Source of the DNA: a virus
DNA length: 35,432 nucleotides
Virus record (IMG/VR): IMGVR_UViG_3300030333_007796
Coordinates: 1 to 35,432 of that record
Reading direction: 5' to 3' (one strand)
Positions 1 to 35,432 of this stretch are shown one piece after another. How positions within the stretch are numbered: position 1 is the stretch's first letter; each line of letters starts with the position of its first letter. The notes beneath the pieces were generated by a model. The model made no database searches. It had not been told where the DNA came from and saw only the letters and a list, made by a program, of their open reading frames with translations. Both the position numbers and the translations under genes were made by a program.

Positions 1-132
1 GGACTATTGAGAACACAAGCTGCGAGAAGTGGGAGTGTATTCTTCGGGGAGCTGGATCGTTTGCTAGATGTAACGGATGCTGCATTGAATGCTGATAGAA
101 GATCGAGAGGGCAAGCAACAACAAATCAATAA
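1..132 (+). CDS. C-terminal end of an unknown phage gene (5' end outside window)
   Basis: Reading frame 1 is open from the first base to a TAA at 130-132 and gives 43 residues. The peptide begins GLLRTQAARSG and ends RGQATTNQ. It is rich in Arg, Ala and Asp and has no motif I recognise. The next gene starts one base after this stop, so the two are probably co-transcribed. Because gp53-like and hub-like genes follow, this is likely another tail or baseplate protein, but that is inferred from position only. Confidence 0.6.
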   Translation, partial: GLLRTQAARSGSVFFGELDRLLDVTDAALNADRRSRGQATTNQ

Positions 133-133
133 A

Positions 134-541
134 ATGAGTTTAACAGGAACAACAGGAAAATACCAAAACGATATCGAAGCACTTGATAGGCTTCCTTTAA
201 CTCGTTACGAGAGAATATTTCGTATATACACAGAAGGAAAGAGTAATAAGCAGTTTTACTTTTATAATATTCTTAATAAGATAGAGTTTCCTGATAACAT
301 AGATCCTCAATTACTTGAAACTTATATAGTTAAATCTCGTGAACCTTTAACTACCACGTCGCATAATATATACGATGATATTGATAGTTGGTGGATTATA
401 TATTTACTAAACAAGCCTCTTCTTAATAACTTATTTTACGCTGAAGGAGGCATGCAGCTAAAATATATTAAGAAAAATGAAAGGGGGTTAATCTATCAAC
501 AGATTACCGAGACAACTGCCTTTAGTAACAGACACTTCTAA
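134..541 (+). CDS. 53: Baseplate wedge subunit, gp53-like
   Basis: This 135-residue protein resembles the T4 gp53 family, which forms part of the baseplate wedge and helps join wedges around the hub. The family-like core is at residues 71-94: a PLT motif, then IYDDIDSWWIIYLLNK, the Tyr/Trp-rich segment typical of gp53-type proteins. It is shorter than T4 gp53 (196 residues). I chose ATG 134 over an in-frame ATG at 89 because the earlier start would lie inside the upstream gene, which ends at 132. The stop overlaps the next ATG by one base (TAATG), so translation is probably coupled to the hub-like gene. No Shine-Dalgarno sequence is visible. The assignment is by pattern and position; no alignment was run. 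Confidence 0.65.
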   Translation: MSLTGTTGKYQNDIEALDRLPLTRYERIFRIYTEGKSNKQFYFYNILNKIEFPDNIDPQLLETYIVKSREPLTTTSHNIYDDIDSWWIIYLLNKPLLNNLFYAEGGMQLKYIKKNERGLIYQQITETTAFSNRHF

Positions 542-1929
542 TGAAGCCAGGTAAAGACATCTATCCAATTAACGGTAGTGAGTTTTTCTGTAAGTTTAAT
601 CTCACTGGACCGGGTACTGGGAGTGGTCCGGCTGAAATCAACTTTACAAAATCTGCAGTTGTTACATTTGAGCTAGAAGAAAACTTTTTTGAGCCGTTTG
701 CTAGTGCAAGCGTGACTGTTAACAACCCATTTGATTTTATTGAAAACACGGTATTCACTAGAGGCGACGGTAGAGATAAATTTAAAATTACCCTCTTTAA
801 TAACTTAGATACGAGACCGAAAGATGAAATAAAATTAGAATATGACTTTGTTATAGCTAATGAAAGCAACAGTGTCTCAAAAACAGACCGATCAAATAAT
901 TTTAAGACATATACATTAATAGAAGAAAATTATTTTAAGTTAAATGAAAAAATTCCTTATGGAAAGAGGTATGGTGGTGGTGGTCGAGGAGGCCCTGCTG
1001 TCGCTATTGGTGATATAATTCAAGAAATTTTAGAAGAGGTTATTGGGCCAGGTTGCATTGATGAAGAAAACTGGGAGCCAGGTGATATGGTTATAGATAA
1101 TTTTCCAGAGTATATTATACCACCTATATCATTTAGATATTCTGATTTAATAAAATATTTACTTAGAATATATTACTTTATTGATGGTGATCTATCATGT
1201 CAGGGCTTTCTTACATTTGATAGAGTAAAGAAAAAATATCAATTACGCCCTATTAGTAAAATATTTGGTGAAAACTCTAAATTAACGCAGGAGACTTTTG
1301 GTGTAGGTGACTTAACTAATATGCAAAATATTGGTGATTCACCAGATAACCCAATTGACCAAAAGATTCCCACTAATGAATACACTAACGCGTTAAAGAG
1401 TACAAACTTTACTACACCTATGGTAACATACAGTAATGAATTTTTTACTAATTACTCTATCGCTACAACTGATAAAGCGTTAGGGATAGAGGTTAAAAAA
1501 CTAATGACAATTAAAGACGTAAAAGAAGCATGGACAAAATCATTTGTTGATGTTTTTAAATATGTCGGTGGTAAGCCAGAGCCTTTCTTACCTTTAAACC
1601 AGTCAAAAAGCGAGATATTTAAACCCTTTATTCTACCATACAAGAAAGAGCATGTTAAGCATATTGCTAAAGCTCAAATGGTATCTAACTTAACATTTTT
1701 TAATCTTCAACTAGCTATCGATAATATTGGTGATACGGCGAGAAAGCCTGGTAAGTTTATAGATGTATTTAAAAGAAATAAAGAAGAAGAGATTGTAGAT
1801 AAAAAGTTATTAGGTAGATGGTTTGTTACTAAAGTGAGACATCTATTCAATAAGGATAAGTACTATAACGTAATGTCATGTATTAAGACATGTACAGGAC
1901 CTGGAATGAAAGTTAAAGATGTAAGTTAA
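541..1929 (+). CDS. Baseplate hub protein, gp27-like
   Basis: This 462-residue protein probably forms the baseplate hub, the ring at the tail-tube tip that holds the spike (T4 gp27 has 391 residues). It starts with a beta-rich segment containing FELEENFFEPFASASVTVNN. A central region (about residues 180-220) is rich in Ile, Tyr and Pro. The C-terminal section reads LLGRWFVTKVRHLFNKDKYY, the 'G-x-(W/Y)-hydrophobic-x2-V-x-H' pattern common near the end of hub proteins of contractile tails. Its start overlaps the stop of the gp53-like gene, and the next gene begins immediately after its TAA. The hub call rests on this C-terminal pattern, size and neighbours. It could be another baseplate protein with a related fold. 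Confidence 0.5.
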   Translation: MKPGKDIYPINGSEFFCKFNLTGPGTGSGPAEINFTKSAVVTFELEENFFEPFASASVTVNNPFDFIENTVFTRGDGRDKFKITLFNNLDTRPKDEIKLEYDFVIANESNSVSKTDRSNNFKTYTLIEENYFKLNEKIPYGKRYGGGGRGGPAVAIGDIIQEILEEVIGPGCIDEENWEPGDMVIDNFPEYIIPPISFRYSDLIKYLLRIYYFIDGDLSCQGFLTFDRVKKKYQLRPISKIFGENSKLTQETFGVGDLTNMQNIGDSPDNPIDQKIPTNEYTNALKSTNFTTPMVTYSNEFFTNYSIATTDKALGIEVKKLMTIKDVKEAWTKSFVDVFKYVGGKPEPFLPLNQSKSEIFKPFILPYKKEHVKHIAKAQMVSNLTFFNLQLAIDNIGDTARKPGKFIDVFKRNKEEEIVDKKLLGRWFVTKVRHLFNKDKYYNVMSCIKTCTGPGMKVKDVS

Positions 1930-3255
1930 ATGGCAATATGTAATAAAAGTGTAGAAACGTTAAGAGCTTTAGAATTAACTAAAGATCAGTTTGTATCTGT
2001 TATAGAGACAGATTGTAAGGATCAAAGTAAAGGTCCTATATTAGGTTATACATTTACAAATAAGGATAAAGAGCTTTGTGAGTCGTTTAAAAAAGTATAT
2101 CAGCTAGGATTTAATCAACTACGGGTTTTTGTTGACGACCTTATAAAAGGTAATCCGGAAATAGATGAACAAGCTGCTCTATATTATATGAGACAACTTT
2201 ACAATGGTCCATTTACTAACCAAGTAGCTATATACGCGCAAAATCCTTACAGGGGTAGGGGAAGAGTACAGAACTGCTTTTTTCCGTCGCCTGATATATT
2301 AGGGTGTCTTGCAAATACAGCTCAGCAAAATGCTGGTACGGCGATTTATTATGGCGAATCAAACGATATATCATTAAATCTAGTTAAAAAAACCCCAGCA
2401 TTTATTCGCAGAAATCTTAGTAACTGTCAAAGAACTTGCGCGCAAGTTATTCAATACAATACTGAGAGTGCTGTTTATAGTGATAATACGCTTCCGTATA
2501 TCGATAAACGCTCTACCGAACGTGTTAACACAGAATATCTAGGTAGATATACGGCATCAACAATTGCTGTAGGTAACCTTATGTTAAAGGATATTAATTT
2601 TAGTAATATCTTACGCAGTATTGCTAACACTATTATTGGAATAATTGAAGACTACCTAGGGTTAGATGCATTTAGATTATTCGAATATAAGAGAAATATA
2701 AACTTTTTTGACCCTGAGCAAAATATATCAAAAACAGAAAACGGTCAAGTATGTAAGTCGTTTTTAATTTTAAAGAAGGCTTTTGATGAGCAAGGAAATG
2801 AATATATTGATGAAGAGTGTGTTGAAGTATGTTGCAGCTGTTGCTGTGGACCATCGGTACCGAACTTTGGACTTACACTCTCAACCAGTAGTGGTTCTTT
2901 TGATTTATATACTGTAGCTGGTCAAGGTGCTGCTAGAAGTGGTGGTGGTAGACCTCGTGAAAATCCAAATATAGGCGGAACACAATTTACCCCTGAGCAA
3001 ACAGCTATCAATAGACTTGGTACTTTCCCTGGTGTGTTAAATGTTACAACCTTTACAAGCCCTCAAAGTGCTTCAAATAAGACACTTGAATTAACTAACG
3101 GCGCTTTGTCTGGTTCACATTCTCACCCAACGAGTACAGGCGAGACGGTATGGATGCCATTCGATACAATGAAAGAGTTTCAAGACTATCTAGCACAAGC
3201 TAAAGAAAAAGATATTTGTGTAAGTGAAGAAGATTGCGATGATCTTAAGTTCTAA
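1930..3255 (+). CDS. Cys-rich virion protein of unknown function, hub/spike neighbour
   Basis: This 441-residue protein is not one I recognise. A dense cysteine cluster spans residues 297-306 (C297, C301, C302, C304, C305, C306) and is followed by GP. A G-S-H-S-H-P motif lies at 395-400; HxH motifs bind metal in some phage spike tips and adhesins, but nothing else here supports that role. The C-terminus is CVSEEDCDDLKF, which matches in spacing the end of the large Thr/Pro-rich protein encoded at 27201-30335. It starts directly after the hub-like gene's TAA with no spacer. Its stop overlaps the stop of the opposing reverse gene by four bases. Position suggests a tail-tip or hub-associated structural protein. 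Confidence 0.6.
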   Translation: MAICNKSVETLRALELTKDQFVSVIETDCKDQSKGPILGYTFTNKDKELCESFKKVYQLGFNQLRVFVDDLIKGNPEIDEQAALYYMRQLYNGPFTNQVAIYAQNPYRGRGRVQNCFFPSPDILGCLANTAQQNAGTAIYYGESNDISLNLVKKTPAFIRRNLSNCQRTCAQVIQYNTESAVYSDNTLPYIDKRSTERVNTEYLGRYTASTIAVGNLMLKDINFSNILRSIANTIIGIIEDYLGLDAFRLFEYKRNINFFDPEQNISKTENGQVCKSFLILKKAFDEQGNEYIDEECVEVCCSCCCGPSVPNFGLTLSTSSGSFDLYTVAGQGAARSGGGRPRENPNIGGTQFTPEQTAINRLGTFPGVLNVTTFTSPQSASNKTLELTNGALSGSHSHPTSTGETVWMPFDTMKEFQDYLAQAKEKDICVSEEDCDDLKF

Positions 3256-3695
3256 ACGTCAATAACATCATCATCCTTTTCTACTAAAGCCTTCATTATA
3301 TCGTCTCTAGATAATAGCATTTTAGTTTGATTATCAGCAATGTTTAGTCTTTCCTTCGATTCAACATCCATACGCTTTACTTCTTTTTGCGTTTCATTTC
3401 TCTCATTTGAGCTATGAAGCTTTTGCAGCGTATCTATTGAACCAGCTGTTGCCTTTATTACTTCAGCTAAGGCTGCAACATCTCTATTTTCAGGAGCCGA
3501 TGAGATATAATCATTGACATTATCAACAATTTCAAGTGATTTGGTAACTAATTTACCTGAAGACTTCATAATAAACTCTTCAAGATTATCTTTATCGATA
3601 GCTACATCTTGCTTCTTTTCACGTACAGTTTTATTATTACCTTTTATTTGGGCGATAATATCGTTAACTGCTTCATCTAGCTCTTCTTCAGCCAT
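3252..3695 (-). CDS. Small helical protein, tentative terminase small subunit (gp16-like)
   Basis: This 147-residue, highly charged, mostly helical protein lies on the reverse strand between two forward operons. The central segment, about residues 45-95, contains NRDVAALAEVIKATAGSIDTLQKL. This resembles the helical core of T4-type small terminase subunits, where a stretch like 'R-A-L-E-V-hydrophobic-A-G-hydrophobic-K-T' is followed by a leucine-rich helix and a Lys/Glu-rich tail. Small terminases form rings that help the packaging motor select phage DNA. T4 gp16 is 164 residues, so the size fits. A late-promoter box (ATTAAATA) ends seven bases before its ATG, consistent with a packaging gene. 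The large terminase is not in the window, so the call stays tentative. Confidence 0.4.
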   Translation of the reverse strand: MAEEELDEAVNDIIAQIKGNNKTVREKKQDVAIDKDNLEEFIMKSSGKLVTKSLEIVDNVNDYISSAPENRDVAALAEVIKATAGSIDTLQKLHSSNERNETQKEVKRMDVESKERLNIADNQTKMLLSRDDIMKALVEKDDDVIDV

Positions 3696-3702
3696 ACACG
3701 TA

Positions 3703-3710
3703 TATTTAAT
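3703..3710 (-). promoter_or_regulatory. Late promoter box ATTAAATA
   Basis: ATTAAATA on the reverse strand differs from the T4 late consensus TATAAATA at the first three positions at most. It ends seven bases before the ATG of the reverse gene at 3252-3695. No other promoter-like sequence is needed to explain that gene. Confidence 0.5.
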
Positions 3711-3716
3711 CTATAC

Positions 3717-3747
3717 TTGAATTTTTTACAATATATCTTATTATAAG
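3717..3747 (+). promoter_or_regulatory. Possible sigma70-like promoter for dUTPase/clamp-loader operon
   Basis: TTGAAT at 3717-3722 and TTATAA at 3741-3746 are separated by 18 bases and lie just upstream of the dUTPase ATG at 3751. There is no late box here, which fits early or middle expression of replication genes. The region is very AT-rich, so a chance match is quite possible. Confidence 0.25.
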
Positions 3748-3750
3748 TAT

Positions 3751-4173
3751 ATGATATTGAAATTTAAGAAGATTACTGAGAATGCAGTTCTCCCTTCTAA
3801 AAACCATAAGGACGACACAGGACTAGATGTTACGTGTGTGGAGGATAAAACTATTCCTGCAAAAGGATCTGCGGTTATTGATGTGGGGTTAAAGTTTGCT
3901 TATATTCAACCAGGCTATTGGGTTAGAATTGAAGGCAGATCTGGCTTAGGCTTTAAGCATGGTATTTTACCTCATCCAGGTATTATTGACTGCGGGTATA
4001 GAGGTAGTGCTGGAATTAAGCTGTATAACTTAACAGATAAAGATTATGAAATTAAAGCTGGTGATAGAATTGCTCAGTTTGTAGTTTATAATAATCATGA
4101 TGTTGAAGTTAGTGAAGGTGAAATTGAAGAGTCTCTTCGCGGTGAAAAAGGCTTTGGTTCATCAGGTAAATAA
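3751..4173 (+). CDS. dut: dUTP diphosphatase (trimeric dUTPase)
   Basis: This 140-residue enzyme hydrolyses dUTP to dUMP and pyrophosphate, keeping uracil out of phage DNA and feeding dTMP synthesis. All five motifs of the trimeric dUTPase family are present in order: DDTGLD (21-26), GRSGL (62-66), GIIDCGYRG (77-85), GDRIAQ (104-109) and RGEKGFGSSG (130-139). The last is the flexible, Gly-rich P-loop-like arm. The length is typical, and the catalytic Asp in motif 3 (D80) and the Tyr gating uracil (Y83) are present. It is followed two bases later by the gp44-like clamp loader, so the two form a small replication operon on the forward strand inside a structural region. Confidence 0.96.
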   Translation: MILKFKKITENAVLPSKNHKDDTGLDVTCVEDKTIPAKGSAVIDVGLKFAYIQPGYWVRIEGRSGLGFKHGILPHPGIIDCGYRGSAGIKLYNLTDKDYEIKAGDRIAQFVVYNNHDVEVSEGEIEESLRGEKGFGSSGK

Positions 4174-4175
4174 TT

Positions 4176-5102
4176 ATGATTGATTTTGATAAAATTTGGG
4201 TTGAAAAATATCGACCGCAAACGCTGAGTGATGTTATTTTAGATAAAGAGACATTACGCGTTGTCGAAGAATATACGAATGAAATACCTAATCTTCTTTT
4301 TGTTGGTAATCCTGGTACTGGTAAAACCACCCTTGCTAGAGTTATTGTTAACGATATTCTCGGATGTAATTATCTTTATATTAATGCTTCTGATGAGTCT
4401 GGTATTGATACTATACGACATAATATCACTAATTTTGCACAAACTAAGTCTTTTGATGGTGGGGTTAAGGTCGTTATTCTAGATGAGGCTGATGGTCTCA
4501 CTTCACAAGCACAAGCTGCTTTGCGTAATACTATGGAGACGTATGCTAAGTACTGTCGGTTTATTCTTACTGCAAATTACAAGCATAAAATTATTCCAGC
4601 CTTGCAATCAAGATGTCAATCACTAACTATCAAACCTGTTGTTGAGTTAGCAGTAAAGAGATGTTACAATATTCTTAAAGATGAAAATGTTAAAGTACCG
4701 GAAGAACAAAAGAAGAAGTTCGTCCAACTCGTCAAGCGTCACTTCCCCGATCTACGGAAGACGATCAATGAGCTACAAAAGAACGTTATTGATTCAGAGC
4801 TGTGCATTACTAGCGTTGTTAGTGATAACGAGTTGCTCGAAGCCGTTTACAAAAAAATAGCTTCTAAGCAATGTTTAGAAGCAAGAAGATATCTAATTGA
4901 AAATGAAGATAGGTTTCAAGGTGATTACGATACCTTGCTAAGTAATTACTTAAATTTTGTTTACTCTGCAAATGTTGACGATATGAAAAAGAAAGAGATG
5001 ATTGCTATAATTGCAGATCATCTCTATAAAAGCGCGTTTGTCGTGGATAAAGAAATTAACGCCTTCGCGTGTTTAGTAAATCTTGAAAAGGTTGTAACCT
5101 AG
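4176..5102 (+). CDS. 44: Sliding clamp loader large subunit, gp44-like AAA+ ATPase
   Basis: This 308-residue AAA+ protein (T4 gp44 has 319) should form the ATPase ring that opens and loads the gp45 sliding clamp onto DNA. In T4, the loaded clamp serves both the polymerase and late transcription. Visible motifs are Walker A GNPGTGKT (44-51), Walker B LDEAD (102-106), sensor 1 TAN (132-134), the clamp-loader signature SRC (145-147) and a sensor-2-type arginine in DLRKTIN (192-198). The N-terminal WVEKYRP (8-14) is also typical of the family. It starts two bases after the dUTPase stop. Its TAG shares the palindrome CTAG with the stop of the opposing gene, and a hairpin terminator overlaps this point. 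The partner gp62 and clamp gp45 are not in the window. Confidence 0.95.
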   Translation: MIDFDKIWVEKYRPQTLSDVILDKETLRVVEEYTNEIPNLLFVGNPGTGKTTLARVIVNDILGCNYLYINASDESGIDTIRHNITNFAQTKSFDGGVKVVILDEADGLTSQAQAALRNTMETYAKYCRFILTANYKHKIIPALQSRCQSLTIKPVVELAVKRCYNILKDENVKVPEEQKKKFVQLVKRHFPDLRKTINELQKNVIDSELCITSVVSDNELLEAVYKKIASKQCLEARRYLIENEDRFQGDYDTLLSNYLNFVYSANVDDMKKKEMIAIIADHLYKSAFVVDKEINAFACLVNLEKVVT

Positions 5103-5122
5103 TACATACTAGGACCTTTTTT
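5086..5122. terminator. Probable bidirectional terminator at convergent stops
   Basis: An inner stem CCTAGT (5098-5103) and ACTAGG (5108-5113) has loop ACAT. An outer pairing joins AAAAGGT (5086-5092) with ACCTTTT (5114-5120), and the T run continues to 5122. The reverse complement also ends its stem with a short T run, so it may act on both strands. It covers the shared stop region of the gp44 gene and the opposing reverse gene. Confidence 0.6.
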
Positions 5123-5707
5123 AAGATCTGATAAATACTTATCTGTATACGAAGTTACAGCTGGAGACGGAGTAACAGGATCGCAAGGAATTTCAGTGTT
5201 TTGCTTTGGTAAGGACCTCTCGGTGGGCGTAAGACCATGTGGTTCTGTACCTCCTCTATCTGATCTATTTGAAAGATGCTCTTCATCTTCAACAAACTCT
5301 TCCGGCTTAATTGTAACCTTATCCTTTCTTCTCATGGCATCCGGTATAGGGAGAAGATTTGGAGCATACTGAACAGAATGTCCTAATAGACCAGGTACTG
5401 TAACGTAATGTGAATATCTACCTCCTCCTTCATCAAGAGCAAGATCTAAATTTACATCAAGAGAAGACTGATCTGAACTAGCGGGGTAACGCGTTGGAGC
5501 TGTGTCCTTTATTCCAACAACTCTAATATGTAGCCCAGAATCGCTCATCTTGGTAAGCATATCTTTAACACTCTTTGGTAATGCTTTATAACAATCAGTC
5601 GATTGATAGTCATCATTTAACTTAAAAACATCACCTACAAGGAAGCCTCCACGCTCGTATCTTCTCATATAAGATTCATGCAAATTAACAAACTTTTTAC
5701 CTGCCAT
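5099..5707 (-). CDS. Late phage protein of unknown function
   Basis: This 202-residue protein begins MAGKKFVNLHESYMRRYERGG. I do not recognise it. The N-terminal half appears folded, with mixed charged and hydrophobic segments up to about residue 130. The C-terminal 70 residues are Pro/Glu/Ser-rich and probably flexible, ending GPSMY. I set the start at ATG 5707 rather than an in-frame ATG at 5731 because a late promoter box CATAAATA lies between them, ending five bases before ATG 5707. The longer start would place the promoter inside the gene. The late box suggests a virion or assembly role. The stop overlaps that of the gp44 gene by four bases. Confidence 0.7.
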   Translation of the reverse strand: MAGKKFVNLHESYMRRYERGGFLVGDVFKLNDDYQSTDCYKALPKSVKDMLTKMSDSGLHIRVVGIKDTAPTRYPASSDQSSLDVNLDLALDEGGGRYSHYVTVPGLLGHSVQYAPNLLPIPDAMRRKDKVTIKPEEFVEDEEHLSNRSDRGGTEPHGLTPTERSLPKQNTEIPCDPVTPSPAVTSYTDKYLSDLKKGPSMY

Positions 5708-5712
5708 AATAT

Positions 5713-5720
5713 TATTTATG
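5713..5720 (-). promoter_or_regulatory. Late promoter box CATAAATA
   Basis: CATAAATA on the reverse strand matches the T4 late consensus TATAAATA at seven of eight positions. It ends five bases before the ATG at 5707 and decides that start over an upstream in-frame ATG. Confidence 0.75.
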
Positions 5721-5754
5721 CAGACCTGCAAATAATCACACGGTATCGGGTAAC

Positions 5755-6021
5755 TTAATCTCTAAGAAATTCTGCTAAAGTATGAAACGCTGTAAACACT
5801 TCAGTGTCATCTTCTATAGCAAGACCTAGATCTTCTTCAATTTCGAAAGAGTGTGTTGTGTACACGGACTTTTTATGAACAAATCGTCCGTCTTTGATGT
5901 ATACTCGACCTTCATTTGGTTTAGGAAAATTCATTCTCGAATACACCTCTTCTTTAAGAGCTGATACTAACTCTTGAGGGGTTATTTCTACATCAATATC
6001 AGTTTTACCTTTAACACGCAT
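5755..6021 (-). CDS. Small phage protein of unknown function
   Basis: This 88-residue protein begins MRVKGKTDIDVEITPQELV and ends HTLAEFLRD. I do not recognise it. It looks compact and folded, with an N-terminal strand, a helix with the sequence ELVSALKEEVY, a beta-rich middle (GRVYIKDGRFV) and a final helix. No signal peptide, membrane segment or cysteines are present. There is no late promoter box upstream. Instead there is TATAAT eleven bases before the ATG, inside a 14-base element also found upstream of the reverse gene at 31980-32213. That fits expression from a sigma70-like early or middle promoter. About 47 bases separate it from the start of the next reverse gene. Confidence 0.65.
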   Translation of the reverse strand: MRVKGKTDIDVEITPQELVSALKEEVYSRMNFPKPNEGRVYIKDGRFVHKKSVYTTHSFEIEEDLGLAIEDDTEVFTAFHTLAEFLRD

Positions 6022-6029
6022 ACTATGAG

Positions 6030-6043
6030 TATATTATAGTTCC
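6030..6043 (-). promoter_or_regulatory. Possible early/middle promoter element GGAACTATAATATA
   Basis: The reverse strand reads GGAACTATAATATA, which includes a perfect TATAAT -10 hexamer (6033-6038). The same 14 bases occur at 32224-32237, also on the reverse strand and just upstream of a small gene. No convincing -35 hexamer is seen at 17 bases. Confidence 0.4.
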
Positions 6044-6067
6044 TTAAATTCGATTTACCACTCTGGT

Positions 6068-6075
6068 ATTAAATA
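6068..6075 (+). promoter_or_regulatory. Late promoter box ATTAAATA
   Basis: ATTAAATA ends six bases before the ATG of the gp25-like gene at 6082. It heads the long forward structural operon. Confidence 0.55.
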
Positions 6076-6081
6076 TTATAA

Positions 6082-6570
6082 ATGGCTCTTATAAAATTAA
6101 CAGATTTATCAGTTGATAAAAGTGAAGATGCTGCCTTAAAAGACGGCTACTTGTATAAGGATCTTTTTCTTGATTTAGTTCCGGAAGTATACTACAACAA
6201 ACAACTAAAAAAAGATGTTATTTTAAAAGATGTACAAGGGTCGTATGATTTACAAGCTATTAAAAATAGTATTATTAATGCTTTTTTGACTTCACCTGGA
6301 CAAAAAATATTAAACCCGGAATTTGGTATAGATTTAAGAAGATATCTTTTTGAACCGGTTAACAGCTCAACTGCATATATGATAAAATATGACATCGATA
6401 CAAAATTACCGGATATGGAGCCAAGAATAGAACTGATAAACGTAAATGTAGATGCTATTACAGACGAGCAGGAATATTACATAGCTATGCAAATAAATAT
6501 ACCATCGCTCAATGCGTACGGGATAACACTTAAGTCATTATTAAATAGTAACGGATACTACGTATTATAA
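6082..6570 (+). CDS. 25: Baseplate wedge subunit gp25-like
   Basis: This 162-residue protein belongs to the gpW/gp25 family, a conserved component of contractile-tail baseplates that organises the wedge and the start of the sheath. The family core runs from about residue 52 to 150. It contains IKNSIINAFLTSPGQKILNP followed by FGIDLRRYLFEPV, the 'helix, G-x-R/K-hydrophobic-NP-x-FG-hydrophobic-x-L' pattern typical of gp25. The protein is slightly longer than T4 gp25 (132 residues), with a charged N-terminal extension. A late promoter box ends six bases before the ATG. The gp6-like gene follows four bases after its stop. This 25-6 pairing is common in contractile tail clusters. Confidence 0.9.
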   Translation: MALIKLTDLSVDKSEDAALKDGYLYKDLFLDLVPEVYYNKQLKKDVILKDVQGSYDLQAIKNSIINAFLTSPGQKILNPEFGIDLRRYLFEPVNSSTAYMIKYDIDTKLPDMEPRIELINVNVDAITDEQEYYIAMQINIPSLNAYGITLKSLLNSNGYYVL

Positions 6571-6574
6571 AACC

Positions 6575-8419
6575 ATGCCAACGAATACAAACGATACCTC
6601 GAATAAATTTTTAGATTTTAATCTACCGCAAGACGCGTATGTAGCGTTTGATGCTGTGAGTTTGAAAGATTATATTATTGATCGCTTAAATGAGAATGAA
6701 AAATTTACCGATCAAAATTACGAGGGTAGTAACTTAGCTGCGGTGATTGATATCATTGCATATTCTTATCATGTTCTTTTATTCTATTTAAATAATACTG
6801 CTGCTGAAGTAAATTTTGATCAAGCTACTCTGTATGAGAACATGAACAAGATTGTAAAGTTGATAGGTTATAAACCTGCAGGTAAACAGACTTCTATTGT
6901 TCCTATAAACGCTGAAGCGTCAGCAGCTCTACCCACCGGTAATTATACTATACGTAAATATTCATACTTTATAGCTGATGGTATTCAGTATAATTTTAAC
7001 AAAGATTATTCATTCAATAAGACAACCCCCGGAAAGGAAACATTACAGACTATAAACGACGAGGTCATACTATATCAAGGAACAATTAAGGAATACCCTG
7101 ATTATACAGCGCAGGGTGAAGAGTTTGAGATTCTACCAGTTGTTGTTGATAATATTGTCGATAATAATGACGATAAGTTTATTGCTGATAATACGTTAAG
7201 CATATATGTAAAGGAGTCTACTAATGACACATACTATGAATATAAAATTGTAGAAAGTTTATACCTTACAAAATCTGTTGATCGAGTTTGCGAACTAAGA
7301 TTAAATGAATACGGTCACTATGAAGTAAAATTTGGTAACGGGGTATTTGGTAAAAAGCTCAATCAAGGCGATATCGTATCTATTGACTATATACTATCCG
7401 ACAACACAGCTGGCGTTATTAGCAAAAATGTCATTAATGGTAATAAACTGTTTGTGTATGACTCCACAAGACAGCGCGCCTTATTTAAGGACTTATATCC
7501 AAACAAAAACGAGACTACCTTTTTAAACATTAGTAATAGTCCAAAAATTACATTTAATAACCCTCTCAATTCTTCTGCTCTTTCAACAGAAGAAACGGTC
7601 GAACAAATTAGACAGAACGCGCCAAAATTGTTTTCTTCGCAGCTAAGACTTGTTACAGAAAAAGATTATCAGTCATTCTTAGAACGAAATTTAGCTAATG
7701 TTGTGACAAGTACACGTGTTGTAAGTAATGATAGTTATATTAATGAATATATACAATATTTTTATGACATATGTGTCGATCCAAATAAAGTAAACAGAGT
7801 AATAATTAACCAAGTGAATTTTGCTGATGCATGTGACTTTAATAATATCAATGTATTTGTAGCGCCTAAATTTACTATTACAGAGGATGAGTCATACCCT
7901 CCTTTCTTAAGTAATTCGTTTAAAAATTATATTGTGACGCAGACGCAGGAACGTAAAATGCTATCAAATACTGTTGTACCGAGAGATCCTATTTATATGG
8001 CATTTGGTTTAGGTATAGGAGACACATCTAACCTAACATTAGATATTTTAGATCAGACTAAATTATATGCAGTTCGCGAAACAAATAATAAGATTAACAA
8101 AACAACTTTAAAAACGCGCATAGCTAGTTTAATTAAAAAGTTTTTTGATCCAAATGATAACTCCCTTGGTCAAAATTTAAAATTAGTTGATCTTACTAAT
8201 AGGATCCTTTCGTTAGAAGGTATAAAGCGAATAGAGACGAGAAATGAGCAAACCGGTGAGATATTCACTAGTGGAATATCATTTTTATCATTTAATCCTC
8301 AATATCCTGAGAGTGACATAGAGCTAGTAAACCAAGACATAACTCTACCATTCTTTAAGTTTCCCTACCTATACTCCCCACTATCCGTAGCTAAGCGCAT
8401 TGTTATAACAGATGAGTGA
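6575..8419 (+). CDS. 6: Baseplate wedge subunit gp6-like (baseplate J family)
   Basis: This 614-residue protein matches the gp6/baseplate-J type (T4 gp6 has 660), which forms the continuous inner ring of the baseplate and triggers sheath contraction. The N-terminal 110 residues show the family pattern: a flexible start, YEGSNLAAVIDIIAYSYHV, a segment rich in Leu, Tyr and Asn, then a helix ending IVKLIGYKPAG. A beta-rich middle includes YEVKFGNGVFGKKLNQGD (about residues 249-266), the usual gp6/J-type 'F-G-(N/D)-G-x-x-G' loop. The region from about 340 contains ERNLANVVTSTRV, also typical. It overlaps the following gene by eight bases, implying translational coupling. Confidence 0.9.
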   Translation: MPTNTNDTSNKFLDFNLPQDAYVAFDAVSLKDYIIDRLNENEKFTDQNYEGSNLAAVIDIIAYSYHVLLFYLNNTAAEVNFDQATLYENMNKIVKLIGYKPAGKQTSIVPINAEASAALPTGNYTIRKYSYFIADGIQYNFNKDYSFNKTTPGKETLQTINDEVILYQGTIKEYPDYTAQGEEFEILPVVVDNIVDNNDDKFIADNTLSIYVKESTNDTYYEYKIVESLYLTKSVDRVCELRLNEYGHYEVKFGNGVFGKKLNQGDIVSIDYILSDNTAGVISKNVINGNKLFVYDSTRQRALFKDLYPNKNETTFLNISNSPKITFNNPLNSSALSTEETVEQIRQNAPKLFSSQLRLVTEKDYQSFLERNLANVVTSTRVVSNDSYINEYIQYFYDICVDPNKVNRVIINQVNFADACDFNNINVFVAPKFTITEDESYPPFLSNSFKNYIVTQTQERKMLSNTVVPRDPIYMAFGLGIGDTSNLTLDILDQTKLYAVRETNNKINKTTLKTRIASLIKKFFDPNDNSLGQNLKLVDLTNRILSLEGIKRIETRNEQTGEIFTSGISFLSFNPQYPESDIELVNQDITLPFFKFPYLYSPLSVAKRIVITDE

Positions 8420-10685
8420 TATAAAAGTAAACTATGCAACATTTGATGTAGAAGATTATAAGCGTGAAGCTAAATTATCTTCTTATAATCTACCCTTTAC
8501 TCCACTCACTTTTAAAGCCCGTATACCTAGCTCTCTTGGCGGTCAAGATGTAACAACACAATACAACACACTAAAAGCTACATTTGATTTTGGTGATGGT
8601 ACTTTTGGAAATTCGTTGACAAGTAAACATGTTTATGAATACCCCGGTGTATATAATGTAAGAATGGTGTTGCGTGATTGTAACAATAACTCTATACTCG
8701 CATCATACAGTACAGATGTAGAAATAATCGATTATATTACCAATACATTTACTGTTTCAAGCGGACCTGTATTAACAAATATACTAAGTTTATCTTCAGG
8801 AGAATTTTCAAATGCTATAACAATTAATTCACAATCGCCCTTCTACCAAGATTTTCAAGATATATTTTATTCTGTGTCAGGGTCTGATGTACCCAATTAC
8901 TACAATTTAAAATCTAATAAATTTAACAATCTTAAAAAGTTTAGTTCCTTTTATAAGAAAGAGTATATAGAATCACTATCTGGTTATGAGTATGTAGAGG
9001 TTAATAAAATTGCACTTTCTTCAGCTAGTATATATAAGCGTCTTAGCGGTAATAATCATGCTTCCGGAAAAGGTCCCAGTGCTTTTCAAATAGTTACCAC
9101 TACTCCTGAAGCCTTATCAAGCGTTAATGTTGGAAGCTCAGGTAAGCAGGTAATTTATTTTAAAACTGACGAGCAGGGCTTACACCGAAACGATATAATT
9201 AACATATCCTTCTTTAAAGATAGAAATAACATTTTTTCACCCAGTACCACAGGTTATAAAAATAATAACTATATAAACAACTTCACCGTAACTCTTTCTT
9301 CTCTTGTCGGAGCGGCTTCTGCACAACATCTCAGTAGTATAAAAATAACATCAAATGGTATACCAGGGGAAGGTGATAGTATACGTACATTCGATGTATC
9401 CCCTGTACAGTTTAAAGGGCTAGATATACCGTTTATTCTTTCACCAAAAAACAGCAACTACTATACAATGAAGTCGCTGTCAAGTCATAGATATCCAATA
9501 TTTGAACTTCTTTCTGGTAGATCTCCTGAAATTGTTCCTGGTGTCAGCGGTGTTCCTGTAAGTACCTCGCATTATACGATACAAACTTTAAGTGCCACAC
9601 TATCTACAATAAATACAAAATTTTGGTATAGGGGTATTTTAAATTTTAATGATATTACTTTACCTATATCAGGAGAACCTGCATTCTTAACTCTAAGTGC
9701 TAAGTGCCCATATGATAATACAGCTACAACAACAACAGCAACTAACACTGTAACTGGTTATACATCTTTTACATGTTACCCAAAAAATTATTATGAAGCA
9801 TATAAACAAAATGAAGATTTTGACTTTGAGCAGACGATAAAAGACTTAAGATTTCAAGAAGTACTATTAGATAAAAATATTTTATTTACTGACTTCTTAG
9901 GGACTATTTTTGGTAGCGTAAGTAGTAGTTATACAGTTCTTGGAAAAAAGCTTTGGGAAAAAATTCAAAATTTTACATCTAATAACAGCGACATCGATAC
10001 CTGTGATATCAATTCTCTTATTAATCTATCAAAACTGACAGACGATGATGGTTTAGTATTTGACCGATCTTTAGCTCAGCAACCAGAGTTAGTAGATAGA
10101 TTAATGAGTGTGCTTAGTGTAAATTATAATAAATTTAGAGGCACGCAAAATAAATTTGATGAAAATTATGATCCACAAGGTCATACTACAAAGACAACAT
10201 ATGGTAAAAACTTAAGCAGTCTATTAGACTCGCAGACCTATGAAGTGTCCGCTGGGACAGATATTGTAGCTTACGAAAAATTTAGTGAAACATATACTAG
10301 GTTAAATACCTATCAGCCACTATCTGCATTAAGTGGCTTTCGTGGGAAGTCTGGAAATTTCCAAACTTACATGCTTAGTGATTTTAACACTTCATCTACT
10401 AACCCCGGTGGATCGGAAAAAAATCCAACTAGTGGCGCGCCGTATTGGGGATGGCCTTTAGTACTACCAAAAACGTATGATAGTATTACTGATGTAAATA
10501 GGTTTTACGATTTCTATAGTATATTGCCTGGATATGATAACTCTATAGAAGGTGGCTTAATAGATTACGGCACCGGGTTAACAACATTAACTTACAGCAC
10601 GCCAATGAGTTCATTGATAGGTAATAATAATGTATTCGATGTAATGATTCGAAACTCCTTATTTAGTAGTCTATCTCTGTTCTAG
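8412..10685 (+). CDS. Large tail/baseplate protein with N-terminal PKD-like domain
   Basis: This 757-residue protein starts with a PKD-like beta-sandwich: ATFDFGDGT at residues 56-64 and HVYEYPGVYNVRMVL at 73-87 are the 'F-D-(F/W)-G-D-G-T' and 'H-x-Y-x-x-P-G-x-Y-x-V' signatures of that fold. PKD domains usually mediate protein or carbohydrate contacts. The middle is Ser/Thr/Asn-rich and beta-like. A more conserved-looking segment near residues 475-580 contains DLRFQEVLLDKNILFTDFLG and an NNSDIDTCDINSL stretch. It overlaps the end of gp6 by eight bases and belongs to the same operon, so a baseplate or tail-fibre attachment role is likely. No T4 counterpart is obvious to me. Confidence 0.75.
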   Translation: MSDIKVNYATFDVEDYKREAKLSSYNLPFTPLTFKARIPSSLGGQDVTTQYNTLKATFDFGDGTFGNSLTSKHVYEYPGVYNVRMVLRDCNNNSILASYSTDVEIIDYITNTFTVSSGPVLTNILSLSSGEFSNAITINSQSPFYQDFQDIFYSVSGSDVPNYYNLKSNKFNNLKKFSSFYKKEYIESLSGYEYVEVNKIALSSASIYKRLSGNNHASGKGPSAFQIVTTTPEALSSVNVGSSGKQVIYFKTDEQGLHRNDIINISFFKDRNNIFSPSTTGYKNNNYINNFTVTLSSLVGAASAQHLSSIKITSNGIPGEGDSIRTFDVSPVQFKGLDIPFILSPKNSNYYTMKSLSSHRYPIFELLSGRSPEIVPGVSGVPVSTSHYTIQTLSATLSTINTKFWYRGILNFNDITLPISGEPAFLTLSAKCPYDNTATTTTATNTVTGYTSFTCYPKNYYEAYKQNEDFDFEQTIKDLRFQEVLLDKNILFTDFLGTIFGSVSSSYTVLGKKLWEKIQNFTSNNSDIDTCDINSLINLSKLTDDDGLVFDRSLAQQPELVDRLMSVLSVNYNKFRGTQNKFDENYDPQGHTTKTTYGKNLSSLLDSQTYEVSAGTDIVAYEKFSETYTRLNTYQPLSALSGFRGKSGNFQTYMLSDFNTSSTNPGGSEKNPTSGAPYWGWPLVLPKTYDSITDVNRFYDFYSILPGYDNSIEGGLIDYGTGLTTLTYSTPMSSLIGNNNVFDVMIRNSLFSSLSLF

Positions 10686-10686
10686 A

Positions 10687-10694
10687 GATAAATA
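10687..10694 (+). promoter_or_regulatory. Late promoter box GATAAATA
   Basis: GATAAATA differs from the T4 late consensus only at position one. It lies one base after the TAG of the preceding gene and ends six bases before the next ATG at 10701. Confidence 0.75.
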
Positions 10695-10700
10695 TGTTTA

Positions 10701-13694
10701 ATGGACACAATTGTTACAGGTTACCCTGAAGTTGACTTATCAATAACTAATCCTAATGTAAGTCGCAGTGACGCATTAGATAAATTTACTCCGTATTCTT
10801 TTGTCCAGTTTATTGAAGTGGTAAGTGAATCTTATCAGCCAGAAACCTTAACAGAGTTTTACAACGTCTATATTAATAGGTGGAACATAAAAACTGAAAA
10901 TAAAGGCAAAGATAATAAGGACATTATCATTGAGAGATATCGAGACTTTTTAAGAGATATTACTCTAAATTTTTCTACTAATAGTGAAAGAACCTTTCTT
11001 ACGCAATTAGATTTTGCTGATCCTTATGATATGGAAATAGCAATGTCTTTCTATAGTAGAAAGATAAGAGATATTATTGAATATTATAAGAAAAAACGAC
11101 AGAAGCTTCACTACTCTACCACAAAAGCTAAGGTAAAGGGAAGTTCGTTAGGAGTAGAACAAGCCACGACAGAACTTGTTTTAGATTTTTTAGAAAATAG
11201 AAGCACAGCAGCAAGAGATTATAATATTCAAAAAATTAAAGGTAATCTATCTATTTCAATAACAGAATATTTTGATAACTTTTCACAATACTTTAATAGA
11301 CAACCGGATGCTGATGAATACGGTAAAAACTTTAAGAGTTACGATCCGCGTGGATTGCCTGCTGATAATATATTTTTGGCAGAAAATGAAACATTAATAC
11401 AACAAGTTTTTTCTAACGTAAGTGAAGATCTAATATCGCTTAAAGAAGCGCGACAAAGTTTAAATTACAATATTGAACAAGATTCACTGTTTAGTAATAA
11501 AAGAAAGCTGACAGAAAAATTCATGGGGGCTGATTTTTATTATTTAGAAACAGATGAAAACGGAAAGCCGGATTTAGAGGAAGATGGTAGCCTTCGCCTC
11601 TTATTTAAAGCTAAAAAACCTTACGCTAATTTTTTAAACCAAGACTTTCCATCTACAGCCTCTGTCTTTTCTAATGAAATAATAAGTGAAAGAGACTTAG
11701 GCTTCTTTAGACCACAAAATTCTGCAATTGTTACTATAGAAGGAAAAAGATTAAAGTTCTTTACAAAAAAAATATATAAACCAAATCAATTATATATTTT
11801 TCCGGATCCAAATTTATTTACTAATACACAGAATGTATTAACCTTTATTATTGATACTTCTCGATCAATTAATAACGCTAGTAAAGGGATTGCTGTAAAT
11901 CAACCTAACACAGATAGAGATAGCACTTCTTTTATTGGTTATAACTCTAAGTTGGGGTTAGATACAAATTTAAATACAGATCTATCGTATTTATTTGATG
12001 AAGGCTACATTGATGATAGTAAGAAAGATCTTTTTGGTAACATTTTTGGGCTAGTAAAAGATTATAATTATTACAGAAATAATGTAATTTTAGAGCCTTC
12101 AAAAAAGATAAAAAGCTTAATGATGAACGGTTATCAATTTTTTGATGATCTGTATGGTGAAGGTTATAAATTTTCTTATAAAACAACAGACTCATCAACA
12201 TTTTCTGAGACCGTAAGATCGGGACTATCTACATTTACTAATGGATTCACTGGAAGGGGACCTGCCGAGTTACTCCCAGATACCCCAAGCACCTGGACAA
12301 GCTTTCCAACTTCTGCTTATAATATTTTCTTTAGATATTTTGAACCATATCAGTCACTACTGGAACCTTCAAACTACCTACAGGTTGATTATGGGCGACC
12401 GGAAAGCTTGACAATTGATGCTGATGTAAAAGAAGGAGCATATTTTAAATTTTCTGATACGGAAGCCTTAGCTGATCCACTTAGATCTGGGTTAAGTGCC
12501 TACGCTGATAGTTCTGCGCAATTTTATTTTTCAGAATTAACTGAAGCTGGTATCGGTGAATTTAATACTAATCCTCCTTACCCGGTATCATTTCCAAATA
12601 GAACTATATTTAGAGCTCTATGCGATAACACAGATGCATGGACGCGTTCTCTGTCAGGAGACTTTTCTGCTAATGTCCGGTTATCTGGAGGTTCTGGAAA
12701 TACAGGAAATGATGTGAAAAGTTACGATGGTATGCGTTTTACGGATAATATCGTATTTAACTACGCTCCGAGCGAAGAAGATTTTGATTATAATTCAACT
12801 GTATATTCTAAAACTTCTATAGCATCAGTAACATCAGCAAAAGAAAGCTTTTTTAATAAACGTGACCATTTAGGAAAAATTTACGTAAAAAATATAAACA
12901 AGTCATGGGACACGCCAGCAGTAAGAGAATTAACCGAGCAGTTGCCATACATATCTACAAAGTATAATAATACGATTTGTAATGAACTCTCAACGGCTGT
13001 AACTAATTTTGATATCTTCTATAATACATTGTTTATAGAAACAAGTAGCTACTTCGTTGTTGAAAGAACCAATTATAAGGATAATAAATTTAAGAGTCCA
13101 AATACATTTACAAACTCTATTGCCATTAATACTAATTTCTTTGATAAAGTAAGTAATAGATTAAAGGTTGGTGATGATGTATTTTATTGTAGAATGGCAA
13201 GATCACAATTAGGCTATAAAGGAGATAGATTTTACCCAGAGGTTTATAGATATAATTATGTAGAGGATGAAACTACACAGCTATTTCCTACAGCTGGAAA
13301 CACTGTATTATCTTCTTCATACTACTTCAATTTAACCGGTGATAATTCAGTATACATTGAATGTAGCAAGCCTTTACTAACCTATAGCAGCGATAACCAG
13401 CAATTTAATTTAGGTGTAATTTTAAAAGATCAAAATAAAGGACCTGTGCTATTAAACTATCTTTTTGAATATACTAACGGCATTAAATTTTTAAATTCGG
13501 AAGCATATGTTTGTAATAATAGTAGGTTCACCTACACCTTTACACAAACAGGGAAAAATATACTTGATTTAGATAATATAATTTTTGCTCTATCATCTAC
13601 AGCTAGGGGCCCGGGCCGTGGCACCGGAGTACCAACACTTACAACAACTAATGTATCACCATCACCGCTTTCAGCAGCAGCTTTAATACTATGA
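10701..13694 (+). CDS. Very large baseplate/tail structural protein, unknown family
   Basis: This 997-residue protein has no family I can name. The first 230 residues look helical and charged, including IRDIIEYYKKKRQKLHY and a conserved-looking opening with YSFVQFIEVVSESYQPETL. Further on it is rich in Asn, Ser, Tyr and Phe and looks beta-structured, as is usual for phage tail proteins. There is no signal peptide and no membrane segment. Its size and position after gp6 recall T4 gp7 (1032 residues, the wedge initiator), but I see no specific sequence match and do not assign it. It has its own late promoter box six bases before the ATG, and its stop overlaps the next start as ATGA. Confidence 0.75.
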   Translation: MDTIVTGYPEVDLSITNPNVSRSDALDKFTPYSFVQFIEVVSESYQPETLTEFYNVYINRWNIKTENKGKDNKDIIIERYRDFLRDITLNFSTNSERTFLTQLDFADPYDMEIAMSFYSRKIRDIIEYYKKKRQKLHYSTTKAKVKGSSLGVEQATTELVLDFLENRSTAARDYNIQKIKGNLSISITEYFDNFSQYFNRQPDADEYGKNFKSYDPRGLPADNIFLAENETLIQQVFSNVSEDLISLKEARQSLNYNIEQDSLFSNKRKLTEKFMGADFYYLETDENGKPDLEEDGSLRLLFKAKKPYANFLNQDFPSTASVFSNEIISERDLGFFRPQNSAIVTIEGKRLKFFTKKIYKPNQLYIFPDPNLFTNTQNVLTFIIDTSRSINNASKGIAVNQPNTDRDSTSFIGYNSKLGLDTNLNTDLSYLFDEGYIDDSKKDLFGNIFGLVKDYNYYRNNVILEPSKKIKSLMMNGYQFFDDLYGEGYKFSYKTTDSSTFSETVRSGLSTFTNGFTGRGPAELLPDTPSTWTSFPTSAYNIFFRYFEPYQSLLEPSNYLQVDYGRPESLTIDADVKEGAYFKFSDTEALADPLRSGLSAYADSSAQFYFSELTEAGIGEFNTNPPYPVSFPNRTIFRALCDNTDAWTRSLSGDFSANVRLSGGSGNTGNDVKSYDGMRFTDNIVFNYAPSEEDFDYNSTVYSKTSIASVTSAKESFFNKRDHLGKIYVKNINKSWDTPAVRELTEQLPYISTKYNNTICNELSTAVTNFDIFYNTLFIETSSYFVVERTNYKDNKFKSPNTFTNSIAINTNFFDKVSNRLKVGDDVFYCRMARSQLGYKGDRFYPEVYRYNYVEDETTQLFPTAGNTVLSSSYYFNLTGDNSVYIECSKPLLTYSSDNQQFNLGVILKDQNKGPVLLNYLFEYTNGIKFLNSEAYVCNNSRFTYTFTQTGKNILDLDNIIFALSSTARGPGRGTGVPTLTTTNVSPSPLSAAALIL

Positions 13695-14227
13695 ACACTT
13701 ATACCTTTAACATATCTACTACTGGTCCAAGTACTGTAAAAGTATACCCAACAGTTGAACTCTTTGATGTGACGCGGGTTACCTTAAATTTAGTAGATAT
13801 ATATTCTGATACTTTTCCTAATTATTTAGCTATTGATTGGGGTGATAATACACCTGTTTTACGGCCTGATGTTTCGGTTTTTCGAGACTATAAGAAGGAT
13901 TCTATTTACCCAGAAATTAATAAGGGTGTTGCTCCTAAGTATATTACTGACATATATCAACATATATACGAGCCTTCATCTTATGCGTTAAAAAAATCTG
14001 TTGTTTTAAAAATAAATGTAGGCTATATTACAGGTCAAACAACTCAATTGAGCGCACCACTTAATATACGCACACAAGGATATTACGAGACTGTCGGGGA
14101 TATGGAGTTGATTGGAGTAGATTTGTTAAATAATAAATACAATAGTTCGAGATTTACTTTACTTACCAAAGAGAGTAACCACATTGTTCAGTTAGATAAC
14201 AAATCTTATAAAGAGGATACAGCATAA
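13691..14227 (+). CDS. Small tail protein with PKD-like features
   Basis: This 178-residue protein contains YLAIDWGDNTP at residues 45-55 and YQHIYEPSSYALKKSVVLKI at about 89-108. These are the paired 'D-W-G-D-x-(S/T)' and 'H-x-Y-x-x-P-x-x-Y' elements of PKD-like domains, here with a longer insertion between them than usual. The rest is beta-like with few charged clusters. Its start overlaps the preceding stop (ATGA at 13691-13694), so it is probably translated by coupling and made together with the 997-residue protein. Its TAA is embedded in the late promoter box of the next gene. It may decorate or join the baseplate periphery; the exact role is unknown. Confidence 0.75.
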   Translation: MNTYTFNISTTGPSTVKVYPTVELFDVTRVTLNLVDIYSDTFPNYLAIDWGDNTPVLRPDVSVFRDYKKDSIYPEINKGVAPKYITDIYQHIYEPSSYALKKSVVLKINVGYITGQTTQLSAPLNIRTQGYYETVGDMELIGVDLLNNKYNSSRFTLLTKESNHIVQLDNKSYKEDTA

Positions 14228-14230
14228 ATA
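14223..14230 (+). promoter_or_regulatory. Late promoter box CATAAATA overlapping a stop codon
   Basis: CATAAATA contains the TAA stop (14225-14227) of the PKD-like gene and ends six bases before ATG 14237. This spacing supports ATG 14237 over an in-frame TTG at 14231. Confidence 0.75.
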
Positions 14231-14236
14231 TTGTTA

Positions 14237-16609
14237 ATGGGATCTTTAGTAAAATCTAGTCTAAGCGCGCTTAGTTCAGCAGAGGCTAGCCTTTGTCCGA
14301 TGAATATTGAACTAGATCAATTTTCACGGACTTTTAATGGCGATTTTAAATTAAACTTTATACAAGCTCTATCTGGATCTCAGAGCTTTAAAAAATTAAA
14401 CTATACTAATTTTTACCTAACAGACAAATATTTACTAGATAACGTTACAACGTATACATCACCAAACGTGGAGCCAGGAAAATATAGTACCACATTAAAT
14501 TTCGGTGTAACGGGTAATGCATTTTGCGGTTTTCGAAATGCTTCAATAAGTTCTTTTAGATTAGAAAATGTAATTTATGAAGCGGAAAATTACGGGACTG
14601 CAGCAGTGTCGCAGTTAAGTGGGGATGTTTTTGAGATTGAACTAGTGGATAATTTTACATGTAGAGTTGGTATTCGTAAAAATAATATCCGCTACTTTCT
14701 TGTAGTAGAAGACGAGACCGAGCTTACAGATACCCGTGATGTTCTTTTTGTTGCAGAGAGTCAAATACCACTATCTAGCGCTAATTTGCAGTATAATTTA
14801 TCAAAATATCTTACCAATAGTTATATTAATTTATATTCTCCAAAAAAACAAGCTAGTACTATCGATAGATATGTTATTAATAGTAACGGTGGAAAGGTTG
14901 TCGCGACACGACTAGATCAATTCGGTTTATACAACGAATTTGTAGCTAATTCTTATCATATAAGATTAGATCAAGAATTAAATTTAACGACACCATCACC
15001 CTATAATGCTTCATACGTTACATATAATAATAGCGGTAAAATTGAAGATAATAGTAGTGATTTTAATCTCCCGTCTAATTATTTGTTATATAGTTCAAGT
15101 AATGAAAATGCCCTTACGTTTAATTTCTTAAATTTAAAAAATATAGTTAATACACAAGATTCATTTACATCTTCAAATAACTTATTATCCACATCGGAAA
15201 CATCTATATTTGCACAAGACTTACGAAGGTATACTAGTATATTTTCGGATATTGATAGTGAACAAAATGAAACATTAGCATTGAATTATGTTTATAATAA
15301 TTTTGATTTAATAATCACACCCGGAACTACGTTTTTTACAACGCCATCTTCCCTCCAACCGTTTGATAAGATAAACATTAATGACACTAAATTTACAGAC
15401 TGTGGGTCGTTTGCATTTTTATCTCCAAGCTTAGCTGATCGTGTGTATAATTTGGATGATAATGTTGATAAAAATGAAAATGTAACTTATCTTTGCACTT
15501 GGCTTTCAGGTGGAATTGGTAAGCGTGGTGTTTGGGTTGATAGATATTTTTACCCCGACTTAACTACAAAAGAAGCAGCACTTAACGGTATACCGTCGTT
15601 TAATATTACTTATGACACCGCTGTAGAGAACTTAATAATGAGCAACTCTACTCTAAAAACATCAGTAACTAAAAAATTATATTTCGATAAGAAAAGTGAT
15701 TTAGTTTTCGAGCCCTCAAAACGTTACAAGTACGTTAGAGTGACAAAAGACGATTTTGTAATGAAGTCGCCTACTAATTTTTGTGATGCAACAACGGTAG
15801 ATAGGCAGATCGCTAATTATTTTTCAACTATAAACAAGAATGGAGGATTTGGATTAGGATTTACAATACAAAACGATACAACTGATTTTTATATTGAATC
15901 AGAATATAATGCAATCGACGGTGGTATATGTTTTAAGAAGAATGGAAAGAAGTGTAAGTTTACATATAAGTTTTTTGATAATAGTACAGAGGGAATTAGC
16001 TTATCTGCGAGAATAGCTGAAACAACGTTTGAATATGACTTTGAAATAGACTTATTTGAGATGAATAACATATTTTTATCTTTCGATGCAATTCTCGGCG
16101 AAGGTAAGCTATTTCTTAATTCTGTTGAGCTGTTTAGTTTCGAAGTTAACGCGTTTCAAATGTTTACAAAAAGAGTACTCTTTGGCGACATATTTATATA
16201 TTATACGGATGAAGATAATACACAACAAAGTATAGAAATATTACGTAATGCTGCTTTAGATCAAGAAGATAGAGTCGCAATCGATAATTTATACTTATCC
16301 TTAGAACCATTAAATGAAAACGAACGATTGGCGTTTTTATTTAGTTCGAACTTAAACGATATTCAGGATATTACTATTTCGCTGCCATGTGGTATGAGAA
16401 ACTTAACTGATAATATTGATATTGTTAATTCTATTAATACAAATTTAAAACACAAGAGTAATACAGTTGATATAAATGTTAAAAATTTAAATATAACTAA
16501 TAAAGGTATTCAGGAGGAAGTAAAAAATATTATTTTATCAAATATTAATAAAGCAATACCCGAATCAACAAATATTAACGAAGTTAAGTTTATAAATTAC
16601 AAGAAATGA
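14237..16609 (+). CDS. Large tail protein with possible LamG-like region
   Basis: This 790-residue protein begins MGSLVKSSLSALSSAEASL. I do not recognise the family. Most of it is Asn/Ser/Thr/Phe-rich and beta-like. Around residues 535-660 the pattern GFGLGFTIQNDTTDFYIES, followed by alternating strands and a segment ending GKLFLNSVELFSFEV, resembles a concanavalin/LamG-type sandwich, which often binds glycans. That is only a visual impression. I chose ATG 14237, not TTG 14231, because the late promoter box CATAAATA would otherwise abut the start codon and ATG is the stronger initiator. The stop overlaps the next ATG as ATGA, so the following gene is coupled. Confidence 0.75.
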   Translation: MGSLVKSSLSALSSAEASLCPMNIELDQFSRTFNGDFKLNFIQALSGSQSFKKLNYTNFYLTDKYLLDNVTTYTSPNVEPGKYSTTLNFGVTGNAFCGFRNASISSFRLENVIYEAENYGTAAVSQLSGDVFEIELVDNFTCRVGIRKNNIRYFLVVEDETELTDTRDVLFVAESQIPLSSANLQYNLSKYLTNSYINLYSPKKQASTIDRYVINSNGGKVVATRLDQFGLYNEFVANSYHIRLDQELNLTTPSPYNASYVTYNNSGKIEDNSSDFNLPSNYLLYSSSNENALTFNFLNLKNIVNTQDSFTSSNNLLSTSETSIFAQDLRRYTSIFSDIDSEQNETLALNYVYNNFDLIITPGTTFFTTPSSLQPFDKININDTKFTDCGSFAFLSPSLADRVYNLDDNVDKNENVTYLCTWLSGGIGKRGVWVDRYFYPDLTTKEAALNGIPSFNITYDTAVENLIMSNSTLKTSVTKKLYFDKKSDLVFEPSKRYKYVRVTKDDFVMKSPTNFCDATTVDRQIANYFSTINKNGGFGLGFTIQNDTTDFYIESEYNAIDGGICFKKNGKKCKFTYKFFDNSTEGISLSARIAETTFEYDFEIDLFEMNNIFLSFDAILGEGKLFLNSVELFSFEVNAFQMFTKRVLFGDIFIYYTDEDNTQQSIEILRNAALDQEDRVAIDNLYLSLEPLNENERLAFLFSSNLNDIQDITISLPCGMRNLTDNIDIVNSINTNLKHKSNTVDINVKNLNITNKGIQEEVKNIILSNINKAIPESTNINEVKFINYKK

Positions 16610-18630
16610 TTGAATACTTTAAATATACAACTGGTGGATCGTTTACCTTAAGCGGAGCGGATTATAATGGCTTTGTAAACGTGAGAGATGGCGTCGCTTA
16701 TACAGGTAAGACATTCTCTACTGCTTCAAAAATTCTTCAATCGCAAGACACGTTTTTTGCTAATTGTATACTTGATAAGTTAGAATTCGATAGAACGGTG
16801 ACTCCGGTTGACCGGTCTACGGTGTTAACAAAACCAGAGATTTCGCCTAGAAGAGTAATCGATCAATCTTTTATTGATACAAACTTACAAATTTTTAATC
16901 AAAATAATTTAAATCTATATGCTTTAAATATTATATCTCAAACAGATTTACTTAATTTCAAAAATTCTGCAAAAGACGGTAATGCTTATTTTTTAGGACT
17001 ATCTAGTGGTAAATTTGATATACGCAATAACGATACAAAATTGCCTAAGGATAATATATACCCTCTACAAATAGATCCCTTTAGCTACATTAACAAGGTG
17101 CCTGGTGTAAATGTATTAGATGATACTATTGATAGTACATTGTTTGTATATAACGATGAAACGTTTTTTTACTTTACGACAACGCCAACAGCTTCTCATA
17201 CTTTTTCTGGTAGTTTTATAAAAAATACAACTCTTATACCTATAATGCCAGACCAAGAAGATGGCGAAACGTTGTTCAAAGGCGGTACTAGATTTACGTA
17301 TGATAACTCAACGGATATTCTCTATAGTCTATCTGCTGGAAGTGATGCTGTAGATTTAAATCTGTATGATAATAGTTTTGTTAATCCTTGTGGTAAATTA
17401 AAACTTGTAGATAAGATAATCCTTAACGAAAATATTATAGACAAAACAGTTAAGATAGGTAACAACCTGCTCGGATATCGATATCTTGAAATTTATGAGG
17501 ATGGTGGCAGTACACCGGCTATTGCTATTAGAAATAAGTATTCAAATAAGTTGATTAAAAATATTATTTGCGAAGAGGAAACAATAATTGCTTTTGATAT
17601 AAGAGATTCAGATGATTCTATACTAGTATTAACTGAACCAAGTCAAGCACCTCCGGATATTTGTAGTGGTGATACAGGCACAGATGGAGTCTTTTATTTA
17701 TATCAGTTAGATGCAGAAAAAATAACCGATCTAAGTACAAATTTAAATCCTAAAGTTATATATAGACACACCCCGACATATGACTTTACCGCAGTAAATG
17801 AAGAAGATATAGAGATATTTTTCTCACAAAATGATTCTAATATCTTTATATTAAACGATAGGGGGTTTATTACAACGAGATTTATATCAAATCCTAGCGA
17901 AGCTTCTGGATTCGCTAACCCTGAAAATCTACAGTATCTTCCGGATATGTACTTTAACAACACCGGTGAACGATTTAATTTAATACAAAAAAAGTTTAAC
18001 TCTAACATACTAAAATCAAACTATCTTAACTTCATTAATTATATAATTACTAAAAATGATACTGATTTATTCTTTTTGATGCATAATATTGGTCGAATAT
18101 ATCTGTTTAAGGAAAGTAATTTATTATATCAAAATTTTGTACCTCTTGACCTTAAAAACTTGTATGAAAAGATAACTAGTTGTGAGTCTAGTTTAGGCAT
18201 ATCTTTAAATAGTGAGATACAGAATATTGTTAAAGATACGGTAAGTATATTTTTAAATTTAAGTCTTATACCCTCAAAAGCAGTAGTAGATGGGATTCCC
18301 ATATTAAGGGAGTATACTACATATAAAGGATTAGATATTAATTTTAGAGATATAGAATTTCATGAAAATGAAGCTGTAGATTATAATGTTATATCGAGAG
18401 TATTTAACGAGCTTTTCGAATTACAGGAACAAGTTTTAAATAGTGTCCTAGATACTGCAGAAGAGCCTGTAGAAGAAGATGATTTTATAGGTACTATTGT
18501 TGTAGGAGATGCTGAATTTGAAGAGTTAAATATTACTAGCGTTGAAGAAGAGAGAGATCTAACACCTGGAAGCTCACAACCAAGTGCACCTAGAAGCTCA
18601 CAACCAAGTGAAGGGGGGAGCAGCTATTGA
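16606..18630 (+). CDS. Large tail/baseplate protein with Ser/Pro-rich C-terminus
   Basis: This 674-residue protein starts MIEYFKYTTGGSFTLSGADY, and the segment up to about residue 60 (YNGFVNVRDGVAYTGKTF) looks like a compact beta domain. The middle has repeated short strands with Asp-rich turns, such as FFSQNDSNIFILNDRGF, which might form a propeller-like fold. The region around 545-610 is helical, with FNELFELQEQVLNSVLD. The final 60 residues are acidic and then Ser/Pro-rich, ending in two near-identical GSSQPS-type repeats encoded by a 24-base tandem repeat. It is coupled to the preceding gene by ATGA. It is likely structural; the function is unknown. Confidence 0.75.
   Translation: MIEYFKYTTGGSFTLSGADYNGFVNVRDGVAYTGKTFSTASKILQSQDTFFANCILDKLEFDRTVTPVDRSTVLTKPEISPRRVIDQSFIDTNLQIFNQNNLNLYALNIISQTDLLNFKNSAKDGNAYFLGLSSGKFDIRNNDTKLPKDNIYPLQIDPFSYINKVPGVNVLDDTIDSTLFVYNDETFFYFTTTPTASHTFSGSFIKNTTLIPIMPDQEDGETLFKGGTRFTYDNSTDILYSLSAGSDAVDLNLYDNSFVNPCGKLKLVDKIILNENIIDKTVKIGNNLLGYRYLEIYEDGGSTPAIAIRNKYSNKLIKNIICEEETIIAFDIRDSDDSILVLTEPSQAPPDICSGDTGTDGVFYLYQLDAEKITDLSTNLNPKVIYRHTPTYDFTAVNEEDIEIFFSQNDSNIFILNDRGFITTRFISNPSEASGFANPENLQYLPDMYFNNTGERFNLIQKKFNSNILKSNYLNFINYIITKNDTDLFFLMHNIGRIYLFKESNLLYQNFVPLDLKNLYEKITSCESSLGISLNSEIQNIVKDTVSIFLNLSLIPSKAVVDGIPILREYTTYKGLDINFRDIEFHENEAVDYNVISRVFNELFELQEQVLNSVLDTAEEPVEEDDFIGTIVVGDAEFEELNITSVEEERDLTPGSSQPSAPRSSQPSEGGSSY
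18569..18610 (+). repeat. Tandem repeat, 24-base period
   Basis: GAAGCTCACAACCAAGTG occurs at 18569-18586 and again at 18593-18610. The two copies encode S-S-Q-P-S units at the C-terminus of the 674-residue tail protein. Confidence 0.85.
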
Positions 18631-18653
18631 TCTGTCGATCTTAAAATGTTAAA

Positions 18654-18661
18654 GATAAATA
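18654..18661 (+). promoter_or_regulatory. Late promoter box GATAAATA
   Basis: GATAAATA ends six bases before the ATG at 18668 and heads the adhesin cluster. A TATAAT sequence fills the six-base gap and could be a coincidental sigma70-like match. Confidence 0.75.
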
Positions 18662-18667
18662 TATAAT

Positions 18668-21493
18668 ATGCCAGAAAGACTTGGACCAACCCGTATAGCA
18701 GATACATACACAACATTACTACATGTAAGCGGTGCTAGCATGGCCTCCGCGCATCTAGACGGTAATGCAACTGTGTTTGATGGTGTTGGTAATTCAACTG
18801 GATTAACTCTTAGTACAATTGATGATAGGGTTATAATTAATAACTACATTGAACCTGAAGGCTGGTCTTATCAAAAAGAGTGGTTAGATGCTTTTTTTCC
18901 AATTAATTGCGTCATTGTAACAGCAGATTATGTAAATCCAATGTCGAGAATATACGGAACAAAATGGGTATTACAGTCTGAGGGGTTATTTCCTGTAGGC
19001 GTTGGAACTGGAACTGATAAAAATAATGATACATTTACTTTTACTGCTGGTGGTAATAAACAAAGAACTGACCTAGCTAATGGCGACAAAGCTGGGGAGT
19101 TTAGAGGAGGCATTTCTATTAATGATCTACCACCACATAGCCATACTACCGATACTCAACTAGAGCTTGTTCCAGAGCAACAAGCTGGGACAGGCACCAA
19201 CGTTGGTTTTATCTTTTATTTTGGTGATACTATTAACCCCGATCAATTACAAAGAGAAGATGGTAGATATCTAGATGATGATGCTGTTGAGGCATTTGAA
19301 TATAATACAACTTATAAAGATATTCCTAATTATAGGGATTATATAATAAGAGAAAAGCATCGTAGAGGTGAGGTGTATACAGATAGAGATTTTGATCCTC
19401 GTTTTGGTAATCAGCCTCTTAAGGGATGGGCACCACCGCAAGCAGGAGGACCTGGGTGGGGTGGTATATTAAATACTAGTGGTAAATTTATTGGTAATAG
19501 CCCTAGACCAGTTAACGTAAATTGGACAATAGGAAGTACTAACTTCAGATTACAACCTTCTTTTTATGATCCAAGAGTTAGTGACCGCGTACACCCGGGT
19601 AGATTTCCAGACGATCAGTTAATTAAGGCGCGAGATTTTATAATACAAGTTCTCGGTGTTAAAGAGGCTGCGAAAGCGCTTGCTGGTGTGAATAGATTAA
19701 AAGAACTAGGTCAAACCGTAGAGCAAGCATATTCCGGTGATAATACATATTATTCTCGTATACCTCAAAATAAGATTGTTGAATCATCAACAACCGGACA
19801 ACGTGTCAGACATAACAATATACCGCCCAACCGACCTCTTTACTTTTGGCGCCGGGTTCCTCTTGATTTTGTTGATAATTTACCACCGGATATACGCGTG
19901 TTGCCAATGCAATTTACTATTAAAAGCAATAAAAAATCGACTAAGGGTAATATATTTAATTTAAACGAGTGGGCTGTAGGAGAAGGATGGAATGGTCAAT
20001 CAGCTTGTACGATAATAGTTGATGAAGGTGTTTATATATACTCCGATGACCCTGATGATGATAAAGTGCCTGGAATGATTATAGATACTTTTCCTGGTGG
20101 TTTAACGTTGATAAATAAAGGATTTATCATGGGAAGAGGCGGCAATGGTGGTACTGTGTATACAGACGGACAAAACGGTGGAGATGCTATACATGTAATT
20201 GGTAACTCTGAAATTACTATTGATAACACTAATGGCGGTATAGGCGGCGGTGGTGGCGGTGGGTCTCCATCAAAAGTTGGTGAATGCGGTGGTGGCGGTG
20301 GCGCTGGTGGTGGATGGGGTGGAACCGCATCAATATTCCAACTCCCTGGGTGGAACTTTGGTGACGGTGATGGTAGTATATATGATATTGCAAGTGGATC
20401 TGTACAGCTTGCTGATTTTAATTCTGGCTTTTATGATTATTGGAGAACAACTGCTGCAGGTGGTAAAGGCGGTGAACCTGGTCAACCGGGAGGCCATGGT
20501 CGATGGTTTAATCATTTTACTAGTCAGTATTCACTACAACTATTTAAATCTACAGGCGATATTGTAACAGTAGGCTGGGGACCAGCTTTTCCAAATTTAC
20601 CAGGTATAGGTGGTGAAGCTGGAGGGAGTGGCTCATCAGGAAGAGACAGGGGTCGGACCAAGATTGATGATCAAGGATCAGGTGGTGGTGGCGGTCGTAT
20701 ATTAACGGCTACTGCTTACGGTGGTGGTACAGGAGGTGTTCCTGGATCTCGCTTTGGCGCTATAGATATCGACGGTAACATAAGAACTGACGGCCCTGCA
20801 TGGAGTAATACAGCACCAGCAAGGAATGGATCGGTGAGTGTCAAAGAGACACCTAGACCAGGCAGATCAAAACCTCTAATAACTGAAACGTATAAAACAG
20901 CTTATGATAGTAGTCAACCATACAAGGGATGGAATTCCGGGTATAGGTTGAGATCGCCATCAGGTTACGGGTCTGGTCCACACCGAGCTATTGGACCGCA
21001 TTGGAGAGCTAATGGAGTTAATGGAGGCACGACTGGTCTTCCTTATATTATAGCCGGTGTAAATAAACCAGGGAGAGGAAGTCACACGTCACAAAAAGTA
21101 ACCACATATCTAAATTATAATGGATTTTCATATCTATCACCTACAGGTTGGGATGGTTATAATCATAGGTCCGCGCTGATTGCCGGTGGTAGTACTAATC
21201 AGCCCGGTATATACGAGCCAGCTAATGCCAGACGTGTAATTGGCGGGCAAGATTTATGGAGCGGAGTCTACACGGAAAATACTGCTGCTGGTGGTGGTGG
21301 TTGGGGCGCGCCCGGTGGATTAGCATGGAGAGGTGGACGTACATGGCGACCTGAGATGGATACGAGGGGTACTGGGCGAATGCTAAAAAAACCTGGTAAT
21401 GGAGGTCTTACAGTAAAAGCTATAGCTGGTAAAGTTACAATAATCGGTGGTTTAGTATATGGTGAAACTCAAGGAAATGTCAACATTAGATAG
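18668..21493 (+). CDS. Tail adhesin: gp12-like metal-binding base with long Gly-rich domain
   Basis: This 941-residue protein is probably a receptor-binding tail protein. Residues 1-400 are paralogous to the next gene. They contain FDGVGNSTGLTLS, a GTKW-x-L-Q-S-E-G-L-F-P-V-G-V-G segment and LPPHSH, with H157 and H159, then HNNIPP at 382-387. In T4 gp12, HxH residues from three chains bind zinc, so a metal-stabilised trimer is likely. From about residue 487 the protein is extremely Gly-rich, starting MGRGGNGG and including runs of seven and five Gly. This resembles the polyglycine-helix adhesin domain of T-even-type gp38 proteins such as that of phage S16. No chaperone gene is evident. Confidence 0.85.
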   Translation: MPERLGPTRIADTYTTLLHVSGASMASAHLDGNATVFDGVGNSTGLTLSTIDDRVIINNYIEPEGWSYQKEWLDAFFPINCVIVTADYVNPMSRIYGTKWVLQSEGLFPVGVGTGTDKNNDTFTFTAGGNKQRTDLANGDKAGEFRGGISINDLPPHSHTTDTQLELVPEQQAGTGTNVGFIFYFGDTINPDQLQREDGRYLDDDAVEAFEYNTTYKDIPNYRDYIIREKHRRGEVYTDRDFDPRFGNQPLKGWAPPQAGGPGWGGILNTSGKFIGNSPRPVNVNWTIGSTNFRLQPSFYDPRVSDRVHPGRFPDDQLIKARDFIIQVLGVKEAAKALAGVNRLKELGQTVEQAYSGDNTYYSRIPQNKIVESSTTGQRVRHNNIPPNRPLYFWRRVPLDFVDNLPPDIRVLPMQFTIKSNKKSTKGNIFNLNEWAVGEGWNGQSACTIIVDEGVYIYSDDPDDDKVPGMIIDTFPGGLTLINKGFIMGRGGNGGTVYTDGQNGGDAIHVIGNSEITIDNTNGGIGGGGGGGSPSKVGECGGGGGAGGGWGGTASIFQLPGWNFGDGDGSIYDIASGSVQLADFNSGFYDYWRTTAAGGKGGEPGQPGGHGRWFNHFTSQYSLQLFKSTGDIVTVGWGPAFPNLPGIGGEAGGSGSSGRDRGRTKIDDQGSGGGGGRILTATAYGGGTGGVPGSRFGAIDIDGNIRTDGPAWSNTAPARNGSVSVKETPRPGRSKPLITETYKTAYDSSQPYKGWNSGYRLRSPSGYGSGPHRAIGPHWRANGVNGGTTGLPYIIAGVNKPGRGSHTSQKVTTYLNYNGFSYLSPTGWDGYNHRSALIAGGSTNQPGIYEPANARRVIGGQDLWSGVYTENTAAGGGGWGAPGGLAWRGGRTWRPEMDTRGTGRMLKKPGNGGLTVKAIAGKVTIIGGLVYGETQGNVNIR

Positions 21494-21509
21494 TATTTTC
21501 AAATTGCGA

Positions 21510-21517
21510 CATAAATA
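21510..21517 (+). promoter_or_regulatory. Late promoter box CATAAATA
   Basis: CATAAATA matches the T4 late consensus at seven of eight positions and ends eight bases before ATG 21526. Confidence 0.7.
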
Positions 21518-21525
21518 ATAGTAAT

Positions 21526-22602
21526 ATGCCAGAGAGTTTAACAGATCAATTTATATCTGATTTCTATACTTCTTTACTTCATCTTAATGATGAAAATTCT
21601 GCACCTGTATTAAATGAAGTATTTGATGGTGCTGGTAATTCTACTGGATTAGCTCTAAGTGGTAAAAGAGTTGTAATTAATAATTACATATACCCTGAAG
21701 GGCCTTTACGTCCTACAGATTGGTTAGAAACCTTTTTTCCGGTTGGTAGTGTGCAGCTAACCTTAGATAATATTAACCCTCAAACAAGAATAGCAGGAAC
21801 TGTTTGGCAAATTATTGCTGAAGGGCAATTTTTAGTTGGTGTGGGGGAACATGTGGATAAAAATGGTGATTTTAAGAAATTTTGTGATTATACAAGACCG
21901 CCTGGTTCTGGTCAAGATGACGGTGAATACATGACAGAGCTTTCCATTGCCAATCTTCCTCCACATCGACATGATATGAATGTCGGGGCGAGTGACGTGT
22001 TTGCATCAACCGGGAACCCAGTAGGCAACGGGCAAACATTCCAAGCTTCGCCGGTTGGAACTACTAACTCATCTGTCGAGTGGGCAAATCAGCAGCGGTA
22101 TCGTAATGCGTTAGCAGCGCGCTCTGGATGGAATTTAGATAATGATTTTGGTAATAATAGTAGCGATGTAAATAATGTACAAGATATTATGAGAAGATCG
22201 CTTGATCTTAATTTTATGAAAGGATCTGCTGCTAATTATTCTGCAGTTGAACGCGCAGCGTTTGAAACAGACACACAATTTCAGTATAAGGAAGTAATTG
22301 GTCTATGGAATGGTGAAACACGATTTGTAGCTAGTGTAATACCAGAAGGTGTTGGCCCTGAGTGGGATTTTAATGTATATAATGCATGTATAGAATTAGG
22401 TGCAGTTGATGTAGGCAGCGCCACAGCTGGGGAATTAGCCGTCAATAATAGTGTTACGCCTGTAATAGTAAAAGATTCTGAACAAGTAACTTTCAACCTG
22501 GGAACAACTAATATAACCGAATCAACATTAGTTGGTGAGGGAACTAAGCATAACAATATACCACCTTCTTATGGGGTGTACGTATGGCAACGAATATCAT
22601 AA
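21526..22602 (+). CDS. Tail adhesin/short fibre protein, gp12-like, paralogue of preceding gene
   Basis: This 358-residue protein shares its plan with the first 400 residues of the preceding gene: MPE start, FDGAGNSTGLALS, VVINNYIYPEG, WLETFFPVGS, then RIAGTVWQIIAEGQFLVGVG. The metal-binding motif is LPPHRH (H147, H149). The C-terminus ends with HNNIPPSYGVYVWQR (from H342), the usual end of gp12- or gp10-type collar domains. The protein stops there and lacks the Gly-rich extension of its neighbour, so it may be the short, ancestral form or a capping fibre. It has its own late promoter box. The stop lies four bases before the next ATG. Confidence 0.85.
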   Translation: MPESLTDQFISDFYTSLLHLNDENSAPVLNEVFDGAGNSTGLALSGKRVVINNYIYPEGPLRPTDWLETFFPVGSVQLTLDNINPQTRIAGTVWQIIAEGQFLVGVGEHVDKNGDFKKFCDYTRPPGSGQDDGEYMTELSIANLPPHRHDMNVGASDVFASTGNPVGNGQTFQASPVGTTNSSVEWANQQRYRNALAARSGWNLDNDFGNNSSDVNNVQDIMRRSLDLNFMKGSAANYSAVERAAFETDTQFQYKEVIGLWNGETRFVASVIPEGVGPEWDFNVYNACIELGAVDVGSATAGELAVNNSVTPVIVKDSEQVTFNLGTTNITESTLVGEGTKHNNIPPSYGVYVWQRIS

Positions 22603-22606
22603 AATT

Positions 22607-24178
22607 ATGGCAAATATTACTATAGTAAAATTAAAAGTTAGAAGAGGTAGCGACAAGCAGCGAAAGGAAATTATTTTGGATCAGGGTGAGGTTGGCTACA
22701 CTCTAGATACAAGAAGATTGTTTGTTGGTGATGGTGCTACTTATGGTGGTTTTGTCGCTGGTAATAAGAACGTCGGGCCGTTTTCTAATAAAGCTAGTTT
22801 AGGACCAGCAGCAGGTGAATCACCCGGACTTCAAGTGGGTGATATAGGCTATGCAGAGAGTAGGTTATATATATTAACCGGTGCTAGCTCTACTGGAAAA
22901 GATTATACAGATGCATTATCCGGGTGGGCTTATATAGGAAATGTCCCTGACAATAATAAGCTTCAATTTGATGGGGATAATAAATTGACTGTAAAGAAAC
23001 AGTCCCTCGATGGAGCATACTTAGGTTCGACATTTTTTGGTAATGGCTTATTATCTTCTAACGCTTCAGCGCAGGTTGCATTAAATTCTGATTATATCAT
23101 ATTATCAAGTGCTCCCGGTGCTACAGGAAGATTAACGCCAAAATCAGGCTCTATAACAGAAAGAGAGATTAAAACGTTAACCGGGCCAGGATTACAAGGA
23201 GGTACAGATCCTGGTGCAGGTAATTCCCAAGAACTATCACTTAACGTTAACGAAAAACAATTTAAATTTGATGGTGATAATAAGTTAGAATTAAGAAGCT
23301 TACAAGATTTAACAATTCCTGTTTCAGCTTGGGCTGGTAGTGGCGACGGCACTGGTGTTGGTGGAAAACTAGGTGGTGGGTTGTCTCTAAATACTGGAAC
23401 AAATCAACTACAAACAAATTTAAGAACAGTAGATGAAACGCTTCTTGCAGTTAATGCTAATGGTCAAATCACACTAGCAGGCGCTGAGGATAAAGTAATG
23501 GAAATGCCCTACATAGATAATAAGAAGGGATTAATTACAGAAATAAAATCTTCCATTTTTGACGTTATTACAGCAACTGGACTTTCTGGCGCCGGCGCAG
23601 GCGACGGGGTACCAATTGGCTCTATACTACCACACGCGCAAGCATTTACAACACCACCAGCTGGGTATTTACTCTGCGATGGTAGCGCTTTCGATGCTGT
23701 AGCAAATCCAAAGTATAGAAATCTTTTTGAGAAAATAGGTACTGTGTATGGTGGTACAGGAATGGATAACTTCTTAATACCTAAATTAACAGGAAGTGAT
23801 GTTATGTTATATGGAGCTGGGGAAGCTATTACATCTACCACTGCGACTCTCTTCTTAAGCGCTACCGACTCTTCTCTCTCTGGTCCGGATAAGAAGCCAC
23901 CATATAATACCCTTAGTGCTTTTGGTGTTAACTTTATTATCAAATACGCGGAAGATCCTGTGCTAAATATCTTTAACGGCGCGCCGAATCAAGTTAGTAA
24001 TAAATTTACCGATAAATATACACAGCAAGTGTGTTACGGATTAGACTCCGGAGCAAATGCTGTACAACTAAGTTCTGCAGGATTCATTACAATGTCATTG
24101 TCAGGAACGGTACGTAATCCTGCTAATACAGATAACAATAAGTTTGATAGATTTGCGATACCTGTTTATAGTTATTAA
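22607..24178 (+). CDS. Tail fibre protein with Mtd-like N-terminus and phage collar domain
   Basis: This 523-residue protein begins MANITIVKLKVRRGS. Residues 12-43 (RRG, then ILDQGEVGYTLDTRRLFVGDG) match the N-terminal domain seen in major tropism determinant-type fibre proteins, where it forms the trimer base. From about residue 335 it has a phage tail collar domain: GSILPHAQAF, PAGYLLCDGSAFD, then YGGTGMDNFLIPKL. This domain is common at receptor-binding tips. I chose ATG 22607 because the frame's earlier in-frame ATG (22532) lies inside the previous gene, which ends at 22602, and because MAN followed by the RRG motif is the normal family start. It is paralogous to the next gene. It was probably duplicated in place. 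Confidence 0.85.
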   Translation: MANITIVKLKVRRGSDKQRKEIILDQGEVGYTLDTRRLFVGDGATYGGFVAGNKNVGPFSNKASLGPAAGESPGLQVGDIGYAESRLYILTGASSTGKDYTDALSGWAYIGNVPDNNKLQFDGDNKLTVKKQSLDGAYLGSTFFGNGLLSSNASAQVALNSDYIILSSAPGATGRLTPKSGSITEREIKTLTGPGLQGGTDPGAGNSQELSLNVNEKQFKFDGDNKLELRSLQDLTIPVSAWAGSGDGTGVGGKLGGGLSLNTGTNQLQTNLRTVDETLLAVNANGQITLAGAEDKVMEMPYIDNKKGLITEIKSSIFDVITATGLSGAGAGDGVPIGSILPHAQAFTTPPAGYLLCDGSAFDAVANPKYRNLFEKIGTVYGGTGMDNFLIPKLTGSDVMLYGAGEAITSTTATLFLSATDSSLSGPDKKPPYNTLSAFGVNFIIKYAEDPVLNIFNGAPNQVSNKFTDKYTQQVCYGLDSGANAVQLSSAGFITMSLSGTVRNPANTDNNKFDRFAIPVYSY

Positions 24179-24181
24179 ATA
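24174..24181 (+). promoter_or_regulatory. Late promoter box ATTAAATA overlapping a stop codon
   Basis: ATTAAATA includes the TAA stop (24176-24178) of the preceding fibre gene and ends nine bases before ATG 24191, the longest spacing of the set. Confidence 0.5.
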
Positions 24182-24190
24182 TTAAAACAT

Positions 24191-25867
24191 ATGGCCATAG
24201 AAATATTAGAAAATACCTTGCTAAAGCTTCTTGTTAGAAGAGGAACTAACTTCGATAGACAGCAAATTGTTCTTGAAACAGGGGAGCTTGGCTACACAAC
24301 AGATACAAAAAGATTATATGTTGGAGATGGTGTGGTAAAAGGTGGAGTTGTAACGGGTAATAAATGGGCTGGGTCAGCAGCAATTTTAACGAATTTAGCG
24401 CCAGCTGTTAGTGGTGATTATGCATATGATACGGATAACCGGTGCTTTAAAGTTCTGACTAAAGGAACAGGTAGCGCAGCAAATGATTGGACGACAGTAT
24501 CTAATTTAATAAGCGCTAAGGATACAACAATTGTTATAGACACACAAAATAGAATTACTGTTGGAAAGCTATCTGCTGGAGACATTGATTATAACGCTCT
24601 TGGAAGTTCTCTTACTTTAGACCCATCGAATAAGGTTTCATTAAGTTCAGCGATTAGCATTGATACTGTATATCAACGAGATACTGGAGTTACTAGTTAC
24701 CTTTCATTACCAGCAAAATTAAAGATTAATGCTGTAGATTATACTTTCCCGACAACAGAACCACAGCCTGGGACATTTTTAGGTTATAGTACAACAGACG
24801 CTGCTTTAAATCCGCAACTTGCTTGGCAAGTGCCAAAAATTGTATATTCAGCTGTAGCTCCAACTACTGCAGCATTAATACCTGTTGGCACTATTACACC
24901 TTATGCAGGTCCTATATCTGCTGCACCATATGGGTGGTTAAATTGTAACGGGCAAGCTGTGGATGCGACCACATATTCCGATCTTCTTACAGCTATTGGC
25001 GGTCAGTATGGTCGTAATTTTATAAATAATACATTTAATGTACCGAATTTAAGCTCAACGTTTATCCATGGATTTGCTCCTGGTACGGGTGCAGCAGAGA
25101 GTCTTGGATATCAATTCCCAGCTCGCGGGGCGGGATTATCAGCGCAGAAGACAACTCTTTCTGCTGTTGGAATGAACTTTATTATTAAAGCTTTTAACGG
25201 TGTAACAAACCCGACATTAACTGTTGGGGGCAACTTATCAGCAACGATGCGATCGCCATCTGACCAAGTAGTTGATAAGACTGAAATATCATTTAACCCA
25301 CTTAGTGGTGAGATAACAATAAGAAGAGCAACGCCAGGTATTAAAAGATATACTGCCGCAGGTAATCATAACTTTACGATGCCAAACGGGATTTCATTTG
25401 TTAAGTTTTACGTAACGGGATCTGGATCAGTAGGTGATTATAGATCTGGAAGCGCTGGCTCAACAGCAATTGGCTATTTATCTGCTAAACCTGGAACAGT
25501 ATTTCCGATTGAAGTTGCTGCAGCACCGGTTTGGGCGGCTTCACCGGGTGGTAAAACAAGTTACATACGCGAGCCAGCAGCTGAAGGTACCAGTGCCCTG
25601 GTGACAGCTCCTGGTGGGCCATTTGGCAATCCCTCAACACCAGCGACTCCAACTGTTGCAGAAAGTAATTATCTACCAACTGAAACCATTTTGATACAAG
25701 GCGGTACCGGTGGTATTGATACAGATGATGGCGGTGATGAAGAAGATAATGGTGGAGCTGGTTACTGGGGGCATGCACCAGCACCAGGTGGCGGTGGCGG
25801 ATCTCATAAAAATAATCCGATGGCTGGGTTTCCTTCTGCTGGTATAGTTGTATTTGAATGGAACTAG
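24191..25867 (+). CDS. Tail fibre protein with Mtd-like N-terminus, collar domain and Gly-rich tip
   Basis: This 558-residue paralogue of the preceding gene has the same N-terminal pattern (VRRGT, then IVLETGELGYTTDTKRLYVGDG). A collar domain from about residue 232 contains VGTITPYAGP, APYGWLNCNGQAVD and YGRNFINNTFNVPNL. It differs at the C-terminus. From about residue 385 (KRYTAAGNHNFTMPNG) it has an added domain that becomes Gly/Ala/Pro-rich, with GGTGGIDTDDGGDEEDNGG and PGGGGGS near the end, finishing in VVFEWN. This Gly-rich end recalls the adhesin at 18668-21493, so a receptor-contact role is likely. There is no sign of a diversity-generating retroelement nearby. Confidence 0.85.
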   Translation: MAIEILENTLLKLLVRRGTNFDRQQIVLETGELGYTTDTKRLYVGDGVVKGGVVTGNKWAGSAAILTNLAPAVSGDYAYDTDNRCFKVLTKGTGSAANDWTTVSNLISAKDTTIVIDTQNRITVGKLSAGDIDYNALGSSLTLDPSNKVSLSSAISIDTVYQRDTGVTSYLSLPAKLKINAVDYTFPTTEPQPGTFLGYSTTDAALNPQLAWQVPKIVYSAVAPTTAALIPVGTITPYAGPISAAPYGWLNCNGQAVDATTYSDLLTAIGGQYGRNFINNTFNVPNLSSTFIHGFAPGTGAAESLGYQFPARGAGLSAQKTTLSAVGMNFIIKAFNGVTNPTLTVGGNLSATMRSPSDQVVDKTEISFNPLSGEITIRRATPGIKRYTAAGNHNFTMPNGISFVKFYVTGSGSVGDYRSGSAGSTAIGYLSAKPGTVFPIEVAAAPVWAASPGGKTSYIREPAAEGTSALVTAPGGPFGNPSTPATPTVAESNYLPTETILIQGGTGGIDTDDGGDEEDNGGAGYWGHAPAPGGGGGSHKNNPMAGFPSAGIVVFEWN

Positions 25868-25899
25868 TTGCTTTATAGTTAAAATAATATAACTACTGT

Positions 25900-26064
25900 A
25901 TGGAAGAAGTAATAGTTGAAGGTTTAGATTATGAAGATTTTGTATCGTTAAAAAGTATTTTAACTAATTGTACGTCCTTTACATCTGAGCAGCAACAGCT
26001 GTTAGTAGATAATACTATTATTGTAGAAAAGATAGATAAGATTTTACAGGTGTTTGATGAATAA
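25900..26064 (+). CDS. Small acidic protein, unknown
   Basis: This 54-residue frame begins MEEVIVEGLDYEDFVSLKS and ends KILQVFDE. It is acidic and looks helical, with one cysteine. I do not recognise it. The frame fills the space between the last fibre gene and the next small gene, on the same strand, and its TAA lies within the late promoter box of the next gene. No late box or ribosome-binding site precedes it, so it would be made by read-through from the fibre operon. It is supported by its fit between neighbours and sensible composition rather than by homology. Confidence 0.55.
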   Translation: MEEVIVEGLDYEDFVSLKSILTNCTSFTSEQQQLLVDNTIIVEKIDKILQVFDE

Positions 26065-26067
26065 ATA
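26060..26067 (+). promoter_or_regulatory. Late promoter box AATAAATA overlapping a stop codon and a hairpin
   Basis: AATAAATA contains the TAA stop at 26062-26064 and ends five bases before ATG 26073. If T4 late spacing applies, with the box at -13 to -6, transcription would begin on the A of the ATG. Confidence 0.65.
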
Positions 26068-26088
26068 TTTGCATGAATGCAAATATTT
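26063..26088 (+). repeat. Perfect inverted repeat spanning a start codon
   Basis: AAATATTTGCAT (26063-26074) and ATGCAAATATTT (26077-26088) are exact reverse complements separated by GA. The repeat covers most of a late promoter box and the ATG at 26073. In RNA read through from upstream it could form a 12-pair hairpin hiding the start codon. Confidence 0.9.
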
Positions 26089-26285
26089 GCAGAGCTAATG
26101 CACTCTGTGAGGAGTTTTCCGACTACGTAATATACGATAGCGAGCTCGATAGTATTCTTTTTAATATACCATATGAGCATTTCAAGACAATTCAGCTTGA
26201 ATTAGGTAAACTTGGATATATTTTAGTGTTTAAGACACGTATACAAAAAACAAATTCCCTAACCTGTACTTTTATAAAGGAATGA
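26073..26285 (+). CDS. Small protein of unknown function with start codon in an inverted repeat
   Basis: This 70-residue protein begins MNANICRANALCEEF and ends TCTFIKE. I do not recognise it. It has three cysteines, and the middle (YDSELDSILFNIPYEHFKTI) looks like a compact mixed fold. Its ATG lies inside a perfect 12-base inverted repeat and five bases after a late promoter box, so only transcripts starting at that box would expose the start codon. The spelling of its first codons (ATGAATGCAAATATT) is partly fixed by the repeat. The next gene's late box follows its TGA by three bases. Confidence 0.65.
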   Translation: MNANICRANALCEEFSDYVIYDSELDSILFNIPYEHFKTIQLELGKLGYILVFKTRIQKTNSLTCTFIKE

Positions 26286-26288
26286 GTA

Positions 26289-26296
26289 ATTAAATA
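26289..26296 (+). promoter_or_regulatory. Late promoter box ATTAAATA
   Basis: ATTAAATA ends five bases before ATG 26302 and would drive the run of genes up to the glycosyltransferases, because no further late box is seen before 31983. Confidence 0.55.
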
Positions 26297-26301
26297 TATA
26301 T

Positions 26302-27201
26302 ATGGCCAAACTAGACGGTTTTCCGACTGATATAACTTTACCTGCTCTTTCAAGATACTACAATTTTATTGAGGTAGGAAAGTCTTTCAATTCTAACTAT
26401 GATATAACATGGTCTTTTCAATATAAGCTGCCTAGTACTAGCTTTGGTACAACAGCTAAGTTTCATAACTACCAATTAGGGTTTTCAACGTTCTTAACTA
26501 ACTTACCCGGGCCGATTTCTTCTTTACCTGGTCAATATTTAGGAGATCAAGACCCGGAATTTGTATTATCAGCTCAAGCATTATTGACAGAAGATTCAAA
26601 AATGTTAAAAACCCAAGGTGATTCTACAATTTTACTTGAAGGTGCTATACTTAGTGGTATGTTAGTCAAAGTAGCATTTGACTCCACGGGTAAATATGCT
26701 TTATCAGGTAGAGACCGCCGGCCAGGGGTAAAGGAGAAGGAGGCGTTAAGAGAGTCAATTATAGTGCGGGACTTTTTACATAATGTAGTCATTAACAATC
26801 ATCTTTCTTCTATATCTACATCTTTTAGTACAATTTCTACCGATACATATAGAACTTTAAGATTTAGATATGTAGATCTAGGGAGAAAATTATATATAGA
26901 TTCAAGAGAAAGTGATACAACTACATATACTTTATTAACATCTATTAATCTAGGTACAAGATATACTACTTTATCAAATATAGAAAATATATATTGTGGG
27001 TTTTCATTTTGTACGCCAATCTCTGCAAATTATGCTGCGACTGCTGCTGCTTATGAATTAAGTGCAAAAGATTTCTTTTTAAGGAACTTTCATGTTGAAG
27101 GGTATGAGGGTAGTCAAGTTACTACAGAAACTATTTTAACACCGCAATTAAGCGTGGTACCAAATGTAATACCAACAACCGTTACTAATATTAGCGCATA
27201 A
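26302..27201 (+). CDS. Probable beta-sandwich tail protein (LamG-like appearance)
   Basis: This 299-residue protein shows alternating hydrophobic strands throughout: SNYDITWSFQYKLPS near residue 31, a central GAILSGMLVKVAFDSTG, then LRFRYVDLGRKLYIDSRES at about 191-209. The last part, with an arginine-rich strand followed by 'L-x-I-D-S', resembles the second half of LamG or concanavalin-like sandwiches, which often bind sugars. That is a visual judgement. The C-terminal 40 residues are Thr/Val-rich. It overlaps the next gene by one base (TAATG), so it is coupled to the large Thr/Pro-rich protein and may assemble with it on the virion. Confidence 0.7.
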   Translation: MAKLDGFPTDITLPALSRYYNFIEVGKSFNSNYDITWSFQYKLPSTSFGTTAKFHNYQLGFSTFLTNLPGPISSLPGQYLGDQDPEFVLSAQALLTEDSKMLKTQGDSTILLEGAILSGMLVKVAFDSTGKYALSGRDRRPGVKEKEALRESIIVRDFLHNVVINNHLSSISTSFSTISTDTYRTLRFRYVDLGRKLYIDSRESDTTTYTLLTSINLGTRYTTLSNIENIYCGFSFCTPISANYAATAAAYELSAKDFFLRNFHVEGYEGSQVTTETILTPQLSVVPNVIPTTVTNISA

Positions 27202-30200
27202 TGAATCCGAACGATGCAGAATACTTTAGAACAGACTCTGGTTATCCCGAGTCTGGAAGCGTAAATTTAGGAAGCCCAGATGTTGAAATATCAGATATTA
27301 TTTGCGGTGTTCATGAATACCCACAATTAGGTACCGGTGGCGTTGTAAATTCTTTCGAAAATACTGCTGGTATTGTTGAGATTAATTACGTTACTTTAAC
27401 TCGAAATATTGATGGTAATGTAGAGTTTTTTGTTGAAGATTACAATAGTCAAGAGGAATTAGAGGAGGGGGAGTCAGCATCTATCTTTAATGACGAGCCT
27501 GAAACTCCAGAACAACAGGGCAGGGTTAATATTAATACACCAGGATTAAGATTTACAGCGGATCAGGTTGCTGAAGACGGTAGTATGGATATCACTGTTA
27601 CGCTTCAGCAAATTATTGATGGAGTTCCACATACAAGATCACTTACAAAAAATATACCCAACCCTGTAACGCCGGCTGATGCACCACCGGAAACTCCACA
27701 AGGTCCGAGTGAAGAGGAGCAACCTACACAAGATCAAGGCACCAGTACAGATGGAAAGGGTGCAACTGCTGCGTCGACAGTCACGGATGGAGCGTCTGTC
27801 TTTATTCCAACTGAAGGTGTGGGGTCGCTGGGAGAGATGAGAGAGATATTAAACGGTCTCATACAATCTGGTATTCCTACTGCTAATCAGGATGCTAACT
27901 CAGCTTTAAACGCGAGGACAATTATTGGTCGATTTAGACCAGGTATACAAAATCTACACAATACGATTAGGAATAGCAGACAGTTTAGTGCTGGGTTTAA
28001 AGCTAGAGTTAAGGCTAGTTATGATGCCTCTGTGGATTTTGAAAAAGCTATTGAAGGGTTATATCCTCTAGTAGAAGCAGTACAAAACAATATAAATATT
28101 TGGTTAAATGAAATCGGTACCGCGTCTAACAACGGGGAGGCTGCCCCTGTTGAGCCTTATCTTGATCTTACATTATCTGCAGTTTTAGAATTAACTACAG
28201 AAGTAGAAGCTGTAAATTTATTAGGTAGCGATGCCCAGGCTCTTGGTTCGGAGGCTGGTGGTGATAAACGTTGGCAAGTTACTCAGTTAACAGAAGATGC
28301 TGCGATTGAATTTTACGATAGTGTACTTGTCCCTGTTAATAGATTAAGTGAAATTTTACAAGTATATATCGATATACGAAAAGAATTAGCAGCTATTGAA
28401 GTTGCCTTAAGGGCAGCAGAGGCTGCAAGATTAGAGAGAGAAAGACAAGCTGAAGAAGCAAGAAGAAAGCGGGAGCAGCAAGCAGCTGAGAAGGCTAGAG
28501 CCCTGCAACAAAAAGCAGACCAACAGGCAGAGGCAGAAGCTCGAGCTGCAGGTAAAGCAGCAGAAGCTGCAGAGGCACAATTAGAGAGAGAACGACAGGC
28601 CGCAGAGCGTGAACAGAGAGAAGAAGAACGGCAAAAGCGATTAGACGAGATAAATCAGCGTCGAGATGAACTTCGAGCAAAGAACAGGGATGAAGTAATA
28701 CCTTCTCTAAGTGATCAAGATCTTGCTAAACGGTTGGATGATACTAGATTAAGGCTTGCTGGAGTTGAATCAGGTAGTATCCCGGATCCATTGGGATTAT
28801 TAGCTAGATGGTATGCAGAGGATATAACAGCATATGAACAAGAACTAGAACGGAGAAGTGAACAAGAAGCAGAAAGAAGAGCAGCGTTAATAGCAAATAT
28901 AAGAAAGCTTCGAGAACAGCAAGTTCAAGAAAGAGATGACGCGATACCAACGATGAGTGGTGACGAGCTACTTCAAGCTTTAAATGCTGTACGCAGTACT
29001 CTTAATGGAATAAGGGCTGGTCTTATTCAAGACCCTTTTGGCTTACAAGCAACATATTTACAAGAAGATATAGATGCATATGAAGCTGAAATAGCTAGAC
29101 GACAAAGTGATGTTGTTTCTGAAGGCGGTGGTATAGTTTCCGTAGACCCGCCTTCTACAGACTGCTGTGGTCCGTATGTCGAATGGTTTTATGATCCAGA
29201 AGGTCTTCCAGGACAACAGTCTTGGGTTGATAATCTTGATTCTAAATTAGGTATATTTGATCTAGGGGATCTTGTAGAACAAGCAATTGCAGATAGTAAT
29301 CCAAGAACACCGGATGGACAGCGTCTACCAGCATTAAAACCTGAAGAGTGGGGATCTTGGTCAAAAATAGTTGTTAAGTATGAAGGTCGTTGTTATACAA
29401 TAAAAAGTCCAAGATTTGCTAGACGCTTGGGAAGAGATCCTTATAAATCAACTGCTCCAGATGGAATTGGTCTAAGAACAGAAGATGATAATCCCTGGCA
29501 GTTATGCAATGGGCATGGAAAATGCTGCGAACCACAAGGTTCAAGACCTGGGGATTCTTCAATTGATACACCAAACGAAGGAATCGTTTCTGATCAGCCG
29601 GCAACTGCCCCACCTCCCGTCGACGGTACTACAACTCCGCCTCCTGACGACGGTACTACAACTCCACTACCAATTTATTGCGAACCACCAAGGGTATGGG
29701 ACCAACAATCTCAGAGATGCGTGTGCCCGGAGGGATTTGAGGAAGATGAGAATGGAAATTGCGTTGAAATGCCTGAAGATCCTCCATCTGATGATTCATC
29801 AGGATCATCCGGAGGAATAGACGACCGTCCTTTCGATTCTGGGTTAATCCAGACCGGCCCGGATCCTATAACAAATATAGACCTTACATATACTGAGGAA
29901 ACTACACCACCGCCAACGACACCACCACCGTATTACACGACGCCGCCATATTACACTACTACTTCTACCACTACTTCTACCACAACATCGACAACACCTT
30001 ATTATACAACACCACCACCGCCTTGTACACAAACAACAAGAAGACCGCCTACATACACTAGTACTAGGACGATTGATGGAACGGAACCACCTCCTACTCC
30101 GGCACCGGGAACACAGCCGCCTGCTCCTGGCACGCAACCACCAAGAGCACCGGTGGTGAGAATATACCCTGCTCCAATACTACCTCTGCAGAGGCCTTTC

Positions 30201-30335
30201 TTAATGAGAGAGGTAATAGGTGTTACTACAACCCTAGCTGTTGTTACTACGACTCTAGCACCGGTTATTAGAACAATACCACCAACAACCACTTTATGTC
30301 CAGAGGATCCTGATTGCAATAATTTACGGTTTTAG
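27201..30335 (+). CDS. Large modular virion protein with coiled coil and mucin-like Thr/Pro domain
   Basis: This 1044-residue protein has four visible parts. Residues 1-390 are acidic and mixed. Residues 393-500 are an Ala/Glu/Arg-rich coiled coil. Two copies of a roughly 70-residue unit follow, starting near 487 and 568 and offset by 82 (RDEVIPSLS and RDDAIPTMS). Next come a DCCGPYVEW segment and an EGF-like cysteine group (C827, C840, C842, C854). Residues 901-985 are Thr/Pro/Tyr-rich, including TTTSTTTSTTTSTT; 22 of residues 901-941 are Thr or Ser. It ends CPEDPDCNNLRF. There is no signal peptide, so it is probably a virion fibre. The Thr-rich stretch is an obvious candidate for O-glycosylation by the two enzymes encoded next. 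Confidence 0.8.
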   Translation: MNPNDAEYFRTDSGYPESGSVNLGSPDVEISDIICGVHEYPQLGTGGVVNSFENTAGIVEINYVTLTRNIDGNVEFFVEDYNSQEELEEGESASIFNDEPETPEQQGRVNINTPGLRFTADQVAEDGSMDITVTLQQIIDGVPHTRSLTKNIPNPVTPADAPPETPQGPSEEEQPTQDQGTSTDGKGATAASTVTDGASVFIPTEGVGSLGEMREILNGLIQSGIPTANQDANSALNARTIIGRFRPGIQNLHNTIRNSRQFSAGFKARVKASYDASVDFEKAIEGLYPLVEAVQNNINIWLNEIGTASNNGEAAPVEPYLDLTLSAVLELTTEVEAVNLLGSDAQALGSEAGGDKRWQVTQLTEDAAIEFYDSVLVPVNRLSEILQVYIDIRKELAAIEVALRAAEAARLERERQAEEARRKREQQAAEKARALQQKADQQAEAEARAAGKAAEAAEAQLERERQAAEREQREEERQKRLDEINQRRDELRAKNRDEVIPSLSDQDLAKRLDDTRLRLAGVESGSIPDPLGLLARWYAEDITAYEQELERRSEQEAERRAALIANIRKLREQQVQERDDAIPTMSGDELLQALNAVRSTLNGIRAGLIQDPFGLQATYLQEDIDAYEAEIARRQSDVVSEGGGIVSVDPPSTDCCGPYVEWFYDPEGLPGQQSWVDNLDSKLGIFDLGDLVEQAIADSNPRTPDGQRLPALKPEEWGSWSKIVVKYEGRCYTIKSPRFARRLGRDPYKSTAPDGIGLRTEDDNPWQLCNGHGKCCEPQGSRPGDSSIDTPNEGIVSDQPATAPPPVDGTTTPPPDDGTTTPLPIYCEPPRVWDQQSQRCVCPEGFEEDENGNCVEMPEDPPSDDSSGSSGGIDDRPFDSGLIQTGPDPITNIDLTYTEETTPPPTTPPPYYTTPPYYTTTSTTTSTTTSTTPYYTTPPPPCTQTTRRPPTYTSTRTIDGTEPPPTPAPGTQPPAPGTQPPRAPVVRIYPAPILPLQRPFLMREVIGVTTTLAVVTTTLAPVIRTIPPTTTLCPEDPDCNNLRF
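29958..29981 (+). repeat. Short tandem repeat in the Thr-rich domain
   Basis: ACTACTTCTACC occurs twice in tandem and encodes T-T-S-T twice. A diverged third copy with the same coding (ACAACATCGACA) follows at 29982-29993. Confidence 0.85.
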
Positions 30336-30346
30336 TAATTATTAAT

Positions 30347-31177
30347 GTGGGAAAGCTTACTATTGGAACTTGTGTTCATGATGATTTCGAAGGTCTCTAT
30401 TTTACGTTACAATCTATAAGATTACATCATAAAGATATTTTAGACCGGTTGGAATTTGTTGTTATTAACAATAATCCTAAATCTCCTGAAGGTCAAGAAA
30501 TCCGTAAATTAATGGGATGGATTACTGAACCTTTAACATACGTTGAATTTGATGCATTTTCTGCAACATCTCTAAGAGATAAAATATTTGGACTTGCAAA
30601 CACTGAATATGTCTTAGTGCTGGACTGTCACGTGTTGCTCGAGCCTGGTAGCTTAAAAAAACTTCTAGATTTCTATGATGCAGGTAAAGATAACAGAAAT
30701 CTCATTCAAGGGCCTCTAATATATGATGATATGGAAAACATTAGCACACACTTTGACCTTACTAAATGGGGTGCTGATATGTGGGGTGTATGGGAGACAG
30801 ATAAAAGAGGTCTAAATCCAGATGGAAAAGCTTTCGAAATTCCAGCTCAAGGGTTAGGGTTATTTACTTGTAGAAAAGATAGTTGGTTAGGATTTAATGA
30901 GAAATTTAGAGGGTTTGGTGGTGAGGAAGGTTATATTCACGAGAAGTACCGTAATGCAGGGAGAAAAGCTGTATGTCTCCCCTCTCTTCGATGGTTACAT
31001 AGATTTGGTCGACCACTGGGTGTGTCGTATGGACCTACAATAGAGGATAGGTTCCGAAATTATATGATAGGGTTTCAAGAGATCGGTAAAGATACTAATG
31101 AAATTATTAATAGATTTAAAGATAAGGTATCGAAGGAACATATCCAATCTGTTAAAAAAGAATTAGATATACCATGA
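30347..31177 (+). CDS. GT-A glycosyltransferase with DxH motif, resembling polypeptide GalNAc-transferases
   Basis: This 276-residue protein is a GT-A fold glycosyltransferase. It opens with LTIGTCVHDDFEGLYFTLQS (nucleotide-binding strand and helix). VLDCHVLLEPGSL follows, with D93-C94-H95 in place of the usual DxD. DxH is the metal-binding motif of family GT27, the polypeptide GalNAc-transferases. Later, QGLGLFTCRKDSWLGF (168-183), FGGEE (190-194) and LPSLRWLHR (211-219, with H218) follow the same order as the donor and metal-site segments of that family. No lectin domain is present. It could also be a GT2-type enzyme. The start is GTG 30347, because the nearby ATG 30345 is out of frame and the next in-frame Met is inside the fold. 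It overlaps the next gene as ATGA. Confidence 0.85.
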   Translation: MGKLTIGTCVHDDFEGLYFTLQSIRLHHKDILDRLEFVVINNNPKSPEGQEIRKLMGWITEPLTYVEFDAFSATSLRDKIFGLANTEYVLVLDCHVLLEPGSLKKLLDFYDAGKDNRNLIQGPLIYDDMENISTHFDLTKWGADMWGVWETDKRGLNPDGKAFEIPAQGLGLFTCRKDSWLGFNEKFRGFGGEEGYIHEKYRNAGRKAVCLPSLRWLHRFGRPLGVSYGPTIEDRFRNYMIGFQEIGKDTNEIINRFKDKVSKEHIQSVKKELDIP

Positions 31178-31983
31178 GAAAAACAGTAGGTGTTATTGTA
31201 ATAGCTTCAAATGGCTATTTTCCTTTAGGAATTAGGTTTATAAAGAGATTTGATAATTTTTATAGAGGTGATCATGCTATAAAATATTTTTTCTTTTCTA
31301 ACACTTCGCCTTATAGCTGCATATCTAAGGATATGGCTCGACGAGTAAAACACATGCCAGTAATACATGAAAGCTGGGTAGATAGTACTAATTCTAAATT
31401 TTCTGGTATAAAGAGTATTAACGAAGTTCCGGAGTGGCGTGATATAGACTACATCTACTATTTTGACGCTGATACAAATATTTCAAACCCCTTTACAGAC
31501 TGGTTTATAGGTGATGATCTCGTTGGCGGGGAACATTTTCATTCAAGAAAATGGACACAAGAAGGACCTGGTAGTTTTCCTTTTGAACGAAACGAGGAAT
31601 CGCAATGTTTTATACCTGAAGATACAAACCGGTTTTTAATGTATTATTATGGTGCCTTCTTTGGTGGTGAACGTAATAAAGTTTTTGATTTTTGTGATAC
31701 ATTAATAGAAAGGCAAAAAAAAGATAAAGAATTAGGGATTGAGCCCATTTTCAACGATGAGAGTTATATAAATCATTACTTTCATTACAATATGCCAAAA
31801 ATTATCTATACAGAAAACTTTCCGTTTTTAGTTAGCTGTAAAGGTGGTATCGAGTGTTTCGGTACACCTGAAAAGGGGTGGTTAAGAGACCCGAATATTA
31901 ACATCGATAGTTTAATTAAGACTTTAGAAAGAAATAAAAACGAAACTATCGATGTTGCAAATGGTAAAATTGTAGTAGGTTAA
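31174..31983 (+). CDS. Family 6 glycosyltransferase (ABO/alpha-1,3-Gal(NAc) transferase type)
   Basis: This 269-residue protein shows the signature of family GT6, which includes the histo-blood-group A/B enzymes and adds GalNAc or Gal in alpha-1,3 linkage with retention. Visible elements are YFDADTN with the metal-binding D98-A99-D100, GPGSFPFERNEESQ (131-144), YYYGAFFGG (157-165) and GIEPIFNDESYINHY (188-202). E196 in NDES aligns with the catalytic Glu of mammalian GT6 enzymes (E303 in human A/B). The N-terminal membrane anchor of vertebrate members is absent, as expected for a phage or bacterial form. I recall a GT6 member described in cyanophage P-SSM2. It overlaps the preceding glycosyltransferase gene by four bases, and its stop overlaps the opposing gene's stop. 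Confidence 0.93.
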   Translation: MRKTVGVIVIASNGYFPLGIRFIKRFDNFYRGDHAIKYFFFSNTSPYSCISKDMARRVKHMPVIHESWVDSTNSKFSGIKSINEVPEWRDIDYIYYFDADTNISNPFTDWFIGDDLVGGEHFHSRKWTQEGPGSFPFERNEESQCFIPEDTNRFLMYYYGAFFGGERNKVFDFCDTLIERQKKDKELGIEPIFNDESYINHYFHYNMPKIIYTENFPFLVSCKGGIECFGTPEKGWLRDPNINIDSLIKTLERNKNETIDVANGKIVVG

Positions 31984-32213
31984 AGTTTACCTAAAGAAGC
32001 TTCTACTTTAAGATCATGCCTCATAGAGTGAAATCTTTCATCAATATATTTTTGAAAGGCTAATGGTTTAATCCAGCTACTACTTTCAATATCTATATCG
32101 TTTCTTCCTCCAACTACTTCGAGTGCTTCTATTAAGCATGCCCAACGTACTAGTTCATCAAAGTCCATTTCTTTTGTAGTACCGTCTTTTAGTTTAAATT
32201 TATGTTTTTCCAT
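31980..32213 (-). CDS. Small protein of unknown function
   Basis: This 77-residue protein begins MEKHKFKLKDGTTKEMDF and ends KVEASLGKL. I do not recognise it. The start resembles a short beta hairpin, followed by helices with ELVRWACLIEALEVV. It has one cysteine and no membrane segment. Two overlapping TATAAT hexamers lie 8 and 13 bases before the ATG, within an AT palindrome. The outer one belongs to the 14-base GGAACTATAATATA element shared with the gene at 5755-6021, so it may be expressed early or in the middle phase. Its TAA overlaps the stop of the GT6 gene by four bases (TTAA). Confidence 0.65.
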   Translation of the reverse strand: MEKHKFKLKDGTTKEMDFDELVRWACLIEALEVVGGRNDIDIESSSWIKPLAFQKYIDERFHSMRHDLKVEASLGKL

Positions 32214-32223
32214 AATAATATAT

Positions 32224-32237
32224 TATATTATAGTTCC
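32224..32237 (-). promoter_or_regulatory. Possible early/middle promoter element GGAACTATAATATA
   Basis: This is identical over 14 bases to the element at 6030-6043. It includes TATAAT at 32227-32232, with a second TATAAT at 32222-32227. It also overlaps the stop codon of the upstream reverse gene, which weakens the case slightly. Confidence 0.35.
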
Positions 32238-32674
32238 GTTCCTTGTGTATACTCTGATGTTATTTTAACATCTTCAGCCTTATCTGTTAAATCTGCGAAG
32301 GCTTTATTTATGTCAACAGTCTCTGTAATAAGTGTTGGTACTAAATTAACATCTACCCTATATGTATTACTACATTTTTCGCACGTATAAGTATTATCCA
32401 TGTTAATAAAAATATTTTCGCGAAAGGTATAATTATTACAAGGGCATACAATTGTTGCTTCATTAAGCTCTAATAACTGCTGTAGTTCTCCTTCAAATTC
32501 AGCAGTTAAGCTATCAACTTTATTTATTCTCAGAGAAGATATAATAAATGCAATTAAAAATTGACAGACAAAAGCAAGAACAGTAATTTCCCAAAAACCA
32601 AATATATTACGTAAACCAAATCCAATAGCAAGAGATACCAATATGGTAATCAAAAAAGACCTCAAGATAGTCAT
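32228..32674 (-). CDS. Two-helix membrane protein with C-terminal zinc ribbon
   Basis: This 148-residue protein has two strongly hydrophobic segments at about residues 4-21 and 28-48, so it is predicted to sit in the host inner membrane as a short hairpin. A helical linker (50-72) leads to a small zinc-ribbon-like unit with C77-P-C79 and C98-E-K-C101. CxC paired with CxxC is a plausible four-cysteine zinc site. The C-terminus is acidic. Its ATG overlaps the stop of the preceding reverse gene (ATGA), so it is translationally coupled to the 108-residue protein and late-expressed. I know of no named phage family with this arrangement; a role in membrane remodelling or takeover of a host membrane complex is speculation. 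Confidence 0.75.
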   Translation of the reverse strand: MTILRSFLITILVSLAIGFGLRNIFGFWEITVLAFVCQFLIAFIISSLRINKVDSLTAEFEGELQQLLELNEATIVCPCNNYTFRENIFINMDNTYTCEKCSNTYRVDVNLVPTLITETVDINKAFADLTDKAEDVKITSEYTQGTEL

Positions 32675-32997
32675 ATAGCTATTTTAGACAAGTCCTCTGG
32701 AATATCAAGTATAAGTTCGTTAATTCGATCAATTTTATCGTTTATGTTATTAATTACACCACTTGCAATGTTTTCATTAGCTTTTGCTTTCGAAAGCATA
32801 TTTCTTAATTCAGCTAAGGAAACGAAGGTATTGCCTAACAGCTCGTTTATTTGTTCTAATTCAAACGGAAGAATTGGAGGAGCTTTTTGATGTCTTTCAT
32901 TATCTTTGTACATTTCGATCTGATCCTGTACATTCATATGAAACGTTATAGGCTTATCGTCTGGTGTTACACTGTAAGGAAATTCTGGGCTAGCCAT
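32671..32997 (-). CDS. Small late protein of unknown function
   Basis: This 108-residue protein begins MASPEFPYSVTPDDKPITF. The first 45 residues are Pro/Asp-rich and probably extended. The rest is helical, with LPFELEQINELLGNTFVSLAEL and a second helix from about residue 70 to 100, so it may form a coiled coil. No cysteine or membrane segment is present. A late promoter box CATAAATA ends five bases before the ATG. It heads a two-gene reverse unit with the membrane zinc-ribbon gene, coupled by ATGA. I do not recognise it; late expression suggests assembly or lysis-stage use. Confidence 0.7.
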   Translation of the reverse strand: MASPEFPYSVTPDDKPITFHMNVQDQIEMYKDNERHQKAPPILPFELEQINELLGNTFVSLAELRNMLSKAKANENIASGVINNINDKIDRINELILDIPEDLSKIAI

Positions 32998-33002
32998 GTA
33001 AT

Positions 33003-33010
33003 TATTTATG
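33003..33010 (-). promoter_or_regulatory. Late promoter box CATAAATA (reverse)
   Basis: CATAAATA on the reverse strand ends five bases before the ATG at 32997. It is back to back with the forward box at 33017-33024, with only six bases between them. Confidence 0.75.
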
Positions 33011-33016
33011 CTAGAG

Positions 33017-33024
33017 ACTAAATA
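33017..33024 (+). promoter_or_regulatory. Late promoter box ACTAAATA (forward)
   Basis: ACTAAATA keeps the TAAATA core and ends five bases before ATG 33030. Confidence 0.6.
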
Positions 33025-33029
33025 ATTTT

Positions 33030-33467
33030 ATGACCAAATTCGAAAGACGTTTTTATAAATCACTTAACGAGCAGGCTGAAGAGGAAAGAGCAGCTTTTGA
33101 AGCAGAATTAGATGATAATACTGAAGCTGGAGACTTTGATGTGGATGTTGAGGTTGATGAAGTTGCTGTAGAGGAAGATCCAAATGTAAAAGCTGCTCAA
33201 GCTGTTAGTGAACGCAACGCAGCTATGAGAGCTAAGCTTGAAGGGTGGGTAGGAGAGATTGAAACCTTTTTAGAGTATTTAAATGGTTCGTCTCCTGATT
33301 CTATTCAAACTCTTTTAGCTAATGCAGAACCTGATACTATTTTTGATCGAATGAAAGCTTCAGAGCAACGTAAGATTGCTAGAGTTGCAACTGAGCTTGC
33401 GGCATTGAACGAGTCATTTAAAGGTTATCTTGCACAAACTGGAAATGCTCAGTTTAAGTACGTCTGA
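33030..33467 (+). CDS. Acidic helical late protein, unknown (possible scaffold-like)
   Basis: This 145-residue protein begins MTKFERRFYKSLNEQAEEE. It is strongly acidic between residues 18 and 55 (including DFDVDVEVDEVAVEEDP) and helical afterwards, with a final segment ending GNAQFKYV. Small, acidic, helical late proteins in T4-like phages are often prohead core or scaffold components, but I see no specific match and do not assign one. It is expressed from a forward late promoter box five bases before the ATG. Its end overlaps the opposing primase gene by 19 bases. A clear hairpin terminator for it lies 33 bases downstream, inside the primase coding region. Confidence 0.7.
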   Translation: MTKFERRFYKSLNEQAEEERAAFEAELDDNTEAGDFDVDVEVDEVAVEEDPNVKAAQAVSERNAAMRAKLEGWVGEIETFLEYLNGSSPDSIQTLLANAEPDTIFDRMKASEQRKIARVATELAALNESFKGYLAQTGNAQFKYV

Positions 33468-34510
33468 TTTCGATACTTTTTAATTTCAGATAGCCTCACA
33501 ATACCTTCGATTCCGTCGAAGGTATTTTTTTCTATAAAGTTCCACTTAATCTCATCTATCTTACAAGCAATAGCAATATCATTAAAGTCTTTAAATCTCT
33601 TACCAAACTTCTCCGGCCATATAAACACCCTCTCCCCTTGCTTAAGTAGTACTTCAGACTTTACTAAGGATGCTTGATCAACCCATTGTGAATCGAGTAT
33701 CCACGTCTTATCATAGTACTTAAGCGTTGTATTTAATTGTTCTTCTTGTCGTTGCGTAAACGATTTACCACGTTCAGTAATACCAGCAACTGCTACAGAG
33801 TTTTTTGTAAAGAACGCATTAATAGGCCCCTCAAAAATATAAACACAATCGTGATCACTACTCACACGATCAATATTAAACAAAGTCTTTTCTGCATTTA
33901 CCTTACCTAAATATTTCGGTTTAATTTTATGGTCTTTGTTTAGAACTGTTCTAGTTTGATAAAACTCAATTACATCGTGTTCATTATAAAAGGGTATAAC
34001 AAGTCTATTTTTATGAACCATATCAGTTAATGATACATATAACGCCGAAGGTTTATTTACGGCAGTATCTAACCGTCTTTCCTTTATTAAATGCCGAACA
34101 GCTGTAACAATATTGCTGTTACTATAAAAGTCAAGCTGAAGCTTATCAGACAAATTAATACTATCCTTAGGTAAGGTAGCGACTTCAAAGCTTGGTTTAG
34201 TATCTTCACTTCTAGCAATAATATCTTCAACATCCGGAACATGATCTTTTAATTCTTTTATTACATCTTCGTCAGTAGTACCTGATACTTCCTTAATCCA
34301 TCTTAATGGCTTTCCAGACCAACCACAGTTATGACAAAATATATTTTCGTTTTTTGGAATATAATAACACCGTCTTTTCTTGCCTAATGACTTACCTTCT
34401 CTGCAGATAGGACAGCTACACTGATAAACGTTATTAAATTTGTTATACTTTGGATAAAAGCCAAGCTCAAAAAATTTAAGTATGACAAAGTCTTCAGGAA
34501 GTGAGATCAT
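33449..34510 (-). CDS. 61: DNA primase, gp61-like
   Basis: This 353-residue protein (T4 gp61 has 342) makes RNA primers for lagging-strand synthesis together with the replicative helicase. A four-cysteine zinc site is formed by C33-x2-C36 and C59-x2-C62 (CPIC and CHNC), like the paired cysteines of T4 gp61. A Toprim-like domain follows. It has VYIFEGPINAFF with the expected glutamate at E227, then YDKTWILDSQW, with D273 where the DxD pair should start; the second acidic position appears to be Q275. FKDFNDIA near the end is also typical. It overlaps the nuclease gene upstream by 17 bases, so the two are coupled. No helicase gene is visible in the window. Confidence 0.88.
   Translation of the reverse strand: MISLPEDFVILKFFELGFYPKYNKFNNVYQCSCPICREGKSLGKKRRCYYIPKNENIFCHNCGWSGKPLRWIKEVSGTTDEDVIKELKDHVPDVEDIIARSEDTKPSFEVATLPKDSINLSDKLQLDFYSNSNIVTAVRHLIKERRLDTAVNKPSALYVSLTDMVHKNRLVIPFYNEHDVIEFYQTRTVLNKDHKIKPKYLGKVNAEKTLFNIDRVSSDHDCVYIFEGPINAFFTKNSVAVAGITERGKSFTQRQEEQLNTTLKYYDKTWILDSQWVDQASLVKSEVLLKQGERVFIWPEKFGKRFKDFNDIAIACKIDEIKWNFIEKNTFDGIEGIVRLSEIKKYRNQTYLN
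33500..33531 (+). terminator. Rho-independent terminator inside antisense primase sequence
   Basis: AATACCTTCGA (33500-33510) and TCGAAGGTATT (33516-33526) form a perfect 11-pair stem with loop TTCCG, followed by TTTTT (33527-33531). The T run follows only on the forward strand, so it should stop transcripts of the 33030-33467 gene. The same bases encode the primase residues around NTFDGIEGIV. Confidence 0.85.
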
Positions 34511-35378
34511 TTAACTTATTATATAAGCTTTTCATAAAAAACAAATTATGCCAATCTTCTTTTTTATCAAGTATACGCTTAAATGAGTATTCCTCACAAT
34601 ATTCTAAAAACACCTTGTAACAAGGCTCAACCTTAACTGCTAGCTGGTCCTTATAGTACTGCGCCTCTTCCGGAAGCGATTCATATTTATCTAAACAAAA
34701 TATATCTAAATTTCGTTTGAATATTTCACGCTGTTTTTCATCTAACATAAAACTCGGGTCCTCAAAATAACGCTTAACAGACGCTTTTCCAAAGCGAGGT
34801 ATACCCGGAACATTATCAGACTTATCACCTGTTAAGCACTTTGCTGTAAACCATTGATCTACGTCCTTAAACCCTGTCTGCTTCTCAAAATTTTGCTCTT
34901 CAAAAAATCTCTTGCGTATAGGGTCATATAATGTACACTCTGAACTAACTAATTGTAAGAAATCTCTATCTACTGAAATAATAACCTTTGAACCTTCATG
35001 TTCTCTGCAAATATACGCAACAATATCATCAGCTTCTAGTTCACGAGGAAAAATTGAATTTATGCCCATCGAATAAAGTATAGATTTTATTACTTCGTTA
35101 TTCTGATGAGGTGTAGAGTCTTTGGACCGGTTACCCTTATATTCCTTTAGTATACTCTTACGTATATTGGGTTTATAGTCTTTCTTTTCATCCCATACAA
35201 ATATAGTATTATCCGGAACAAACTGCTTCACGTAGGAGCTAACAGCGTTAAGCGTAAAGTATATGTGAAAGTTACTTACCTGGTAATCCGAGTGATTTTT
35301 CGTCTTCTTCGACTGTATCTTCGCTGTATGAAACGTTCGGTGTATTAAGTTGTTGCCGTCTATTATCAGAGTTTTCAT
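34494..35378 (-). CDS. rnh: RNase H / 5'-3' exonuclease of the FEN family
   Basis: This 294-residue protein is a flap-endonuclease family nuclease comparable to T4 RNase H (305 residues), which removes RNA primers and 5' flaps from lagging-strand fragments. Acidic metal-binding positions are visible in LIIDGNN (D7), FVWDEKKDYKP (D63), ELEADD (113-118), SVDRDF (D137, D139) and GDKSDN (184-189). The last begins the helix-hairpin-helix DNA-binding segment continuing as VPGIPRFG. The start at ATG 35378 is fixed by the N-terminal active-site strand. The first 107 bases overlap another open frame that continues beyond the window. It is followed by primase with a 17-base overlap, a logical lagging-strand pair. 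Confidence 0.92.
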   Translation of the reverse strand: MKTLIIDGNNLIHRTFHTAKIQSKKTKNHSDYQVSNFHIYFTLNAVSSYVKQFVPDNTIFVWDEKKDYKPNIRKSILKEYKGNRSKDSTPHQNNEVIKSILYSMGINSIFPRELEADDIVAYICREHEGSKVIISVDRDFLQLVSSECTLYDPIRKRFFEEQNFEKQTGFKDVDQWFTAKCLTGDKSDNVPGIPRFGKASVKRYFEDPSFMLDEKQREIFKRNLDIFCLDKYESLPEEAQYYKDQLAVKVEPCYKVFLEYCEEYSFKRILDKKEDWHNLFFMKSLYNKLNDLTS

Positions 35379-35432
35379 TTTTCTTATACTGAGCTTCTAC
35401 AACAGAGTAAACTTTTTTTGGTAGCTTCTCCA
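35272..35432 (-). CDS. C-terminal end of an unknown gene overlapping the nuclease gene
   Basis: On the reverse strand a frame is open from the window edge (first full codon at 35430) to TAA at 35272-35274, giving 52 residues. They begin EKLPKKVYSVVEAQYKKNEN and end EEDEKSLGLPGK, a charged tail of plausible composition. The gene would overlap the nuclease gene by 107 bases in a different frame. In the overlap, third codon positions are more AT-rich in this frame than in the nuclease frame by my hand count (about 33 versus 54 percent G or C). This suggests the upstream gene truly codes here. Its identity is unknown; a helicase or other replication gene would fit the neighbourhood. Confidence 0.5.
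   Translation of the reverse strand, partial: EKLPKKVYSVVEAQYKKNENSDNRRQQLNTPNVSYSEDTVEEDEKSLGLPGK

Follow-up and report, generated by a model that had tools for sequence, protein, structure and literature searches.

A marine T4-like phage, like a large group of its uncultured relatives, probably glycosylates one of its own proteins with a tool that has not been described before in phages or bacteria. We put the probability at about 0.7 that a 276-aa enzyme of this phage is a GT27-like polypeptide glycosyltransferase for the Thr/Ser/Pro-rich protein encoded next to it. This explanation draws on sequence, predicted fold, conserved residues and gene linkage in phages and bacteria, and from these we infer the activity, sugar, acceptor sites, virion location and biological role. 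The fold, the linkage in phages, a same-locus contrast between relatives with and without the enzyme, and a further linkage in bacteria together point to a dedicated O-glycosylation initiator for the neighbouring protein.

A three-gene cassette at the end of the tail-fibre block

The window analysed here is the whole of a 35.4-kb IMG/VR virus record (IMGVR_UViG_3300030333_007796, positions 1 to 35,432) that carries T4-like genes for a clamp loader, a dUTPase, gp25- and gp6-like baseplate proteins, a primase and an exonuclease. All features given below lie on the + strand. An upstream tail-fibre/baseplate block (14231..25867), with Gp10_C, GP38-like, Mtd_N and Collar proteins among positions 18668-25867, is followed by the gene for a 299-aa protein (26302..27201), which is common to relatives at the same locus and has no function assigned. 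Directly 3' of it, at the 3' end of the fibre/adhesin-type protein block, lie the genes for a mucin-like fibre-block protein of 1044 aa (27201..30335), the presumed acceptor; a GT27-like glycosyltransferase of 276 aa with a GTG start (30347..31177), the presumed initiating polypeptide glycosyltransferase; and a GT6-family glycosyltransferase of 269 aa with a DAD motif (31174..31983), a possible glycan extender. The sequence-only reading of this DNA had described three forward genes in one tight run, and the ORF coordinates agree, including the 11 bases between the stop of the Thr-rich gene and the start of the 276-aa enzyme and the 4-base ATGA overlap of the latter with the GT6 gene. Its placement in the fibre region makes the 1044-aa protein a putative virion protein.

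The 1044-aa protein is laid out as an N-terminal beta-sandwich, a coiled-coil-like middle, Cys-rich segments, a Thr/Ser/Pro-rich domain and a C-terminal Cys motif. The beta-sandwich was modelled by AF2 at a pLDDT of 79, and we assign it no named fold, as no PDB or viral match had an E below 0.001. A Cys segment, YCEPPRVWDQQSQRCVCPEGFEEDENGNCVEMPEDPP (residues 826-862; 29676..29786), lies shortly before the mucin-like domain; it is EGF-like by appearance only, with no Pfam match at E<=1. The mucin-like domain itself (residues 901-985; 29901..30155) is recognised by its composition of 30 T, 4 S and 26 P in 85 residues, and the earlier count of 22 Ser or Thr among the 41 residues 901-941 was correct. 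This density exceeds chance, the richest 40-residue window of the protein holding 24 S/T against a maximum of 18 when its sequence was shuffled 2000 times. The C terminus is formed by the Cys motif LCPEDPDCNNLRF (30294..30332), which follows the pattern C-[NK]-x-L-x-[FYW] at the chain end.

The predicted fold and catalytic residues of the 276-aa enzyme resemble those of GT27

With 45 phage relatives aligned as input (A1), we obtained an AlphaFold (AF2) model of the 276-aa enzyme with a mean pLDDT of 94. In a Foldseek search of the PDB, the best 50 matches of this model were all GT27 polypeptide GalNAc-transferases (best E 3e-13). VIA-align placed 29 GT27 entries at Z 20-24, ahead of the next family, chondroitin polymerase (Z 18.9), with about 253 of the 276 residues superposed at about 2.7 A in the best rows. 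GT27 entries rank above all GT2-type polysaccharide enzymes in this structural comparison, and the predicted model has the GT-A catalytic fold of the GT27 type.

The residues tell a similar story. The DxH motif that had been noted in this GT-A enzyme is present as D93-C-H95, and both D93 and H95 are invariant in all 60 distinct phage sequences; in a 51-row alignment of phage and bacterial members, D93, H95, E193 and H218 are all invariant. We aligned the family by profile with human GALNT2, whose sequence was verified against 2ffu beforehand, and found D93/H95 in register with D224/H226, E193 with E334 and H218 with H359 (pairwise E 0.0044 for the profile of phage and bacterial members against GALNT2 alone). 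We take D-x-H to be the metal motif, E334 the active-site Glu and H359 the third metal-ligand His of GALNT2; the 276-aa enzyme has a counterpart to each of these GT27 features. The predicted fold and the catalytic-residue register together support the view that the first enzyme most resembles a GT27 polypeptide transferase.

Sequence searches alone fail to reach this family. The Pfam match of the 276-aa enzyme is to GT2 (PF00535, 27.2 bits, cut-off 23.3), no PHROG matched it, and hmmsearch of the PDB with two profiles of the enzyme family returned no GT27 chain, so that a tie to GT27 in the PDB by HMMER profile was dropped and the kinship rests on structure and residue register. CAZy defines family membership by sequence similarity to members, and the enzyme lacks such similarity to GT27; hence we call it GT27-like and do not file it as a GT27 member. 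It ends after the catalytic domain and has no C-terminal ricin-type lectin domain, which is usual, though not universal, in GT27. Its maximum 19-residue hydropathy of 1.4 indicates that it contains no strongly hydrophobic stretch.

The enzyme is linked to Thr/Ser/Pro-rich genes in uncultured phages

Relatives of the 276-aa enzyme form one family in hundreds of uncultured phages, with 261 matching stretches of IMG/VR found in one scan. Among 50,697 records of isolated phages we found no homologue at E 1e-5, and a second query with the limit relaxed to E 10 yielded nothing beyond weak matches (best E 1). An archaeal-MAG homologue (L187) used as query retrieved no further viral loci. We pooled 153 loci from three scans and clustered their enzymes at 90% identity into 61 clusters, 60 of which have upstream sequence. 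In 40 of these 60 clusters, the enzyme is preceded by a Thr/Ser/Pro-rich ORF whose end lies within 39 bases of it, at a spacing of 11-23 bases in 39 of the 40. Another 8 clusters have a rich ORF elsewhere in the locus, bringing those with one nearby to 48/60. Of 805 background ORFs from these loci, 21 (2.6%) are rich, which gives a Fisher p of about 2e-38 for the enrichment beside the enzyme, a value that overstates the evidence since clusters are not independent lineages. The Thr-rich gene remains beside the enzyme in L052 even though it is on the other strand, and several phages carry two or three Thr-rich genes in tandem. The co-occurrence with Thr/Pro-rich proteins expected from the window holds for most of the family but not for 12 of the 60 clusters (about 20%), in which the available sequence shows no Thr-rich ORF, whether next to the enzyme or farther away; one of these is an 80-kb record that was scanned whole, and two still have a protein with the C-terminal Cys motif beside the enzyme.

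We used the neighbouring primase as a marker for comparing relatives at one site with and without the enzyme, and scored a rich domain as low-acid when it contained at most 4 acidic residues in 40. A low-acid Thr/Ser/Pro-rich domain occurs in 19/21 loci with the enzyme and in 0/10 without it, some of the ORFs compared being clipped by contig ends. Six of the 10 enzyme-free loci are not rich, and the other four are Thr-rich but acidic, with DTT or TETSDG repeats. When the loci are collapsed into lineages by our own grouping, the contrast is 12/12 against 0/6 (p 5e-5). The link between the enzyme and Thr-rich proteins is strong but not absolute, because more distant relatives (L241, L244, L252, L260) have Thr/Pro repeats with no enzyme nearby.

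Bacterial relatives sit beside exported Thr/Pro-rich proteins

A scan of genome contigs returned 75 homologues of the enzyme from many phyla, mostly 44-51% identical, and a tree separates the phage from the bacterial enzymes by one well-supported branch. The bacterial homologues are chromosomal and lie beside exported proteins, among them short proteins that begin with a twin-arginine-like stretch, carry a W-x-[KR]-P..PAHA segment and end in a Thr/Pro-rich tail. Thr-rich ORFs occur at 0.14/kb within 1.6 kb of the bacterial enzyme and at 0.02-0.03/kb beyond 4.8 kb, about a five-fold difference. Exported proteins of the RR...W.KP..PAHA type were found in 23/29 enzyme-bearing genomes, with at least one copy near the enzyme in 22 of those 23, and in all nine single-copy genomes the PAHA-family copy lies within about 5 kb of the enzyme; this linkage is partly circular, as the exported-protein profile (A4) derives for the most part from proteins that neighbour such enzymes. 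Among 17 genomes outside that profile, 11 have matches, and in 10 of the 11, by our own count, one is near the enzyme. Sampling 190 genomes at class level turned up no enzyme and no member of the exported family beyond the starting genome, and hence provided no contrast. The bacterial linkage is independent of the phage loci and, as a pattern of gene neighbourhood, points to the same type of acceptor.

The second enzyme and the variable downstream slot

Assignment of the second enzyme to GT6 is borne out by a match to PF03414 (5.9e-22, 78.3 bits, cut-off 25) and by matches to ABO transferases in the PDB (5e-14). Its D98-A-D motif is intact and aligned with that of the ABO transferases, so the protein combines the family profile with one of the two donor-site motifs, DxD or NxN, that mark GT6. 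The family is already present in cyanophages, e.g. P-SSM2; whereas most bacterial GT6 have NxN (PMC3961637), the member in the window has the metal-binding DxD and overlaps a GT27-like gene. A GT6 search of 11 phage records gave no match, but neither did the control genomes, so that this result does not establish absence.

The slot 3' of the first enzyme is occupied elsewhere by GT2-type enzymes (L016, L021), a multi-domain sugar enzyme (L022), a GT4-type enzyme (L060), capsule- or polysialyltransferase-like enzymes or unidentified proteins, and the gene that comes next is, in most clusters, an unrelated one in convergent orientation. Because this slot varies between phages, the initiator seems to be the constant part and an extender an optional one. 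The GT27-like and GT6 genes occur as a pair only in the window and in L002, with the ATGA overlap in both. The earlier suggestion that the second enzyme extends the glycan is the weak part of that reading: the gene overlap favours it and the rarity of the pair counts against it; judged from the gene arrangement in two phages, addition by GT6 to the first sugar is plausible.

Mechanism and alternative explanations

We propose that the soluble 276-aa enzyme would act in the host cytoplasm, before or during assembly, and transfer a sugar directly onto Thr/Ser in the rich domain of the protein whose gene ends 11 bases 5' of its own, and that the variable downstream genes (GT6, GT2-type or multi-domain sugar enzymes, none in most phages) may modify this first sugar. 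The glycosylated protein of the tail-fibre block would then form a sugar-coated, stiffened and protease-resistant stalk. The role in stiffening or protease resistance is borrowed from the Pgf system of Streptococcus mutans, in which modification increases protease stability (PMC5856776), and masking of the virion or mimicry of host sugars is speculation. The claim that the first enzyme would start a glycan on the phage's putative stalk is supported by the GT27-like predicted fold and the linkage to Thr-rich partners.

The Pfam label invites a different account, in which we are dealing with a conventional sugar-chain enzyme of the GT2 type whose target is LPS or capsule of the host or some other glycan, and the Thr-rich genes are neighbours that merely share a variable fibre region. 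The capsule- or polysialyltransferase-like enzymes in some downstream slots and the 12 partnerless clusters fit such an enzyme, but it does not predict the near-fixed 11-23 base spacing in almost all adjacent cases, the same-locus contrast or the fact that the bacterial homologues are linked to exported Thr-rich proteins of an unrelated kind, and GT27 structures outrank its own kind; we regard it as unlikely. Still less credible, and the least probable of all, is glycosylation of modified bases of phage DNA. Phage glycosyltransferases frequently have this role (PMC12619734) and the enzyme adjoins replication or recombination genes in a few phages (L061, L074, L337), yet the predicted fold is that of polypeptide transferases, the gene usually follows one of the structural block, and the bacterial homologues are chromosomal, beside exported proteins.

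Two further readings concern the partners of the GT27-like initiator. That GT6 is an unrelated passenger, for instance one that modifies the host surface, is compatible with the preferred role of the first enzyme, and we give it only slightly less than even odds: the pair is confined to two phages, and of the 22 other GT6 relatives none has the first enzyme and just one has a Thr-rich ORF, while the overlap in both phages suggests coupled expression and other phages place other sugar enzymes in the same slot. The C-terminal Cys motif, found in 41/61 enzyme clusters and also in tandem Thr-rich paralogues, could be imagined as a recruitment signal that brings the enzyme to its acceptor. We consider this very improbable and rejected the motif as an enzyme tag, because it is kept in relatives that lack the enzyme (L212, L213, L225, L226, L229, L231-L233, L235, L236); it is also absent from the bacterial partner proteins.

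Relation to known systems and significance

Compared with GT27 enzymes such as GALNT2 and Toxoplasma GalNAc-T3, the phage enzyme shares by far the closest GT-A fold, the register of D-x-H, GGE and H, and a link to Thr/Ser/Pro-rich acceptors; it differs in being phage-encoded and a 276-aa catalytic domain alone and in lacking HMMER profile matches to GT27. Starting mucin-type O-glycans directly on Ser/Thr, in a lipid-free manner, is regarded as a eukaryotic trait.

According to a review from 2014, bacteria had yielded no equivalent GALNT up to then (PMC4202792). In S. mutans, the GT-A enzyme PgfS is encoded directly 3' of Cnm, an adhesin whose threonine-rich region is glycosylated (PMC5856776), a gene order like that of the window; Pgf, however, is a bacterial cell-surface system of two membrane proteins and an epimerase, unlike the phage enzyme with no strongly hydrophobic stretch. 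Mycobacteriophages glycosylate their own capsid and tail tube (Freeman et al. 2023, as relayed in PMC12619734 and PMC10877033). These accounts, too, describe phage-encoded glycosyltransferases acting on structural proteins, as we predict here, with the difference that their targets are capsid and tail-tube C-termini and ours is a dedicated mucin-like protein beside the enzyme. The sequence-only reading overlooked this work, as relayed there, in taking DNA or host LPS as the usual expectation. Its claim of novelty must be narrowed likewise: phage virion glycosylation in general is not new, and the combination of a GT27-like enzyme with a mucin-like partner is, as far as we found, unreported. 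Our literature search, largely confined to papers outside subscription, found no report of phage GT27-like mucin-type glycosylation.

At somewhat better than even odds, we favour the broader view that uncultured phages have their own mucin-type O-glycosylation, with a GT27-like initiator and a fast-evolving mucin-like virion protein, within a wider prokaryotic family whose members decorate Thr-rich exported proteins across many phyla of bacteria. The pairing of enzyme and partner is directly testable with three genes and, if true, would offer small, soluble enzymes for glycosylation in E. coli or in cell-free systems. It would also suggest that marine phages bear sugar-coated appendages, and a GT27-like family tied to Thr/Pro-rich partners in phages and many bacterial phyla would bear on the origin of mucin-type chemistry.

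Conserved and cysteine-containing features of the Thr-rich protein

At its C-terminal end (30294-30332, + strand), the Thr-rich ORF of the window carries the short motif C-[NK]-x-L-x-[FYW], which another Cys precedes by a few residues. This motif terminates Thr-rich ORFs in 41 enzyme clusters (groups of the phage GT27-like glycosyltransferase) and is also found in L212-L236, a range that includes relatives lacking the enzyme. It is retained by otherwise highly dissimilar proteins, with the enzyme present or absent, and is possibly an element for assembly or anchoring. Adjoining the mucin-like domain lies the segment CEPPRVWDQQSQRCVCPEGFEEDENGNC (29676-29786, + strand), which has the appearance of an EGF-like module and no Pfam match; an EGF-like module next to a mucin-like domain is a layout common in animal proteins.

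Enzyme neighbourhoods in other phages and in bacteria

In the available sequence of phages L034, L038, L051, L026-L031, L338 and L346, we did not see a Thr-rich partner of the enzyme. Across L026-L051, a homologue of the window gene at 26302-27201 precedes the enzyme or is convergent with it, and could be an alternative acceptor. In another phage type (L060, 1.1-10.7 kb, and L063), the enzyme belongs to a series of genes that probably act on sugars, GT4 and others; a 738-aa Thr/Ser-rich protein is encoded a few kb upstream, and the whole arrangement probably represents a larger glycan cassette.

At bacterial loci, the enzyme is recurrently adjoined by short exported proteins (L113, L116, L120, L144, L154, L160 and others) marked by an RR start, W-x-[KR]-P-[VIL], PAHA and a Thr/Pro tail. 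We found no published description of this family; cleavage would leave hardly more than a mucin-like peptide. HprK-related kinase, GT25 or sulfotransferase-like domains are fused to bacterial enzyme homologues (L113, L114, L125, L143), and PqqD-like and PF14907 nucleotidyltransferase genes lie nearby (L113, L120, L136, L138); these fused domains and neighbours perhaps provide additional steps in a single modification pathway.
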